Source of the DNA: Candidatus Nanoarchaeia archaeon
GTDB taxonomy: Archaea > Nanobdellota > Nanobdellia > Woesearchaeales > SKIA01
Length of the DNA stretch: 64,000 nucleotides
Assembly (NCBI GenBank): GCA_028279685.1
Contig: JANQNG010000038.1
Location: 27,030 to 91,029 of the forward strand
Reading direction: 5' to 3'
This document shows positions 1 through 64,000 of the stretch, piece by piece. Below the pieces are notes generated by a model. It worked only from the letters and a program-made list of their open reading frames with translations. It was not told the origin of the DNA and did not search any database. A program made the position numbers and the translations under genes. Position 1 is the first letter of the stretch; every line of letters starts with the position of its first letter.

Positions 1-2
1 TA

Positions 3-95
3 GGTATGCAAATACTTTGGGTTGTTGTATTGTATTTGATTGCAAAGTTTGTTGAAATGCAGGCATTCAAGAAGTTTTCAGGAGCAGGAGCGTGA
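3..95 (+). CDS. C-terminal end of an upstream gene, probably ABC-2 type permease partner (partial)
   Basis: Open frame from window start ending ...QILWVVVLYLIAKFVEMQAFKKFSGAGA*; hydrophobic, just upstream of a second ABC-2 permease. Confidence 0.45.
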   Translation, partial: GMQILWVVVLYLIAKFVEMQAFKKFSGAGA

Positions 96-114
96 TAATA
101 AATAAAAGTGCAAA

Positions 115-255
115 TAGCATCAGTATTATTTGGTTAGCATCGGTTCGCTTTTTGATCATGAATATGAGGGGTCTACTTCCCCGTAGGGGGCAACCCCCAG
201 TAACGACCTCGATGCTACGCTAGATAAAAGCTCACAATACTGATGCTAACCAAAT
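115..255. repeat. Intergenic inverted-repeat / structured element
   Basis: TAGCATCAGTATT (115-127) pairs with AATACTGATGCTA (236-248); TAGCATCG (135-142) pairs with CGATGCTA (210-217); ATTTGGTTAGCATC (128-141) pairs with GATGCTAACCAAAT (242-255); inner GGGGG-CAA-CCCCC hairpin. Confidence 0.75.
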
Positions 256-268
256 AGAGGAGAATAAA

Positions 269-1060
269 ATGGGAAAGAATTTCAAATTATGGATGAATTC
301 ATTGGCGCTTGAATTAGCTAGTGATATGGCCTATAAATTGAACTTTTTCCTGAAAGTGTTTGCGTTGTTTATCAACAATTTACTTGGGCCTATCGCAACA
401 GTGTTCATTTATCAGCATAGCGCAGGAATTCCTGGTTGGTCTTTCCCAGAGTTCATCCTCTTCACAGGAACATTTACGTTAGTCAACGGTATAACTCATT
501 TTTTATTCATTATGATGCCTGTGAGGGTGATTGAAGCAGTTCGTGATGGGAGCTTTGACAAATTCCTTGTGCAACCGTTCAATACTATATTAAATATGAC
601 GCTAAGAGGATGGGATCTTGATGGTCTTGGAGAAATTTTGGCAGGATTAGTGTTAGTTGGCTACGGCATTTTCACAGTAGGATTAGCAGAATTCACGTTA
701 CTTAATGTGGTGTTGTATATTATCTTAATACTATTTGGTGTATTGTTTCAATACTGCATACTGCTTATCATTGCATCATGCTCTTTCCTTTTCGTGAGAA
801 GCTATGCATTGTTTGAATTATTATTTGGTATGGAGAAGTTCGCAAGATATCCTATTGATGTATTCAATATGGCATTAAGAATAGTGTTGACCTTCATCTT
901 TCCAGTAGCGATAGCTTCGCACTATCCTGCAAAAACATTATTAAGAGGAATATCTGGATTAGAATTCATATACATAGCATTGCCAGTTATAGGATTCTTT
1001 ATCATCAGTCTAGGATTTTGGATATGGGCGATGAAGAAGTATAGAAGCGCTGGTGGCTGA
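269..1060 (+). CDS. ABC-2 family transporter permease (DUF990-like)
   Basis: Multiple TM segments; LVNGITHFLF...VRVIEAVRDGSFDKFLVQP motif typical of the family. Confidence 0.7.
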   Translation: MGKNFKLWMNSLALELASDMAYKLNFFLKVFALFINNLLGPIATVFIYQHSAGIPGWSFPEFILFTGTFTLVNGITHFLFIMMPVRVIEAVRDGSFDKFLVQPFNTILNMTLRGWDLDGLGEILAGLVLVGYGIFTVGLAEFTLLNVVLYIILILFGVLFQYCILLIIASCSFLFVRSYALFELLFGMEKFARYPIDVFNMALRIVLTFIFPVAIASHYPAKTLLRGISGLEFIYIALPVIGFFIISLGFWIWAMKKYRSAGG

Positions 1061-1147
1061 GATAAATAGCACATAATTAATATCCACTCACAAGTAGTTA
1101 GATTTATATAGAATGAGCTCATTCTGGCTTTATTGAGGGAGGTCAGA

Positions 1148-1861
1148 ATGGCAAAATTAAAGCAAGAAAGGTATCTGATGCATCTGAGAGATGAACTTAG
1201 GAAAAAAGGATATACAACCAAGGTTGGTTATGAGGATAGAATCGGTGGAGATCGCGTGCTTCTTACTGCAAATAAAGATAAGGACTATTTCAAATTAAGG
1301 CTCGAAAAAGGCATCAAAACAATAGCAGGAGATTACAAGATTTCTATATTCACTAATAATACTAGCATGCTTTCATATATTAGAATACTGAATAATTATT
1401 GCAGAAAAAAAACTTCTTTTTTGAAATTGAAGAAGAAAAAATTCCATAACAAAATCAATCAGGGGATAGATGAAATAGTGGGAGATGCTGCAAAATATCA
1501 GATTGAGCAAGATAAGCAAGATAAGAGAGAAAGAAGGAAAGAGACTGCAGCTGCTGTTGGAGAGGAAGCAGTGTATGTTGGTATGGACGTTGGTGAGATG
1601 GCATTTTGGTATGGTCTTGAGATGAACATGTATGGTATGGCTCCTGCTGTTGAAAGTGCTGCTATTATAGGAGAAGGTACTGGAGCAATCGGAGAAGGTA
1701 TTGGACTTGCTGCGGATGCAGGTCTTGATGGATTAGGAAGTGATCTTGAAGATATAGTCGGTGCAGGAGGAGGAAGTTTCCTCGGAGACTGTGGTGTGTT
1801 CGATTCAATTGGAGATGCGTTTAGTAGTTGTGATATCGGAGGATGTGATTTCTCTGGTTGA
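1148..1861 (+). CDS. Hypothetical protein with Gly/Asp/Cys-rich C-terminus
   Basis: ORF; ATG at 1148 preceded by GGGAGGTC; tail GAGGGSFLGDCGVFDSIGDAFSSCDIGGCDFSG. Confidence 0.6.
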   Translation: MAKLKQERYLMHLRDELRKKGYTTKVGYEDRIGGDRVLLTANKDKDYFKLRLEKGIKTIAGDYKISIFTNNTSMLSYIRILNNYCRKKTSFLKLKKKKFHNKINQGIDEIVGDAAKYQIEQDKQDKRERRKETAAAVGEEAVYVGMDVGEMAFWYGLEMNMYGMAPAVESAAIIGEGTGAIGEGIGLAADAGLDGLGSDLEDIVGAGGGSFLGDCGVFDSIGDAFSSCDIGGCDFSG

Positions 1862-2526
1862 AAATGCGAGCGGATAAAATACTTCTTTCGTTAATTTCTT
1901 TTTACAAGAAAAATCTTTCCAGTAAATATATTTTCAAAAATATGAAATGCACATTTGAACATGAGACGTGTTCTAGTTATGGAGAAAGAGTTATTCAAGA
2001 GCATGGTGTGTTGCAAGGAATTAAATTAATTCGAAAAAGACAGAAACGATGCGAAGCATATAAGTTATTTGCGTTTGATGAAAATACTATTGGCTGGGAG
2101 AAAGGATTCAAGCATATTATGGACAAGGGCACTGAGGATGATATTAGCAATCTTGTTGAGCAATTGCACGCAGATGATGAAAAGAAAGAAGCAATTGGTC
2201 ACATTCTCAATGGTGCACAAATAGTTCACAAGTATGTGTATAACGAACCATCAACTATTCTTGAGAGCTATATAGAAAAAGAAAAAGTACAAGATATAAA
2301 ACCACAGATAAGAAACGCAAATGGATATACTAACGTTCTTAAGAAAAAATTGTTGAGTTCTTTCGTAATTGCTGGAGGTATTGAATTGTTAACAATAGGG
2401 GATACTATACATGATCATTTTGTGCATGTTGCGGCTTCATTGTACGTAGCAAGTGCCTGGTTTCAGTATCTAAAAAAGAAGAGGTTTTTTGATTATTTTG
2501 CGTCTATAGGGATTCTGAAAGCATAA
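1858..2526 (+). CDS. Hypothetical protein
   Basis: ORF overlapping the previous stop; C-terminal hydrophobic segments. Confidence 0.55.
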   Translation: MKMRADKILLSLISFYKKNLSSKYIFKNMKCTFEHETCSSYGERVIQEHGVLQGIKLIRKRQKRCEAYKLFAFDENTIGWEKGFKHIMDKGTEDDISNLVEQLHADDEKKEAIGHILNGAQIVHKYVYNEPSTILESYIEKEKVQDIKPQIRNANGYTNVLKKKLLSSFVIAGGIELLTIGDTIHDHFVHVAASLYVASAWFQYLKKKRFFDYFASIGILKA

Positions 2527-2575
2527 TTTGCCATTTGACAATATTTAAATAAAAGATATGCTTTCCTGTTTGTAG

Positions 2576-2689
2576 ATGAGAATATCGTATTCTAGAAAAA
2601 CATCGGACGAGGAAACATACGAGCCTGATGCGGAGATAGAAGAAGTAATAGACAAACTTGATGAAGCTAAGCCCAGATTTCTAAGATAG
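2576..2689 (+). CDS. Small acidic protein (37 aa), hypothetical
   Basis: ATG-initiated MRISYSRKTSDEETYEPDAEIEEVIDKLDEAKPRFLR* in an otherwise empty gap. Confidence 0.35.
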   Translation: MRISYSRKTSDEETYEPDAEIEEVIDKLDEAKPRFLR

Positions 2690-2723
2690 GAAAACTTAAA
2701 TATTCCATTGTGTCTATACGAAC

Positions 2724-3314
2724 ATGCTTGGTAAAAAAGAGGTGATTTTGCTCATATTGGTACTGCTAGCCTGTGTGAGCCTTTTCTTCACAGGTGAATC
2801 AACAAGAAAACCAATGGAGATTAATGCATCGAATCAACTTGAGGTATCTCCTCCAAGAGCGGCGAATGGATCGATTTTCTTTCAAATATTCTTCTATAAT
2901 GCAGGAAACACAGGAAGATTCAGTCCAGATATCTTTTGTGAAGAAAATAAATTCTACATATCTACGGATTCGAGATCTATTGGGCAGAATAGATCGGATG
3001 ATTTCCTAGTAGAGGTTAATGTGAATGAATTGGAGGATGAATGTACTATAGCAATGCTTGATCAAGATCAAATCACTGTTGTTTCAAAACGTTTCAATTT
3101 CGACTACAGAAAAAATAATGAAAAAAGGGATCTTCTGGTAAATCTTTTAGTGAGCACATGTCTCCTGTTCTGCTGCCTTATTTATTGCTGGTATTACATT
3201 ATGTCTGGAAGATATCTTACGCTGAAATGGAAAGTTCTTTTTGGAATGGTTCTTGTGATGATGGTGGTTTCCTTGATTCTCATCATACTTTCTCAATTTC
3301 TCATTCTTAGCTAA
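2724..3314 (+). CDS. Hypothetical membrane protein
   Basis: ORF with N-terminal TM and two C-terminal TM segments. Confidence 0.6.
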   Translation: MLGKKEVILLILVLLACVSLFFTGESTRKPMEINASNQLEVSPPRAANGSIFFQIFFYNAGNTGRFSPDIFCEENKFYISTDSRSIGQNRSDDFLVEVNVNELEDECTIAMLDQDQITVVSKRFNFDYRKNNEKRDLLVNLLVSTCLLFCCLIYCWYYIMSGRYLTLKWKVLFGMVLVMMVVSLILIILSQFLILS

Positions 3315-3344
3315 ACATTTAAATGAGTTATTTGTTCTCTATGT

Positions 3345-4121
3345 ATGTATTATCTCAGACTCTCTCAGGAAAATATAGCATTTTCTCGTTTTGAAGCAGA
3401 ATCTGTCTTTGGAAAGAAAGGAACCCTTGATGGTCATATGCTAAGAATCAATAGTGATGTGCTCATTGATCATCTCGCATACACAAAAAAGATTTTTATT
3501 AGGGATAAGAATAGCAGAAGAACTATTATGTTTAAAGGAAAAGAGGTGCCTGTGAAAAAAGCATGGATCAATGAAGATAAGTTTATTTATCGAAGACCAG
3601 ATAGACGTCCAGCATTCCATCCTACATCCATTCTGCCAAAATTAGCTAAGGGCATGGTCAACATAGGTTCTGCTGGTAAGAACATAGTCTGCGATCCTTT
3701 TTGCGGTACGGGAGGAATACTCATCGAAGCATGTTTACTAGGGAAAAAAGCTGTTGGGTTTGATATAGAGAGTTTCATGTGCTATAGAGCAATAACAAAT
3801 TTAAGACACCATAAGCTGAAAAATTATTCTGTTAAGAAAGCAGATGCTACGACATTAAAAAAAAGGTTTCCTTGCTTTGTTTGTGATCCGCCCTATGGGA
3901 AGAATACAAAGAATGTTGATAGAGATCAACTATATCATGATTTTTTAAAGAATGCTTTGAAGTTGACGAAGAAGATGGTAATTATTTTTCCTAGCTGGTC
4001 TGACTACAAGAAGATTATCAGAAAGGTTGCTTACCGAGGAAAACAATGGAAGATAAAAGGTTGTTTTGAATTCTATATCCATAGAAATCTCTCTAGAATG
4101 GTTACTGTATTAGAGCTCTAA
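3345..4121 (+). CDS. Trm-G10/Trm11-like RNA methyltransferase
   Basis: SAM motif DPFCGTGGILIEA and catalytic DPPYGK (N2-guanine methyltransferase type). Confidence 0.75.
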   Translation: MYYLRLSQENIAFSRFEAESVFGKKGTLDGHMLRINSDVLIDHLAYTKKIFIRDKNSRRTIMFKGKEVPVKKAWINEDKFIYRRPDRRPAFHPTSILPKLAKGMVNIGSAGKNIVCDPFCGTGGILIEACLLGKKAVGFDIESFMCYRAITNLRHHKLKNYSVKKADATTLKKRFPCFVCDPPYGKNTKNVDRDQLYHDFLKNALKLTKKMVIIFPSWSDYKKIIRKVAYRGKQWKIKGCFEFYIHRNLSRMVTVLEL

Positions 4122-5725
4122 GATTCAAGCATCCTTCGTAATGTTTCTAATGAGAAAGCAAGAATACCAGGATCATGTAGTCGTTCATCTTTTGTTTTAA
4201 TGAGTTCAATAACTTTTTTCAAATCATTCTTATGTTCTATTTTGTAGAACTTTGACACCTCGTCAAGCAATCTTTCTGTTGTGTCTTGGAAATCTTCCAC
4301 GTAATGAGTTTTGTAGAGTATAAGAAGCTTCTTCCTCACAAGTCCAAGCCATCGTTCAAGCAATGCTAGCTGGGTAGCTGAGAGTTCATCTACTTCCTCT
4401 TCTACATTTTGAGGAACAATATCTTCATTCATACCATCAACAATTTCTGCTATTCGTGTATCTGAGAGATCGTCCACAGGATCTTCTTCTCTAAGAATTT
4501 CATCAAGAATAGAATCTGCTGTCGATTCTTGTTCAATAGGCTGCGTTTGTTCATGGTGAACATGATCAATTTCGAAAGCTAATGATTCAGGCTCTTTCTC
4601 TAGAAGATCATCGGCAGGTTCTTCAGGGAAAATATTCATTGCTTTTTCTGTGTCATGATCTGGTTGTTCTGACTCTATTTCATCTAAGATTGCGAGATCT
4701 TGATCAAGATCAAATTTTTCTTTCTGTTCTTCAACATCAGAGGAAGCAGTGCTCAGTTTATTAGCGTCCTTGAATTCTGCATCAGTTTCTTTTGCTCCCA
4801 GAACAGAGAAAATATAGTGGCTTTCCTGTTTTGTAAGAATAATAGATTGGCATTCTGCTGCAAGGATCTTCTCTATTTTCTTACAGAGTCTAGCAATATC
4901 GATAGCTTCTTTGTCGTTGAAAACTCTCTCATGACCGATATTTCTGATGAATTCTTTCATGATACGATCCGTCTTATCTCTGCGAATCTTGTATTCTTGA
5001 TGTTTTCTTTTCTCTGATTCTACTTCTAACATATTTTTGTTGATAAGATATTCGTCAGCGTGTGCAGTGTCATCGATCATTTTTCCTATACCAAGAAGGG
5101 AAGAGAGTGTTATGGTGTTGCTCTCAGGTATTGTTGATGCAACAGTCGATTGGTCCGCATCCATCATATATTGAACAATTACACCTATGGGTTGCTGATG
5201 ATGATATGATTTTTCTTGGCGAAAGATAAGTTGTTCTGGAGTGTAAAATCTTGCCCAAAGATATTTGATAGCTTCAATAAGTTTCTCTATTCCTTGGATA
5301 TTCACGATTTGATCATATAATGATTTTTGAGAATATTGTGTAGATAGTTTCAATATCACGAAAGGTTCTCTGTCGCGCAGAGAGAAACCTCCATTTACAG
5401 TAAGAGTCTCATAGGCTGCTTCAAGGTGTTCTTTCATTGTTTCGCTGATAACTCCTCCTACAATAAGATGCTCTATCTCTTCTGCTGCGCCTTTGACATC
5501 TTCTTCTATGTCGAAATTGATGCGTTGTAGAATGCTTCCAATTTTATCATTGAGAAGATTTTCTTCGAGAAATAAGTTGAAAGCTTCTGCAGTGAGCACG
5601 AAGCCATCCACAACAGGAAGCCCTTTCTGTTTCAGCAAAGCTAGCTGAGAAGCCTGTAATCCTACTTGCTGCTGCTGATTTTCCTGGATTTTCTCAAAAC
5701 GAAGGATCATAGGTGGACAAAGCAT
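4118..5725 (-). CDS. PEP synthase/PPDK N-terminal (ATP-binding) domain-like protein
   Basis: GLQASQLALLKQKGLPVVDGFVLTAEAF resembles the PPDK/PEPS N-terminal motif; long acidic C-terminal half. Confidence 0.5.
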   Translation of the reverse strand: MLCPPMILRFEKIQENQQQQVGLQASQLALLKQKGLPVVDGFVLTAEAFNLFLEENLLNDKIGSILQRINFDIEEDVKGAAEEIEHLIVGGVISETMKEHLEAAYETLTVNGGFSLRDREPFVILKLSTQYSQKSLYDQIVNIQGIEKLIEAIKYLWARFYTPEQLIFRQEKSYHHQQPIGVIVQYMMDADQSTVASTIPESNTITLSSLLGIGKMIDDTAHADEYLINKNMLEVESEKRKHQEYKIRRDKTDRIMKEFIRNIGHERVFNDKEAIDIARLCKKIEKILAAECQSIILTKQESHYIFSVLGAKETDAEFKDANKLSTASSDVEEQKEKFDLDQDLAILDEIESEQPDHDTEKAMNIFPEEPADDLLEKEPESLAFEIDHVHHEQTQPIEQESTADSILDEILREEDPVDDLSDTRIAEIVDGMNEDIVPQNVEEEVDELSATQLALLERWLGLVRKKLLILYKTHYVEDFQDTTERLLDEVSKFYKIEHKNDLKKVIELIKTKDERLHDPGILAFSLETLRRMLES

Positions 5726-5879
5726 ACAATCTATTTAAACTTGTTCATTGCTTAGAGAGTAATTATTAATTAATATAGTTCTATATGGAAAAAAATAAAA
5801 TATAATAATTTTCTATATAGCATATATTTAGATTAGTTAATTATTTAAATATATGGGATTTTCTTATGGTATGGGTATT

Positions 5880-6137
5880 ATGACAATCAGCGTGGATGAT
5901 GAAGTTGAGAGGAAGTTCAGAGCTTTTGTGAAAGAGAAGTATGGCACTGGGAAAGGCGTACTTGGAAGAGCAATTGCAGAATCAATAGAGAAAACCAGGA
6001 AAGAAAATGAACAAGAAGAGATAAAAGAAAGGCTTCGTGCAATATTGAAGAAGGGATTAAGAATTTCTACTAAAGGAATGAAGCTTCGCAGAGAGGATAT
6101 GTATGCAGACAGAGTTGAAAAACACATGCCTCGTTGA
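5880..6137 (+). CDS. VapB-like antitoxin
   Basis: MTISVDDEVERKFRAFVKEKYG...; immediately upstream of and overlapping a PIN toxin. Confidence 0.65.
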   Translation: MTISVDDEVERKFRAFVKEKYGTGKGVLGRAIAESIEKTRKENEQEEIKERLRAILKKGLRISTKGMKLRREDMYADRVEKHMPR

Positions 6138-6537
6138 CACCAATATTTTTGTTTATGCTCTTGTCAAAGAGGAAGGAAGAAAACATGGAATAGCGTCAGA
6201 GATTGTCGAAATGTATTATTCTCAGAAATCATTTGTCACTTTGCAGATTCTTGGAGAGGTATTTAATGTAATAATCTCAAAATATAAAGATAAGGAAATA
6301 TTGGATATTTGTAAAGAAATGATAGAACAAATTATGCTTATTGATGATGTGAATAAACTTCATTATACGGGAAAGACAATAATGTCTGCAACAGAATTTT
6401 CAATAAAATATAGAAAACCATTCTGGGATTGCTTGATTGCAGCAACAATGATAGAGAACAACATCAAAGTAATCTATACGGAGAATGTTTCTGATTACGA
6501 AGGTATTCCTGGAATAAAAGCAGTGAACCCTTTTTAA
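6103..6537 (+). CDS. VapC-like PIN domain toxin
   Basis: CLVDTNIFVYAL ... FWDCLIAATMIENNIKVIYTEN acidic PIN motifs. Confidence 0.8.
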   Translation: MQTELKNTCLVDTNIFVYALVKEEGRKHGIASEIVEMYYSQKSFVTLQILGEVFNVIISKYKDKEILDICKEMIEQIMLIDDVNKLHYTGKTIMSATEFSIKYRKPFWDCLIAATMIENNIKVIYTENVSDYEGIPGIKAVNPF

Positions 6538-7505
6538 TCTTCGAATATCACCTTCTCAGCTGGGAATATGTAGTCTTCGCCCATTATGGCTGTTTCTGTT
6601 TTCTGAATAATATTTGAGAATTCTTCTGTAAGATCAGAAATAATCTTAGTATACTCTAAGTAAGATTCACACATAATCTCAAGCTCCACATCCCAAGGAC
6701 TGATTTGTTTAACCATATGTATAATCTGAGGTATCTTTCTAGTATATTCCATCAGTTTCTCTTCATCTTTTCTATTTAGATTTCTAAAATAAAGAAACGT
6801 TTTGAAGAATTCATGACCAAGTTTATTGTGGTTTATAGAAGCCATATATCTGTAAATAATCTTCTTTTCTTCTATTCTTTTTAATCTATTTCTGATTTTG
6901 TCAATACTAATATTATGTTTTCTTGCAATTGCAGCAATATTCACTCTTGAATTTTTAAAAAACTCTTTGAGAATAATTTTTTCTATAGGGTCAAGAGTGA
7001 AATTTTCGAGTTGACGAAACCCTTCTTTCCAGTCAGCTTCTGCTTGGTAAAAAAATGTTTTATCACATTTGTATATACCTACGAGTATGGCTGTGTGGCT
7101 TTCTAGAATAAGATCCTTGAATTTAGAGAAAATATCATTCTTTAGATCAAAGAATTCTCTATTGTTTTTTACGAAATAAGTTAGTCCTGCATTCCATGCT
7201 CCTTCAGCAAGTCCTAGCCATAATAATCTCTTATCATTATTAACATAATCAACAAATTCTTTCTTTTCTTCAGGTTTATTGGCTAAGTTCAGATAGATTT
7301 TTGCACTAAGATAACCTATTTTTGTTGGATCTAACCATATAGTAAATCCTTGGATGATATTATTTTCCTGTAATTGCTTGATTCTGTATCTTACCGATTC
7401 CTTGCTTCTTCCTACTAATTTAGCAAGTTTAGTGTCTGGAATTCTTGAGTTCTTATCTAACTCATAAAGAATTCTCTTATCTATTTTGTCAAGCTTATAT
7501 GTCAT
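6534..7505 (-). CDS. Lrp/AsnC-family regulator with two HTH segments
   Basis: KLDKIDKRILYELDKNSRIPDTKLAKLVGRSKESVRYRIKQL and a second HTH, VNIAAIARKHNISIDKIRNRLKRI. Confidence 0.8.
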   Translation of the reverse strand: MTYKLDKIDKRILYELDKNSRIPDTKLAKLVGRSKESVRYRIKQLQENNIIQGFTIWLDPTKIGYLSAKIYLNLANKPEEKKEFVDYVNNDKRLLWLGLAEGAWNAGLTYFVKNNREFFDLKNDIFSKFKDLILESHTAILVGIYKCDKTFFYQAEADWKEGFRQLENFTLDPIEKIILKEFFKNSRVNIAAIARKHNISIDKIRNRLKRIEEKKIIYRYMASINHNKLGHEFFKTFLYFRNLNRKDEEKLMEYTRKIPQIIHMVKQISPWDVELEIMCESYLEYTKIISDLTEEFSNIIQKTETAIMGEDYIFPAEKVIFED

Positions 7506-7637
7506 TTTATACTAAAATATTGTAATTTTTTATAAATTTTTCCATTTTTTAAGCAAAATATGATAGATAATTTAAAGTACTTATAAGAACTACTATAAAG
7601 TAGAAACACAAATGATGTTTCAAAAAGAGAAAAGAAA

Positions 7638-8255
7638 ATGATAGAAAAAACATTCAAAGAAAGATACACAGATTTAGAAAAAAAGGTTCAAAAACTGAAA
7701 GATAAACTGAAAGATACTGGTGCTAGGGTTAATGAATCTCTGATAATGGATGATTTTAGAGACTATGAAGCAAAAAAAATTCAATCATACAAAACTAAAA
7801 AAGAAACTGAAGTAAACTTGGCAGGAAAAATAAAAAAAATTGGAGATATTGTGTTAATTGGAATTTCTTCAAAAATTATTCTACCAGAGTATGGTGTATT
7901 TAACATAAACTATGAAATTGCATTTGCTAAAGAAAATAAAATTAGAATGGTTATTCCATTGCCAGATAGTTGTTGCTATAATAGCGGAAAAGGACACAAA
8001 TCTTTTGTTGAAATACCTGACGGACTTATTGTACTGAATCCTTATTGTGGCGGTCGCAGCTGGGATAATGGGGAATTTCGAACACATTACTATTCAGAAG
8101 AAGAAACCAATGCTCGTATGTTTTCAAGAAGAAATCAAATGTTTCAAGCAGAAACAACAGAAGAAGTCTTTGAAATACTTAAGAAATGGAATACATTCGA
8201 TGGAGAAGTTGCAAAGGATTATTATAAGATCTTGGAGGCTTATAGGAATTTCTAG
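7638..8255 (+). CDS. Hypothetical protein
   Basis: ORF of 205 aa with good start context. Confidence 0.55.
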   Translation: MIEKTFKERYTDLEKKVQKLKDKLKDTGARVNESLIMDDFRDYEAKKIQSYKTKKETEVNLAGKIKKIGDIVLIGISSKIILPEYGVFNINYEIAFAKENKIRMVIPLPDSCCYNSGKGHKSFVEIPDGLIVLNPYCGGRSWDNGEFRTHYYSEEETNARMFSRRNQMFQAETTEEVFEILKKWNTFDGEVAKDYYKILEAYRNF

Positions 8256-8285
8256 GTCTTGAGTTTCAAAAAGAGGTAAGAAAAA

Positions 8286-9014
8286 ATGAAAGATAAAACA
8301 ATGGCTTACTTGCCACCAAAAAAATTTTTCAAGAATCATGTTGTGTTGCAAACTGGAATCGTTTGTGGGTTGGCAAATTTGGCAGTGTTGAGTGCTATTG
8401 CGTATACGACTGATCATAATATTGTATACTTTGCTGAAACAGCCTCGATACAGATAGAGCATATTGCAGAAGCTGCAAAAGCTGCAAAGCAAGCTTATCA
8501 AATTGGAGGGATTGGTGCGCTTGCAATCTTTGGCATTGGTGCAATTACAGATTATTTTGTGACCAGAAAGAAAGGTGATAAAATGAAAGATGAAAAACTA
8601 CTTCAAAAAGTTATAGAAGAATTGCCAGAGGATTTCTGGTTGAAAAGTGAAAAAGAGCTTGAGATGGAGGAGCAAGGATATAGATTGTTCGGCAACCATC
8701 AAGAAGGATTCAATACGCGAACAAGTTTGCGTTTAGAACTCTTAAAATGGGATAGTAAGTGTAAATATCAAGATCGTGTAGATGTTGATGAAGCATATGA
8801 CAAAAGAGGAACTATGTTGAATGATGCTGGAAGCTTGTATATCAAAGCACCGGAATTAATTATTCCTGAGCGTGCTGTGCTCAGAGATTGGGAAACAATG
8901 ACTGATGTTCCTTATACAGGAGAACATATAGATGAATTGATTGAACACGCAAAAGAATGCAACGAAATGTTTGAGAATATGCCATACGAAAAAAGCAAGT
9001 ATTTTGATATATGA
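8286..9014 (+). CDS. Hypothetical membrane protein
   Basis: ORF; two hydrophobic segments at N-terminus. Confidence 0.55.
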   Translation: MKDKTMAYLPPKKFFKNHVVLQTGIVCGLANLAVLSAIAYTTDHNIVYFAETASIQIEHIAEAAKAAKQAYQIGGIGALAIFGIGAITDYFVTRKKGDKMKDEKLLQKVIEELPEDFWLKSEKELEMEEQGYRLFGNHQEGFNTRTSLRLELLKWDSKCKYQDRVDVDEAYDKRGTMLNDAGSLYIKAPELIIPERAVLRDWETMTDVPYTGEHIDELIEHAKECNEMFENMPYEKSKYFDI

Positions 9015-9063
9015 TTTTTTTTCGTATTATTTTCGGGAAATCAACCAAAATCTTTATATAATA

Positions 9064-9080
9064 CATTGTATTTCATTGTA
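9064..9080. promoter_or_regulatory. Candidate RHH operator (CATTGTA direct repeats)
   Basis: CATTGTA at 9064-9070 and 9074-9080, 10-bp phase, just upstream of ATG 9086. Confidence 0.45.
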
Positions 9081-9085
9081 ATACG

Positions 9086-9355
9086 ATGGAAATAGTGTCT
9101 GTACGATTCACTGATGACGTGCTCAAGAACATGGATAAGGCCATCAAGAAGAATAACTTCAATTCAAGGACTGAGTTTATTAGAGAATCAGTTAGAAAGA
9201 ACTTAAGCGAAGTAAATCGAGAACAAGTTATGAAAGAATTTCTTAAACTAGCAGGAACTTCAAAAGTCAAAACACCAATAGAAGAAGATAGAAAGATAAG
9301 AGAAGAAGTAAGTGAGGAATTCTTTAAAGAACTAGAAAAAAGATTTACTAAATAA
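9086..9355 (+). CDS. Ribbon-helix-helix (CopG-type) protein, probable antitoxin
   Basis: MEIVSVRFTDDVLKNMDKAIKKNNFNSRTEFIRESVRKNL RHH pattern. Confidence 0.75.
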   Translation: MEIVSVRFTDDVLKNMDKAIKKNNFNSRTEFIRESVRKNLSEVNREQVMKEFLKLAGTSKVKTPIEEDRKIREEVSEEFFKELEKRFTK

Positions 9356-9767
9356 TCTCTTGGGGTCTTTTTGCTTTAGTAATATTACGAAGATCTTGGA
9401 TTAAATGTTTATCTTGAGATACTAAGACTGCATTATATTTTTTTGCTTGAAGAGCAAATAAACAATCAATTTTAGGAAGATTTCTTTCTTGTGAAAGTTG
9501 TTTAGCATAATTAAAATCCTTCTCATCGATATCAATTCTTTTTAAGGTATTAGTTAAAAAGAGAAAATTAAGCATAGTGTTTATTTCTTCAGAAGAATAT
9601 TGTTTTCTGAGTTCCCAGATTAATGCTTCAGAGAATAAGATAATTTCTTTGTTCGATATTATTTTCTTAAATAGTTGATATGCAAATTTACCTAAAGGAT
9701 TTCCTGATTTACTATATCTGTATTCGTAAAAGTCTCTCCATATACAGGTGTCAAAAAAATATTTCAT
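9348..9767 (-). CDS. PIN domain protein, probable toxin
   Basis: MKYFFDTCIWRDFYE ... LPKIDCLFALQAKKYNAVLVSQDKHL. Confidence 0.7.
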   Translation of the reverse strand: MKYFFDTCIWRDFYEYRYSKSGNPLGKFAYQLFKKIISNKEIILFSEALIWELRKQYSSEEINTMLNFLFLTNTLKRIDIDEKDFNYAKQLSQERNLPKIDCLFALQAKKYNAVLVSQDKHLIQDLRNITKAKRPQEII

Positions 9768-9827
9768 ATTCTGGAAAAATAATGTTGTTTAATATGTGTT
9801 TCTTGTTTTTTTTCGTGATATTTCCGA

Positions 9828-10478
9828 TTATCTTGAACTCTTCACACCAATCTTCCTGCAATATTTCTCAATAGGACATTTACTACACCATGGACTAATT
9901 GGAACACATATATTTTGTCCAAAAGCGACTAAGTATGTATTGAAGGTGGTCCAGTATTTTTGAGGGAGTTTCTTTCGTAATGCCATTTCTGTCTCTAATG
10001 GATTCTTTGTTTTGACATAACCTAACCGATTAGTAATCTTATGTACATGAGTATCAACACATACTGCAGGTTTATTGAATGCAACAGCCACAACTAAATT
10101 CGCTGTTTTCCTTCCTACTCCAGGCAATTCAACTAACTCTTCAACGGTAGAAGGAATCTTTCCATTGAATTTCTCTTTCACAACATCAGGTAATAACTTC
10201 ATATTCTTTGCTTTCGTCTTATAGAAGCCAACAGGATAAATTAATTTCTCTAATTCATTTACAGGAATCTTCTTCAAATCATTGAAGTTCTTCACTTTCT
10301 TGTATAATCGTTCAGCAGCTTGAGCAGTGACTTCATCCTTTGTTCTTGCAGACATAATCGTAGCCAATAAAACCTTAAATGGATCCTTCGTTTGCACCTG
10401 AATCAATTCCGCAACAGGAACCCTCCATTTAGGATATTCTCTTTTCAATATCTTATGAATTGAGTCGATGTCTGTCAT
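9828..10478 (-). CDS. nth: Endonuclease III (DNA glycosylase/AP lyase)
   Basis: HhH LPGVGRKTANLVV, catalytic VDTHV, C-terminal Fe-S cysteines CVPISPWCSKCPIEKYC; start trimmed to MTDIDSIHKIL. Confidence 0.9.
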   Translation of the reverse strand: MTDIDSIHKILKREYPKWRVPVAELIQVQTKDPFKVLLATIMSARTKDEVTAQAAERLYKKVKNFNDLKKIPVNELEKLIYPVGFYKTKAKNMKLLPDVVKEKFNGKIPSTVEELVELPGVGRKTANLVVAVAFNKPAVCVDTHVHKITNRLGYVKTKNPLETEMALRKKLPQKYWTTFNTYLVAFGQNICVPISPWCSKCPIEKYCRKIGVKSSR

Positions 10479-10593
10479 AGAATAAGTAAGTAGTAAGATG
10501 ATTAAATATCTTCCGGTTCTCCTCGTGATTATCGCGAAAATTTCTAAGTAACGCATATTAATGATTAGTTTTTTTGATGAATTAGTGTACAAT

Positions 10594-10699
10594 GCTGTGG
10601 ACGCCTAATCAGGTTAGGCACCTCCCTCAAGAGGAGGATCCCAGACCACGGGATTGCGGGTTCGAAACCGTACTCTCGGCGATTATCCCGTCCACAGCG
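10594..10699 (+). tRNA. tRNA-Leu(CAA)-like gene with putative 19-nt T-loop intron
   Basis: Acceptor GCTGTGG/CCACAGC; anticodon arm CCTCC-CTCAAGA-GGAGG; long variable arm; T-arm GCGGG-TTCGAA[intron]T-CCCGT. A8 and G73 are atypical. Confidence 0.6.
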
Positions 10700-10843
10700 T
10701 ACACTACTTCTTAACCAATTTGAAAAAGAAAAAAAGACACCTAATCAGGTATCCCGACCACGGTATGTTTTGAAAAGTTTCCGAAATATATAAACTTTGT
10801 GAATGTATGAGATTGAGGATCCTCGATCAGGTACGAGAGCCAC

Positions 10844-12316
10844 TCACTGCGGTATTTTCACAATAAACTCAGAACCTTTGCCTAATTGACTTTTTACATC
10901 AATTGTTCCATTGTGTAATTCAACAATACCTTTTACTATAGCCAATCCAAGACCTGATCCTCCTGCTGAACGAGTCATGTGACTTTCAACCTGATAGAAT
11001 TTATCGAATAATTTAGGAATGTCATTTTTAGGTATGCCTACGCCATTGTCTTTAACAGTAAAAGTGAAATGATGAGCATTTTTTCTTGCACGAACAGTTA
11101 TTTTTCCTTTTTTCTTCGTAAATTTCAATGCGTTTGTCAGTAAATTAATGAACACTTGCTTGAATCTTTGAGGATCTATCTTTACAGTGAAATTAGAGGG
11201 GATGTCGAATTGAAGACGAATCCCTTCTTGATTGGCAATTTTCTTGTAGGAAATATCTTTTGCAAGATCAGAGAGATCATACTTTGTAATATTCAATTTG
11301 AGTTTTTTGTCTTGGATTCGTGAAACAGTCAGATGGTCATCTATGATATGAGATAATCGCATACTTTCTCTTTTTACGCGCTCCATGAGCTTTTTTTGCT
11401 GATTATTTAATGGGCCGAGAGTTTTTTTCAAGAGCAAATCAAGATACAGTTTTATCGAAGTAATAGGTGTCTTTAGTTCGTGACTTACTACACTAATAAA
11501 TGAATCTTTCAAACGTCCTAACTCTTTCTCATGAGCAAGTTTCTCTTTAGCTGTTTTTACTTGTTTACGTAGTGTTGCTTTGTCGACGAGTTTAAGATAA
11601 ATAACTCGTGTAAAAAGCAAGATAGCTATGAATGGCCAAGGGTGTGACAGAACAAGAAGGCTTGCATTTCTACTATCATAGAATATATAATTGACAATAT
11701 GAATAACGGGATTGACCATATAAATAAGAAATGCAATAATAGCATTTCCGAAATACTTATCAATTTTTCTTGTGTAATTAAGGATGAGAATAATTGGCAA
11801 TGTGAAACTGAAGATTTTCAACATCTGAAATACGAAGAAGAATAGATGTTTACGGATCAGTACTTCTCCAGGAGGAAAAACTGCTGAATACCAGAAAAAA
11901 AATAAAATGAAGAAAATACCAATCAATACATAGGTTTGGAGCTTGACAACATTTTCGAAAGCTTTTTTTCTAAAGAGTCTAGAAGTGAAAGAGTTACCAA
12001 TCAATAACATACCAAGTATTTCGAAGAAATTTGAAATAGGAAATATCCACTGGGCTAATGCGTCGTAATTATATCCGAGAAAAGAGACATGCGCAAATAC
12101 AACAATAATAATGAGTTTCTGTAGTGCAAGGAAACTAAATGAAATAATGAGATAAAAAAGTTCTTTCGCTTTTGTTCTTGTCCATTCACTTGTTATCATA
12201 TAGGCCACAATAAGAAGTACAAAAAATTCAACACCAGCCTTAAGTAATTCTCCTCCTGCAGTACCTAAGAATAAGTTGAAGAGGTGATACAGTTGTAGCA
12301 GGTTTTCAAACACCAT
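10844..12316 (-). CDS. Membrane sensor histidine kinase
   Basis: Seven-ish TM N-terminus; H box FISVVSHELKTPITSIK; N box NLLTNALKFT; G boxes DNGVGIPK, GGSGLGLAIVK. Confidence 0.92.
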   Translation of the reverse strand: MVFENLLQLYHLFNLFLGTAGGELLKAGVEFFVLLIVAYMITSEWTRTKAKELFYLIISFSFLALQKLIIIVVFAHVSFLGYNYDALAQWIFPISNFFEILGMLLIGNSFTSRLFRKKAFENVVKLQTYVLIGIFFILFFFWYSAVFPPGEVLIRKHLFFFVFQMLKIFSFTLPIILILNYTRKIDKYFGNAIIAFLIYMVNPVIHIVNYIFYDSRNASLLVLSHPWPFIAILLFTRVIYLKLVDKATLRKQVKTAKEKLAHEKELGRLKDSFISVVSHELKTPITSIKLYLDLLLKKTLGPLNNQQKKLMERVKRESMRLSHIIDDHLTVSRIQDKKLKLNITKYDLSDLAKDISYKKIANQEGIRLQFDIPSNFTVKIDPQRFKQVFINLLTNALKFTKKKGKITVRARKNAHHFTFTVKDNGVGIPKNDIPKLFDKFYQVESHMTRSAGGSGLGLAIVKGIVELHNGTIDVKSQLGKGSEFIVKIPQ

Positions 12317-12410
12317 TATTCACACCTGCAGAATCTCATTGATTCTGCGTCAGCACTCCTCTGCGAGGAGAGAACACCTCTTTTTGACAGTCGTTTAGCT
12401 AGTCTATTGT

Positions 12411-12782
12411 TTATTTATGATTGAGGACTTGCTTCACGACATGCAGCAATTCGTCCATCTCAAATGGTTTGCAGATGTAATCATCTGCGCCAATTTCCAT
12501 TCCTATCATTTCATCTTTTTCTGTGTCTTTGGCAGTAACCATTACAATTTTCAGATCTTTGTTTCGAGCATCTGCCCTGAGCTTTTTGCAGACTTCCACT
12601 CCGTCGACCTTTGGCATCATAAGATCGAGGATAATTAAGTCAGGATCAAAGTAAGGCACCTTCTTGAGGCCTTCATCACCGTCTGCAGCTATGTCTACTT
12701 CATAGCCTCCTGTCTCGAGAATCATCTTTTCAGCTTCAGCAATATTCTTATCGTCTTCAACTACTAAAATCTTTGTGACCAT
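12411..12782 (-). CDS. Response regulator receiver (REC-only)
   Basis: ILVVEDDKNIAEAE ... DPDLIILDLMMPKVDG ... MVTAKD ... KPF. Confidence 0.92.
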   Translation of the reverse strand: MVTKILVVEDDKNIAEAEKMILETGGYEVDIAADGDEGLKKVPYFDPDLIILDLMMPKVDGVEVCKKLRADARNKDLKIVMVTAKDTEKDEMIGMEIGADDYICKPFEMDELLHVVKQVLNHK

Positions 12783-12813
12783 AAAAATATAGAAAGGGCA
12801 TTTGTTTATAAAG

Positions 12814-13362
12814 TTACTCTATGCTTTTGAATTCAGCTCGCTTGAGTTCTCGTCGCTTACGTTCAAGCCAACGGTAGACTGATGCATGAGGGCTTCCGCT
12901 AAGAATCATCGAGATAGCTTTTTTCGCAACAGGGACATAATCAATAACACCTATAATAGCAACTGTTTTTCCATAAACACAGAGAAAACATTCTGTAAGC
13001 TGTTCCACTGTCCTTCTGCACTTACCTTTCTCCCCTATAACCCTTCCTTTGAGCCTCAGTTGCTGATTTTTCCTACCTTTAGCGTATTCATCAAGACTAA
13101 TAAGCTCAAAGGCATAGTCTTGTTTCAAAAGCAGATGGGCAATTTCTGGGTTGAATCCTCTTGCGATAGCCTTGATAACTTCTCTTGTTGTGTAGAGTGA
13201 GATGGCATCGCTTCCTGTGATCATAACATCTCCTTCTTTAGAATCGACAGTAATTGCTATTTTCATCTCTTCTTCTAATTCTTTCTTGATTTTACCTTCT
13301 TTGCCTATCAAAACAGCAATCCTATCTTTCGGAATTTTGAGATCATAGCTGAATTCTTCCAT
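12814..13362 (-). CDS. KH-domain RNA-binding protein (Dim2/PNO1/Krr1-like)
   Basis: IAVLIGKEGKIKKELEEEM and GRVIGEKGKCRRTVEQLTECFLCVYGKTVAIIG. Confidence 0.85.
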   Translation of the reverse strand: MEEFSYDLKIPKDRIAVLIGKEGKIKKELEEEMKIAITVDSKEGDVMITGSDAISLYTTREVIKAIARGFNPEIAHLLLKQDYAFELISLDEYAKGRKNQQLRLKGRVIGEKGKCRRTVEQLTECFLCVYGKTVAIIGVIDYVPVAKKAISMILSGSPHASVYRWLERKRRELKRAEFKSIE

Positions 13363-13405
13363 GATTCCAGCGGAGTTAATGGCTGTTTATAAGGATTTTG
13401 CATTC

Positions 13406-14722
13406 TTAAGAAATTCTCTTGACATAACCATCTACCTTGAAGTCAAGTTTTGGGGCGTTAATTATTTTTATATTAGGATAAGCATCCTTGAAAAGATCTT
13501 CTGAAGAATAGAAAAAACTGGTATTGTGGTTCACACTAAGTTTTTCTCCGACATTTCTGTTAAACAAACCAATATGCAACAGCTTCTTCGTTCTGTTTGT
13601 GCCATTCTGAAATTCTATAACTTGCAGAGGCAATTTCACCGTATTATAATTATTTCCTGAAACTTCGCCATGAACACTTCCGCGAAGGAATATTCCACGC
13701 ATAGAACCATCTACTCTTCCATCAATTTTTCCTTCGATGATGTATGTCAACTCTCCTTTTTCTTCAATATTTTTTACTACAAGATCTTCAACTTTATATG
13801 GATTATAGGAATATGATGAAGATGTATTATCGATAAATTCGTGCAATGCAGCTATTCTCTCAGGAGCACCATACGATTTGAATTTAATAGTGATATTATT
13901 CCCTTCGGACGTAATAGAGTCCACAAGATTAATACTTGCTTTTATCGATACTTCTGAGAACATACTTTTACTTTCAGGATTATCGAATGTGTAAATATCA
14001 CGAATATCTACCGACCGTGAAAGAGTTGGTACTGAGTAGATATGCATAGTTGTTTCCAGTTTAACAGAATCATTCACGCCAAGTTTTTCAAGAAATTCTG
14101 AAACATTCAAGCACCCTTCTAAAGGCAAATCATAGTTTCCTTCAACATTTAATCTTGTGCGGTCATCAGATACTTCAGATTCTTTTATGCTTATCGTGGA
14201 TTCTCCTCTTCTTAAAGCACTAAGAAATCCTCTGATTTCTGAAACATCTGCCTGAAGAAGTGTTTCTAATTCACCATTATTCCCTTTGCCGTATGTTTCG
14301 TAAATGTTCTCAACAAGCTGCCGATTGAATGCAGGAGTTAAATCACTTATTACTTCAATCTTGTGATAGGATTCTAAAAAAACTTTTTTTTTCTCTACAG
14401 TGCACTTATCAAAGATAATGCTTTTACTCTCCTTTAAAGAGTATGTGCTTTTCGGATTTTCTCCTGTTTTCAGATTCCTTCTTACTTGTGTTTTTGTTTG
14501 CTCTGCCGTATTTTTGACTAATGCATCTACGTTTTTGAAATCAGCAAAGTCACAGAAATACAATGAGGTGTCGAATTTTTTGATTGCGATGTTTTCATCG
14601 GAGTTGTTAAGTTGTAATGTATATGAGAATTTAGCAGGCTTTCTCTTTCCCCACTTGAAAAACCTTCTTGGTGTAGGTGGTTGCTCAAGATTCAATAATT
14701 TTGGAATGATAAGATCTCCCAT
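13406..14722 (-). CDS. Hypothetical protein
   Basis: Long ORF, 438 aa. Confidence 0.6.
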   Translation of the reverse strand: MGDLIIPKLLNLEQPPTPRRFFKWGKRKPAKFSYTLQLNNSDENIAIKKFDTSLYFCDFADFKNVDALVKNTAEQTKTQVRRNLKTGENPKSTYSLKESKSIIFDKCTVEKKKVFLESYHKIEVISDLTPAFNRQLVENIYETYGKGNNGELETLLQADVSEIRGFLSALRRGESTISIKESEVSDDRTRLNVEGNYDLPLEGCLNVSEFLEKLGVNDSVKLETTMHIYSVPTLSRSVDIRDIYTFDNPESKSMFSEVSIKASINLVDSITSEGNNITIKFKSYGAPERIAALHEFIDNTSSSYSYNPYKVEDLVVKNIEEKGELTYIIEGKIDGRVDGSMRGIFLRGSVHGEVSGNNYNTVKLPLQVIEFQNGTNRTKKLLHIGLFNRNVGEKLSVNHNTSFFYSSEDLFKDAYPNIKIINAPKLDFKVDGYVKRIS

Positions 14723-14859
14723 CGTGTAGATGCAAATTCCCCTTGGTATTTAAATTTTCCGGTATACACTACTAAAAAATAGTCACAGAAAGTCTGTTAT
14801 TAGCGTCTTATGTGATGGGCTACATTAACTTTAAATACACCATTTCTTTATAGGATCAT

Positions 14860-15354
14860 ATGTTTTCAAAAGCGCAGGTCTCAGTGGAATATTTAATGGT
14901 TTTTGGATTTGCGTTGCTGCTGCTCGTTCCTTCTACCTATTTCCTAGCCACATATTCAAGCGAAAGCAAGGATGATATTGCTGTGGTGAGGCTAAGGCAA
15001 ATTGCTTATGATGTTATTGTTGCTGCGGATACTATCTACACATATGGGGGTTCTGGCTGGGTTACTATTGAAATAGATCTCCCTGGCAATGTTCTTCAAG
15101 CATATACCTACACAACGTCTGATATTAGTGAACTTATCTTCAATGTTTCGACAAATGCGGGAGAGACCGAACTGGTGTTTTTTTCCGTTGTTCCGATTAA
15201 AGGATCGTATCAAATGGATCCTATATATGGTCCTGATCCTGTAAGCAATAGCGATGTTTTTTCGCTTTTTGATCCCTCTAAGGAAATTGGGCGAGGAAAG
15301 CATACAATAAGAATTAATCAACAGGCGAACTATGTCGAGGTAGGTGAACCATGA
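14860..15354 (+). CDS. Archaeal type IV pilin-like protein (class III signal peptide)
   Basis: N-terminus MFSKAQVSVEYLMVFGFALLLLVP. Confidence 0.8.
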   Translation: MFSKAQVSVEYLMVFGFALLLLVPSTYFLATYSSESKDDIAVVRLRQIAYDVIVAADTIYTYGGSGWVTIEIDLPGNVLQAYTYTTSDISELIFNVSTNAGETELVFFSVVPIKGSYQMDPIYGPDPVSNSDVFSLFDPSKEIGRGKHTIRINQQANYVEVGEP

Positions 15355-15776
15355 GAGCACAGGCTGCTGCAGAATTCGTTCTTATCTCGAGCATCATGTT
15401 TGGAGCTATGATATTGTTATTTATGCTTATTCAATCAATGGTTGCAAAGAGTGCTCTTGCTCAAGAAGAGAACACAATCGAAATTATTTTTGATATTGTT
15501 GAGAATGAAATTGCGATAGCATATCTTATGGAGCATGGTTATGATAGGGAGTTTAGTATTCCTGATGATATCAATCTCAATGAATATTCGCTTGATGTAC
15601 TTCATGGCAAAACTGATGAACTTTATCTGAAGATTTCGGATAAAGAATATCTAAGACTTCTTCTTTTCAATATTTCTGATAAAGATGGAGATGACAGGCT
15701 AATTTCTCTGAAAAATGATTCTACAGATAATACTATTCGCATATGGAAAGTACTGAACGCTACCCGAATTGAGTGA
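15351..15776 (+). CDS. Pilin-like protein
   Basis: MRAQAAAEFVLISSIMFGAMILLFML; overlaps previous pilin gene. Confidence 0.65.
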   Translation: MRAQAAAEFVLISSIMFGAMILLFMLIQSMVAKSALAQEENTIEIIFDIVENEIAIAYLMEHGYDREFSIPDDINLNEYSLDVLHGKTDELYLKISDKEYLRLLLFNISDKDGDDRLISLKNDSTDNTIRIWKVLNATRIE

Positions 15777-15857
15777 TTTATAGCTATTTCTCCTTCTTTC
15801 TGCAAAGCAAAAACTTTATATTTACTCTCTTTTTAAATATCTTAGAAGAGGTGTGCT

Positions 15858-16286
15858 ATGTTTCATTCGAAGAAAGGCCAGACTTGGTCAATGGATCTTG
15901 TCTTGGCTGTAGTGCTGATAGGACTGGTTCTTGTAGTGTTCTTCTCAGTGACAGCAGTACCGAAATTAGGAACAGATTCGAATAGACTGAAGAGAGATTC
16001 GCAGCTCGTGTCGGAGTGCATTCAGATCAAGGATTTTCTTGAGAACGGACAGGTGACAGAACAGACATTGAAAGGTCTCTACAAAGAAGACTATGAGATA
16101 CTAAAAGCAAACTGCAAGGTGCGTTCAGATTTCTGTATTTTTGTGGTGAAAGATAATGAAATTATTCCTGTGAATGTAACAGAAGGGCCAGGACCTCAAG
16201 AATTTATTTATGGATTTGGATCTTCTGATGTGTTGCTTTATTCGAACGAATCTGAAGTGCATTGTGGCACAACATACATCTACTAA
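15858..16286 (+). CDS. Pilin-like protein
   Basis: MFHSKKGQTWSMDLVLAVVLIGLVLVVFFS N-terminal helix. Confidence 0.6.
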   Translation: MFHSKKGQTWSMDLVLAVVLIGLVLVVFFSVTAVPKLGTDSNRLKRDSQLVSECIQIKDFLENGQVTEQTLKGLYKEDYEILKANCKVRSDFCIFVVKDNEIIPVNVTEGPGPQEFIYGFGSSDVLLYSNESEVHCGTTYIY

Positions 16287-16287
16287 A

Positions 16288-16734
16288 ATGTTATCACTTC
16301 TTTATTTTGGATTGCTTTTTGCAACGTATCTTGGATTATTTGCAGGTCTTTGGCTCGCAAAAATTGCTGAAGAGGAATTGAAAGAAGGCGTTAAATTTTT
16401 CAAATGGTTAAAACCAACACTTTTTTTATTGGCGTTAATAATCATCGCTGTTGTTTTTCATGATGTGTTCAACACAATTGCTGTTGTATTGCTTCTCTTG
16501 TTGTTTGCACTTATTCTTTTATTGCGCTGGCATCAAGATAATTTTATCTATGGATTGTTTGCAGTCATCCTCTTTCTGAGTTTTCCTAATACGTTAGCAC
16601 TTTCTTTTAATGGAGTGATTATATTCTTTTATGGGTTGGTGCAATCATCTTCTCTTTCCAAAAGAACATTCAACCATGTGATTGCTAACCATTGGCTTTT
16701 TCTTGTTGTGGGATTGCTTCTAGGGCTCTTCTAG
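16288..16734 (+). CDS. Hypothetical membrane protein
   Basis: ATG directly after preceding stop; several TM segments. Confidence 0.55.
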   Translation: MLSLLYFGLLFATYLGLFAGLWLAKIAEEELKEGVKFFKWLKPTLFLLALIIIAVVFHDVFNTIAVVLLLLLFALILLLRWHQDNFIYGLFAVILFLSFPNTLALSFNGVIIFFYGLVQSSSLSKRTFNHVIANHWLFLVVGLLLGLF

Positions 16735-16960
16735 AGGGAAAAATGCGGAAGCGGACATATACTCTTTTTAAATTTTCCGTTATCGTATCATTTTTCTTTT
16801 TCCGAATAAGTTTGCGTAATCTTTAAATACCAGTGAACATAATGTAGTGTAATAGTGTTTTTCGTTGCGGGGGTGTGCAAAGGGAAACATTTATATATGA
16901 TAGAATATACACAACCTGTAATTCACTTTAGAACGTATATTATTCGTTATAACAATTGGG

Positions 16961-17239
16961 GTGTATTTTTTGAAGAAGAGTAAATTGTTTGATGTGTTGT
17001 TTCGTGAGAAGCCAGTTATGATGTTAGTAACATTATTAAATAGTGGTTCTAGTATATATGCTTCAACATTAGCAAAAACAGTTGATTGCACGTATTCTCA
17101 TGTTGTTAAAATTCTCCAAGAGATGAATAAAGGAGGATTAGTCAGCTTCAAAAAGCAAGGAAGGTTGAAGATTCTCGAGTTGACGAAGAAAGGTCAGGAC
17201 GTAGCCAAGAACCTGGATGCTGTGAAGAATATTGTTTAG
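16961..17239 (+). CDS. Winged-helix DNA-binding protein
   Basis: IYASTLAKTVDCTYSHVVKILQEMNKGGLVSFKKQGRLKILELTKKG. Confidence 0.75.
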   Translation: MYFLKKSKLFDVLFREKPVMMLVTLLNSGSSIYASTLAKTVDCTYSHVVKILQEMNKGGLVSFKKQGRLKILELTKKGQDVAKNLDAVKNIV

Positions 17240-17357
17240 TTCTATTAGCTCTCTTTGTAACAATTGCAATATCGCGTTCCGTTCTTATGTTTAATTAGAT
17301 GTAGTGCTCACGCGTAGTGGTGTAGTCATCAGAAGACTGTGTTAGAGGTGCAGTTGC

Positions 17358-18098
17358 TTAAATAAACGCAAAAATAATCAACAGTTCTACAATATTTCCA
17401 ATTGCGTGCAGAAGAAAAGGTCCGATAATTGATCGTGTTCTCTGAAAAATGTAGCAGGATATTACGCCGAAGATAAAGATATAAATTAATTGGCCTAAAT
17501 AGATTGGATTGAATGGCACTACCATTGTTAAAAATACAAAGTGGAATAATAATTCATAGATTGCTACAATAATAACAGAGATATGTATTTTCAGTCCGAA
17601 GAATTTGAACGTAGTTTTGAATTTTTCCAGGAAAGATGATTGCATGACTCCCCTAAATAAAAATTCTTCTGTGAATGCAGCAACAAAACCAAATACAACA
17701 AGGTACATTAAGAAATCATGTAAGGTCAGTGCTTTCAAACCGTATCGCTCAGTTACTTTGAAAAGAATGTCAATGACAAACATAATAAAACCTGAGATGA
17801 ATCCTAAGAAAATGCTGTGTGGAAGGAGCTTTTTAGAGAAACGCATTCCTGAATTGTGGAAGTCTGCTTTTGCCGACATCATAAATACAAAGGTAAGAAT
17901 AATAATTGGAACATAAGTGATCAGCGTTTCAAAGTAAGGAAGTTGGCTTATTATTCGTTCAAATAGACCTTCTTCAATGCCATTAATTTTCGATTTGAAG
18001 ATGACAATCAAGGTGGCGAATGCTATAGGAATGACAACTATATAGAGAATGAAATATTTCAGCAAAGCCCAAACCCTTGAGCCTGTTCCGTCGCTCAT
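17358..18098 (-). CDS. CPBP family intramembrane protease
   Basis: EE..R motif AAFTEEFLFRGVMQ and SIIGPFLLHAIGN. Confidence 0.85.
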   Translation of the reverse strand: MSDGTGSRVWALLKYFILYIVVIPIAFATLIVIFKSKINGIEEGLFERIISQLPYFETLITYVPIIILTFVFMMSAKADFHNSGMRFSKKLLPHSIFLGFISGFIMFVIDILFKVTERYGLKALTLHDFLMYLVVFGFVAAFTEEFLFRGVMQSSFLEKFKTTFKFFGLKIHISVIIVAIYELLFHFVFLTMVVPFNPIYLGQLIYIFIFGVISCYIFQRTRSIIGPFLLHAIGNIVELLIIFAFI

Positions 18099-18176
18099 GT
18101 TATAGAGTTGATTTAAGAAATCGGGCTTTATAAGGTTTTGGATGGCAAATCAAGGTTATTTTTGGATGAAACACAG

Positions 18177-19859
18177 TTATCTTCTGCGTTTCTTTGGTTT
18201 TACCATAACCCCAAAAAGAGTGCTCACAACACCTGCTAAAACACCTATACAGAAGGGGAGCAAATAGTCAAGACCAATGAAAGGAAGAGATGCTTTCTGT
18301 CTAAAATAAGCATCCAGATTACTGAATTCTATTGCGTATTCAGCATAGATGAGAGCTGAAAGAGTCTTATTCTCAAGCAGATGATGTGCATATTCTGCAT
18401 AACTATAGCCCAATACAGGGAATATCATTTTCTGTTGTTCATAGAGAATAAGTCTGTTTGCAGATTCTATCTTTTGCAGCACAACATGCTGAAGATCGTT
18501 TTCGGGTACATAAAGCAGACTGACAATCATATTTGTTTCCGCTTTGATACTTGATGCTTTGAAGAGGCATAAGGCGTGTTGTTCGTCCTCTAAATATTCA
18601 TATGCTTTCTTCAGTTTCTCGCGTATCTCTTCGCGTGCTGTAGGCACGTATGTCGACACGTATTCAACTTGTTCTTCGACTTCACTGATTTTTTTCATAC
18701 AACTATTTCTCAATGATTGCTCATCGAGAATGAATTTTTTGACACCTTTTCCAAAAAAATTACTCCAAGAGATAGCGCTGTGGTAGCGTTCTATTGCATA
18801 GGCGAGTAGTTCTGCAGAGATGTTCTCCTCATCTATGTTTTCGATGATGTCTCTTGCTTCGAGAAGGCGTTCCTCAACAATTACGTACGCTTCTAAGTCA
18901 GTGATTGTTTCTATTGGCTTACTGCTGATCTCAATATCATAGAATTCAACATTCTTGATTAATTCAAGATATTGATTTTGTTTTTCTTCTTGTGTTGACT
19001 GTTCTACAAGTTTCTGTCTAAATTTAATATTTGCTGTAAAGCACAGGCTTGCTCCTGCATAATATTTACCTTCGCTTATTGCATTCGATGCTTCTCTGTA
19101 AATCTCTCTTGCTTCTTCAGTAAGGTTATCCTGTTCTATCACTTGCTTGTTTAATGATAGTGTTCTGTGACAGAGATCTACCGAAATTTCTTTCATAGTG
19201 GCTATGAAGAGAGGGTCTGGATTGATAACAATAGGTTCTCCAACGAGAACAGTGTTAGTGAAAAGTTCAATAGCTTCTTCTATTCTGCTAAGCTGAATCA
19301 CTTCAGTATGGGGGAAGGTGATGTTTGTAATATTTGATTCAAGATTAATTGCAGGGATGATGACTTTAGAAAAATTGTATTTAGCGGCAGCTTCAGTTTT
19401 TTCTCTGATGCCTCCTACGGGGCCGATGAATCCTCCTGAATTGATAGTGCCTGTCATAGTGATGTCATCTCTCAGAGAAAGATCTTTCAAAAGTGCATAG
19501 GTGAGAACAGTCATTCCTGCTCCTGCGCTAGGACCTCCTATGCTGGTTGTTTTTGATCTAATAACATAAAGAAAATCGTATTTACTGCAATCAATTCTTG
19601 CAAGATCGCATGCTATTTGATTGGCTGTTCTTGTTGAAATCTGCGTATTGATTTTTGTTAGAGGATAAGAATCTATGTAGATGGCGCCTCTGCCAGGAGT
19701 AATAGTGAGATGGAGTTCTGCAATGTCTCCTTTGAGTATGTTTTCTGTTTCATTTTTCTCTTCATAGAGACTTAAAAGCGTGATTGATCCTTCTTTTTGG
19801 GCGTAAATAGGAGTAATCAAAAGGATAAACAGCATGAATAAGATAATGGTAATTTTCAT
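18177..19859 (-). CDS. Secreted/membrane-anchored Lon-type (S16) protease
   Basis: GGPSAGAGMTVLTYALL (catalytic Ser), SGGFIGPVGGIREKTEAAAKYNFSKVIIP (catalytic Lys); signal peptide and C-terminal TM. Confidence 0.85.
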   Translation of the reverse strand: MKITIILFMLFILLITPIYAQKEGSITLLSLYEEKNETENILKGDIAELHLTITPGRGAIYIDSYPLTKINTQISTRTANQIACDLARIDCSKYDFLYVIRSKTTSIGGPSAGAGMTVLTYALLKDLSLRDDITMTGTINSGGFIGPVGGIREKTEAAAKYNFSKVIIPAINLESNITNITFPHTEVIQLSRIEEAIELFTNTVLVGEPIVINPDPLFIATMKEISVDLCHRTLSLNKQVIEQDNLTEEAREIYREASNAISEGKYYAGASLCFTANIKFRQKLVEQSTQEEKQNQYLELIKNVEFYDIEISSKPIETITDLEAYVIVEERLLEARDIIENIDEENISAELLAYAIERYHSAISWSNFFGKGVKKFILDEQSLRNSCMKKISEVEEQVEYVSTYVPTAREEIREKLKKAYEYLEDEQHALCLFKASSIKAETNMIVSLLYVPENDLQHVVLQKIESANRLILYEQQKMIFPVLGYSYAEYAHHLLENKTLSALIYAEYAIEFSNLDAYFRQKASLPFIGLDYLLPFCIGVLAGVVSTLFGVMVKPKKRRR

Positions 19860-19944
19860 AGCTCGTGAAATTATGAATGAGTTTATAATGATTATGAATA
19901 AGTGCAATAAGAACCTTTAAAAAATAGATTCCCTTCAAGAAAAT

Positions 19945-20742
19945 ATGCTTACTGAGATTATCATCGTTCTTGTGTTGGTGTTGCTTTTCTTTATTTTGTT
20001 CAAAGTAATAAAGAAAGTATTGAAAGCATTGCTTGCTGTACTTGCATTGGCAATTGTGCTTTTTATAATCCTTGGATTTTTTATTATGCAAGATCTTAAT
20101 GATATGAGACAGAATTTTCCTATAAAAGAAAGCACATTCATGCTGCATAATGAGGGGGCGTTTCTTGTTGGGGCAAGCTTTAAATTTCAAGGTATGTTGC
20201 AAAACAAAAGTGAAAAGAGTTCCTTTATGGCTATGACACAAGAAGAACTTCAGCAATTTAGCACGCATTTTAAAAATAAAGAGTATGATGTTCTTCTCGG
20301 GGAAAAATACAAAATTGTTTTGATCGAGCTCAGCTATTTTGATGAGACATTACCTGATGATTATCTTATTATCTTTGGAGAGAAAGATACTATCTCGGAA
20401 ATTACTTTTGATGTGCCTATTGACAAAGGTTTGTTGTTTGATATTTTGAAATCTGAAGATCCTCTTATTGAGTATATTAAAGCAGATCCTGATAATCCTT
20501 TGAATACAGCAGATCCTGTGCTTGGTGAACTTGGCAGAGATTATGGTCTTGATGATGAATTGCAAATGCAGTTCAAAGTGATGGTATTCTTTATGGCGTT
20601 TAAAGATGCTATGGGAGAGGGGGGTACGAGTATGTTCATTAAAGGGATAAAGAACGAGGAAATAATGGTATATCCTGAGGGATTTTTATTCAAAATGGTG
20701 AAATATGTTCCTGATGGATTGTTAGCACAAAGTGTTGGATGA
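19945..20742 (+). CDS. Hypothetical membrane-anchored protein
   Basis: ORF with N-terminal TM. Confidence 0.55.
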   Translation: MLTEIIIVLVLVLLFFILFKVIKKVLKALLAVLALAIVLFIILGFFIMQDLNDMRQNFPIKESTFMLHNEGAFLVGASFKFQGMLQNKSEKSSFMAMTQEELQQFSTHFKNKEYDVLLGEKYKIVLIELSYFDETLPDDYLIIFGEKDTISEITFDVPIDKGLLFDILKSEDPLIEYIKADPDNPLNTADPVLGELGRDYGLDDELQMQFKVMVFFMAFKDAMGEGGTSMFIKGIKNEEIMVYPEGFLFKMVKYVPDGLLAQSVG

Positions 20743-20801
20743 TATGACTAGTGGGTAGTTAAAGAAGAAACATTTATAAGGGCATTACTTTTTCTGCTAT
20801 T

Positions 20802-22052
20802 ATGGTAAGTGATGAGATTAATCGTCTTGAGACCTATGCCTGTGGGATGTTTGGTAGGATGTCTGAAGATGAGACTACACAGCTTGCTCAACTCATTCAG
20901 AAGCGAAAAAAAGGTAGAAGGCCAGTTAGCCACAGATATGTTGAAGATATTATCAGAACGCATTATCTTCAGACTATTGATGGCATTAGCAGCTATATTG
21001 TTGATGAATTTTGTGCTTCAAAGGAATCTGAAGAGCTTTTTGTAAAGATCCACACATATCCTGATAAGAATAAGATAGAAAGGAAGCAGTTTGAAAGACA
21101 ACTGGGAAGAACAAAAGCCAAGATAGGATTGGATTTTTACAAAGATATGCCTGTTGTCTATGGTACTTTTGAGAGACTGTTGCTCATGTTTTACGAACAA
21201 GGCTCCGGAGATATCTATGATCCTTCAACAAGGTCTAATTTCAATGAAGCTTTTTTGAAAACCTATATAGGATATCGTCTTGTTCATGGGATTCTTAACG
21301 ATACTTTTAAGAGAGCATCAAAAAGGCTTTCTGAAAAAGCTCTGAGAAGAAACAAAATATTTGTAGATTTTGCTGACACACTCTCTGATGTTTTTGATTT
21401 ATTTTCAGATACAGAACGTCTTATTTATCACGGAAATATTTATGTGTGTAATTATCTAATAAAAAAAATTTCTGACGAAGTTAAGGATGATAAAAAGGAA
21501 AGAACATCGTTTCTATCAAGAAAAAAACTGAGAAAATATACAAAGGCACGAATGATTCTTGATAATAAAGACGTAATTTGGAGAGAGCTTTTTGAAGAAA
21601 ATGATTTCGATGAGGGTGAAGGGGATATTATCTTTGAGTCGAAATATTCTCTTGAGGGCATAACAGAAACCTATGGAAAATTGAAAAAAATGAGAACAGA
21701 TACAAGAAGAGTAAAGAAGAAATTCTTAGGGAGAATAGAAGAATTTGACGATTTATTCCATATAGATTATTGCTTCTTGGAATTACGCAGAGATTTACTT
21801 GATTATATGCTTAGAATTCAACAGCCTATGATTGTTCTTGATCAAGATCTAACAAATGGACAACGAAAACAAGCTCTTGAAGAGTTCCATAATACTTGGA
21901 AATCATTGAAGAATATTCGTAAAGAATATTTAGCATTGACAGGGATTAAGCTTCCTGCACCAACGCAGACCGTCTTGAGAAAAGATCTTTTGTGGAAAGC
22001 TGCTTCAGTCGTCGCAAAGGATTCTTCTCGATTTGGGCAGAAAATTGAGTAA
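20802..22052 (+). CDS. Hypothetical protein
   Basis: 416-aa ORF with good start context. Confidence 0.6.
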   Translation: MVSDEINRLETYACGMFGRMSEDETTQLAQLIQKRKKGRRPVSHRYVEDIIRTHYLQTIDGISSYIVDEFCASKESEELFVKIHTYPDKNKIERKQFERQLGRTKAKIGLDFYKDMPVVYGTFERLLLMFYEQGSGDIYDPSTRSNFNEAFLKTYIGYRLVHGILNDTFKRASKRLSEKALRRNKIFVDFADTLSDVFDLFSDTERLIYHGNIYVCNYLIKKISDEVKDDKKERTSFLSRKKLRKYTKARMILDNKDVIWRELFEENDFDEGEGDIIFESKYSLEGITETYGKLKKMRTDTRRVKKKFLGRIEEFDDLFHIDYCFLELRRDLLDYMLRIQQPMIVLDQDLTNGQRKQALEEFHNTWKSLKNIRKEYLALTGIKLPAPTQTVLRKDLLWKAASVVAKDSSRFGQKIE

Positions 22053-22496
22053 GATATCTCCTCTTTTTTTACCACAACCTAAGAAATCATTTCCATATTT
22101 GATAAGTGCAAAACCAAGAATATCTGTGTTGTATGGAAGATCTATGCCTTTCATCCATTGCTTTCGCTGTTCTTCTGTAATATCAATGATGTTTTTTGTT
22201 GCTTTTGGTCCGAGCATTTGGCTTCCTTCGATGCTCAATCGTATTTCTTGTTGTTTGTTCTTCTCTCCTATTTTTCCATCGTAGTTGCTTACTGTACCGA
22301 AGTACATTCCTAGGGAATCGATGCGGTATTGTTCGAGATCAACATTTTTTACTGCATTATTGATCAAATAGATTTTTCCTTTTTTATTGATGTAGAATGT
22401 GTAATCAAGGTCTGCTTCTTCGATACCGAACTGTTCAAATAGCATTATCTTGATTTTCTTGAGATCTCTTGAATTAAGAGGGTTGAGTGACTGCAT
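22005..22496 (-). CDS. PUA/RsmF C-terminal-like RNA-binding protein
   Basis: GFALIKYGNDFLGCGKKRGDILLNFLPKSRRI resembles PUA-like tails of NOL1/NOP2/Sun proteins. Confidence 0.5.
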   Translation of the reverse strand: MQSLNPLNSRDLKKIKIMLFEQFGIEEADLDYTFYINKKGKIYLINNAVKNVDLEQYRIDSLGMYFGTVSNYDGKIGEKNKQQEIRLSIEGSQMLGPKATKNIIDITEEQRKQWMKGIDLPYNTDILGFALIKYGNDFLGCGKKRGDILLNFLPKSRRILCDD

Positions 22497-22536
22497 GATT
22501 TAAGAGGGCTGAGTTCAATTATAAGATTTCCTATTA

Positions 22537-22737
22537 AGGCACTACTGCCAAAGCGACTACGCGCTTTGTAGTAAATTTTGACATGTTGTCAAAATTTAAT
22601 CATACAAAAGCCTTGCTTTTGTATGTATTGCCAAATAAATTTGGCAATGCCTAGCGTAGTTATCTAATACACATCAAATTACGACAGGACTCGATTCGAA
22701 CAGCGATAACACATGAGAACGGAGCGCAGTAGTGCCT
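22537..22737. repeat. Multi-hairpin intergenic element with terminal inverted repeats
   Basis: Outer AGGCACTACTGC (22537-22548) / GCAGTAGTGCCT (22726-22737) enclosing four tandem hairpins at 22549-22568, 22573-22597, 22602-22624, 22627-22648. Confidence 0.85.
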
Positions 22738-22775
22738 CCCATTAACTTTAAAAACCAGTTTTGCATAGAGATTCC

Positions 22776-23300
22776 ATGGATGCGAAGAAGCACCATCTTA
22801 GGAAAAAAGGCTGGTCGGAAGAAGAGATAGCTCATGCAACAGGTATTTTGAGGAAAGCGGAGGCAAAGAAGCATCCGAGCCTTAAGAAATTGGATAAATT
22901 AGTATTCTGGCTAATGCTTTTTTTAGTGCTTTTAGGTATCTATCTTATGACGACGTTCCTTTTGCCTATGCTTATCATCATACCTAGTGATGGTATTCTT
23001 TTGTTGATTGCGTTATTAGGTGCTGCATTAGGTGTTCTTTTTGTGAGTTCAAGTTTTGCATTAGAACATCAATGGCACCACCACGTACTTAACATTATTA
23101 CTATTCCTCTTATTACAATCATAGGATTTGTTGCGGTGACAAATAAAGCAACAACGCTTTCACAAGAAATTGCTCGTCCTGTAATACATAATGCATATTT
23201 GGTCGGTGTTGTATTTTCTGCTTGTTTTCTTCTCCCTTATATCATCATGATAGTAATTAAGCACAGAAACAGAAAGGTGATGGAGCATGCAGCTCGATGA
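22776..23300 (+). CDS. Hypothetical membrane protein
   Basis: ORF with four TM segments (two ATG options, 22761 or 22776). Confidence 0.6.
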   Translation: MDAKKHHLRKKGWSEEEIAHATGILRKAEAKKHPSLKKLDKLVFWLMLFLVLLGIYLMTTFLLPMLIIIPSDGILLLIALLGAALGVLFVSSSFALEHQWHHHVLNIITIPLITIIGFVAVTNKATTLSQEIARPVIHNAYLVGVVFSACFLLPYIIMIVIKHRNRKVMEHAAR

Positions 23301-23679
23301 ATGGACGATACAGTACATTAAACATAGAGATATTATGACGAAATCATTGAAAGAATATGATAGGAGTGAAAAAGGAATAGTGTTTCATTTCAAAGATAAA
23401 GATGTAACTGCATATGCTGTTGAAGAGTTATCTGAAGAATTATTGAAGATTTCAGGTCATGTGCTTATTGTTTGCTTGAATAAAAGAAAGAATGTTGAGT
23501 TTCTGATCAAACAGTGGGATACCTTTTCGAAAATGGAGCATCTTAAGATGATCTTTGTGAATCTTGCTACGAATGATAAATGGATTATTATGCCACAAGG
23601 TCATGCTAAGATAGCAGATCCTGAAAGTCTTAAGCAAGGTATTATGGCAATGTTCGATCAAGTGCCAGAAGTTGTCTAA
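23287..23679 (+). CDS. Hypothetical protein
   Basis: ORF overlapping the previous gene. Confidence 0.55.
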   Translation: MQLDEWTIQYIKHRDIMTKSLKEYDRSEKGIVFHFKDKDVTAYAVEELSEELLKISGHVLIVCLNKRKNVEFLIKQWDTFSKMEHLKMIFVNLATNDKWIIMPQGHAKIADPESLKQGIMAMFDQVPEVV

Positions 23680-23888
23680 AGTTGTAAAAATTCAAGGTAA
23701 TGTGAAATATAAATTATACTCTAAAATAAGGCATGCTGATTTTTAGTAAGATTTTTTTAAACTTCTATTTTTTTGTAGATTTTCCGACGAGATTGTAGTA
23801 TTTTCGGAGTTCACTGGAAATCCTCACGTTAGATATTTATTCTCACAAATATTTTGTTTTTCATGACAAAAACCATAAACTTTATATA

Positions 23889-23912
23889 CTATAGTCACTA
23901 TAGTGGCTATAG
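23889..23912. promoter_or_regulatory. Toxin-antitoxin operator candidate
   Basis: CTATAGTCACTATAGTGGCTATAG: three CTATAG palindromes at 9-bp spacing, immediately before ATG 23914. Confidence 0.65.
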
Positions 23913-23913
23913 C

Positions 23914-24114
23914 ATGTCAACTATCCAGTTAAGCAATGAGACTAAAAAACTCATTAGCACATTTGGGACAAAAGAAGATACTTATGAAGATATCATAAAA
24001 AGACTCTATAGCTTAGCAGTCAAAGAGCAATTGAGAGAGTTGCTGATGTCTTCAGAAAACACGATGACCATCGAAGAAGCAATGGCGGAGCATGCAAAAC
24101 GATGGTCAAAGTAG
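23914..24114 (+). CDS. RelB-like antitoxin
   Basis: MSTIQLSNETKKLISTFGTKEDTYEDIIKRLYSLA; overlaps the RelE-like gene. Confidence 0.65.
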   Translation: MSTIQLSNETKKLISTFGTKEDTYEDIIKRLYSLAVKEQLRELLMSSENTMTIEEAMAEHAKRWSK

Positions 24115-24443
24115 AGATAACAAGGAATCTCTTCGAAGAGATAGAAAAACGCTTCAAGAGAGGAGCTGACAAAATCTATAATCTTATCTATTCTTTGAAA
24201 GATAATCCAAGAAAAGGAAAGACTTTAAGTAATGTTGGAGATATATTAATCAAAGAAATCAAATACAGAAATTTCAGATTCTATTTCATTCTAGATGGAC
24301 AAAAACTAAAATTCTTTGAAGCAGAAGAACTAACCGATTTACTCTTAAGATTCATAAGAATGTCTGATAAAAAACACCAACAAAAGACAATAAATGAAAT
24401 AAAAGAAGTTCTTATCAAGATAGGCCTTGGTGGATTCAATTAA
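24102..24443 (+). CDS. RelE-like toxin
   Basis: Small basic protein: YNLIYSLKDNPRKGKTLSNVGDILIKEIKYRNFRFYFIL. Confidence 0.7.
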   Translation: MVKVEITRNLFEEIEKRFKRGADKIYNLIYSLKDNPRKGKTLSNVGDILIKEIKYRNFRFYFILDGQKLKFFEAEELTDLLLRFIRMSDKKHQQKTINEIKEVLIKIGLGGFN

Positions 24444-25393
24444 ATAATAGTGCAAAAGTTAGCAAGCAAAGCATTCAATTGAATATATTGATCTGAGCCT
24501 TCGACTAATCTGAATTCGCATTCTCCGCAAGCCTTGATCATGAGCATCTTTTTCTCGTCGGCGATGGTCAAATCCCAGATTTTTTTCTGGATTTGGACAA
24601 TCACATCGAGTCCGGATAAACCATATTGGAGCATAGTATCGAGAAGTTTCTTCTTTGCTTGCATGAATTCTTTTTTTGTGCAGAATTCCAATACTTGTTT
24701 AATCTCTTTTGGATCCGCAACGGATGCCATGGAGAATACTTCTTTCTCAGTAAACGATTTATTCAGTGTGTAAACACTTTGCATAACATTTTCTAGACGT
24801 CGAGCGTCCCCTCCTGAAACTTCAAATAAAGCATCTTTTGTTTTAGCATCAACAGTAAATCCTTCTTGTTTTGCTATGGAATCAATTAATGCATTAATTT
24901 CTTCTTTCTCTAATGGTTTGAATTTGAATATTGCACATCGTGATTGAATGGGATCTATAATCTTTGAAGAAAAATTACAAGAGAGAATAAATCTTGTGGT
25001 AGCGGCATAGTTTTCCATTGTTCTTCGTAATGCTTGCTGAGCTTCTTTGGTTAATGCATCGCATTCATCTAAGTAGATAATTTTGAAAGGGACATCGCCA
25101 ATAGCTTTTGTTCTGGCAAAATCTTTGACTTGATTACGAACAACATCAATACCTCGTTCATCTGATGCGTTTAATTCAAGAAAATTCTGTTTCCATTCAT
25201 CACCGAAGAATTCTTTAGCTATCACTAAAGATAATGTGGTTTTGCCTACACCTGCGGGACCAGTGAATAGAAGATGAGGAAGATTCTTGTGCTTCACAAA
25301 TGAAGCAATCTTTTCTACAATCTCTTTTTGGCCTTTTACTTCAGAGAATGTTTTAGGCCTGAATTTCTCAGTCCAAATGCTTGATTCGCTCAT
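24440..25393 (-). CDS. rfcS: Replication factor C small subunit
   Basis: LFTGPAGVGKTTLS Walker A, IIYLDECDALT Walker B, ALRRTMENY, SRCAIFKFKPL. Confidence 0.95.
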   Translation of the reverse strand: MSESSIWTEKFRPKTFSEVKGQKEIVEKIASFVKHKNLPHLLFTGPAGVGKTTLSLVIAKEFFGDEWKQNFLELNASDERGIDVVRNQVKDFARTKAIGDVPFKIIYLDECDALTKEAQQALRRTMENYAATTRFILSCNFSSKIIDPIQSRCAIFKFKPLEKEEINALIDSIAKQEGFTVDAKTKDALFEVSGGDARRLENVMQSVYTLNKSFTEKEVFSMASVADPKEIKQVLEFCTKKEFMQAKKKLLDTMLQYGLSGLDVIVQIQKKIWDLTIADEKKMLMIKACGECEFRLVEGSDQYIQLNALLANFCTII

Positions 25394-25451
25394 TTTAGGG
25401 GGAAAGTAGGGGTTTTTATAAGAATTCCGCTTGTAAAAGTATAGTGAAAAA

Positions 25452-25724
25452 TTAAATAATATCTTCTTCAGCTACGACCATGTAATCGCCCATGGCAATT
25501 ACTGCTGAGAAGGGTACGAGCATCTCTCCTTGTTTATTCCTTTCGAGCTCTAATCGTTCAGCGTTTGGACTTGGATTGGTCAATACCAAATGGATAAGCT
25601 CGCCAGACCGCGTTTCGAAGACAATATCACCTACTTCGCCGAATCGTTTGCCTGTTTTGCTTACTACAGTCTTACCAATAAGTTCTTTGGAGAATCTCTT
25701 TTCTTCATCAGATTGTTGTTCTGC
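25452..25724 (-). CDS. PRC-barrel domain protein
   Basis: LIGKTVVSKTGKRFGEVGDIVFETRSGELIHLVL. Confidence 0.8.
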   Translation of the reverse strand, partial: AEQQSDEEKRFSKELIGKTVVSKTGKRFGEVGDIVFETRSGELIHLVLTNPSPNAERLELERNKQGEMLVPFSAVIAMGDYMVVAEEDII

Positions 25725-25831
25725 CATGATATACCCTCTAACAATGACAATCAAATCACAGTAGTATTTAAAGGTTGTGGTTGGAAGTACAGATATTTCT
25801 TGCTCTGAAGAGAATTGGCTTTAAAAACGAG

Positions 25832-27187
25832 TTATGTATTGGGGCTGATCTCTATGCTGCCATTGGTGTAAACATGTACTCTGATAGGACGTACGGGAAC
25901 GGCTGTAGTAGCATAGAGTGCTATATCAATATCCAAATAGTCTTTAAAATTAATGTCTTCATATTCTGGAATGACAATATTCTTTTCTACAACGACTTCG
26001 TTTCTCAACTTGCTCATTATTCTTCTCATATCACGAAAGGTTTCAGATCGCTCTCCGTCCATTTCTATCTCGACATTCAAATACATAGGATGGTTTATTG
26101 TTGATCCTTCATTATTCACAAAAGTCATGTTTAGCTGTCTCAGCCAGTAAGTTCCATTTTCTCTATCATCTTCTTCTATTGCGACAGAAACGTTTTGACT
26201 CAGATTCCAAAAGAATCTTAGATCTGCCTTCCAGAAGTACACTAATTCTTTTACTTCTTCAAAATCAATTTCAGGAAAGTCCTCGAAATACTCGTCAGTA
26301 ACAGGACAGAAATCAAGTATTGCATTTGCTTTTTCTTCCAATTCAGGCCTAACAAAATCAAGAGAAGCTTTCCAATTAACAAGAGCATCCTCTATTGGTT
26401 GCTGTGTTCTTATCATGAGACGCTCCCAGCTGGGTCGTATTATTACTGTGAGATTTGAGGTACATGGAATGATATACATGAACAGCGTATCTTCCCAAAC
26501 ACCTCTGAAATAGCCACTATGTACATTATCATTTATGAAATGGTATTCAAGTATTTTTCCATTTTGTAAGGTGATGGTTTTCTGGATGAAGCGTTGATTG
26601 ACGTCATATCTATAATCGTCATGTTCATATTCGTTGTAATCATATTCTTTTGAAAAATTACTTTTTTCTAGAGGGGGATTGAGCCAACGTATTCTTGTTT
26701 CGTTGATAAAATTGGTGTAACCACCCCACAATTTTGGATTGAAGATATCAGTAAATTCACTGCCAGAGTTTAATTTCTTGTGTGTATAGATGACTTGAAA
26801 AGGCTGTTCGTTACCATTGAAAAAATCAGGATAGTCTTCATCTTGTATGAAATCGATTTCCTTTTTATCATACAACTGATCCAAATCCTTCATGAGTTGC
26901 TGGAGATCATATGTTTGTTCCTGTTTTTCCTTATCATTTGTTTTTTCTTTTTCAAGAGGATATCCATCTTCATTCTTTTTGATGGTAATGTTGATTTTTT
27001 TTGATGTTTCAATGACAATATCATCTGTTGTTGTTTCAGTTTCATGCTCATCACAGACGCTATTGCTATTTTTATCAAGGCAGCAGCCATTCTCGAAGAA
27101 TATGTATGGCTCATCGCATACGTTCTGGGAAATGCAGCTAGCAAGAAACAAACTCAATAGTATAAGAAAGATCCATTTAACCCCCAT
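25832..27187 (-). CDS. Hypothetical lipoprotein-like protein
   Basis: Signal with lipobox-like LFLASCIS. Confidence 0.6.
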   Translation of the reverse strand: MGVKWIFLILLSLFLASCISQNVCDEPYIFFENGCCLDKNSNSVCDEHETETTTDDIVIETSKKINITIKKNEDGYPLEKEKTNDKEKQEQTYDLQQLMKDLDQLYDKKEIDFIQDEDYPDFFNGNEQPFQVIYTHKKLNSGSEFTDIFNPKLWGGYTNFINETRIRWLNPPLEKSNFSKEYDYNEYEHDDYRYDVNQRFIQKTITLQNGKILEYHFINDNVHSGYFRGVWEDTLFMYIIPCTSNLTVIIRPSWERLMIRTQQPIEDALVNWKASLDFVRPELEEKANAILDFCPVTDEYFEDFPEIDFEEVKELVYFWKADLRFFWNLSQNVSVAIEEDDRENGTYWLRQLNMTFVNNEGSTINHPMYLNVEIEMDGERSETFRDMRRIMSKLRNEVVVEKNIVIPEYEDINFKDYLDIDIALYATTAVPVRPIRVHVYTNGSIEISPNT

Positions 27188-27229
27188 ATGGGGTGTTAAC
27201 TTAACATCTATATAAATATTCTCTTCTAG

Positions 27230-28096
27230 TTACACCAGCTTCTCTTGGCGTTCTCCTAAGAGCTCGAACATCTTCTCTTCCATGAATTGAGAATCGTAGC
27301 ATTGGTCTTTCAAAGGGCATTTCTCGCATTTTCTCTTGTTTTCGACAAAGTCAGGCAGCTTCTTACTTTCTAAAATTTCTTTTGTTTTAGCTAATGTCTT
27401 TTTTACATCTTCTGCGACAAATGGTGTATTGATTAATTCGCGGGTTTCTTTATCATCTAAGTAATAAAGCTGTCCTCGTTTGACTGGCTTGTCAAAAGTC
27501 TTCTCAGCAAGTAGCATATAGCAGAATAACTGTATTTTCTGGCCAGGCCACACTCCCTTCTCTGGAGCTTTTCCTGTTTTGATTTCAATGGGAACAATTT
27601 CATCAGGATGCATCTCAATCTTATCTACTACTCCTTTCATATCAAGCTCTTCATCCTGCACAGCGACTTTCACAAGAATTTTAGGCGTAAGTTTCTCCCA
27701 GAGTTCATCACCATATACTTCTTCTGTTTCGAGAAAATCAAGAATATTTCTTGCTTTAACTTTTGCTTCATTAATAATCCCTCTGAACATTTGATTATAG
27801 AATTCAGGAATATCCACTTTTACTTTCTTCAGAGCTTCTTTGTGATAGCTTATAACCTTTCTTAAAATAGACGCATATTCTTTCTTGAATTGCTCAAAAA
27901 TATCATAATATTCTTTTTTTGTAATGGCTTTGATTGCTGTTTCGTCTGCTTTGTTCAGCCGTTCATAGAGATCATGGCGTAAGGCACCCTTCAATGCTGC
28001 CGCAGTATCTCTTGATCTGAGCTTCAATACTTTCTCTAGGAAGAGCTTTCTAGGGCAATACAAGTATCCTGTGAGATCCGATACGGCAAGAGTCAT
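27230..28096 (-). CDS. Cas4/RecB-like PD-(D/E)XK nuclease with Fe-S cysteines
   Basis: YLYCPRKLFL ... VPIEIKTGK ... CEKCPLKDQC; no CRISPR array visible nearby. Confidence 0.8.
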   Translation of the reverse strand: MTLAVSDLTGYLYCPRKLFLEKVLKLRSRDTAAALKGALRHDLYERLNKADETAIKAITKKEYYDIFEQFKKEYASILRKVISYHKEALKKVKVDIPEFYNQMFRGIINEAKVKARNILDFLETEEVYGDELWEKLTPKILVKVAVQDEELDMKGVVDKIEMHPDEIVPIEIKTGKAPEKGVWPGQKIQLFCYMLLAEKTFDKPVKRGQLYYLDDKETRELINTPFVAEDVKKTLAKTKEILESKKLPDFVENKRKCEKCPLKDQCYDSQFMEEKMFELLGERQEKLV

Positions 28097-28191
28097 GGCA
28101 TAACAGGGAATAAGCTTATGTTTATATAGTTATCAGAGCAGGTTCTCTATTTTTAAGTAGTGAGAATATTTATATACTATTTTTTTATCCC

Positions 28192-28845
28192 ATGGTTATG
28201 AAGTTTTCCTCTAAGAGAAATGAATATCATGCGTTGTTTTGGCATGGATATGTTGAAAAAGAGCATGAAGTAGAATCTTCTATTGAGGTAGTCAAGAGAG
28301 GAGGATATGAGCCGATTGTTAGGAAAAAGAAATGTTATGCGCATGACGATATGAGTGTTCAGATGCTTGTATTGTCTGATATACTTGAATTCTATAATTA
28401 TTTAATGGATGATGTGTATTTATCGCAAGCTAATGGTCGAGAAAAACTTGATGAATTCACAAGCAAGTTTATTCAGAATAATGATATTACTTTTGCTTAT
28501 GTTAATTGGTTTGAGAAGACAGTTAATAAACTCAATAAAAGACTTGAAATAAGAGCATTAAGTAATAATGAGGAATTTGTCGAAGAGGTGATGGACAAGT
28601 TGACTGAAGGGGAAGAGTTCAAATCTTCGAGTACTCTAACTGAAGAGCTGAAAACAAGAGCATACAGAGGGATGACTCAAATGTTAGATGCGTTTGGAAA
28701 GAAGTTTACTGATGCTAATTCTTTGTTGAAAGCATTTCTTTGTAATCAGTATATTCACCAGTTTGGATCTGTTCTTAATTACGAAGAGGATCTGTTTGAT
28801 AAAAATGGACAGGGTCAATTAAGACTTCGCCCTAGAGATAAATAA
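28192..28845 (+). CDS. Hypothetical protein
   Basis: 217-aa ORF. Confidence 0.55.
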   Translation: MVMKFSSKRNEYHALFWHGYVEKEHEVESSIEVVKRGGYEPIVRKKKCYAHDDMSVQMLVLSDILEFYNYLMDDVYLSQANGREKLDEFTSKFIQNNDITFAYVNWFEKTVNKLNKRLEIRALSNNEEFVEEVMDKLTEGEEFKSSSTLTEELKTRAYRGMTQMLDAFGKKFTDANSLLKAFLCNQYIHQFGSVLNYEEDLFDKNGQGQLRLRPRDK

Positions 28846-28869
28846 GCGCAGTCTTTATAAATTTGTATT

Positions 28870-29006
28870 GATGGATTCATCATGTTGCTAAATCTCCTTA
28901 TTGTAGGGGTGTTTGTACTTGGGACTTATCCTTTGCCTGAAACGTTTAGAGATGTGCTTTGGGAGATTGAATTTGTTGTTGTCGCACTTTTTATTCTTGA
29001 ATATAT
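28870..29006 (+). pseudogene. Truncated duplicate of the K+ channel gene at 33622-34443
   Basis: Ungapped ~136-bp near-identity with 33703-33838 (offset 4833); the reading frame then diverges. Confidence 0.85.
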
Positions 29007-29097
29007 GTTTATTTTGGTAATTATTTTGAGAATATTTACTTTTTGTTTTATTTTTGGTCTTTCCATCCTTATATAATGTTTTGCGTACTGCAACTTT

Positions 29098-29412
29098 ATG
29101 GAAAGAGATAATTCAATAAATAATGTAGTTGACCAATTATTTGGTGGCAGAGTAAATCATTATCATAATAGTGAAACAGTTTATTCTGGAAGTTCTTCAA
29201 GATATGATTTTGCAAGATACTTTGCAGGTAGAAAACCCAAGCCAATTCTTTTTCTTCCAAAACAGGAAAATTTTATAGGTGCTCATTTCACCCTTGATCA
29301 AGATGAAGAATTAATACCTAATGATGAATTAGCAAAGATAAAGGATCCTGATGAATATAAAAGATTAATAAGAAAAAGACTTAGAGTCTTAGAAAAGAAA
29401 TATAAGCATTGA
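29098..29412 (+). CDS. Hypothetical protein
   Basis: 104-aa ORF. Confidence 0.5.
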   Translation: MERDNSINNVVDQLFGGRVNHYHNSETVYSGSSSRYDFARYFAGRKPKPILFLPKQENFIGAHFTLDQDEELIPNDELAKIKDPDEYKRLIRKRLRVLEKKYKH

Positions 29413-29551
29413 ATATTTGAAAATAAGGGTGAACTTCTGAATGTGTTTAAAACATACTTTTTAAGAAAAATGGGTAAAAATATAATTATTTTTGTTTATT
29501 TGTTCAATTAATGGAAACATTATTAAATCATTATGGATTTTCATCTTTTTT

Positions 29552-30502
29552 ATGGTTGATAAAATAGATTTGAAGATATTGCATTTTTTATCAGAAAATT
29601 GTAGGGTTTCGCTGAATAAAATATCAGGAAGATTGAAAGTATCAAAAAGTACAGTTAATTATAGGATAAAGAAATTGGAAGATGAAGGAATCATAAAAGG
29701 CTATTCTACAGTAATTAACTATGAAGCATCTGGAAAAATAAATGGAAGATTATTACTAAAACTTGTGAATCTTCAGGATGATTATTTAGAAAAAATAATA
29801 AATATATTGAAAGGAATAAAGAAAATAATTTGGATTGCTTCAACTCAGGGGAAAGGAGATATAATTCTTACAATTTTATGTGATTCTGTAAAAGAATTTA
29901 ATGAATCCATTAATGAAATTAATCAAAAAATAGGAAAATATATTATTAATCAAGAAGTGAGTTTAGCATCAAAAATATATGAATGCGCCCCTAATGTTAT
30001 AGTCGAAGGAAAATTTATACCTGCAGTTGCATCAGAGTATCCTAGCGAAGAAAAAACTCTCGATGAATTAGATGAAAAAATATTAAAAGAATTGTCTAAA
30101 AATGCAAAAATCTCTGTTTTAGAATTAGCTGAAAAATGCTCATGCACAACGAAAACAGTTATCTCAAGAATAGGGCAATTAGAAAAAACTGGAATAATAT
30201 TGAGATATAAGGCAATTATCAACACTTCAAAATTCGGCTATGATACATATCATATTTTTTGGACTTTTAACAATCATGATTTTCAAAAAACTAACACATT
30301 CAAAGAATATATTTTAAATATGGATGAAACAAGTTATCTCACAGAAGCTTTAAGTAGTTCAAACCTTGAATGTGAATTTTTAGTAAAAAATCAAAGAGAA
30401 TTATACAAACTTATTAATACTCTTAAAAATAGAGAAAAAGTTCGGGACGTAGTAAGAAATTCAGAGCATCTTCTTGTGTATAAAATTCATCAACACTATT
30501 AA
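29552..30502 (+). CDS. Lrp/AsnC-family regulator with two HTH segments
   Basis: MVDKIDLKILHFLSENCRVSLNKISGRLKVSKSTVNYRIKKLEDEGIIKGYS and second HTH KISVLELAEKCSCTTKTVISRIGQLE. Confidence 0.85.
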   Translation: MVDKIDLKILHFLSENCRVSLNKISGRLKVSKSTVNYRIKKLEDEGIIKGYSTVINYEASGKINGRLLLKLVNLQDDYLEKIINILKGIKKIIWIASTQGKGDIILTILCDSVKEFNESINEINQKIGKYIINQEVSLASKIYECAPNVIVEGKFIPAVASEYPSEEKTLDELDEKILKELSKNAKISVLELAEKCSCTTKTVISRIGQLEKTGIILRYKAIINTSKFGYDTYHIFWTFNNHDFQKTNTFKEYILNMDETSYLTEALSSSNLECEFLVKNQRELYKLINTLKNREKVRDVVRNSEHLLVYKIHQHY

Positions 30503-31913
30503 CTAATGCAACACTTCCATGTCTGAAATCCCCAAGAATATCAAGTCCTGATATTTTTGAGAATTTTCCAACATCTTTTCCACTATATCTGTAAGATTTG
30601 TGTATGTATGTTTTTGTTCCTTTAGCGATAGAAGAAACTTCCTTAGCAAATTGATCAATTAAAATCACATCTGAAATTGCTTCCACACCTATCTTGTAAT
30701 AAAAGGAATCTTCTCCGACTTTAACTTTGTCAACAACAGTTTTAAATTTAGGAAGATCTTCTTCCGGAATTAAATAATATTCTTTTAAGAAAGAATTGAT
30801 GAATTTTTTTTCATTAAGATAATATTCTTCTGTTGTCTTGCTTTCTGTAGTTTGTAATGTATAAAAAATAACCGTTTTATCCTTGGAAATATTATTTAAT
30901 TGTCTCATTTCATCTAAAGTTGCTTCATAACTTTGGCAAGTAAGACCATTGTTCTTAATTATTATTTTTTCATCAGGTAATTTTTCTATGGATTTGGAGA
31001 AATTCTCATTGTCAATGGGAAATGAGCCTATTTTATAGCACTTAGTGTTTAAAAATTTCCAATAGTTTCGGGATTTTTCATTAATTGTTAATGAATGTAT
31101 GAATTCGGGAATAACTCCTGGGAAAATTCCTTGTGCTGCGTGAGACGAATCCACTATTATTCTATTGGTTGTTCTTTGGTAATTTTTTCTAATTGTGTCT
31201 TCAATATTTAATCGAATGTCTTGTCCGAATTCTTCACGGTGTTCAGTATAGTATTTGCTGCTTCTAATGAAATCCTTAGAAATTCCTGAAACATCTATGA
31301 CTTGATTAATATTTCTTTCTATTATTGATTCTATCAAACTAAATTCTCTTAATGAACTTCCTGAAAATAAGCTGACGTAATGAGGATGTATTAAACCATC
31401 AAATAAACCTGATGAAAGTGCTTTTTCAAAAACTCTGTTATTGTCTTCAGTGAGAGTATATTTAAGATCTTTTATTGATTCTTCATATTTGATAATTGAA
31501 TGAAGAGAATTATATGCAAAATGAGAAATATCTGTTAAGTCAATGATTTCATCAGATGTTTTGGTTCTGGTAAATATTTCTTGTCTGTTTGATATTCTTT
31601 CTTCAGCACTTTCTTTCATAATTTCTTTAGGGAATCTTTTCTTGGATCTTCCTTGAAGAATTCCTTCGTAAAAATCAGGATGCTTTTTTTTTAAATGAGT
31701 TGGCAAGATGCTTTCGATTTGAGGGATGCTACTTTCTCCTGCGTCTCTTAAAAGTTTTTCATGAATTTTTTTGTCTCTTATAAGCTCTAAATCAACTAAT
31801 TTATCTTTTGTAGTTTTTTCATTATCTATTTCGCGTGTTACCATTATATCTCCAGAATGAATTTCAGCTAATCTTCTCATTTGAAGATCCATAAAACATT
31901 GCTCTGATTGCAT
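30423..31913 (-). CDS. Hypothetical protein
   Basis: 496-aa ORF, convergent 3' overlap with the Lrp gene. Confidence 0.6.
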   Translation of the reverse strand: MQSEQCFMDLQMRRLAEIHSGDIMVTREIDNEKTTKDKLVDLELIRDKKIHEKLLRDAGESSIPQIESILPTHLKKKHPDFYEGILQGRSKKRFPKEIMKESAEERISNRQEIFTRTKTSDEIIDLTDISHFAYNSLHSIIKYEESIKDLKYTLTEDNNRVFEKALSSGLFDGLIHPHYVSLFSGSSLREFSLIESIIERNINQVIDVSGISKDFIRSSKYYTEHREEFGQDIRLNIEDTIRKNYQRTTNRIIVDSSHAAQGIFPGVIPEFIHSLTINEKSRNYWKFLNTKCYKIGSFPIDNENFSKSIEKLPDEKIIIKNNGLTCQSYEATLDEMRQLNNISKDKTVIFYTLQTTESKTTEEYYLNEKKFINSFLKEYYLIPEEDLPKFKTVVDKVKVGEDSFYYKIGVEAISDVILIDQFAKEVSSIAKGTKTYIHKSYRYSGKDVGKFSKISGLDILGDFRHGSVALVNSVDEFYTQEDALNFLLRPELFLYF

Positions 31914-32052
31914 AATTTTGGGAGATCCCGCAGTTTTATAAAAATTTTTAATTTAAGTACTAAAAAGTGATTAATAATTAAGATCCATATAGAAAATAAT
32001 TTGTTTTACTTTTTGCAGAAAAGTTTAAAAGAAGCATTACATCCATTGCATT

Positions 32053-33078
32053 ATGACTCCAGAAGAAAAGTATGAGCTTATCACAAGAAATCTCCAGGAA
32101 GTTGTTGGAGAAGATAAGCTGAAAGAAATATTGAAGCAGAGAGATCTTAAGGTTTATTTAGGTACTGCTACAACAGGAAAACCTCATGTCGCTTATTTTT
32201 TACCAATGCTGAAGTTGGCTGATTTCCTCCATGCTGGTTGCGAGGTCACATTACTTTTAGCAGATCTGCACGCTTATTTAGACAATCAGAAAGCACCATG
32301 GGATTTGTTAGAAAAAAGAACAGAATACTATACATTAGTGCTTACTAGTATGTTGAAAAGCATTGGTGTAGATATTTCAAAACTTAAGTTTGTGAAGGGA
32401 ACTGATTATCAATTAGATAAAAAAATGACGTTAGATATGTATAGGATTGCGGGATTGAAATCAGTTGGTGATTGTAAACGTGCAGGAGCAGAAGTGGTGA
32501 AACAATCAGACAATCCTCCTCTAGCAGGAATGATGTATCCTATAATGCAAGCATTAGATGAAGAATATCTAGGAGTTGATGCACAATTTGGCGGTGTTGA
32601 CCAAAGAAAAATTTTTATGTTTGCTCGAGAAACATTACCTAAGTTAGGATACAAAGCAAGAATTCATCTGATGAATCCTATGATTCCTGGATTGACGGGA
32701 GAAAAAATGAGTTCTTCCGAAGAAACCTCAAAAGTTGATTTATTAGATGATGAGAAAACGGTAAAAAAGAAAATGAATAAAGCTTTCTGTGAAGAAGGCG
32801 TTGTTGAAGGAAATGGTGTATTGTTGTTTACTAAGTATGTTATCTTTCCTGCACTAGGGTTGAAAGATCAGCATGAATTTGTTATTGATAGGCCTGAAAA
32901 GTTTGGTGGGAAATTGATTTATGCTTCCTATGCTGATATTGAGAAAGATTTTGCTTCTAAGAAACTTCATCCGATGGATTTAAAGCAAGGCGTAGCTGAT
33001 TTTATCAATGTATTGTTAGATCCTATCAGAAAGGAAATGGAGAAACACAGAAAATTAGTTGAAGAAGCTTATGGTTGA
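32053..33078 (+). CDS. tyrS: Tyrosyl-tRNA synthetase
   Basis: HIGH-like [39 protein letters not shown] motif GEKMSSSEE. Confidence 0.93.
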
Positions 33079-33080
33079 TT

Positions 33081-33353
33081 TTATATCTGGAGACCGTTCG
33101 AGATGGCTTCTTTTAATTCAGGATTCATTGGTGTAAGCCAAGTTATTCCTTTTGTGCTGATGAATATTTTTCTGTCTTTTTGTAGATAGTCAAGGATTGT
33201 CAATAAAGTGTTGTGATTTATTTTTTTAGGAAGTTGTCTCTTTATTTCTGCCACTGTTATGATGCTTTCAGTCATATTTTGAAGAAGACTTTCAACCATT
33301 AAAATTGTGTTTAATGTCGGAGAATGGCCCTTCTGAATGGTGATTTGCTTCAT
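33081..33353 (-). CDS. Small winged-helix-like protein
   Basis: ESIITVAEIKRQLPKKINHNTLLTILDYLQKDRKIFISTKGITWL. Confidence 0.55.
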   Translation of the reverse strand: MKQITIQKGHSPTLNTILMVESLLQNMTESIITVAEIKRQLPKKINHNTLLTILDYLQKDRKIFISTKGITWLTPMNPELKEAISNGLQI

Positions 33354-33367
33354 TTTCTTTTTCTCAT

Positions 33368-33416
33368 ATTTGTACTTATTTGTATCAAATTTGTAACTAA
33401 TAGATACATATTTGTA
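33368..33416. promoter_or_regulatory. Phased ATTTGTA operator array
   Basis: ATTTGTA at 33368, 33378, 33389 and 33410 (spacing 10, 11, 21) upstream of the minus-strand wHTH gene. Confidence 0.6.
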
Positions 33417-33530
33417 TATAAATGTTTTTATTTTTCGAAAACATGTGTTATCTCTATTAAACTCAGTTAAGCATTAGTATTTCATAACATTTATAATTTA
33501 ACTATAGTTAATAACGAGGGGGGTGAACAT

Positions 33531-33578
33531 ATGAAAGATTATTGGACTGAAGAAGAGTGGGAAGGTTGGAATGAATAA
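33531..33578 (+). CDS. Putative 15-aa microprotein MKDYWTEEEWEGWNE
   Basis: ATG preceded by strong SD-like GAGGGGGGTGA at 33516-33526; AT-rich promoter-like region upstream. Confidence 0.4.
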   Translation: MKDYWTEEEWEGWNE

Positions 33579-33621
33579 AATTTTCCATAACCTTTAAATT
33601 CTGTGCATACCATTATTTCTT

Positions 33622-34443
33622 ATGCCTAAGAAACACAAATCCTTTAGAGAGACACTTCGTTTTTATCTTATTGACTGCAAAACACCATTAGGTAAGTTTA
33701 TCGATGGATTCATTATGCTTCTGAATCTCCTTATTGTAGGGGTGTTTGTACTTGAGACTTATCCTTTACCTGAAACGTTTAGAGATGTGCTTTGGGAGAT
33801 TGAGCTTGTTGTTGTCGCATTTTTTATTCTTGAATATATAGCAAGAATATACGCGGCAAAAAACAGAATAAAACATGTACTTGATATTTATAGCATTATA
33901 GATCTTGTAGCAATAATTCCGACGATTATAACATTACTGGCTTTCGAAGTTAATCTTGGATTCTTACTTCTCTTGAGAGTGTTCAGAGTATTTAGAGTTT
34001 TAAGATTCTTAAGATTTGTACAAGACCAAAATTTCTTCTTTGGAAGGATTAGAATACATCTTTTAAGAGTATCAAGATTATTGTTGACTATATTTTTGAT
34101 ATTCTTTGTTGGTTCAGGATTGTTTTTCCAAGTAGAAAATGTTCATAATCCTGGTATTAATAATTTTGGAGACGCATTTTATTTTACGGTTGTTACATTA
34201 ACCACCGTCGGATTTGGAGATATTACTCCAGTGTCTGGAGGTGGAAAAGCAGTTACCGTATTGATGATATTATCCGGAATCATTCTTATTCCTTGGCAGG
34301 CAAGTAGAGTAATCAAAGAATGGCTGCATATTGGAAAAAGACGTATTGTCTGTCCTAAATGCGGTCTTAGTTATCATGACAAAGACGCTAGCCACTGCAA
34401 AGCGTGCGGTCATATTATCTATCAAGAATATGATGGAGATTAA
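33622..34443 (+). CDS. Voltage-gated-type K+ channel with C-terminal zinc ribbon
   Basis: S4-like RVFRVFRVLRFLRFV, selectivity filter TTVGFGDITP, CPKCGLSYHDKDASHCKACG. Confidence 0.9.
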   Translation: MPKKHKSFRETLRFYLIDCKTPLGKFIDGFIMLLNLLIVGVFVLETYPLPETFRDVLWEIELVVVAFFILEYIARIYAAKNRIKHVLDIYSIIDLVAIIPTIITLLAFEVNLGFLLLLRVFRVFRVLRFLRFVQDQNFFFGRIRIHLLRVSRLLLTIFLIFFVGSGLFFQVENVHNPGINNFGDAFYFTVVTLTTVGFGDITPVSGGGKAVTVLMILSGIILIPWQASRVIKEWLHIGKRRIVCPKCGLSYHDKDASHCKACGHIIYQEYDGD

Positions 34444-34444
34444 G

Positions 34445-36142
34445 CTACATCTTCTCAGGCGCATCAATACCTAATAATGCAAGACCTTGTTTCAGGATGT
34501 CTTTAACACAGACAATTAAAAACAATCTTGCTTCTTTTACATCGTCTTCCTCTTTGAGAATCTGGTGTTTATGGTAATATTCATTGAACGATTGTGCAAG
34601 ATCCAGAAGATAGCGAGAGATCAGATGAGGTTTATAGTGATCAGCCGCTGAGTACACTACATTCTCGAATTTTCCAAGAAGATTGATAAGATTACGTTCT
34701 TCTTCCTCTTTGAGCGAAGCATAATAGATCTTTTCAGAAACAGATTTTCCATGTTTTTCGAGAATTGAGCAGATTCTTGCGTAAGCGTATTGCACATAGG
34801 GTCCTGTCTCTCCTTCAAAGCTCAATGATTCTTTTGGATTAAATACAAAGTCTTTTGCAGCATCGTATTTCAGGAAGAAGAAGCGCAGTCCTGCCATACC
34901 AATCATCTCAGCACGTTTTTCAACTTCTTTTTCATCGAGACTGGCGTAACGTTTTTTTACTTCTTCTCTTGCTAATGCAATCATGTCTTTGATTAAGTCA
35001 TCTGCATCAACAACAGTGCCTTCTCTTGATTTCATCTTCCCTTCAGGCAATGCAACCATGCCGTAAGACAAATGATAGCATTTCTCTGCAAAAGGATATT
35101 TCAATAATTTGAAGATTTCAAATAGGACATTAAAGTGGTAGTTTTGTTCATTTGCTACGACATAAACCATACGATCCATCGCAAAATCTTTATATCGCTC
35201 ATTAATCATCCCGATGTCTTGTGTTATATAGACTGAAGTACCGTCAGGTCGTAAGAGTATTTTCTCGTCGAGCTTTTTGTCTGTTAGATCAACAACAATA
35301 GCGTTATCATCACGCTCTTTGAATAATCCATCGCGTAATCCTTGCATAATAATACTTTTTCCTAGCTGATAGGTATTGCTCTCATAATATGCTTTCTCGA
35401 CATTCAATCCTAGTTTTTTGTAGGTTTCGAACATGCCTTTGCAAGCCCACGCATTCATTTTCCTCCATAATGCACGGATTTCTTTATCTCCTTGTTCCCA
35501 TTTGACGAGCATTTTTTTGGCTTCTTCTTCTAATGAAGGATCCTCTTTTGCTTTCTGAGAGAATAACACATAGTATTTGCCGACAAAATGATCGGATTTC
35601 ATTCTTGATTTTTCTGGTGTATCATCCTTGCCGAATTTCTGATAAGCAAGCATTGATTTGCAGATATGGATGCCTCTATCGTTAATAATATCGACATGAT
35701 GTACTTCATGACCAATTTTTTTAAGGAGATTTAGTGTGGTTGTTGTTATGAGTCCGTTTCTGATATGACCTAAGTGCAATGGTTTGTTGGTATTTGGGCC
35801 AGGACCTTCAACTAATGAAATTTCTTTTTTCTTTTCTACAAAGAGTTTCTTTTTCTGGATTTTTGTGAGTATTGTTTCTGCTAGAACAGCTTTATCTATG
35901 AAGAAGTTCAGGTAAGGTCCTTTTGCTTCAATCTTTGCTATGGTTTTGAAGGAGATTTTCTTAGCTAGCTCTTCTGCGATTGCTACAGGTGTTTTCTTCA
36001 TCTCTTTTGCTAATGAGAAACAAGGAAATGCGTAATCTCCCATAGTAGGATCTGGAGGAATCTCCAGCAATGTAATGATTGTATCTTGCTCTAACGTGGT
36101 TTCTTTTGCTATTGCGTCAGCTATTTTTGCTTTGAAATCCAT
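34445..36142 (-). CDS. argS: Arginyl-tRNA synthetase
   Basis: GPNTNKPLHLGHIRN, DRGIHICKSM, class Ia C-terminal helical domain. Confidence 0.95.
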   Translation of the reverse strand: MDFKAKIADAIAKETTLEQDTIITLLEIPPDPTMGDYAFPCFSLAKEMKKTPVAIAEELAKKISFKTIAKIEAKGPYLNFFIDKAVLAETILTKIQKKKLFVEKKKEISLVEGPGPNTNKPLHLGHIRNGLITTTTLNLLKKIGHEVHHVDIINDRGIHICKSMLAYQKFGKDDTPEKSRMKSDHFVGKYYVLFSQKAKEDPSLEEEAKKMLVKWEQGDKEIRALWRKMNAWACKGMFETYKKLGLNVEKAYYESNTYQLGKSIIMQGLRDGLFKERDDNAIVVDLTDKKLDEKILLRPDGTSVYITQDIGMINERYKDFAMDRMVYVVANEQNYHFNVLFEIFKLLKYPFAEKCYHLSYGMVALPEGKMKSREGTVVDADDLIKDMIALAREEVKKRYASLDEKEVEKRAEMIGMAGLRFFFLKYDAAKDFVFNPKESLSFEGETGPYVQYAYARICSILEKHGKSVSEKIYYASLKEEEERNLINLLGKFENVVYSAADHYKPHLISRYLLDLAQSFNEYYHKHQILKEEDDVKEARLFLIVCVKDILKQGLALLGIDAPEKM

Positions 36143-36144
36143 AG

Positions 36145-36780
36145 ATGCCGATTATTCCTGAGATTTATAATGATTGTGTTCATTTTATCGGAAAAATAAT
36201 GTTCTTCAGTAAATCGAGAACATTAAAGCGAAAGATATATAAGCTACTCAAAAGTAACAAACTCATGCCTGTGATTATGCCGTTCGGAAAACATTACAAT
36301 AAATCCATCGAACAGATTGCATTGGCTGATTATTCATATTTTTATAATTTTCTTGTTCATGATTTGCTTGCTAACGAAAAAATATATACGAAAGTGTTAG
36401 AGCAAAGAATAGCGTTCGTTGAACATAATGTAAATAATTTTGTTTCTGTTAAACATTGTGTTATTCAAGGATGTGATAACCCTGCCAAAATAATCAGTAT
36501 TTATCAGTCAAGGGAACAAAACACTTATACGCAAAAATACTATACAGGAAGGCACTCAGATACAGGGTTTATCTACTGCTCTCATGAGTGTTTCACAAAA
36601 GATCCTCATGTGACTGATCAGCTTCAGAAAGTAGATCTTAGAGAGATAGCATTCCATTCTGCGCTCTCAGATCTTAAGAGTGATACAAAAGAACTCGTGG
36701 AAATTATGGCAGAGTGTATGGGTATTCGAAAAACTAGAAGAACAAAAAAATACCTCGAAGAATTCTTTAATACATTATGA
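36145..36780 (+). CDS. Hypothetical protein, possible Zn-binding
   Basis: CVIQGCDNPAKI ... FIYCSHECF; MPFGKHYNKSIEQIALADYSYFYNFL. Confidence 0.5.
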   Translation: MPIIPEIYNDCVHFIGKIMFFSKSRTLKRKIYKLLKSNKLMPVIMPFGKHYNKSIEQIALADYSYFYNFLVHDLLANEKIYTKVLEQRIAFVEHNVNNFVSVKHCVIQGCDNPAKIISIYQSREQNTYTQKYYTGRHSDTGFIYCSHECFTKDPHVTDQLQKVDLREIAFHSALSDLKSDTKELVEIMAECMGIRKTRRTKKYLEEFFNTL

Positions 36781-36810
36781 TCTAGATAAGTAGGAATTAT
36801 GCTCTAAAAA

Positions 36811-37464
36811 TTATTCAGCGACCCTTTTTCGAAGCTCTTGAAATCCTATATTCACGTCATTGTTGAGTTTGTCAATTGCATTCATAATTACTTCATATTT
36901 AGAGATTAATGTTTCAGTGTTATCTCTGCTTTCGCGCAATCGGTTGATAATCTCTTGATCCAATCCATATGTTTTTGCTTTTTCTAAGAAAGTATTATAT
37001 GCGTTGGTAAGTCTGGGAAGAGCTTTTTTGTGTTTTCTAAAGAAGTTCCTTAATACGGTAAGAAGTTCATCTCTGGCTCTCCAGAGTGCCAAGACACTAG
37101 AACCTATTGAGTTTCTACTTATTCTAAGTTGATTATGCTGAGAGCTGCCGCTCTCTGTGTTCTTTAATGCTTCATTGATTTCATCCAGTCTTTTGTTGTT
37201 TTCTTCGAGTGCTTCATCTTGTTGAGTAAGAACGGAAAATTCTTGGTCAATGTTAGAAAGATTGAATGCTCCAAGCAAATCATGAAAAAGAGCCTTATTT
37301 TTTATCAGCTCAGCAAGTTCAGAATCATCAGGATGTTCTTCCTGCAACGCTCTCAGTTTTTCGATGATAACTTCCATAGAATGCTCCATGCCAGAAACAG
37401 ATCTTTCGATAAAACCCCATTCCTCAAGCGCATAGCGTTCTTTTTGTTCCTTACTCTGTTCCAT
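36811..37464 (-). CDS. Coiled-coil hypothetical protein
   Basis: ORF rich in E/K/L heptads. Confidence 0.55.
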   Translation of the reverse strand: MEQSKEQKERYALEEWGFIERSVSGMEHSMEVIIEKLRALQEEHPDDSELAELIKNKALFHDLLGAFNLSNIDQEFSVLTQQDEALEENNKRLDEINEALKNTESGSSQHNQLRISRNSIGSSVLALWRARDELLTVLRNFFRKHKKALPRLTNAYNTFLEKAKTYGLDQEIINRLRESRDNTETLISKYEVIMNAIDKLNNDVNIGFQELRKRVAE

Positions 37465-37532
37465 ATGTTTTTTATAGAAAAGGAGATATATAAAGATTGT
37501 CGTATCTATTGGCTTTGAGGGAAATAAAAAAA

Positions 37533-37650
37533 TGGGGACGCTGAGATTTGAACTCAGATCCAGTGGTTACCCCATGACGTAATCATTGACCGAAGTCTCA
37601 TCGCTCCAATGCTGGAGCCACTTATTCTAGCCAGGTTAAACTACGCCCCC
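37533..37650 (-). tRNA. tRNA-Trp(CCA) with ~44-nt intron at 37/38
   Basis: On minus strand: GGGGGCG...CGTCCCC acceptor, anticodon arm AGTGG-CTCCAG[intron 37568-37611]A-CCACT, T-arm CTGAG-TTCAAAT-CTCAG. Confidence 0.92.
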
Positions 37651-37710
37651 GCATAATATCAGAGTAGAAACTGCTTTTTTAAATCTTCTTATGCAATACT
37701 TTTATATATA

Positions 37711-37725
37711 GTGTCAATCATACAC
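37711..37725. promoter_or_regulatory. NrtR-type operator candidate
   Basis: GTGTCAATCATACAC inverted repeat just downstream of TTTATATATA. Confidence 0.6.
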
Positions 37726-37730
37726 ATAGA

Positions 37731-38414
37731 ATGGTTGATTTTTCTAAAGATGGAATGATGAAAGTTGCCGTAGATGCTGTCTGCTTTACTGCAAGAGGTA
37801 ATGAACTTCAAATTCTGTTAATCAAAAGAAAACATGAGCCGTTTACAGGAATGTGGGCTATCCCTGGAGGATTTGTCCATCCAAAAGAGGAACTTGAGAA
37901 AGCTGCTGAGCGTGAATTAAAAGAGGAAACGGGAGTGAAGAATGTTTTTCTGAAGCAATTAGGAACATATGGTGGTGTAGAGAGAGATCCTCGCGGACGT
38001 GTTTTGAGTATCACATATATTGCATTGATTCAAGGAGATCAAAAACTCAATCCTACGACTGATGCAATGGCTGCGGAATGGTTTTCTGTGCATGAGCTTC
38101 CTGAGCTAGCATTCGATCACAAAGATATTATTGCGGATGCATTGAAGCATTTACAGTATGAATTGCAGACAACAAATATTGCATATCAAATTCTTCCAAA
38201 TAAATTTACGTTGACAGAGGTGCAGAAGCTCTATGAGTTGGTGTTGGGGAAAGAATTAGATAAAAGGAATTTCAGGAAGAAAATGAAAGAGCTTGATTTA
38301 GTGAAGGCATTGAATGAAACTAAAATGGAAGGAGCTCATAGACCAGCACAGTTATTCGAATTCAAAGATAAAAAGTATAAGCCAGTTAGCGAGAAAGTGC
38401 AGGTGTTTCTTTAG
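37731..38414 (+). CDS. NrtR-like Nudix + winged-HTH transcriptional regulator
   Basis: Nudix box GGFVHPKEELEKAAERELKEETGV plus C-terminal wHTH LPNKFTLTEVQKLYELVLGKELDKRNFRKKMKEL...AHRPAQLFEF. Confidence 0.8.
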   Translation: MVDFSKDGMMKVAVDAVCFTARGNELQILLIKRKHEPFTGMWAIPGGFVHPKEELEKAAERELKEETGVKNVFLKQLGTYGGVERDPRGRVLSITYIALIQGDQKLNPTTDAMAAEWFSVHELPELAFDHKDIIADALKHLQYELQTTNIAYQILPNKFTLTEVQKLYELVLGKELDKRNFRKKMKELDLVKALNETKMEGAHRPAQLFEFKDKKYKPVSEKVQVFL

Positions 38415-39306
38415 GTTCTGTCTTCTTCATCAAAGCTAGATGGATCATATCGAAGGAATCTTCTGCTATTCTGACTCCGTGCATAATGAGTTTGCTTGCA
38501 TGAGCATCTAAAGAAGGAAGCTTGCTTGCTTTTTTCCTGATGAGTGCTTTTAGTTTCATCATCTCTTCAATTTTTTCTGATTTAGTATTATAATAAACTG
38601 CGAATGCTTTCTCGAGCATATTTTTTGATAAAAAAATAATCTCTTTGATAGCTTCTGTCATGAAGACTTTTTTCTCAATATCTGTTCTCCAGAATCGCAG
38701 CACTTCATCACCTAATTTTTCTAATGCATAAGAATAGGCAAACATAATCTTTCCTGCGTTGGTATCTGGATAAGAATGTTTCATAATAGATCGTTGTAAA
38801 AACAAAGAAAAGGTATTGATTTCTGCATCGAATGCATTGATTGATTCAAGTGTTCCTTTATTCTCTCCAAATACATCTTTGATTGCAGAATCATAGAAGC
38901 GAAGGATCATCTGGAATACTCTTTTGAAAATATTATCGAGATTTTCTGTTGTGGTGCCGCTAATATCTCTGATGGTGAAATGTTTTCCTTTTTGTTCAAC
39001 CACAGCATAACCCATATTTTGTTTTAGATCTGGATAATATCCTTTTTCAGCATCAACTTCAACCTGATTGATACCTTTTGCGTAAGCTGCATTGATATGG
39101 ACAAACTTCAATCGATAATCAAGGTCGGTTATATTGATGGTTGTGATGCTTTCTGTCTCTTTCTGCGAGGATTTCATAAGAAGATTGGGGCCGTGCAGCT
39201 CTAGATCAATTTCATCGCCTGCTTTAAGACCGTTATTGCGGATCCATTCAATAGGTATGGTAACTGTGAGTGCTTGGCCTGCTTGTTTTATGAGTTTTCG
39301 CTTCAT
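38386..39306 (-). CDS. AbrB/SpoVT + PhoU-domain regulator
   Basis: N-terminal MKRKLIKQAGQALTVTIPIEWIRNNGLKAGDEIDLE; PhoU-like helical C-terminus. Confidence 0.8.
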   Translation of the reverse strand: MKRKLIKQAGQALTVTIPIEWIRNNGLKAGDEIDLELHGPNLLMKSSQKETESITTINITDLDYRLKFVHINAAYAKGINQVEVDAEKGYYPDLKQNMGYAVVEQKGKHFTIRDISGTTTENLDNIFKRVFQMILRFYDSAIKDVFGENKGTLESINAFDAEINTFSLFLQRSIMKHSYPDTNAGKIMFAYSYALEKLGDEVLRFWRTDIEKKVFMTEAIKEIIFLSKNMLEKAFAVYYNTKSEKIEEMMKLKALIRKKASKLPSLDAHASKLIMHGVRIAEDSFDMIHLALMKKTEPKETPALSR

Positions 39307-39307
39307 T

Positions 39308-39333
39308 TTATATTATTGATATAAATAATATAA
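39308..39333. promoter_or_regulatory. Inverted repeat between divergent genes
   Basis: TTATATTATT-GATATA-AATAATATAA adjacent to the AbrB-PhoU start. Confidence 0.5.
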
Positions 39334-39369
39334 GAAATATATAAATCTTTTGTATTACATTCTATCAGT

Positions 39370-40203
39370 ATGAGAGACAAAAAATACGTGGATTTGCACA
39401 CACATACTTATTACTCAGATGGAACCTGTCAACCAAGACAGATTGTGATTGATTCTGCGATGCTAGGGATGGAGGTACTTGCCATAACAGACCATGATCA
39501 CACTGCAGGTTATGAGGAAGCAAGGAACGAGGCGAAAAGATGGGGGTTAGAAGTTATAACAGGAACTGAGATCTCCGCAGGTCCATATCATGTTCTCGGC
39601 TATGATTTCGATATGAAGAACAAAGAACTCAAAGATTTGCTTGCGTACTCAAGGAACTGTCAGGAAAATATAACAAAAGAAAGAGTCAGAAGAATGAGAG
39701 CAGCAGATATTCCTATAACATTCGAAAAAGTAAGAGGTTACTTTCCAGAATCGCGGTTAGGAAAACTTAATGTCTTGATGACTATGATACTCGACGAGGA
39801 ATGCAGAAACTACACTGGAGATATGAGGGGAACAGAATTATTTAACACCTATTTCAGAAAAGGATGTGTTGGAGGAGGGGTTAGAGGATTTCCTGAAGTG
39901 AACACACAAGAAGCAATAGATGGTATCCATGCAGCAGGAGGATTAGCAGTAATAGCGCATCCTTTCAAAGATGTGAAAGATCTTGCTGATCTTGAAAGAT
40001 TAATAGCACAAGGTATGGATGGTATAGAGGTGCAACCAAACTTCGGAGAAAGAAATGATTTCTATAAGCAGTATGCTTTAGATCATAATATGCTAATAAC
40101 GTATGGATCAGATTTCCACGGACCGAGAAATCATAGAAGACCTCTTCTTGCCAGGGGAGAGAATAAAATAGAACCATTTTACTGTAGAAGAAAAGCGGCG
40201 TGA
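39370..40203 (+). CDS. PHP-domain phosphoesterase
   Basis: YVDLHTHTYYSDGT, AITDHDHTAGYEEA, GTEISA, VIAHP, GSDFHGP. Confidence 0.9.
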   Translation: MRDKKYVDLHTHTYYSDGTCQPRQIVIDSAMLGMEVLAITDHDHTAGYEEARNEAKRWGLEVITGTEISAGPYHVLGYDFDMKNKELKDLLAYSRNCQENITKERVRRMRAADIPITFEKVRGYFPESRLGKLNVLMTMILDEECRNYTGDMRGTELFNTYFRKGCVGGGVRGFPEVNTQEAIDGIHAAGGLAVIAHPFKDVKDLADLERLIAQGMDGIEVQPNFGERNDFYKQYALDHNMLITYGSDFHGPRNHRRPLLARGENKIEPFYCRRKAA

Positions 40204-40207
40204 TACT

Positions 40208-40570
40208 ATGGAATTGAAAAACCCTGCATTGGAAAAGTTAAGGGAAAGAACAAAAGGTCTTTCAAGTGTTTCATTAGAGATGGATATGGTGAGCAAGTAT
40301 CCTTGGGCAACGATTGCTATTATTAGAGGATTCGATAACTTCTCTTATGAAGCATATACAAAAGGAGCATTCTTCAGAAAAGAAGATGCTGAGACAGAGA
40401 TGAAAACTATTCCTCCTAATGGAACATTAGCAGATACCTATCATATTGTTACTACAACTGTTTTAGATCTTTGTTCGGGAGAGGCAAAAGATAGAAAAGG
40501 AAGAAATTTCGATGATGTCGATAGATCGATGATTTTCAGGAGTCTATATGATAATCTTCAGCAATGCTAA
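40208..40570 (+). CDS. Hypothetical protein
   Basis: 120-aa ORF directly downstream of the PHP gene. Confidence 0.55.
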   Translation: MELKNPALEKLRERTKGLSSVSLEMDMVSKYPWATIAIIRGFDNFSYEAYTKGAFFRKEDAETEMKTIPPNGTLADTYHIVTTTVLDLCSGEAKDRKGRNFDDVDRSMIFRSLYDNLQQC

Positions 40571-40589
40571 TTTTTTTATTTTATTTTTC

Positions 40590-40661
40590 TTCCATATAGA
40601 AAATATTTTCTAGGAGCGAAATATTTATATATCAGTTAGTGTATACAATACAATAAGTAAA
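40590..40661 (+). promoter_or_regulatory. Conserved NAD-cluster promoter/operator copy A
   Basis: Near-identical to 62019-62090; palindrome TAGAAAATATTTTCTA (40597-40612), TATA-like TATTTATATAT, AGTGTATACAATACAATAAGTAA. Confidence 0.85.
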
Positions 40662-40721
40662 TCACAAACAAACAAAGTTTTGTGATTGTAAGTGTAAAAA
40701 TTACAATAATGGTGATGTAAA

Positions 40722-41105
40722 ATGAATGAAGCTGATGTTGTAAAAGGCATACTTGCCTATCAAAAAAGAGCAGAACATGATGACAGAGTGGATGTTATTC
40801 CTTTGGAACATGAAGGTGTCTATGAAGCATATAGTGGAGACAAGGATGAATATGGCAGCAGAAATCATCTTGGATTTTTCAGAGGAAGATTTGTTGATGT
40901 GCTTGCACATGTGATCCAGCAACCAGGATTTGGTGGATGGTACACGGGTAAAAATCCTGATAATAGCAGTTCCGGATATGTCAATTTGCACAATCCTGAG
41001 ATAATGGATATTGCTCCAGTAGATTTCAGGCTTGAGAGTGCTCAAAGGATGATGACATTACAAGAAGAAACCGCTCAATTAGAGGAGCGATTAGGTTCAA
41101 GATAG
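40722..41105 (+). CDS. Hypothetical protein, first gene of the NAD operon
   Basis: 127-aa ORF downstream of promoter A. Confidence 0.6.
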   Translation: MNEADVVKGILAYQKRAEHDDRVDVIPLEHEGVYEAYSGDKDEYGSRNHLGFFRGRFVDVLAHVIQQPGFGGWYTGKNPDNSSSGYVNLHNPEIMDIAPVDFRLESAQRMMTLQEETAQLEERLGSR

Positions 41106-41127
41106 ATGAGAAAAAAGCAAAAGGTGA

Positions 41128-42312
41128 ATGTCTATGGGAAAAGAAAGACTCGATGAAAAAATATTGAAGGTTGATCCTCGTGTTGCGAATGGTTGGTATA
41201 CTGATGTTTATTTCAACAGGACTAAAGAAATATTGCAGAATGATGGACATCATCCAACTCTAAGAATGCAGTTCTTTCAAAAGAATAACGATGTTTGTGT
41301 TTGTGGAATTGACGAAGCAATTGGAATAATGAAAGAAGCACTAGGAGAAGACTATAAGAAATTAGAAGTTAAGACTTTGCATGATGGAGATGTTGTTGAT
41401 GAATTTGAAACGGTAATGACAATAGAAGGTGATTATTCATCGTTTTCACATCTTGAAACTGTGATGCTTGGTGCGTTGGCAAGAAGAACAAAAGTAGCAA
41501 CGAATGTTTATAGAACAGTAAGAGAAGCAAGTAAAGTAACTGATAAACCTGTTTTATTTTTTCCTGCAAGATTCGACATATATCAAGTACAAGCAGGAGA
41601 TGGTTATGCATATGATATTGCTATGAAATCACTAGGACGTGACCCGAAGAAAGGAGGCAATGGTGTTTCAACTAATGCACAAGGAGAATGGTGGGGAAGT
41701 TACGGTTTAGGAACAATTCCTCATGCGTTAATTGCTGCTTATGGAGGGGATACTGTAAAAGCTTCTTTGAAGTTTGCAAAGAATATAGATCCTAATGTTA
41801 AAAGAGTTGTTCTTGTCGACTATGAAAATGATTGTGTAAAAACTTCGTTGGAAGTTGCTGAAGCAATGTTGGAAGAGTATAAGGGTTCTGGCAAAGATAA
41901 GAGATACAAACTTGCAGGTGTTCGCTTAGACACTTCAGGATCGATGGTTGATAATTCAATTGTTGATCAAATGGGCCAATTCAAGCCAACAGGTGTAAAT
42001 GAACAATTAGTGATGAATGTTTACAATGCTTTGCAGGAAAAAGGAAAGGAATTTCCAGAAGATAGTGTTGAGAGAAAATTCTATCACGAAATTGGAATTG
42101 TAGTTTCCGGCGGATTCACACCTGAAAAAATTAAGAGATTTGAAGACAAAAGTTTGCCAATAATGGCTTATGGTGTAGGATCTTCAATGTTTTCTGGGAA
42201 TTATGATTTCACTGCAGATATTGTCAGCGAAAAGATAGATGGTGAATGGCAGCATCAAGCAAAAGTCGGCAGAGCATACAGGCCAAATGATCGATTGGAG
42301 GTTGTAGAATGA
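41128..42312 (+). CDS. pncB: Nicotinate phosphoribosyltransferase
   Basis: ALARRTKVATNVYRTV, FFPARFDIYQVQAGDGYAYDIA, GTIPHALIAAYGGDTVKA, VRLDTSG, VSGGF. Confidence 0.85.
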   Translation: MSMGKERLDEKILKVDPRVANGWYTDVYFNRTKEILQNDGHHPTLRMQFFQKNNDVCVCGIDEAIGIMKEALGEDYKKLEVKTLHDGDVVDEFETVMTIEGDYSSFSHLETVMLGALARRTKVATNVYRTVREASKVTDKPVLFFPARFDIYQVQAGDGYAYDIAMKSLGRDPKKGGNGVSTNAQGEWWGSYGLGTIPHALIAAYGGDTVKASLKFAKNIDPNVKRVVLVDYENDCVKTSLEVAEAMLEEYKGSGKDKRYKLAGVRLDTSGSMVDNSIVDQMGQFKPTGVNEQLVMNVYNALQEKGKEFPEDSVERKFYHEIGIVVSGGFTPEKIKRFEDKSLPIMAYGVGSSMFSGNYDFTADIVSEKIDGEWQHQAKVGRAYRPNDRLEVVE

Positions 42313-42761
42313 GTGATATTATTTCAGCAGCGATTCGATATGCTTCGCAAAATAGTGACAAATTAGTGAGAAAAGTAGGACAAAAAGATTATTTCAGAGT
42401 CACTAAGTATGGTGCTGAAAAAAAATCAAGTTATTTGGCCTATGGCGATCCTTTGGATGTCGTTGTGGATTTGATTGAGAAGGTAGTTTTTTTCGGAAAC
42501 TGGATTTCTATTCCAAGTCGGCATCGCGATGATATATTTGAAATCACGAGCAATATTTGGGGAGAAATAAAGTGTGTGAGAGAGACTGAAAATATTGCTG
42601 ATGTTGTTTATGTTGAAGAAAAACCATATTTGTCTGAATTAAGAACAAAAGAAGGATTTGCAAATGCTGCAAAATCAGTTTTTACAAGAGGATATCCTGC
42701 TGAAGAGTTAGCAGAAAAAATATTCAATGTAAAAGTTAGTGTAAAAAATAAAAAAAGGTGA
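42309..42761 (+). CDS. Hypothetical protein
   Basis: ATGA overlap with pncB. Confidence 0.6.
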   Translation: MSDIISAAIRYASQNSDKLVRKVGQKDYFRVTKYGAEKKSSYLAYGDPLDVVVDLIEKVVFFGNWISIPSRHRDDIFEITSNIWGEIKCVRETENIADVVYVEEKPYLSELRTKEGFANAAKSVFTRGYPAEELAEKIFNVKVSVKNKKR

Positions 42762-42765
42762 TAAA

Positions 42766-43635
42766 ATGAAAAAAACAATTATTATTTCGAATGTTATAGA
42801 CGGATCTGAGTCCTTTATGGGAGTTCATGGTTCTTTTCCCTGTGGATCAACACAAGAGGAAAAAGATAATACTGTAAGCATTATGCGTGCTTCTGATTTT
42901 ATATTATATTCTAATGATTTGCATCCAGATGATGCTAAAGAATTTAGTATTAATGGAGGCTTATATAATGCGCATGATCAAGTAAAACCCGAAAGATTTG
43001 ATTCTGATTATGTCATAGGATTTGATCTAGAAGGAAATGAAATACAACTCGGCAATAAAAGTGTTAGTCCGCGATTAGAAGAGACATTGCAACAAGCTGT
43101 TGAAGGAAGAACTGCAGGAATATATGTTCCTAGAGAAGTGTATTTTCAATCAGAACATGAAACGCCGTTCTGTACTCCGAAAGATATTGAAGAAACCTAT
43201 AAGGAGCGTATTATTACTTCTGAAGAATTTGTTGAAGGTTCATTTGATTATATTATAGCGCCAAAGAAATATTTTGATGCGACGAGAACAGATAGCGACA
43301 GATCTCTTCCAAAAGGGTCTTTCGAAGGTGTTCCTGATCAAAATATGAATATCTATTCATTGTTGGAGGAGAGGTTTCCTTCTGATGAATATGAATTAGT
43401 TTTTGTTAATACAGGAGTAGTTGAAGGTATTTGCAGATTGCACACTTCTATTGGACAAAAACAAATGTTTCCTGATGCGAAGATAATCAATATTTCTGAT
43501 GCTACAACGCCTCTTGCAGGGATTGGACTAGGTTATGAAACTGCAGAACAGTCTCGAGATGCTTGTGAAAGGGTGTGTAAAGATATTGGCATTGAGTATA
43601 TGAGTACAGAAGAGTTTTTGGAGGCATACAAATAA
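42766..43635 (+). CDS. Divergent nicotinamidase / isochorismatase-like hydrolase
   Basis: YSNDLHPDDAKEFSINGGLYNAHDQ resembles the metal-binding DxHP..F..GG..H motif; catalytic Cys region VFVNTGVVEGICRLHTSI. Confidence 0.65.
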   Translation: MKKTIIISNVIDGSESFMGVHGSFPCGSTQEEKDNTVSIMRASDFILYSNDLHPDDAKEFSINGGLYNAHDQVKPERFDSDYVIGFDLEGNEIQLGNKSVSPRLEETLQQAVEGRTAGIYVPREVYFQSEHETPFCTPKDIEETYKERIITSEEFVEGSFDYIIAPKKYFDATRTDSDRSLPKGSFEGVPDQNMNIYSLLEERFPSDEYELVFVNTGVVEGICRLHTSIGQKQMFPDAKIINISDATTPLAGIGLGYETAEQSRDACERVCKDIGIEYMSTEEFLEAYK

Positions 43636-44165
43636 TGAAAACTAAACTTAATCCATTGGAGCTTGGAGATCTCGATAACATCATGTCTTGGGTTAATGAT
43701 GAAGAAGTTATTGGAAGATTTAATGGTTTTAATGACAACATAACTAGAGAACAAGAACAGAATTATTTGGAAAAGATGATTGCTTCCGAAACTGATAAAT
43801 TGTACTCTATCTCGACGGAAGATGGAGTATATTTGGGACAAGCAGGAGTTCATGAAATAGAAGCAAATAATGATGGAAGGCTTGCATTGATTATAGGCAA
43901 TAAAGAATACTGGAATAAGGGATGTGGTCAAAGTGCAATGGAAGGATTGCTTGACAAAGCATTCAATGAACTAAAGCTAGAAAGAACTTGGCTTGTTGTT
44001 CTTGAACAAAATAAGAAAGCCAGACATATATATGAGAAAATTGGCTTTCAACAAGAAGAGATTCTGAAAGATTACTATCAATTGGGTGATCAAAAACTCA
44101 ATATGATCAAGATGAGTTTGCATAGAGAAGAATATGCGCGAGGTGAACCTACGTGGAACGAATAA
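43635..44165 (+). CDS. GNAT family N-acetyltransferase (RimJ/RimL type)
   Basis: LALIIGNKEYWNKGCGQSAMEGLLDKAFNELKLERTWLVVLEQNKKARHIYEKIGFQ. Confidence 0.85.
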   Translation: MKTKLNPLELGDLDNIMSWVNDEEVIGRFNGFNDNITREQEQNYLEKMIASETDKLYSISTEDGVYLGQAGVHEIEANNDGRLALIIGNKEYWNKGCGQSAMEGLLDKAFNELKLERTWLVVLEQNKKARHIYEKIGFQQEEILKDYYQLGDQKLNMIKMSLHREEYARGEPTWNE

Positions 44166-45052
44166 AACTACCATATATGAATCCTGAAAAAGTAAGTCGA
44201 GAAATAGGAGACTTTGTTGTGGATACAGCGAAGAAAGTCGGTTCAACAGGATGTGTTATTGGATTATCGGGAGGAGTTGACTCGACGACAACTGCAGCAT
44301 TGATCAAGAAAGCATTTGATGCTTACAATGCAGAGCACGATGATAAGCTAGAACTTGTCGGTTATATCTTGCCATCAAGCACTAATAACCCAAAAGATGC
44401 CGAAGATGGTGTTTCAGTAGCAAAAAGATTGGGCATACGATATGAGACGCAAAGCATTGAACCTATTGTTGAAGCATACAAAATAACTAATTCTGAAGCG
44501 GTTGAAAGTTTATTCCACAAAGGAAACTTGATGTCAAGGATAAGAGCGAATTATCTTTCTACAAAAGCAGCAACTGAACAAAAAACACTTTCTGGCACAG
44601 GCAACAAAGACGAAGACTTTGGCATAGGATACTACACGTTATTTGGTGATGGTGCCGTGCATATGAGTCCTATAGGCAATCTCTCGAAGAGACTTGTCAG
44701 ACAGATGGCGACTTATTTAGGATTTGAAGACTTGGCAAACAGAACACCAACAGCAGGATTACAGCCTGATCAAACAGACTTTAGTGATCTTGGCTATGAT
44801 TACGATGTTGTTGAATTAGTTACAGAAGGATTCCATCAAGGATTTACTGCAGATGAACTTGATGTGCATCCTCAGGTGAAACCTTTGATTGAACAACAGA
44901 TAGATCAATACAAAGAAATGTTTGGCAAGAAGAAATTCAACAATGTCGGTGAAGTGATTGACGATATTTATCATAGACATTACAATATAGCGATGGCAAA
45001 AGTGGAGATCATTCATCCGCCTACTGCAGAAGTAACAATAGAATACAGGTGA
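44153..45052 (+). CDS. nadE: NAD+ synthetase (ammonia-dependent type)
   Basis: PP-loop CVIGLSGGVDSTTTAALI, GTGNKDE, GYYTLFGDGAVHMSPIGNLSKRLVRQMA. Confidence 0.95.
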   Translation: MERIKLPYMNPEKVSREIGDFVVDTAKKVGSTGCVIGLSGGVDSTTTAALIKKAFDAYNAEHDDKLELVGYILPSSTNNPKDAEDGVSVAKRLGIRYETQSIEPIVEAYKITNSEAVESLFHKGNLMSRIRANYLSTKAATEQKTLSGTGNKDEDFGIGYYTLFGDGAVHMSPIGNLSKRLVRQMATYLGFEDLANRTPTAGLQPDQTDFSDLGYDYDVVELVTEGFHQGFTADELDVHPQVKPLIEQQIDQYKEMFGKKKFNNVGEVIDDIYHRHYNIAMAKVEIIHPPTAEVTIEYR

Positions 45053-45058
45053 ACGTAC

Positions 45059-45565
45059 ATGCCAGCAGCTAATCAGATTCAAGAACAGAGAAACCCAATA
45101 CCAACCACAGATATTATTATCGAATATTGTGGAGAAGAAAGACCTATTTACGTTGCTGGCGGAATAGTTCCTCCTGAATCAAAGATAAACGGAAGTATTG
45201 TACTCGTTAAAAGGAAAAACCCTCCACATGGATGGGCATTACCAGGAGGATTTCATGACTTTGGTCTTTCAGCAGAAGAGAACGCTATTAAAGAAGCAAA
45301 AGAAGAAACAAATCTTGATGTGATTCTTGAATCTCCTGAAAAACCGTTTCTTTTCAAATCAAAACCTGATCGTGATCCAAGAGATCATATGATCTCTGCA
45401 GTGTATATCGGTAAAGGCTATGGTGTTCCTCGAGGAGGAGATGATGCAAAAGAAGCAAAACTATACACTATAGATGAGGTGAAACAACTCATAAGAAATA
45501 ATGAGCTTGCGTTTGATCACGCAGAGATACTAGAAGCATATTTCAGGCATAGGGGGTACAACTGA
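45059..45565 (+). CDS. Nudix hydrolase
   Basis: GGFHDFGLSAEENAIKEAKEETNLDV Nudix box. Confidence 0.85.
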   Translation: MPAANQIQEQRNPIPTTDIIIEYCGEERPIYVAGGIVPPESKINGSIVLVKRKNPPHGWALPGGFHDFGLSAEENAIKEAKEETNLDVILESPEKPFLFKSKPDRDPRDHMISAVYIGKGYGVPRGGDDAKEAKLYTIDEVKQLIRNNELAFDHAEILEAYFRHRGYN

Positions 45566-46182
45566 TGAGTTTAGGAAGAGCAGGATTCATAGGACGATTT
45601 AAACCTTTGCATGTAGGAGGAGCAAGAGTGCTTGAGGAAATATGTAAAAATACGGATCATTTGATAATAGGTGTTGGTAGCAGCAACAAATATGATCTTC
45701 GCAACCCTTTTACAGCAGAAGAATCTCAGAAGATGATTGATGTATTTCTTTCTCCAAAATTTTCAAATTATTCATTTATTCATATTCCTGATTTTGGGCA
45801 TATTCCTCAATTTCAAGATGGGCAGAAATGGAAAGAATATGTGAAGAGTAAATTCAAGGACCTAGATTATTTTGTAGCAGGAAATAGTTATGTGAAATCA
45901 TTGTTAGCTCAAGATTACAAAGTCATTGATGCTCATACGTTACTTCATGATGATCAGAAGATTCGCTTGAGTGCTACGCAAGTAAGAATTGCCATGGCAA
46001 GAGGCCGAGATTGGCGGAACTTAGTTCCTGAATCTACGGCACAATATATTGCAGAACATAAACTTGATGATCGTTTCCGACGAGAATTTGGATTAGCAAC
46101 AATAGCTTTAGCAGCAGGATATGATTTAGCTACTGCTGATTCTTTTGATGCTGAAAAAAAGTACGTAATGTCTGGAAAATGA
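45565..46182 (+). CDS. NMN adenylyltransferase (NadM-like), variant HxGH motif
   Basis: GRFKPLHVGG and RLSATQVRIAMARGRDWRNLVPESTAQYI. Confidence 0.8.
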   Translation: MSLGRAGFIGRFKPLHVGGARVLEEICKNTDHLIIGVGSSNKYDLRNPFTAEESQKMIDVFLSPKFSNYSFIHIPDFGHIPQFQDGQKWKEYVKSKFKDLDYFVAGNSYVKSLLAQDYKVIDAHTLLHDDQKIRLSATQVRIAMARGRDWRNLVPESTAQYIAEHKLDDRFRREFGLATIALAAGYDLATADSFDAEKKYVMSGK

Positions 46183-46209
46183 AAAAAAGAACCATGGAGG
46201 TGGTAAAAA

Positions 46210-47193
46210 ATGTATAGTTGGGGACCTAATACAAGTGATTGGCATGGTAGAACAAATTATAATTATAGTTCTGAGAATGCACCCTATTTGGACGAACTTG
46301 CAGCAGAATCTAGTTCACGGGGTGAAAGAACCTATTCAAGGAGAACTTCACCAGATGTCATTGTAAAAACAAAAGATAAAACGATAAAAACAGAAAGTGA
46401 AAATCCTATTGTGGTAGGTATTGATGTGACAGGGAGTATGTCAAGATGGCCTGCGGAGATTTTTGATCGTCTTCCTTTGATGTATCAAACATTATCGCAA
46501 TATAGGCAAGATGTTGAAATTAGTTTTGGCGCTATTGGTGATGCATATTCTGATCGATATCCTTTACAAGCAAATGATTTTGGTCATGGGATAGTGCTTG
46601 AAGATCATGTGAATGCTTTATGTCCTGAAGGTGGTGGAGGTGGACAAGTCAGTGAGACATATGAATTATTTGCATACTTTATGCTTGAAAAGTGTAAGAT
46701 GTCTAATGCACAATCTCCATTTATGTTCATTTTTGGAGATGAGAAATTCTATAATGAAGTGAATCCTGCACAAGTAGAACATTATATTGGAGACAACCTC
46801 GAAAATCCAATGGCTTCAGGGAAAGTCTGGCAGAAATTGATAGAGAAATTCAATTTGTATTTCTTGCAGAAACCTTATGGAAGTGGACATGATAGACGCA
46901 TGACTGCTGAGATCAAACAACATTGGGCAAATGCGATTGGAGAACAACGAATTGTTGATCTGCCAAATGCTGAACGTGCTGTTGATATTGCAATAGGAAT
47001 TGTAGCGAGACATTGGGGACAGTATGGTGATTTCAGGGAAAATCTCAGTGCAAGACAAAGCGATGAAGTAGTTAGGAATCAAGTCCATGACGCAGTTCGT
47101 GATGTTCGAGAAGATGTTGCTGAAAGCGTTGATGCTGTTGCTTCTGCTTCAGAAAAACCAATTTCTCTACATGAAAAATACGGGGAGAGATAA
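46210..47193 (+). CDS. von Willebrand factor A-like protein
   Basis: MIDAS-like PIVVGIDVTGSMSRWP; FMFIFGDE. Confidence 0.65.
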   Translation: MYSWGPNTSDWHGRTNYNYSSENAPYLDELAAESSSRGERTYSRRTSPDVIVKTKDKTIKTESENPIVVGIDVTGSMSRWPAEIFDRLPLMYQTLSQYRQDVEISFGAIGDAYSDRYPLQANDFGHGIVLEDHVNALCPEGGGGGQVSETYELFAYFMLEKCKMSNAQSPFMFIFGDEKFYNEVNPAQVEHYIGDNLENPMASGKVWQKLIEKFNLYFLQKPYGSGHDRRMTAEIKQHWANAIGEQRIVDLPNAERAVDIAIGIVARHWGQYGDFRENLSARQSDEVVRNQVHDAVRDVREDVAESVDAVASASEKPISLHEKYGER

Positions 47194-48104
47194 TGACGAT
47201 AAGCGCAATTGTGACCGTACCTCCGTACAGTCCTTTTATTGAGGAAGTGGCAAGACATCCCATAGTGAGTGGGCTTCGCTTAAACACAGTGATGCCTACG
47301 AAAGGGTCTTTAGAGGATGTGATCAAACATTTACAAGATGTTGCTGGAAGCAAAGATATCTGGATTGATCTTAAGTGCAGACAATTGCGTGTTGCAGACT
47401 ATGGAGTTCCTCCATTTACAGAGATTACACTGACTCATCATATTACTGTTGATACTCCTGTCAAAGCATATTTCTCTGACGGTAAAGAGATTGCTACTGT
47501 TCTTGCTATTGACGGAAAAAGGCTTATTATGCAGGAGGGTCCAAAGCGTGTCATAGGTCCTGGTGAGTCAGTAAATATTTTACATCCTTCACTACAGATT
47601 GAAGGGTATTTTACCGATACTGACAAACAGTATATTGATGCTTGTGTCAATTGTGGTCATCATCAGTATATGCTTTCTTTTGTTGAACAGCAGCAAGATA
47701 TTGATCAATTAAGAACATATGATCTTGATGCAGAAATTGTTGCAAAAATTGAATCAAAAAAAGGTTTGGTGTATACTAAACATAAAAATAATGATGTTCG
47801 ATTGATGGCTGCAAGAGGAGATCTCTTTATCGAAGCAGGTATGCCTCACAAAATCATTCGTGCAATGGAAGATATCTATTATGCTGATGCTTCTGCTATT
47901 GCTGCTTCCAGATTATTCAGTTCATTATCAAGAAGTCTAGAACCTTCTTGTGCAGATATTGGAGATGTTGATAATCTATTGCGCATGGGCTATAAAACAG
48001 TAATGTTTGGTGATGAGATATGTATGCAAAGAGATTCTATTATATCAGGGTTGAATCTGTTTCAGGCAATAGCTGAGCCTTATCAAGGAGGGAGAAGATG
48101 GTGA
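47193..48104 (+). CDS. Short pyruvate-kinase-like protein
   Basis: LRLNTVMPTKG, IWIDLKCRQLRV, EIVAKIESKKGLVY, LMAARGDLFIEAG align with PK motifs. Confidence 0.65.
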   Translation: MTISAIVTVPPYSPFIEEVARHPIVSGLRLNTVMPTKGSLEDVIKHLQDVAGSKDIWIDLKCRQLRVADYGVPPFTEITLTHHITVDTPVKAYFSDGKEIATVLAIDGKRLIMQEGPKRVIGPGESVNILHPSLQIEGYFTDTDKQYIDACVNCGHHQYMLSFVEQQQDIDQLRTYDLDAEIVAKIESKKGLVYTKHKNNDVRLMAARGDLFIEAGMPHKIIRAMEDIYYADASAIAASRLFSSLSRSLEPSCADIGDVDNLLRMGYKTVMFGDEICMQRDSIISGLNLFQAIAEPYQGGRRW

Positions 48105-49084
48105 ATAAATCGTCGCTAGAACTTGAGCAAACATTGAACAAGTGCAATATTCAAGATTCCACAGAACATCTGCTTGAGAAAATTGAAACAATTAACAGAC
48201 TTAAACAGGAAAAGAATGCAGTCATCTTAGCGCATTATTATATGAGAGACAGCATAAAAATAGGAATAGCAGATTATGTGGGTGATTCTCTTGACTTAAG
48301 CAAATCTGCAATGAGGACTGAAGCAGATCTTATAGTGTTCTGTGGTGTTGATTTCATGGCAGAGACTGCAAAGATTCTCAATCCTCATAAAAAAGTCATT
48401 CTACCGAGCAGAGAAGCAGGTTGTTCATTAGCAGAAAGTATAACGGCAGAAGATGTGAAAAAACTGAGAAAAGATTATCCTGATGCTGCAATCGCAACAT
48501 ACATCAACACAACTGCGGATGTTAAAGCAGAATGTGATGTTTGCGTAACATCTGCTAACGCCCCTAAAGTTATCTCGAGACTTCCCAACAAAAGAGTAGT
48601 ATTCATTCCGGATAATTATATGGCAAGAAATCTGGAGAACGAGATTGATAAGGAAATTATCTTCTGGGATGGAACTTGTGTTGTTCATGAACAGTTCAAT
48701 CAGCATTACTTTAGGGAATTCAGAAGCAAAGTTCCTGGTTTGAAAGTTTTGGCGCATTATGAATGTGACCCTTCTACTATTGAAGCTGCTGATATGCATG
48801 GAAGTACGAGTGACATGAGGAGGTATGTTGGAGAGACAGATGCAGATGCGTATCTTCTTGCTACAGAATGTGGTTTAGCATCCACTATTATTGAAGATCA
48901 TCCTGAGAAGAAAATCATAGGACCTTGTATGATCTGTCCTTATATGAAGGAGATCACGATTGATAACACCCTTCATGCATTGACTGATGAAAAACCAGAA
49001 ATCACTATTTCTGCATATACTATAGATAGGGCTAGAATCTCGTTGGAAAGGATGTTCGCTTTAGGTGATTCGAATGAAAGATAG
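48098..49084 (+). CDS. nadA: Quinolinate synthase
   Basis: VILAHYYM...GDSLDLSKSA, FCGVDFMAETAKIL, SREAGCSLAESI, YINTTADVKAECDVCVTSANA, ECGL, GPCMICPYMKEIT. Confidence 0.95.
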   Translation: MVNKSSLELEQTLNKCNIQDSTEHLLEKIETINRLKQEKNAVILAHYYMRDSIKIGIADYVGDSLDLSKSAMRTEADLIVFCGVDFMAETAKILNPHKKVILPSREAGCSLAESITAEDVKKLRKDYPDAAIATYINTTADVKAECDVCVTSANAPKVISRLPNKRVVFIPDNYMARNLENEIDKEIIFWDGTCVVHEQFNQHYFREFRSKVPGLKVLAHYECDPSTIEAADMHGSTSDMRRYVGETDADAYLLATECGLASTIIEDHPEKKIIGPCMICPYMKEITIDNTLHALTDEKPEITISAYTIDRARISLERMFALGDSNER

Positions 49085-49357
49085 TCATATATTAACTCAT
49101 TTTACTGGATTTTTAACTATTTTTTCCCTATTTCAAGAAAAAATAACTGAAAAGTTTTTTATAATCCTTTCACCATACTGTTTATACGAGAAAAAACACA
49201 TCCTTTCTGCATCTACGGCTAATCAGATTACTATTATGAACATCACAAAATTAGAAAAAATATATACAGAACGTTTTTCAGTTATAGAACATATGTTAAG
49301 TATATATATTTGAAAGATCATATTCATTATAGGAAACATTAAACCTCAAAGGAGAAC

Positions 49358-49475
49358 AATGCCACCACAAAAGCAACGCGGTGGTGATGGCATTGAAGAA
49401 AGGCTCGACCCGCACGCAGAGAGCATTTGCTTGGAGCCTTCTCTCTCTTTTGCTTTTTTTATTTTTTCCTATATG
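49358..49475 (+). ncRNA. Candidate structured leader/small RNA (alternatively a 48-aa ORF at 49359-49505)
   Basis: AATGCCACCAC...GTGGT(GAT)GGCATT hairpin, AAGGCTC...GAGCCTT hairpin, then T-rich tract. Confidence 0.4.
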
Positions 49476-49572
49476 AAATCATGTAGCGATAGCTCTCTTA
49501 ATTGAGAGCAAAAGAGATTCACCTAGCGTGAGCTCTATCACGTCGGCGGACGTAACACGCGGAGGGATATAT

Positions 49573-50112
49573 ATGGGAAGTTACGGTACAGGAGAGTTAA
49601 GCGCTGCTCCTCGAAGACGGAGAAGTTCTCCAGGTTCTTCAGGAGGGGGAGGACGTTCTTCGCGGAACACTACGCCTCCAGCGCCAACTGAAGAACCAGA
49701 GCCAACACCAACAACAGTGAGTGCCAACTATGACCCTGATTTGAAGACTGTTGTGGCATTGGGTGGTGGGTTGACGCCTGACAGGATTGTACAACCTATA
49801 CCAGAAGAGATACGGGATCAGAACCTTTCACATGTTGTGAAGTATCTCATGGGTGATGAAGTTGCATCAAGACCAGAAGATAGAACAATAGTTGATGCAG
49901 TGCAAGAAAGAATGGAAGCACCTGACTATAGAATTATTGTCAATGATGCTTTGAATCTCGGCAACGAGAGAATGCAGACACCCTTGGTGCAATATCTAAT
50001 CCAGAAGACGCAGCAAGGAGAGGACGGGGAACTCAAATACAACTTTGCGGATATTGCCATTGTCAGTCATGACGAAGGCGGAAAACCGTATAGCTTGGAA
50101 GAAAAATTGTGA
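49573..50112 (+). CDS. Low-complexity N-terminus + small domain; candidate ubiquitin-like or accessory protein of the cassette
   Basis: ATG 49573 with SD GGAGGGA; position first in E2-JAMM-E1 operon; internal GG near C-terminus (SHDEGG-KPYSLEEKL). Confidence 0.5.
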   Translation: MGSYGTGELSAAPRRRRSSPGSSGGGGRSSRNTTPPAPTEEPEPTPTTVSANYDPDLKTVVALGGGLTPDRIVQPIPEEIRDQNLSHVVKYLMGDEVASRPEDRTIVDAVQERMEAPDYRIIVNDALNLGNERMQTPLVQYLIQKTQQGEDGELKYNFADIAIVSHDEGGKPYSLEEKL

Positions 50113-50145
50113 TTTTTTTTACTTTTCTTCCATGAGGTAAACACA

Positions 50146-51669
50146 ATGATTCGGCTGCAAACACCATATCTTCTAACCCTTGATACCCCTTTAGTTATTT
50201 TTAATAACAGGTTGTTGCAGCCGAAAGCCCGTACCGATGATAACGATAACTATGCGGAATTCTATTCAACAAAATTTGCCTTGGAAGAGATTGTCACACC
50301 AAAAAAACTTGAGGATCTCTTCTTTAGGCACAATTATGATACGGTTCAGCGATATCAAGAAGAATTTAGCAAGTCATTTTGCGATCATGAATTTCAATCA
50401 AAGGAAGCACTTGCAGAAAATTTGAGACAAAACAGAGTTCTTTCATTAATTGTCGAGAAGATATTGCCCATATTAACAGCAGATAGATTAGAAGGGAGAA
50501 TAGAAGATATCATCAATGAAGACAAACCTGTTGAGGAAGCATATGAAGGCATTCCTCAACAAGAGGTAGAGATACCTCGTGAGGTGATGCAAGAGGTTCG
50601 CAAACTTCAGAATCGATTGATCAGAGATGTTGAGAACGAATATCAGCAATATCGTCTTGAAGGTGTTTCTAATACTGAGAGTCAAGTGAATGATCAGATT
50701 GCTGCGATACTCCAGCCAACGCTGAGGAGAAAGGCATCATTTCCATGGCTTCATGAAAATTCTGTTTTAGAAGAATTGCTGCAAGGCAATAACCTTATGA
50801 TTATTGATGACAAAACATATTTTCTTGAAACAATCCCTGAATTTATTTTCTATTTCGAAAAAGGACTCTCCGATACGTTATATGCTGCTATTGACAGATT
50901 TTCAAACACGAAAAGTCCTGAATCGATAGTTCAATATTTGGAAGAAAATAAACAACATGTTGATCATAAATATTTTTCAAGAATTATTAATAAAATAGAA
51001 GGAAGCAAACTCAAAATTCATGGAGAATATTTTTTGCCTATTCTTGATGGAAAGATTAATGATCTTCGCAGGAGATATAAGAAACTTATTGAAAAGAGCA
51101 TCAAAATAGATGCTATCGAGCATAATGAATATCAAACAAGAATGCTCTATGAACTTTCGCAAGAAAAAAGAAGGCTGGAGCGGCTTGCACAACAATCTGA
51201 TTTTGAGAGAAACGGTGCAGGATTTCACAAAGGAGGAGGATCTTCGTATGTTGTCTATATTAAGACACCTCCCTATGCGTTGAAGAGTCCTCATGTAAGT
51301 GGTGCAAATAGATATGTTCCTTTTGATCCTGCAAAAATCGGTGTAAAAATAAAGCAAGTTGGTGATGGAAATAGATCAGGATTTGAAATAACAAAACCAT
51401 TTATTATGCATTCATACAGACATCCGTTTCTTAGTGATGCTTCTTCAGGAAAAGAAATTTGCCTAGGTGATTGGGGAACTCCTGGAGGACTTTCTCCCGA
51501 GCAAAAGGTACTAACCTATCTGAATCAGGGAAAAAAGACATTGATGATGGGGTATCGTTCAGGAAGCAATCCTTACATTAAGCTCCACAAAGAAAAATGG
51601 AGTAATTGGATTAGTCGTCAAGAGGTGGAAAGAAGGGGGCTTGTTGTCCTCAATGATTTCGGAGGCTGA
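50146..51669 (+). CDS. E2-like (UBC-fold) protein with long helical N-terminus
   Basis: EITKPFIMHSYRHPFLSDASSGKEICLGDWGTPGGLSPEQ resembles the E2 HPN...G.ICL....W.P catalytic region; candidate Cys codon 51460-51462; C-terminus NDFGG. Confidence 0.6.
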   Translation: MIRLQTPYLLTLDTPLVIFNNRLLQPKARTDDNDNYAEFYSTKFALEEIVTPKKLEDLFFRHNYDTVQRYQEEFSKSFCDHEFQSKEALAENLRQNRVLSLIVEKILPILTADRLEGRIEDIINEDKPVEEAYEGIPQQEVEIPREVMQEVRKLQNRLIRDVENEYQQYRLEGVSNTESQVNDQIAAILQPTLRRKASFPWLHENSVLEELLQGNNLMIIDDKTYFLETIPEFIFYFEKGLSDTLYAAIDRFSNTKSPESIVQYLEENKQHVDHKYFSRIINKIEGSKLKIHGEYFLPILDGKINDLRRRYKKLIEKSIKIDAIEHNEYQTRMLYELSQEKRRLERLAQQSDFERNGAGFHKGGGSSYVVYIKTPPYALKSPHVSGANRYVPFDPAKIGVKIKQVGDGNRSGFEITKPFIMHSYRHPFLSDASSGKEICLGDWGTPGGLSPEQKVLTYLNQGKKTLMMGYRSGSNPYIKLHKEKWSNWISRQEVERRGLVVLNDFGG

Positions 51670-51674
51670 TAAGA

Positions 51675-53513
51675 ATGGATTTAGACCTAAAAATATTGCA
51701 TGCATTAGAAGACAAAGAGGAAAGAGTTGATGAAACAGAGACGCTTCAGATAACAAGAGGAGCATTTACGAAAGATCATATCTTTGCGAAACTTGTCTCG
51801 AGGATTGCTGGAGGAGGAATGGAGTGTTATGCCTATTTGATTAAACCAAACGAAGCAATGGACGATATTGTTAGAGATATTCTTATTGCGCCTGACCAAG
51901 ACACCACTAGTTCACATGTTTGGGTAACGCCAGAAGGAGTCAAACAAGCAGGAGAAAATATTGCTGCGAGAAACTATGAACTCTTAGGATGGACTCATTC
52001 ACATGGTACTATGAGCACGTTTCACTCAAGCTGGGACATTGATAATTTCCGAACTATCCTACATGAGATCAGTCCACAAACAATGTTCAAGAAAGAGAAC
52101 GCATTATACAGATTAGATGAAGATAAGCTTTTTGTTGATAATTATCGTATCGAAGGAATCAAACCTTTGCAACGGAAAATTGATATTATCAAGAAAGTAG
52201 AGCGAAGGCCGTTTGCTTATAGTATTGTGGTTAATGATCATAATGAGTATTATGCAGAAGTCTGGACGAAGACCTTTGATCATGCAACAGGAAGATTTAA
52301 ACTTGACAATGCAAAGAATCCAAAGCTTGAGATTGTTGATGTCGATGATGATGTAGAGATTGATATTGCAGAAATCGAAGATGAGATCTATCAGAAAGTG
52401 CGCATTAATAGAAGAGATTTCACGAATGATCATAGAAGATATGAATCAAAGCAAGCTAAGGCAATTGCAAATAGATTCATCCATCACGCAGCACAATACC
52501 TTGCAAAAAATGGCGAGTATAAAAAATTAATAGTCACTATGCTCACAGAGGATGCTGAGGCATCGCGTTATCAGATGATAAAAACTGCAGAGAAATCTGC
52601 TGATGAGACCATTGAGGTCCCTGAGCAAAATAAAGAGGAGATTGTTGAAAATCTAGAAGGCAATCTTGAGAGGAGCGAATTCAGCAGATATCTTGATGCA
52701 AGTAAGAAGTTCAGGAGATTTGAGCTTGAGAATCTTATCTATCTCCGTACAATGGTCGATTTCTCTAATGCAGAGAAGAATGTTGCTGCAGAGGAACTTG
52801 TTGCAAAACAAGACGAAATTATTCATGGATATCAAGAAAAGGCCAAGATGCTGGAAGAATGTGCAGACATTGCAGCGAATGCAACGAGAGCTCTCTCAAG
52901 GTATGCTATGGAGGAGTTCACTGATTATAATAATAAGAAAGAACACAAATACAAGCGATTTATCAGCAGCATCATTGGCTACTTAGCTACTGAAAGAAAT
53001 TACAGTTTCGGAAAAGCATTGGAGAATAAGAAAAGGTTTAAGGTGAAGACTAAGAAGAGGCTCTATCTCAGAGAAGAGCGCATCAATATGTTCAATCAGC
53101 TAACAAGAGATCTCTACTATGATTGCATGAGAAACCCTGAAATGTATGAAACACAAAAAACATTTTTTACCGCATTTGCTAATGCTTACCTCAACAATAC
53201 TGGGCAGGTTGATGGATTGATTGAACAGCATTTGCTTGGAGATGTTGAGAGCGGGGAAAAGTATCAAGATGTGGCCTTTGTTCATCCGACTTATAACCTT
53301 TCTTCTGCTTCGGAATTGTATCAACAAAAGATTGTGGAAAGACCAAAGAAAGAAAAAGTGCCTAAGGAGATGCATACAGAGAAGAGCACGAAATCAACTG
53401 AGGAAAAGATTATCAAGGCAAATGAATATACGCCAATAGGAAAAGTGCAACCTTCTCGACGAGGAGGGATAGATCAATTTCTTCCTGCCTGGGCTAGGAG
53501 GTTGTTAGGATGA
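51675..53513 (+). CDS. JAMM/JAB (MPN+) metalloprotease with long C-terminal extension
   Basis: Exact HxH-x7-S-x2-D: HSHGTMSTFHSSWD; upstream ECYAYLIKP supplies the Glu. Confidence 0.85.
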   Translation: MDLDLKILHALEDKEERVDETETLQITRGAFTKDHIFAKLVSRIAGGGMECYAYLIKPNEAMDDIVRDILIAPDQDTTSSHVWVTPEGVKQAGENIAARNYELLGWTHSHGTMSTFHSSWDIDNFRTILHEISPQTMFKKENALYRLDEDKLFVDNYRIEGIKPLQRKIDIIKKVERRPFAYSIVVNDHNEYYAEVWTKTFDHATGRFKLDNAKNPKLEIVDVDDDVEIDIAEIEDEIYQKVRINRRDFTNDHRRYESKQAKAIANRFIHHAAQYLAKNGEYKKLIVTMLTEDAEASRYQMIKTAEKSADETIEVPEQNKEEIVENLEGNLERSEFSRYLDASKKFRRFELENLIYLRTMVDFSNAEKNVAAEELVAKQDEIIHGYQEKAKMLEECADIAANATRALSRYAMEEFTDYNNKKEHKYKRFISSIIGYLATERNYSFGKALENKKRFKVKTKKRLYLREERINMFNQLTRDLYYDCMRNPEMYETQKTFFTAFANAYLNNTGQVDGLIEQHLLGDVESGEKYQDVAFVHPTYNLSSASELYQQKIVERPKKEKVPKEMHTEKSTKSTEEKIIKANEYTPIGKVQPSRRGGIDQFLPAWARRLLG

Positions 53514-55012
53514 GTGAGGATCTCGAGCATCTTATGAACAGGTATAATAGGCAGGAACTTATTGCAGGTTGGGATCAGTCTAAATTAGAAAATGCTTCTA
53601 TAGCAATTATAGGCACAGATATTCTTGCGAACTTTTCAGCTATTACACTTGCAGCATTAGGATTTGGAGATATTGAGATCTATGGGCCTGGCTTTGTTAC
53701 AAGGAGTATGTTGACAAATTACGGAAAGAATAGAAACAATCCTGATTACAGTGAAGGATTCCTTTATTTTGATGCACATGCAGGAGATCCAAAAGCAGAA
53801 GTAATAGCATCATTTATCAAAAAACTTAACCCTCTCGTGGATGCATTCGGTGTCAATATAGATCTTTGCAGAGCAGAGAATAGGAATGTAATAGGCAAAC
53901 CAGATATTATTCTTGAAACAACAAATGATCCTGCCTCAAAAATTGTTGCAATAGAGTATGCAGCTCAACATAATATTCCTTTAGTGAGTATGTCCTCATC
54001 ATCAATGTATGCTGGTGTTGGGTTTTTTGATCCTAGATCAAACAGAGAAGATATGATGAAATTAATTGAGAATATTGTTTTTGCTGAGTTGAAGGGAATG
54101 CCACAAGGAACTACTACAAGTCAAGTGATTGCAGGAGTGGGTGTTGATGAGGTGAGAAAGAAGATTATGCCTTTAAGAAATGAACGTATTATAGAGGATA
54201 TTGTCGTTTATAATATGGATGCTGAGACGCGTTTTGAAAGAAACGGAACAAATCTTCCTCATAAGGCAGCTGATTTTAAAGAAAAAACAGTAGCAATGAT
54301 AGGAGCTGGTGCATTAGGAAACTTTGCAGGATTAGATCTTGTGCTCAATAACGTAGGACATCTTTATGTGGTTGATTTTGATGAGATCGAATCAACTAAC
54401 CTTAACAGACAAATATGGTTCTATGATGCTGTTGGTAGAAATAAGGCAGAAGCGCTTATAGAAAAATTAAGAAAAATTAATCCTCGCGTTGAGTTTAGTT
54501 ATGCAAAAGAAAGAATCATTCCTGATTCCAAGAATTTTTTCAAGAAGACAGATATAGATCTCATGATTGATACGGTAGATAATAACAAAACAAGAGCATT
54601 ACTTAATTATTTTTCCTTACGATATAAAATTCCGTTTATCAGCGGAGGTACTCGGCATAATAGCGGTCAAGCAACAATTGCTATTCCAGGAAAGACAGGA
54701 TGCCTCAATTGTCAGGCAGATATTGACAAGCTTGCACTTGACGGCTATCAACCGCACAGTTGTATTTATGCTCCAGAACCTTCAGTGATTACTTCAAATC
54801 AAATTGCTGCAGGATTTATTGGAGGAGAAGCAAGAACAGTATTGCAGCCTGATATATTTGGAGAACCAATTCACCATATTTTGAAATATGTTTCTGACGA
54901 AACATACAGGTTGGGTGTGCTTCCTTCAAATGGAGCATGTAATTGTCATAAAAATAGAGTGGAGCTCATGCACTGGACGGGAAAAATGAAACATCTTTAT
55001 GAGGGTGATTGA
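53510..55012 (+). CDS. Tandem ThiF/MoeB (E1-like) protein, degenerate N-domain + intact C-domain
   Basis: N: RYNRQELIAGWDQSKLENASIAIIGTDILAN; C: VAMIGAGALGN, VDFDEIESTNLNRQ, GRNKAEA, DTVDNNKTR, CLNC...HSCIYAPEPSV...CNCH. Confidence 0.88.
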   Translation: MSEDLEHLMNRYNRQELIAGWDQSKLENASIAIIGTDILANFSAITLAALGFGDIEIYGPGFVTRSMLTNYGKNRNNPDYSEGFLYFDAHAGDPKAEVIASFIKKLNPLVDAFGVNIDLCRAENRNVIGKPDIILETTNDPASKIVAIEYAAQHNIPLVSMSSSSMYAGVGFFDPRSNREDMMKLIENIVFAELKGMPQGTTTSQVIAGVGVDEVRKKIMPLRNERIIEDIVVYNMDAETRFERNGTNLPHKAADFKEKTVAMIGAGALGNFAGLDLVLNNVGHLYVVDFDEIESTNLNRQIWFYDAVGRNKAEALIEKLRKINPRVEFSYAKERIIPDSKNFFKKTDIDLMIDTVDNNKTRALLNYFSLRYKIPFISGGTRHNSGQATIAIPGKTGCLNCQADIDKLALDGYQPHSCIYAPEPSVITSNQIAAGFIGGEARTVLQPDIFGEPIHHILKYVSDETYRLGVLPSNGACNCHKNRVELMHWTGKMKHLYEGD

Positions 55013-55844
55013 CATGGGAGAAATGGATGCGATCATTGCAGGCATACGATCTTCATATGAAAAAACTAATATGACTGACGTTGATCTCGAGAGTATTCTT
55101 CATGAGCGTCCTGAAGTAAAAGTAGGATATCTGCTGCAGCATATGGATCCTGAATCAGAAAAACCGTATGCAATTAATTTCGATCCTGTAGAGACTTTAT
55201 TCCTCGACAAACTTGTTTCGGAAGAAGTGCTTAATGGTGAAATTGTTATGGATAAGAATGATTTCTTTAGAGGAATAGTGTTTCTTGATTATTTGACAAC
55301 AGTGGTGCTTGATGACTATGCTATTCTTAAAGATATGCATAATATCGCAGTTGAATTGGAAAATATACAAGAAGATCTTGATCCTGATCTTGAATTAGTA
55401 GTAAAATATTCAGGTATGTTTTATCTTTCCTATACAGGAAGAAGAATCATGAGGAATCAGATGGATGAAAAAGGATTGGAACGTTATCAAGTAAAAAATA
55501 AGCATTACGAGCCAGAATATGCTATTCTCAGAAAGATAGCACCTGTGTATGAAGCATTAGGCAAGATGGTTTGTGATCTTCCTAAGCATGATATAATTAA
55601 AGAGAAGCTTCCAGACATGCTCTATCTCTATGATATTAAAGCAGCTATCTTTGTTGATGCAATACTTGATTTTATTGAAGATGATGCATTAAAAGAGAAA
55701 GTTGTGACTAAATTCAGAGAAGGAGATTACTACAAGGCTTCAATGGTTGCCATCACAGGCATTAGCAAACAAGTTTCTAACACAACAATTGATGAATACA
55801 TAACGTCGCTTGTCGAGAACGGAGGAAATAATGATGGATCTTGA
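54999..55844 (+). CDS. Hypothetical protein of the Ubl-like operon
   Basis: 281-aa ORF overlapping E1 gene. Confidence 0.6.
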   Translation: MRVIDMGEMDAIIAGIRSSYEKTNMTDVDLESILHERPEVKVGYLLQHMDPESEKPYAINFDPVETLFLDKLVSEEVLNGEIVMDKNDFFRGIVFLDYLTTVVLDDYAILKDMHNIAVELENIQEDLDPDLELVVKYSGMFYLSYTGRRIMRNQMDEKGLERYQVKNKHYEPEYAILRKIAPVYEALGKMVCDLPKHDIIKEKLPDMLYLYDIKAAIFVDAILDFIEDDALKEKVVTKFREGDYYKASMVAITGISKQVSNTTIDEYITSLVENGGNNDGS

Positions 55845-57309
55845 AGAACTCTTGCATAATGGAGAGTATTGTGATCTTCTCTTAACAGAGGCGCGCACGT
55901 ATGGTGAAGAAGGGAGTCTTGAATCATTAAGAAAAGCATATGATAGTTTACAGGAGAAATTAACAATATCAGAGGATCAGCAATACTATCTCAAGGAAGT
56001 TGTAGGTTCTGCACATCTGCTGATGTTGGATCTTGAAGGAGCAGCAGAATATTTTGAAGGGAATCGGCTGAAAATGGAGAGGCTCAAAGGTGTTGCATTA
56101 TGGCTTGGTAATGATGCTCGACTAATCAAAAGAATTGCTCCTGAAAAGTATTCTGATTTCATCCGTGATATGGCTTTACCTAATGTCTGGATGGGAAGAG
56201 ATGAAAAAGGATTTTATCTTGATGAAGAGGAGCTTGATAGTATACTTAAAGATCTTCAGGAACAAGAAGTTGATACACAGCAAGCTCTTAAAGAAACGGT
56301 GCTTTCAATGGAGAGAAATGGACGAAAGAATATTCCTAAAAAACTGTTGCTTGCTTATTATGCAAACGATAAAGAGCTTTATTCTAAGGTATTTGCAGAA
56401 TATGAGCAAAAAAAGAACAGCAACAGAAAAAATATCGATAGCATAGTGCAGAACTATTGTGCATTGCATGATCTGCGGTTTATTAAAAAAATGCAGGAAG
56501 GAGATTATGATCCTTTTTTTCCAATAGCAAGCAATATGTATTTGGTTGAAAGAAATGGTGAAAAAGAAGTTTTCAAAGAGCATCTTAGATTATACACTGA
56601 TTTTTCAAGACACGATGGCTATAATAAAGAAAAAGAGATATATGAACAGTTCTCCGATGATAATATCATTGATTATCTAGGACATTGCAATGTTGATGGT
56701 ATTGAATTCTTGCGATTTAAAGTATTTGATGGCCTTGATCTCTCTGAATTCACAAAAGAGGAAATGCTTTTACCTTTTGATGAGACGCTCCGAATTATAA
56801 GAACGCATGCAGATGTGCTCGATTCTTTGCAGCAACAAGGTATTTTGTATCTTGATGTGAAAGATAAAAATGTAATGTACGATGGAAATGAAATGAAATT
56901 GCTTGATTTTGGCATGGCGCAGACATTCGACAAAGTTGATGCTTCCACTTTCGCTCGATCAGTGCTTTCTACTCCAGCATATATTCCTCCTGAATGGGGA
57001 TCTGTGTTCGTTGCTACAAGGACATCAGAGGTTTTTCAATTAGGCGTATTATTTCATCAAATGCTTACAGGAAAACATCCATTTGCCCATGTTGATTTTA
57101 CTGAAGGTGATGAGTACAGAGAATCGGAAATCATCAAGTTTGGATTATCGAACATATATAATGATTACAAAGCTCCGGAACAGCTTGCTTCACATCCTGA
57201 AATGGTATCGTTGCTTGAGCAGATGTTACATAAGGATCCTACGGAGCGTCCAACAGTAAAAGAGGTAACAGAAAGGATTGGAGATTATCTCCTTCAGCAG
57301 GTGATATGA
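55831..57309 (+). CDS. Eukaryotic-type Ser/Thr protein kinase with N-terminal helical region
   Basis: LYLDVKDKNVMY (HRDxKxxN-like), LLDFGMA, TPAYIPPEWG, EVFQLGVLFHQMLTGKHPF, DPTERPT. Confidence 0.85.
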   Translation: MMDLEELLHNGEYCDLLLTEARTYGEEGSLESLRKAYDSLQEKLTISEDQQYYLKEVVGSAHLLMLDLEGAAEYFEGNRLKMERLKGVALWLGNDARLIKRIAPEKYSDFIRDMALPNVWMGRDEKGFYLDEEELDSILKDLQEQEVDTQQALKETVLSMERNGRKNIPKKLLLAYYANDKELYSKVFAEYEQKKNSNRKNIDSIVQNYCALHDLRFIKKMQEGDYDPFFPIASNMYLVERNGEKEVFKEHLRLYTDFSRHDGYNKEKEIYEQFSDDNIIDYLGHCNVDGIEFLRFKVFDGLDLSEFTKEEMLLPFDETLRIIRTHADVLDSLQQQGILYLDVKDKNVMYDGNEMKLLDFGMAQTFDKVDASTFARSVLSTPAYIPPEWGSVFVATRTSEVFQLGVLFHQMLTGKHPFAHVDFTEGDEYRESEIIKFGLSNIYNDYKAPEQLASHPEMVSLLEQMLHKDPTERPTVKEVTERIGDYLLQQVI

Positions 57310-58481
57310 TGAAAAAAGCACTTTATTTGAATAAGTTCGGTATTATGCATAAAGGTCTTATTGAAGTAGTGAAGGATATTGAGCAAGCAGATGATGTTGA
57401 TGAGATCATATTAGGTATTTGTTCGAGCCAATATAACGATAAGGAAAAGAGCCCTTCGAAGGATTGGATTTACAATTGTTTAACTTGGGAAGAACGAAAA
57501 AAAATCATGGAAATTTCTCTACAAGGAGTAAAAAAGAAAATTCATTATGTTCCCCTTCCTGATTTGTATCCTATAGACAAATCAGTTCCCGAAAACAAAT
57601 GGATAGATGATGTCGTCAGGCGAACACCTGATTTTGACATCATCTATTCAGAACGTGATGTAGAAAGAGAATGTTTGGAGCATAAAGGTAAAGAAGTTCG
57701 CGATATTAAGAAGCATGTGTTGTTTACTGATCATTGCATTAGAGATAAAATGGCTAGAGATGAAGCATGGCAACCTTATTTTGATCCTGAAGCAGCAAAA
57801 TTATTAGAAGAGATTAACACACCTGTCCGTTATAAGATACTCTTTAGTAAAACTCCTAAAGTTATGGGAGATGTTGAATGGAGAACATTTGATCCGGGAG
57901 TTGAAGCACTAAAAGATAAAGTGCTTGGCATGACGTATTTCGATGAACGCCATAGTGTTGATCTTTATGTGTTATCTCTGGTTCGTTCTTCGATTAATAT
58001 GAAAGTTACTCAATCAAGTATTAAAATAAAGCATCTTGAGAGGGTTGACTATTCTAATGAATGGTGGAAAACAGAGCATTGGGAATTTCCTTTTTCCGCT
58101 GAGGATTTCAAGAAATTCTCGAGAGCAACAAGGTTTCCTCAGCTTGCTCTGGAAGGAGAGATTACACATGAAAAGTTCATAAAAGCAGTACCTGATTATC
58201 CAAATCCTTACGCAATGCTTGTTCCTGTGAGAAAACATCGTCATATGCGGCTTTTTGAACATAAAGGAAGAAGAATGGGTATAGAATTTATTAATTTGAA
58301 TGTTTTTGATAATGATTATGTCTCTCTCGGTGTTGAGGCAGAAAATGCTATCGATATGAAGAGAACCATGAATGAATTAGGATTAAGTATTTATGATCAT
58401 CGGAATTATATACAGTTTTTAGAGGAGAAAGCTATAGAAAAATATGGAGATGAAATATTTGAGAATATGTGGGTGAAATGA
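57306..58481 (+). CDS. NMNAT-like nucleotidyltransferase with degenerate active site + extra C-terminal domain
   Basis: ALYLNKFGIMHKGLIEVVKDI...DEIILGICSSQYN paralogous to the next gene; ~220-aa C-terminal extension. Confidence 0.6.
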   Translation: MMKKALYLNKFGIMHKGLIEVVKDIEQADDVDEIILGICSSQYNDKEKSPSKDWIYNCLTWEERKKIMEISLQGVKKKIHYVPLPDLYPIDKSVPENKWIDDVVRRTPDFDIIYSERDVERECLEHKGKEVRDIKKHVLFTDHCIRDKMARDEAWQPYFDPEAAKLLEEINTPVRYKILFSKTPKVMGDVEWRTFDPGVEALKDKVLGMTYFDERHSVDLYVLSLVRSSINMKVTQSSIKIKHLERVDYSNEWWKTEHWEFPFSAEDFKKFSRATRFPQLALEGEITHEKFIKAVPDYPNPYAMLVPVRKHRHMRLFEHKGRRMGIEFINLNVFDNDYVSLGVEAENAIDMKRTMNELGLSIYDHRNYIQFLEEKAIEKYGDEIFENMWVK

Positions 58482-59086
58482 TGTATAAGGCATTATATTT
58501 AGGAAGGTTCCAGGTTATGCATAATGGACATTTGTATATTGCTAAACATATTGATCAGACAGAAGATATAGAATCAATTGTGTTTGGTATTGGAAGTATG
58601 CAATATAATAGAAATAATAAACATCCTTTTCTTCCTAAAGTATTAAATCCATTTACATTTGAGGAACGTAAGGAAATGCTTGAAATAACTCTTAAAGAAG
58701 AGATCAAGAAACCATATGAACTTATTGGCATCAGGGATTTTCATGATTGTCCGAAATGGGCTGCACATATTGCTGACTTGACCGATGCGGAGATTGTCTA
58801 TACCACTTCACCGTCAGAGATTAAAGAGTTTGTTAAATTAGGGTTCGGGATACGTCCTACGCCTGTGAAAGATGAATTCCATGCACAGATTGTTAGAGAG
58901 ATGATTGCTAATGATAATGGTTGGAGAAAGTATATGCCTGAAGGAACAAGAAAATGGATAGAAGCTAATAATATGGATAAGGTAATTGCAGACTTTTACA
59001 AAGTACATTCTGATGAAATAGAAGAAGTGCATAAAATGCAAATTGAGAGGGGAGAAGCGCGATATGACCCAAACAAAAAATACTAA
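58478..59086 (+). CDS. NMN adenylyltransferase (NadM-like)
   Basis: ALYLGRFQVMHNGHLYIAKHI canonical GRFxxxHxGH; VFGIGSMQYNRNNKHPF. Confidence 0.8.
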   Translation: MMYKALYLGRFQVMHNGHLYIAKHIDQTEDIESIVFGIGSMQYNRNNKHPFLPKVLNPFTFEERKEMLEITLKEEIKKPYELIGIRDFHDCPKWAAHIADLTDAEIVYTTSPSEIKEFVKLGFGIRPTPVKDEFHAQIVREMIANDNGWRKYMPEGTRKWIEANNMDKVIADFYKVHSDEIEEVHKMQIERGEARYDPNKKY

Positions 59087-60107
59087 GCCAAAAATCATCT
59101 GTACATTAGGAACGACTACAGATAGCAAAGAAGTATTAGAGGAGATGGTGAAGCACGGTATGCAATGTGTTAGAATGAATACTGCTTATGCAACTATAGA
59201 AGAATATCAACAAAGACTTGCTATGGTTAGAGAAGTAGATCCTGACATTGAGGTTATGATGGATATTAAAGGTCCTCAGGTGAGGTTATTTGCTGATGCT
59301 AGCTATCCTATCAATGAAGGAGATGTTCTTATAACAGGATTCAAAGATGAGCCATTGCGATTTTCAAAGAATTTCTATAATGATATTGCTGTAGGCGACA
59401 CGTTGCTCATTGACAATGGAACTATTGAAACAATAATATCAAAAAAACAAGATAATAAGCTGCATCTTCGTGTTATTGATCCTGGAGAAGAAAGCATGCT
59501 TTGTAAGCAAAGAGGTGTTAATATTCCAGGAAAATACCTTAATGTTTCTAGACTTTCAAGAAAAGATTTGGAAGTTATTGATTTTGCTGTGCAAAATAAC
59601 GTCGATTATATTGCATTATCGTTCACAAGAAATTTTGAAGATGTCAACAATCTCTATGAAGTCATTGAGGAATCAAAAAAAGAATTGGGAAATACAAAAG
59701 AGATTGGCATAGAGCTAAAGATTGAAGATAAATTTGGTATGGAAAATCTTTCTGATATACTCACAAAATGTTATGAGAAGCAAATAAAAGTATCTGTTAT
59801 GGTCGCTAGAGGGGATCTTTTTGTGGAACTTCCTAAAGAAGAGTTGCCTTATGCGCAGGAGCGTATTGTACATATCTGTAAAGAATATCAAGTTCCGGTC
59901 ACTATAGGAACGGGTGTGCTTGAATCAATGCAGTATGAGTTTGAACCAACAAGAGCAGAAGTGATTGATGTGTATCAAGGATTACAGCAAGGAGTAGATG
60001 CGTTTATGCTTTCCGGAGAGACAAGTAACGGCCATGATCCTGCAGCAGTTGTGGCTATGTTGGAAAATGTTATTGAGAGATATAAGAGTGATACCTATGA
60101 TGGTTAG
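59064..60107 (+). CDS. Pyruvate-kinase-like protein lacking C-terminal domain
   Basis: KPKIICTLGTTT, MMDIKGPQVRLF, IELKIEDKFGM, VMVARGDLFVELP, GTGVLESM, DAFMLSGETSNG. Confidence 0.85.
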   Translation: MTQTKNTKPKIICTLGTTTDSKEVLEEMVKHGMQCVRMNTAYATIEEYQQRLAMVREVDPDIEVMMDIKGPQVRLFADASYPINEGDVLITGFKDEPLRFSKNFYNDIAVGDTLLIDNGTIETIISKKQDNKLHLRVIDPGEESMLCKQRGVNIPGKYLNVSRLSRKDLEVIDFAVQNNVDYIALSFTRNFEDVNNLYEVIEESKKELGNTKEIGIELKIEDKFGMENLSDILTKCYEKQIKVSVMVARGDLFVELPKEELPYAQERIVHICKEYQVPVTIGTGVLESMQYEFEPTRAEVIDVYQGLQQGVDAFMLSGETSNGHDPAAVVAMLENVIERYKSDTYDG

Positions 60108-61029
60108 GACAACAGTTGAAAAGGAGAGAATAATTGAGCCTATTTGCGATAGGTTAGCTGAGATGTTTGGTTATCGCATCACTTACGAAGAAATTCCTAA
60201 GACCTTCAGAAGAGTATTTCAACAGTATGAGGATAAGTTTTCAACAATTGAGATACATCATATGAAGATGGGTTATGCTGAGGAGATAGGAGATGTTGTG
60301 TATCAGGTGCTGAAACTTATCATGGTATCGGAGAGAATCTTGCTTGAGGAAAAACAGAAAAAACTCTATGATACATATAAGTCGAAGATTTCCTCATCAG
60401 GTTTTTCTGTTGATATTGATACGCTCTATCAGGATGCTATTGATATGATTGATGAAAAGATGATAGGGAATCTGGCTGATCATCTTGGCTGGAGACAATT
60501 TCCTAAACGTTTGACAACTGCAGCAAATTTTTTAGCAAATCAATATGTTTCATACATATCAAGGAGCATGCATCCTGAACTGAGTGGAGGAGCATATCAC
60601 ACCGCAGAGTATATAAAAAATGATAGGATTTCCGAGGAGACTGCGGAACTAATAGATATTCTTACCTGTCCAAGCAGAGTTTTAACAGGGATGAGCCTTG
60701 TGAATGATATGGAGAAGAATATGAAGCTTGCCGAAATGATTATCATGCATACGAAGTGTATTTACGGGAACCAATTTCATACTACAGTAAGTGGCTCAAG
60801 TTATTTTACAACACTTGATAAATTGCTGAAAGAGAAGGCAAGAAATGATATGACGCTCCAGGATGTGCTTGATTTTACCTTGTTTAAGATTCGGGGCAGG
60901 CAAGAACTGAATTTTATGGGCTATGTTGATAAAGAGGTAAAAAGAATATGCAAGCCACTAGAATATATGCTCGAAGCAGGTCTTGTTAAGGGAATTTATT
61001 CCAATAGTCTTGTAACACGAACAATATGA
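60095..61029 (+). CDS. Hypothetical protein
   Basis: In-frame ATG overlapping the PK-like gene end; long ORF. Confidence 0.55.
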
Positions 61030-61943
61030 TTTGTTAAGGTTACCATGCCGGTAACGGTTGCTGCGATCTTTGAACAAATGATATGTCTGCTATGATTTTC
61101 GATGTATTTTCGTATAATATTGAAGAGGTTGTTCTTTTCAACCCATGCTTCTTCTGCGAGAGAGGAAGACATTTGATAGAATGCAGTCATCGCGTTTTTG
61201 TAGAATTGTTCGAGGGAGGATAGAAGATCAACAAATTCTTTTTTTTGCGGCTTCTTTAATTCCAGAGAATGATTGGCAACAATTTTCACCCTATCTCCAA
61301 TTTTCTCGAGGAGCATATTGACTTCCCAATAACGGAGAACATCCAATTCAGTAAGATTGAGTGTGTCTAGAATTGTTTTATCTTGTTGTGCAGTCTTGAG
61401 AATTTTGATCAAGAGACCACTAAGTCTATTGACTTCTTTGTCACGGTCAATAATATGAGTAGGATCTTCTTCTTTTTTCGTTACTTCTTTAAGATCAATG
61501 ATCATAGATCTAATGATGTTGTCCATTCTTCGTATCACGAGTTTGACATCAACATCGTGGATGTCAAGAAAGCTTCGTGCTACAATTCTTTCTGAGGATT
61601 CATCAACAAGCTCTAAAGCAATATGAGAATTGATGTTTTCTTTTACTGATTTAACAACTTTGGGAAGGTTTTTCCCCTTGATAATGATGTGATTGAAGTT
61701 GTTCATATAAGCAGAAGTGATATCGTGCTGGATTTCTTTGTCTTGCTTGCCTTGTGTGCTGATCACCACATCCGCTTTTTCTAATGTTGTGGTGTTGGTG
61801 TCTGTTGTTATGATCAATTTATTTTTCTTTTCAGTGATATAGAGAAGATCGCCTGGCTTGAGTTTGTTCTTCTTAATCCAATCTTGAGGAACGGCAATGA
61901 CTAATGATGTGTGGCCGCTTTTGACAAGTTTTCTAATGTTCAT
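60996..61943 (-). CDS. AbrB/SpoVT + PhoU-domain regulator (paralog of 38386-39306)
   Basis: MNIRKLVKSGHTSLVIAVPQDWIKKNKLKPGDLLYITEKKNKLIIT; PhoU-like helices. Confidence 0.8.
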   Translation of the reverse strand: MNIRKLVKSGHTSLVIAVPQDWIKKNKLKPGDLLYITEKKNKLIITTDTNTTTLEKADVVISTQGKQDKEIQHDITSAYMNNFNHIIIKGKNLPKVVKSVKENINSHIALELVDESSERIVARSFLDIHDVDVKLVIRRMDNIIRSMIIDLKEVTKKEEDPTHIIDRDKEVNRLSGLLIKILKTAQQDKTILDTLNLTELDVLRYWEVNMLLEKIGDRVKIVANHSLELKKPQKKEFVDLLSSLEQFYKNAMTAFYQMSSSLAEEAWVEKNNLFNIIRKYIENHSRHIICSKIAATVTGMVTLTNHIVRVTRLLE

Positions 61944-62018
61944 GACAATAGGACGAAGTGCATTTATTTAAATCTTGTTCAGACGTTTTCTGGCTAAAAA
62001 ACACGTTTTTACTAATTA

Positions 62019-62090
62019 TTTCCATATAGAAAATATTTTCTGAGAGCGAAATATTTATATAGTTGTTAGTGTATACAATACAATAAGTAA
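62019..62090 (+). promoter_or_regulatory. Conserved NAD-cluster promoter/operator copy B
   Basis: Near-identical to 40590-40661; AGAAAATATTTTCT palindrome, TATTTATATA, AGTGTATACAATACAATAAGTAA. Confidence 0.85.
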
Positions 62091-62091
62091 A

Positions 62092-62937
62092 ATGGATTCA
62101 GAAAAGAAGACAATAAAGAATGTTATCATTGATACGGATATTGGCAGTGATGTAGATGATGCAATCGCATTAGTATATGCGATCAAGGCAGGAATGGATA
62201 TTAAATTAATCACAACAGTGCATGGTGTTGTTGAGCAGAGAGCGAAGATAGCAAAGAAGATTACATTAATGCTTGGCAAAAATATTCCTGTTGCCTATGG
62301 AGAAGCGAAGCCATTAAAACAGAAGACAATATATAACACAGGTTTTGAAGGAAAGGAGTTCGTTGATAATGGTAATTTTGATATAATGAACAATGCTGTT
62401 GATTTTTTTGCAGAGACTGTTTATGCGCATAAACACGATATTACTGTTGCTGCAATAGGGGCGTTAACTAATGTGGCAAAAGCTTTTAAGAAATATCCTG
62501 ATCTTCCTCAATATATCAATCATCTTTATATTATGGGTGGTGCAAAAATAAAAGGAGAGAGAGTAAAGCCTGATTATACCTCTCATAATTTTAAAGTCGA
62601 CCCCGAAGCAGCTGATATTGTACTTGCTGCTGATATGCCTATCACTATTGTTACAAAACAAGTTTCTAAGAAGAATTATTTCACCAGGGAACAGTTCAAT
62701 ACGCTTTCGAAAAATGGAGATCCTGTTATGCAATATCTTCGTCATGCTGCAAAACAGTGGCTTGATTTTTCTGGAAAAAAAGTAGCTTATCTTTATGATC
62801 CTTTGACGCTATTTCATGTTATTGACGAGGGCATTACAACAAAAGAAAAGATTGGTAATTTCAGCATAACTACTGATGTCGATAAAATATTTAAACAAAG
62901 ACTTATTTCCGTCTTGGAGAGTGGCCACAGTGACTAA
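62092..62937 (+). CDS. Inosine-uridine-type nucleoside hydrolase
   Basis: VIIDTDIGSDVDDAIALVYAI, AIGALTNVAKAF, IMGGAKIKGE; C-terminal DPLTLFHVID. Confidence 0.9.
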   Translation: MDSEKKTIKNVIIDTDIGSDVDDAIALVYAIKAGMDIKLITTVHGVVEQRAKIAKKITLMLGKNIPVAYGEAKPLKQKTIYNTGFEGKEFVDNGNFDIMNNAVDFFAETVYAHKHDITVAAIGALTNVAKAFKKYPDLPQYINHLYIMGGAKIKGERVKPDYTSHNFKVDPEAADIVLAADMPITIVTKQVSKKNYFTREQFNTLSKNGDPVMQYLRHAAKQWLDFSGKKVAYLYDPLTLFHVIDEGITTKEKIGNFSITTDVDKIFKQRLISVLESGHSD

Positions 62938-63925
62938 GTTCGAAAAAGTATTAATTATCTCAAAAAAAACTGAATTAGAATTCTATGAAGATAAATTCGG
63001 TGCGAATGTTGACGCTTTCATGCAAAGAAATAACATTGATGTCGCATCGCTTGAAGAAAATCATACTTATCATTATGACAGCCTCAATAATATCAAGTCA
63101 TTATTCAAGCAGAACGGCATTAAGCCAGGAATCATTAGAAAACAAAGTATTGGCCGCAGGGACTTTGATGAGCAATGGGATCTTGTTGTCTCTGTTGGGG
63201 GGGATGGCACCTTTATGGATGTTGCACGATATATCATGGATGATACGCTTCTCTTCGGTATCAAATCAAGCCCTCGTTCTATTGGAGGTCATTATAATAC
63301 AAACTTCTCTAATGCAGAAGAGCACATTAAACGTCTGCTCACTGGAGATTATTTTGTTGAGAAGAGAGCAAGAGTTGAAGGGATCATTGAGAACGGTCAT
63401 GTCATCAAAGATTTAGCAGTTAACGAAATAGCGATTGGCGACAAATACATGACAGGGTATTCAAAATTGGAAGTTTATCTTAATGATGAAAAGTTCCCGA
63501 ATGGCTCTTCAGGATTAATTGCCTCGACATATTGTGGTAAGACAGGATGGTATGATAAGGTTCCTTTACTTGAAAGAGATCCTGCTGTGATTAAGAAAGC
63601 ACAAGATTGTTTAGCAGAAATAGGAATGGGCGACAGAATAATCAATCATCCTGCAGCAGAATTCAATCCAAGAGAAGAAAATGTTGTTCGCTATAAAACT
63701 ATGATGGGAGGGGATAACGGTCAGAATTATGGTTATGATTATGGCATTATCCGTCCAGGCGATGAAATAAAAGTAGTTTCTAAAATACTTATGGATGGTT
63801 GGGCAGCATTTGATGGTGATAAACCTACAAAGCCAAGACCTCGATGTTATGATCTTTTTTTTGGCTCTGTTGTTAGCATAAGAGCCTCAGATAAACCATT
63901 GCATGTTGTGGCATTTGATGAATAA
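62930..63925 (+). CDS. NAD kinase family protein (divergent)
   Basis: VVSVGGDGTFMDVARY, AVNEIAIGD; probable GTG start near 62930. Confidence 0.75.
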   Translation: MTKFEKVLIISKKTELEFYEDKFGANVDAFMQRNNIDVASLEENHTYHYDSLNNIKSLFKQNGIKPGIIRKQSIGRRDFDEQWDLVVSVGGDGTFMDVARYIMDDTLLFGIKSSPRSIGGHYNTNFSNAEEHIKRLLTGDYFVEKRARVEGIIENGHVIKDLAVNEIAIGDKYMTGYSKLEVYLNDEKFPNGSSGLIASTYCGKTGWYDKVPLLERDPAVIKKAQDCLAEIGMGDRIINHPAAEFNPREENVVRYKTMMGGDNGQNYGYDYGIIRPGDEIKVVSKILMDGWAAFDGDKPTKPRPRCYDLFFGSVVSIRASDKPLHVVAFDE

Positions 63926-63935
63926 GCCTCATTTT

Positions 63936-64000
63936 CTAATCACTTTTTTTCTTCTTTGTTTTCTTCTTTTTCTTTCTAGCTTTCTTTTTTGCTTTTTTCT
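63936..64000 (-). CDS. C-terminal Lys-rich tail of a minus-strand gene (partial)
   Basis: Minus strand reads ...KKAKKARKKKKTKKKSD*. Confidence 0.35.
   Translation of the reverse strand, partial: KKAKKKARKKKKKTKKKKSD

Follow-up and report, generated by a model that had tools for sequence, protein, structure and literature searches.

NrtR regulators control bacterial NAD genes through palindromes with a GT-N7-AC core, which form the general operator consensus of this family. The described relatives include SoNrtR of Shewanella oneidensis (PDB 3gz5/3gz6/3gz8), an ADP-ribose-responsive NAD repressor, and AraR of Bacteroides thetaiotaomicron (BtAraR; PDB 5bs6, 5dd4, 5deq), which has L-arabinose as its effector, arabinose targets and a nucleotide pocket filled by side chains. 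In the crystal structure of AraR with DNA, Lys179, Arg180, Asn181 and Lys184 of the recognition helix together with Lys204/Arg205 of the wing define the GTGT half-site, with Arg180 being intercalated in the DNA (PMC4666351). The Nudix box is impaired in the studied NrtR and AraR proteins (PMC4666351, PMC6800001), and NrtR of M. smegmatis showed no hydrolase activity (PMC6800001). A study of Sulfolobus Nudix proteins called NrtR bacterial and found an HTH in none of its proteins (PMC10311068), and our literature search found neither an archaeal NrtR regulon nor any paper joining Woesearchaeota and NrtR.

We here analyzed a stretch of 64,000 nucleotides from a Candidatus Nanoarchaeia archaeon (the window), in which an earlier note had proposed an archaeal NrtR-type NAD regulon with autoregulation. 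Our results make it very probable that the protein concerned is an NrtR-family repressor that, in an archaeon of the Woesearchaeota order, controls NAD synthesis and salvage genes as well as its own gene, nrtR, via AGTGT-N7-ACACT, and that would be relieved by ADP-ribose or a similar ligand. This assignment builds on features read from sequence, namely the domain make-up, the conserved operator, which tends to occur together with the regulator, the NAD targets and the conserved DNA-reading residues. If true, and going by the literature found, this would be the first report of an NrtR-type NAD regulon from Archaea, with relevance for the control of NAD synthesis and salvage in small archaea.

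The regulator gene and its probable targets

The features of the window that are considered in this study were the following, all found on the plus strand (+).

37700..37709 (+), TATA-like box TTTTATATAT of the predicted nrtR promoter, assigned from sequence, with the box-operator layout repeated at ortholog nrtR genes
37710..37726 (+), candidate autoregulatory operator AGTGTCAATCATACACA, agreeing with AGTGT-N7-ACACT at 9/10 positions and abutting the start codon
37731-38414 (+), nrtR ORF, 227 aa, ATG start; product with Nudix domain at residues ~11-135, complete Nudix box at 47-69, winged helix at ~150-211 and recognition helix DKRNFRK at D177-K183
40616..40631 (+), BRE-like GCGAAA and TATA box TTTATATA of the predicted NAD operon promoter, assigned from sequence, of a spacing class common to the targets of relatives
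40638..40654 (+), candidate operator 1 of the NAD operon, AGTGTATACAATACAAT
40691..40707 (+), candidate operator 2 of the NAD operon, AGTGTAAAAATTACAAT, 53 bp past operator 1 and followed 15 bp later by the first ATG
40722..49084 (+), probable target operon, which may extend further downstream: a small ORF first, then nicotinate phosphoribosyltransferase-like (41128-42312), NadE (44153-45052), a Nudix protein (45059-45565), NMN adenylyltransferase (45565-46182) and NadA (48098-49084)
62054..62061 (+), TATA box TTTATATA of the second target promoter
62068..62084 (+), candidate operator AGTGTATACAATACAAT of the second target promoter, in the same duplicated block as 40638
62092..63925 (+), probable second targets: a PF01156 nucleoside hydrolase gene (62092-62937, +) and a gene for a NAD kinase-like protein (62876-63925, +)

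Additional genes were seen in this neighbourhood. Pyruvate-kinase-barrel-like proteins (PF00224) are encoded at 47193 and 59064 in the NAD operon region (46210-48104 and 59043-60107), together with a protein lacking an assignment at 46210, and the pair 46210/47193 recurs at 57-60% identity beside NadE, NMNAT and nrtR in another locus (L048). At 51675-57309, in the same gene run, a JAMM-type motif is carried by a JAB-like protein (51675; below the Pfam cut-off), two ThiF/E1-like matches were found in one product (53510), and a protein kinase is encoded at 55810, which suggests a ubiquitin-like or modification module next to the NAD genes. Between nrtR and the gene upstream of it, Rfam gave a tRNA match of 118 nt on the minus strand (37533-37650), having room for an intron, for which ARAGORN in its bacterial setting made no call.

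Relation of the protein to SoNrtR and AraR

The 227-aa product displays the domain make-up of the NrtR family, with an N-terminal Nudix domain (PF00293, 86.9 bits) and a C-terminal NrtR winged helix (PF21906, NrtR_WHD; 88.6 bits at a cut-off of 27), in agreement with its earlier description as a Nudix and wHTH protein. The NCBIfam model NF050029 (NtrR equivalog) matched residues 12-217 with 161.5 bits, below its curated cut-off of 400, which by this measure places the protein outside that narrow equivalog. Among solved structures, an ortholog profile matched BtAraR (E=9e-63) and SoNrtR (E=5e-46) best, AraR being the closest solved structure by sequence (163 bits) and also by fold, and an AlphaFold model of the protein (mean pLDDT 88, pTM 0.85) had AraR and DNA-bound SoNrtR among its top Foldseek matches at TM scores of about 0.80 (0.81 for SoNrtR). 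NadQ of Agrobacterium tumefaciens (PDB 7q91-7q94) is a NAD regulator with a related winged helix and the same general build, but it shows 17-20% identity (Foldseek), matches by sequence in the C-terminal region only and is ATP/NAD-responsive according to its PDB titles. One family of the order has a longer nrtR ORF of about 400 aa, in which an additional Nudix-like region is fused to the N-terminus (L041:11485-12720; also L166, L176 and L177).

With SoNrtR, the window protein has in common the Nudix and winged-helix domains, the fold, NAD targets, the two arginines Arg41 and Arg98, and an operator of the GT-N7-AC type of the general NrtR consensus. It differs, however, in that two catalytic Glu, E62 and E66 in the complete box of the window protein, are Lys in SoNrtR, whose recognition helix reads IQGKSFRR instead of DKRNFRK, and in being archaeal with TATA-adjacent operators. 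The base-reading helix DKRNFRK and the GTGT half-site are instead identical to those of AraR, with all four helix residues retained as K178, R179, N180 and K183, while in the wing R204 corresponds to AraR Arg205 and His203 stands in place of Lys204. Many bacterial relatives sharing this helix have the operator ahead of their genes as well, with examples found in Cyanobacteria, Gammaproteobacteria, Armatimonadota, Chlorobi/Ignavibacteria and Bacteroidota. Bacterial NrtR-like proteins having about 44-54% identity to the window protein (from Chloroflexota, Melainabacteria, Cyanobacteria, Gammaproteobacteria, Planctomycetota and others) also have NadA or NAPRT nearby in several cases and a TTAGTGT-N7-ACACTAA-type site upstream of nrtR in many, with the difference that their promoters are bacterial.

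In the ligand pocket, Arg41 and Arg98 of SoNrtR, making contacts with the phosphates of ADP-ribose, correspond to R33 and R88, whereas Asn43 and Lys76 are replaced by H35 and E66, leaving the pocket partly conserved. The Nudix box GFVHPKEELEKAAERELKEETGV, to which E66 belongs, is complete, and the impaired signature that is usual in studied NrtR members, albeit not strictly defining, is thereby absent from the window protein. The box is kept in 32 of the 36 archaeal orthologs compared below (in 26 the strict motif holds, and six have Gly changed to Asn near its end) and is intact in most of the close bacterial relatives. With the two arginines kept and the box complete, but Asn43 and Lys76 changed, ADP-ribose is a likely candidate for the effector of the protein and may also be a substrate. 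The complete site raises the question of catalysis inside a regulator, which we consider the most interesting point of this system.

That BtAraR is the closest solved structure, with an identical recognition helix and GTGT half-site, could also be taken to mean that the window protein is an AraR/XylR-like pentose regulator and not a NAD regulator. The ADP-ribose-binding Arg98 of SoNrtR is, however, Gly in AraR and kept as R88 here, with Arg41 also kept as R33. NAD genes are, moreover, present at nearly all orthologous loci (see below), and the sites are located ahead of NAD genes, with the identified targets being such genes instead of an arabinose operon. We hence regard a pentose regulator as very unlikely.

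Candidate operators in the window

The earlier note had placed an operator right after the TATA-like box of the nrtR promoter, and GTGTCAATCATACAC was indeed found at 37711-37725, directly 3' of TTTTATATAT and 5 bp upstream of the nrtR ATG. This gives the promoter layout TTTTATATAT-AGTGTCAATCATACACA-TAGA-ATG, in which a GTGT-N7-ACAC palindrome has the TATA box on one side and the start codon on the other. The GT-N7-AC core that had been recognized also held, but the pattern AGTGT-N5-(A)ATACA given for it was mis-registered, with the near pattern AGTGT-N6-ATACA (at most two mismatches) occurring at chance level in the window (66 found vs 65.5 expected). In the corrected register the sites read AGTGT-N7-ACA(C/A)(T/A), centred on the core; the shared element is AGTGT-N7-ACACT, extended at target promoters to TTAGTGT-N7-ACACTAA. 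The window sites are those at 37710 (nrtR), 40638 and 40691 (NAD operon) and 62068 (nucleoside hydrolase and NAD kinase-like protein), the one at 40691 having been absent from the earlier list.

Regarding the two NAD promoters that had been said to carry the site, AGTGTATACAATACA is present without mismatch at both 40638 and 62068. These are not independent, however, since the promoters at 40.6 kb and 62.0 kb are near-identical across about 65 bp, upstream palindrome included, and this duplicated block, with two copies only genome-wide, must be counted as one piece of evidence and not two. The 19-bp form TTAGTGTATACAATACAAT has no further exact copy in the 1.9-Mb genome. Upstream of BRE/TATA in both duplicated promoters is a perfect palindrome, AGAAAATATTTTCT, at ~40599-40612 and ~62029-62042, which is possibly a second operator. 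We considered and rejected that the NAD promoter might hold a riboswitch or another known RNA, as Rfam gave none there (its sole match across 34-64 kb was the tRNA) and a hairpin between operators 1 and 2 folded no better than shuffles (z=-0.23).

Scanning the window's genome with a GTGT-N7-ACAC-type pattern, as suggested in the earlier note, showed no enrichment of the bare palindrome (20 strand-hits at 10 places vs 13 in the control), and the same was true for the 17-mer with one mismatch (44 vs 56) and for a loose TATA-plus-palindrome pattern in one genome (17 vs 28 in the reversed control). None of ten other near-matches inspected in the window's genome (e.g. C7:14434) had a TATA box in the target-type position with a start codon after it. 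Since the bare palindrome was not enriched in one genome, single-genome statistics were replaced by comparative ones.

Comparison of orthologous loci and whole genomes

The neighbourhoods of 36 nrtR orthologs from one archaeal order were used as comparison set. Scanning spacers of 0 to 20, we found 105 sites agreeing at 9/10 positions or better at spacer 7 vs 2-10 at other spacers, with 35 perfect sites vs 0-2, while a reversed-sequence control gave 6 sites and 0 perfect ones. The operator was present at nrtR's own promoter in 28/36 orthologs, the other eight having no 9/10 site there, and NAD genes were found within the fetched neighbourhood of 33/36 loci. The lack of linked NAD genes and of the motif among orthologs had been named beforehand as grounds for giving up the proposal; these counts, together with the genome-wide co-occurrence described below, instead support an autoregulated archaeal NAD regulon of the NrtR type. 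Among NAD genes, 26/110 had a site close to their start, vs 18/396 among other ORFs (p=1.6e-8), in a count where many of the NAD genes are operon-internal and some of the 18 others head NAD operons. Among the targets identified were nicotinate phosphoribosyltransferase, nicotinamidase-like isochorismatase, NAMPT-like, NadE, NadA, NAD kinase and an ADP-ribosylglycohydrolase. Hence, two further traits of the NrtR family, a GT-N7-AC-cored palindrome at own and target promoters and linkage to NAD metabolism genes, were both found in this set.

It should be considered whether the palindrome could serve another, co-inherited regulator, with the Nudix-wHTH protein being chiefly an ADP-ribose pyrophosphatase having an accessory winged helix. 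The catalytic box, complete in the window protein and in most orthologs unlike in the studied NrtR and AraR proteins (PMC4666351, PMC6800001), would agree with such a role, but it is also compatible with DNA binding. The recognition helix, moreover, matches AraR at the residues reading GTGT, the nrtR promoter itself has the site in the majority of loci, and an unsystematic look noticed no other co-occurring gene. Taken together, this renders another regulator improbable.

As the 36 neighbourhoods had been picked for nrtR, a second, whole-genome test was made, using TTAGTGT-N7-ACACTAA with at most one mismatch in 353 genomes of the order. The extended operator was found in 41/52 genomes with nrtR vs 27/301 without it (Fisher p=2e-25); 11/52 lacked it, with three (G118, G201, G232) matching only at the level of the divergent paralog. 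Kinship was allowed for by comparing genomes with and without nrtR within the same genus, as read from tables, whereupon the members with nrtR were higher in all of the 13 genera having both kinds and a difference, with 4 genera tying and 0 showing the opposite. These 52 and 301 genomes also provide a comparative test set that is ready for use.

The palindrome always lies at a fixed TATA distance, as would be expected of an initiator or TATA-proximal element common to Woesearchaeal promoters and independent of NrtR. Such an element should, however, hardly follow nrtR both between genomes and inside single genera or prefer NAD genes, as this palindrome does, and it is also found upstream of nrtR in bacteria, whose promoters differ. 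We find this explanation extremely improbable and retain that of an NrtR operator.

Promoter architecture and proposed mechanism

Two classes of promoter were seen, in which the TATA box starts either 6-11 bp before a weaker site, AtTAnTGTAnttatTACACTAtn (mostly nrtR promoters; 25.5 bits over 23 bp, 4/27 perfect), or 12-14 bp before a stronger site, gTtAGTGTATActATACACTAAG (mostly target promoters; 31.1 bits, 23/38 perfect), with the bit values usable for comparison only, as site selection was conditioned on the core. Among site pairs less than 300 bp apart, 14/27 were spaced by 49-55 bp, about five helical turns, with the window pair at 53 bp. The usual archaeal TATA-to-start distance places the initiation region under the operator, which fits steric repression, and the nrtR mRNA would be nearly leaderless.

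We propose that an NrtR dimer binds the AGTGT-N7-ACACT palindromes just 3' of the TATA box, at nrtR with a site beginning ~6-11 bp after the TATA start and abutting the start codon, and at NAD promoters with one beginning 12-14 bp after it, usually in the form TTAGTGT-N7-ACACTAA and often with a second site ~53 bp downstream. Bound NrtR would block entry of the transcription machinery, thereby repressing the NAD synthesis and salvage genes and nrtR, until a NAD-derived ligand (most likely ADP-ribose) in the Nudix pocket shifts the winged helices and takes NrtR off the DNA. This would resemble the apo-repressor mechanism of AraR, where the effector rotates the winged helices. Dimer binding, repression as opposed to activation, the identity of the effector and any cooperativity of tandem sites are what we infer from these arrangements.

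Distribution and origin

The distribution of nrtR is patchy, with 52/353 genomes of the order carrying the gene and 51/371 sampled genomes of the phylum having PF21906. A quick tree, built from 117 proteins, placed the window protein within an all-archaeal group of 27 (SH-aLRT 99) and other archaeal sequences among bacterial ones (Chloroflexota, candidate phyla, Melainabacteria), with four archaeal-label changes. From this tree, exchange of nrtR between archaea and bacteria appears likely, and archaeal nrtR may have a single origin. That protein and palindrome occur together in dozens of archaeal relatives, and also in bacteria, suggests a regulatory circuit common to both domains, in which repressor and operator would be recognizably kept across bacterial and archaeal transcription machineries.

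A more far-reaching reading would combine an active, self-resetting NrtR that hydrolyses ADP-ribose with a subfamily and operator shared between Bacteria and Woesearchaeota via gene transfer. ADP-ribose would then be bound as substrate, the protein would leave the operator, and hydrolysis would reset the system, making a single polypeptide the sensor of NAD turnover as well as its switch and timer, with one conserved operator refitted onto archaeal TATA promoters. We regard this combination as conceivable though rather doubtful.

A second, divergent archaeal Nudix-wHTH group with a degenerate Nudix box was also observed (L036:7403-8011 = G000:C7:39417-40019; L049, L050, L220-L224, L226). Its operator, TTACGT-N7-ACGTAA, gave 26 sites at spacer 7 vs 2-10 at other spacers, and these are often paired at a distance of ~48-56 bp. 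In the window's genome, the gene of this group lies in opposite orientation to an operon encoding a phosphoribosyltransferase (PF00156, APRT-like) and a Nudix protein.

Follow-up and report, generated by a model that had tools for sequence, protein, structure and literature searches.

Organization of the locus

The window analyzed here, 64,000 nucleotides in full, comes from a tiny, uncultured Woesearchaeota-like DPANN archaeon. Between positions 49573 and 60107 it carries close-packed plus-strand genes for a ubiquitin-like protein (Ubl), an E2-like protein, a JAMM protease, an E1, a partner protein (X281), a Ser/Thr protein kinase, two NMNAT-like proteins and a pyruvate-kinase-like protein. 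A sequence-only reading had picked out three adjacent plus-strand genes, and the coordinates of the E2-like (50146-51669), JAMM (51675-53513) and E1 (53510-55012) genes were confirmed, together with the 4-nt overlap between the last two. These three genes stand as that reading described them, but it missed a fourth member of the cassette, at 49573-50112, whose product is likely the modifier. The protein-tagging kit is compact and apparently complete, comprising a tag, an E1, an E2 and a tag-removing protease.

The ubiquitin-like modifier

The first gene (49573-50112, plus strand) encodes a pro-modifier of 179 aa, counted from its ATG; the stretch examined opens at this start codon (49573). The protein consists of a glycine-rich, disordered N-terminus, a single ubiquitin-like domain (residues ~57-165), the pair Gly169-Gly170 (codons at 50077-50082) and a 9-aa tail, KPYSLEEKL. 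The core of the AF2 model has a pLDDT of ~90, and the fold comparison (VIA) returned almost only ubiquitin-like folds, with a best Z of 6.9. The EGG motif is invariant in four close homologues, and the first glycine of the pair is invariant in 11 relatives. Moreover, a Gly-Gly near the end of a small gene directly 5' of an E2 gene occurs in 19 of 38 cases, vs. 9 of 221 other small genes (p = 4e-12). The protein combines a predicted ubiquitin-like fold with a Gly-Gly close to its C-terminus. Its end, a conserved Gly-Gly followed by a short tail, resembles that of JAMM-processed pro-ubiquitin; in Caldiarchaeum, a JAMM protease removes a 9-aa tail from pro-ubiquitin (PMC5654768). No significant family was found for the Ubl in Pfam, PADLOC, NCBIfam or PHROGs, and its profile had no significant match among PDB sequences.

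The E2-like protein

The second gene (50146-51669, plus strand) encodes a 507-aa protein with a long N-terminal region, in which two related β-hairpin/helix modules can be made out by eye, followed by a C-terminal domain predicted to be UBC-like. The conserved HP...C segment noted from the sequence recurs in its relatives: His426 and Phe428 of the HPF motif (H426-P427-F428, codons at 51421-51429) are near-invariant, and Cys439 (51460-51462), the predicted thioester cysteine, is invariant in 13 relatives in one alignment and 11 in another. No invariant histidine follows Cys439 in the alignment. The sequence-only reading had named a check for a UBC/RWD fold as a refuting test; in that check, a UBC-like region was modelled and the known folds retrieved by VIA were almost exclusively UBC/RWD, headed by the Cap2 E2 domain (Z 6.0). 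The Z-scores of the Ubl and E2 models (6.9 and 6.0) are middling, Foldseek alone gave weak matches for both (E > 0.04), and both models, whose folds are predictions, were built on 11-sequence alignments.

Sequence comparison speaks against this assignment. Searches of Pfam, PADLOC, NCBIfam and PHROGs revealed no significant family, the profile had no significant match among PDB sequences, and hhalign detected no homology between the family and the UQ_con E2s of Asgard archaea (probability 0.2%). PF14461 had no match in the archaeon's own genome, but it matched none of the controls either, so that this negative carries no information. The putative identity of this protein as an E2 rests on fold and motif, homology to canonical E2s not being detectable by sequence.

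The JAMM protease and the E1

The third gene (51675-53513, plus strand) encodes a 612-aa JAMM/MPN+ protease with the JAMM domain at its N-terminus. Its Prok-JAB match (6.1e-5) falls slightly under Pfam's cut-off. However exact the motif looked in a single sequence, its five residues (E50, H108, H110, S118, and D121) are also invariant in 10 relatives, leaving the intact active site expected of an isopeptidase.

The E1 (53510-55012, plus strand) is 500 aa long. Two ThiF stretches (Pfam, 6.1e-51) and the alignment agree with its earlier description as pseudo-dimeric: the N-terminal half has degenerated, while Cys418 and the residues for adenylation persist in the C-terminal half. The ATP, zinc and cysteine motifs previously judged intact are conserved across 14 relatives, in which NLNRQ, K312, D357, the zinc cysteines 398/401/479, and C418 are invariant or near-invariant. 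Sequence conservation thus supplies both an adenylation site and a catalytic cysteine, the predicted thioester residue Cys418 (54761-54763) being invariant in all 14. Compared with PDB sequences, the E1 profile matches MoeB (4e-28), UBA1 (1e-25) and Cap2 (5e-18). The E1 belongs to a large family, distinct from the Asgard E1 and from MoeB/ThiF, which occupies ~45 DPANN loci, mostly together with E2 and JAMM genes and often with a small gene ending in Gly-Gly.

Other proteins of the cassette

X281 (54999-55844, plus strand) is conserved in the genomes with the full cassette, and shorter relatives are found at loci L162 and L166. No significant family was found in Pfam, PADLOC, NCBIfam or PHROGs; its best NCBIfam match is a DsbC model (0.00093), far below the cut-off. 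The Ser/Thr protein kinase (55810-57309, plus strand, 499 aa; Pkinase 3e-31) keeps its catalytic residues, with K256, D349, K351, N354, and DFG invariant. Of the two NMNAT-like proteins, N391 (57306-58481, plus strand) matches an NCBIfam NMNAT subfamily below its cut-off (1.8e-16), and its HxGH motif has degenerated to HKGL in the alignment. N205 (58469-59086, plus strand; PF01467 1.1e-6) keeps HNGH, its second ATP motif being altered to FHAQ..R. The last gene (59043-60107, plus strand; PF00224 4.7e-66) encodes a pyruvate-kinase-like barrel protein, which is kept in the cassette in all four genomes. RING domains were sought with Pfam in the cassette proteins only, and none matched.

Conservation of the cassette and its link to NAD genes

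The order Ubl-E2-JAMM-E1-X281-kinase-NMNAT-pyruvate kinase is complete in the window and at L021, L022, and L061, that is, in four genomes, two of them from one genus, that represent three families. The cassette is therefore conserved as a unit, so that neither of the refuting conditions named in the sequence-only reading was borne out, and the kinase and NMNAT-like genes proposed to be co-operonic with it belong to a tight nine-gene block. As this block recurs in three other genomes, the association goes beyond chance. The four E1s form one clade (support 100/87). The full cassette is nevertheless rare, X281 having strong matches in 4 of 352 genomes.

Upstream of the cassette lies an NAD island (41128-49084, plus strand) with genes for NadC-like (41128), NadE (44153), NMNAT (45565) and NadA (48098) proteins, as well as GNAT (43635), Nudix (45059), vWA (46210) and PK-like (47193) proteins; downstream are a nucleoside hydrolase (62092) and an NAD-kinase-like gene (62876). 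The flanking by NAD synthesis and salvage genes, first noticed in one window, extends to all four genomes, each of which has a NadE-containing island at a distance of up to ~10 kb from the cassette. Three of them have no other strong match to NadE. The islands also include NAPRTase, nicotinamidase-like, NMNAT-Nudix, and NAD-kinase-like genes. Of six genomes, that of the window alone has NadA, which therefore falls outside the conserved link; nor is the link obligatory, since the islands L171 and L172 lack the Ubl cassette.

Relationship to known systems

Among archaea, Ubl cascades that include an E2 have previously been known in Aigarchaeota, in Asgard archaea and in a small number of further lineages. 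The archaeal SAMP/UbaA system likewise pairs a Ubl modifier with a ThiF-type E1, and SAMP works without an E2. A UbaA-type E1 (NF047750) was rejected for the present protein, which scores 91.7 bits against a cut-off of 450. BilA resembles ISG15 in having two Ubl domains, whereas a single ubiquitin-like domain is modelled here, and we know of no NAD or kinase linkage for Bil/Bub. These bacterial pathways share with the present one an operon of Ubl, E1, E2, and deconjugase (PMC13373217).

The operons of Caldiarchaeum and Asgard archaea are similar in combining E1 and E2 with a pro-Ubl whose short tail after Gly-Gly can be removed by JAMM (PMC5654768). By contrast, their E2 is of the canonical UQ_con type and they include a RING E3, and no RING was recognized in the present cassette. 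UQ_con (PF00179) was found in the six Asgard genomes searched but in neither G000 nor G172, and it is absent from the genome of the present archaeon. The E1s also fall into separate clades (100/100), the Asgard rows of the tree being E1-like ThiF proteins from Heimdallarchaeota only. The type 6d bacterial operons of Iyer et al. resemble the cassette in having Ubl, JAB, E1 and E2 as separate genes with an extra protein, and their description mentions neither a kinase nor NMNAT or NAD genes (PMC1779556). However, their E2 lacks the upstream conserved histidine and has one after the cysteine, whereas here His426 precedes Cys439. Type II CBASS shares the E1/E2/JAMM logic and an operonic nucleotidyltransferase-like protein, but there E2 and E1 are fused in Cap2, and the CD-NTase serves as the tag (PMC10449767), whereas here E1 and E2 are separate, the Ubl is dedicated and the nucleotidyltransferases are NMNAT-like. 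The separate genes and the NMNAT-like enzymes rule out membership in type II CBASS.

No description of a system like this DPANN one was found in the literature searched, and to that extent its earlier designation as undescribed holds. A family in its own right, whose E1s form their own clade and whose E2 is divergent in sequence, is distributed across DPANN archaea, in several copies in some genomes, although their minimal genomes would be expected to leave little room for such a pathway. It provides another reference point for a pre-eukaryotic origin of E1-E2-Ubl relays.

A possible mechanism and its alternatives

We think it probable that the cassette encodes a complete, reversible Ubl conjugation pathway of DPANN archaea, in a sub-clade tied to NAD metabolism. 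The presence of the kit and the same kinase and NAD-related genes beside NAD-making genes in four related genomes suggests that tagging controls NAD metabolism. We infer the following steps, targets and purpose. JAMM would trim KPYSLEEKL from the pro-Ubl and expose Gly-Gly; the C-terminal half of the E1 would adenylate the Ubl and then hold it as a thioester on Cys418, from which it would pass to Cys439 of the E2-like protein. The E2 would link it to target lysines, its long N-terminal region and perhaps X281 providing guidance, and JAMM would remove it again. The most likely targets would be the co-operonic NMNAT-like and pyruvate-kinase-like proteins and the enzymes of NAD synthesis. With the Ser/Thr kinase acting as a switch, the pathway would adjust either the supply of NAD(P) or a response to stress or viruses that is linked to NAD. 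The proteasome α and β subunits, present in all four genomes, make degradation possible, though without specific indication.

An unlikely alternative is that the cassette serves stress or antiviral defence, the Ubl tagging viral or host proteins as in Bil, or the kinase triggering a response, while the NAD genes restore NAD after an NAD-depleting attack. Antiphage systems are found among the bacterial Ubl/E1/E2/JAMM operons (PMC10449767; Bil/Bub in PMC13373217), the E1 family has a patchy distribution, divergent sequences, multiple copies per genome, and kinases near several of its loci, as expected of conflict systems, and an ADP-ribosylglycohydrolase lies within the island of L169. However, the neighbours are housekeeping NAD-synthesis genes, including the sole strong NadE match of three genomes, rather than nucleases, effectors or toxins; no E1 relative was found in viral contigs, and phage and plasmid records yielded only partial ThiF matches to the E1. 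Also doubtful, and distinctly improbable in our estimate, is a type II CBASS-like scheme with NAD chemistry and a true Ubl modifier, in which conjugation would prime or gate the divergent NMNAT-like nucleotidyltransferases and these, with the pyruvate-kinase-like protein, would make an NAD-derived signal molecule under control of the kinase.

The MoeB/ThiF-like C-terminal half of the E1 and the nucleotide-metabolism neighbours (Ham1, ThyA-like, and QueC-like genes adjoin genes related to X281 and to the N-terminal region of the E2) would also fit a sulfur carrier following MoaD/ThiS logic, whose thiocarboxylate serves a thiolated NAD- or nucleotide-derived cofactor and which JAMM merely processes. 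We give this little credence, since such a carrier has no need of an E2-like protein with an invariant cysteine and a UBC-like model, and Pfam recognized no rhodanese, cysteine desulfurase or PAPS reductase in the cassette. That an ordinary Ubl cassette simply neighbours functionally unrelated NAD genes is very improbable. NAD islands and Ubl cassettes each commonly occur without the other, but the same nine genes and a nearby NadE recur across three families; by our own arithmetic, which assumes a cassette of ~12 kb with 10 kb on either side, chance proximity of NadE amounts to ~2-5% per genome and ~2e-5 over the three families.

Taken as NAD-linked conjugation, this branch would offer a specific example, open to experiment, of core metabolism under the control of protein tagging. 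Finally, a minus-strand gene at 60996-61943 encodes an AbrB/MazE-type DNA-binding protein (PF04014 2.8e-6), possibly with a PhoU-like part and likely a regulator, which lies near the cassette in all four genomes (homologues at L061 3022, L021 14765, and L062 19811).

A Probable Ubiquitin-Like Modifier

The cassette (49573-60107, plus strand) encodes, in order, a Ubl, an E2-like protein, a JAMM protease, an E1, the partner protein X281, a Ser/Thr kinase, two NMNAT-like proteins and a pyruvate-kinase-like barrel protein (PK-like). The genes are tightly spaced: the first two gaps measure 33 and 5 nt, and overlaps follow. The sequence-only reading began its stretch at 49573 and left the first gene uninterpreted; this gene probably encodes the modifier. 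In its 179-aa product, a Gly-rich N-terminus precedes a compact domain (model pLDDT ~90), and the ends are disordered. In structure comparison, nearly all rows are ubiquitin-like folds (best Z 6.9), among them the PI3K adaptor-binding domain, the USP15 UBL, TINCR, ISG15 and DIX. The C-terminus consists of EGG and a variable tail, and the EGG is invariant in four close homologues. Eleven divergent homologues, from DPANN and from two bacterial bins, all retain the first Gly, and all but one the second. Among 49 E1 loci, GG lies within the last 14 residues in 19/38 small genes directly 5' of E2, against 9/221 other small genes (Fisher p = 4e-12). The closest precedent is the pro-ubiquitin of Caldiarchaeum, from which a JAMM protease removes a nine-residue tail after GG (PMC5654768); the tail in the window, KPYSLEEKL, is also nine residues long.

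The Predicted Conjugation Machinery

The 507-aa protein matches no Pfam family, and sequence homology to canonical E2s is not detectable. The top 50 rows for its model are nevertheless almost only UBC/RWD folds, with the E2 domain of CBASS Cap2 ranking first (Z 6.0), and the HPF...C segment is its most conserved part. The protein is therefore called E2-like, as the sequence-only reading had proposed, on the predicted fold and the motif, by which Cys439 would also be in a fitting register. The other two assignments of that reading, a JAMM protease and an E1 with intact motifs, hold as well. The JAMM motif is complete in all relatives aligned. The E1 comprises two ThiF halves, a two-domain arrangement like that of UBA1, and its N-terminal half is degenerate. 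All adenylation residues are retained in the C-terminal half, as is Cys418, which is invariant across 14 relatives. In the PDB, the E1 profile matches MoeB (4e-28), UBA1 (1e-25) and Cap2 (5e-18).

Conservation and Relation to Known Systems

Conservation of the neighborhood, proposed earlier as a check, is observed: the cassette recurs, with gene content and order kept, at L021 (genome G172), L022/L062 (G106) and L061, although L022 has one additional gene (353 aa) and only one NMNAT-like gene. L061 and L062 are from Candidatus Woesearchaeota. In each of the four genomes a homologue of an AbrB-type regulator lies close by. Their E1s form one clade (support 100/87) within a large double-ThiF family of ~45 DPANN loci, a Chloroflexi bin and one other bacterial bin, whose loci usually also carry E2-like and JAMM genes. 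A 100/100 branch separates this family from Heimdallarchaeal E1-like proteins and MoeB/ThiF. The full cassette is rare, with strong X281 matches in 4/352 genomes of the order.

Judged from genes and models, the cassette would work like an E1-E2-Ubl-JAMM relay. It lacks tested defining features of each known system compared. Bil has a two-domain Ubl, and type II CBASS a fused Cap2 and a CD-NTase; neither arrangement is recognised here. Of the features tested for Caldiarchaeum/Asgard ubiquitylation, a UQ_con E2 was not found and the E1s fall in a separate clade; the defining features tested for SAMP/UbaA and Iyer type 6d are likewise lacking. The earlier suggestion of an undescribed system agrees with the literature searched, whose coverage is incomplete and in which no account of this Ubl/NAD cassette was found.

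The bacterial-bin cassettes (L068 in an uncultured-bacterium bin, L071 in the Chloroflexi bin) are of the E1-E2-JAMM-Ubl type, may reflect transfer or misbinning, and encode a Ubl that terminates exactly at GG.

Linkage to NAD Genes

The NAD gene cluster noted earlier is present: NadC-like, NadE, Nudix, NMNAT and NadA genes lie upstream of the cassette, and nucleoside hydrolase and NAD-kinase-like genes downstream. All four full-cassette genomes have NadE close to the cassette, and in three of them no other gene gives a strong NadE match; a rough estimate puts the probability of such proximity arising by chance in three independent families at ~2e-5. The NAD islands include NAPRTase, nicotinamidase-like, NMNAT-Nudix, NAD-kinase-like, NadC-like or ADP-ribosylglycohydrolase genes, several identified by homology or by eye. 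NAD islands that lack the Ubl cassette also occur (L171, L172) and carry kinase, vWA and PK-like genes themselves; the cassette is therefore an accessory to these islands rather than a fixed part. The order at L171 (7453-8220) and L172 (5704-6528) and their neighbors, NadE, Nudix, NMNAT, Ser/Thr kinase, vWA and PK-like, recurs as a putative regulatory gene set for NAD synthesis.

In two nucleotide-metabolism clusters (L162, L166), the E2-like N-terminal region appears without the UBC part, next to a relative of X281. This pairing suggests that the region and X281 could form an adaptor for recruiting metabolic enzymes. The clusters (L162, G006:C27, 5086-12544; L166, G186:C41, 3350-14967) also hold vWA, PK-like, Ham1, ThyA-like and QueC-like genes and two large unknown proteins, with PfkB additionally in L166. 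They may represent an uncommon nucleotide or base-modification pathway that has components in common with the Ubl cassette.

Proposed Mechanism and Alternatives

In the proposed mechanism, JAMM would mature the pro-Ubl, E1 would activate it, and the E2-like protein would take it over for joining to lysines, an attachment that JAMM could reverse. The tagging would be aimed at NAD-metabolic enzymes, with the kinase as a switch. The main rival is a defense system: Ubl cassettes are multi-copy, divergent and patchy, with kinases nearby, and so resemble conflict systems, and antiphage activity is known for both Bil and CBASS. For the Ubl to act as a sulfur carrier is less likely than conjugation, because the cassette encodes an E2-like protein whose Cys is invariant.

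Further Features of the Window and Its Genome

The genome of the window (G000) is a draft of 1.9 Mb in 80 contigs; the named relatives within its order are Candidatus Woesearchaeota and Pacearchaeota. It carries two further E2-like/JAMM/E1 cassettes (L033 on C61, L040 on C79), one with several Ser/Thr kinases within ~16 kb. An ORF at 59998-61029 overlaps the end of the PK-like gene and is without homologue in the other full-cassette loci. In the NMNAT-like N391 (57306-58481) the HxGH motif is degenerate, and its long C-terminal extension corresponds to a gene of its own in L021 and L061. An Rfam tRNA match at 37533-37650 (minus strand) exceeds a plain tRNA, at 118 nt, and possibly contains an intron; ARAGORN, run in bacterial mode, gave no tRNA.
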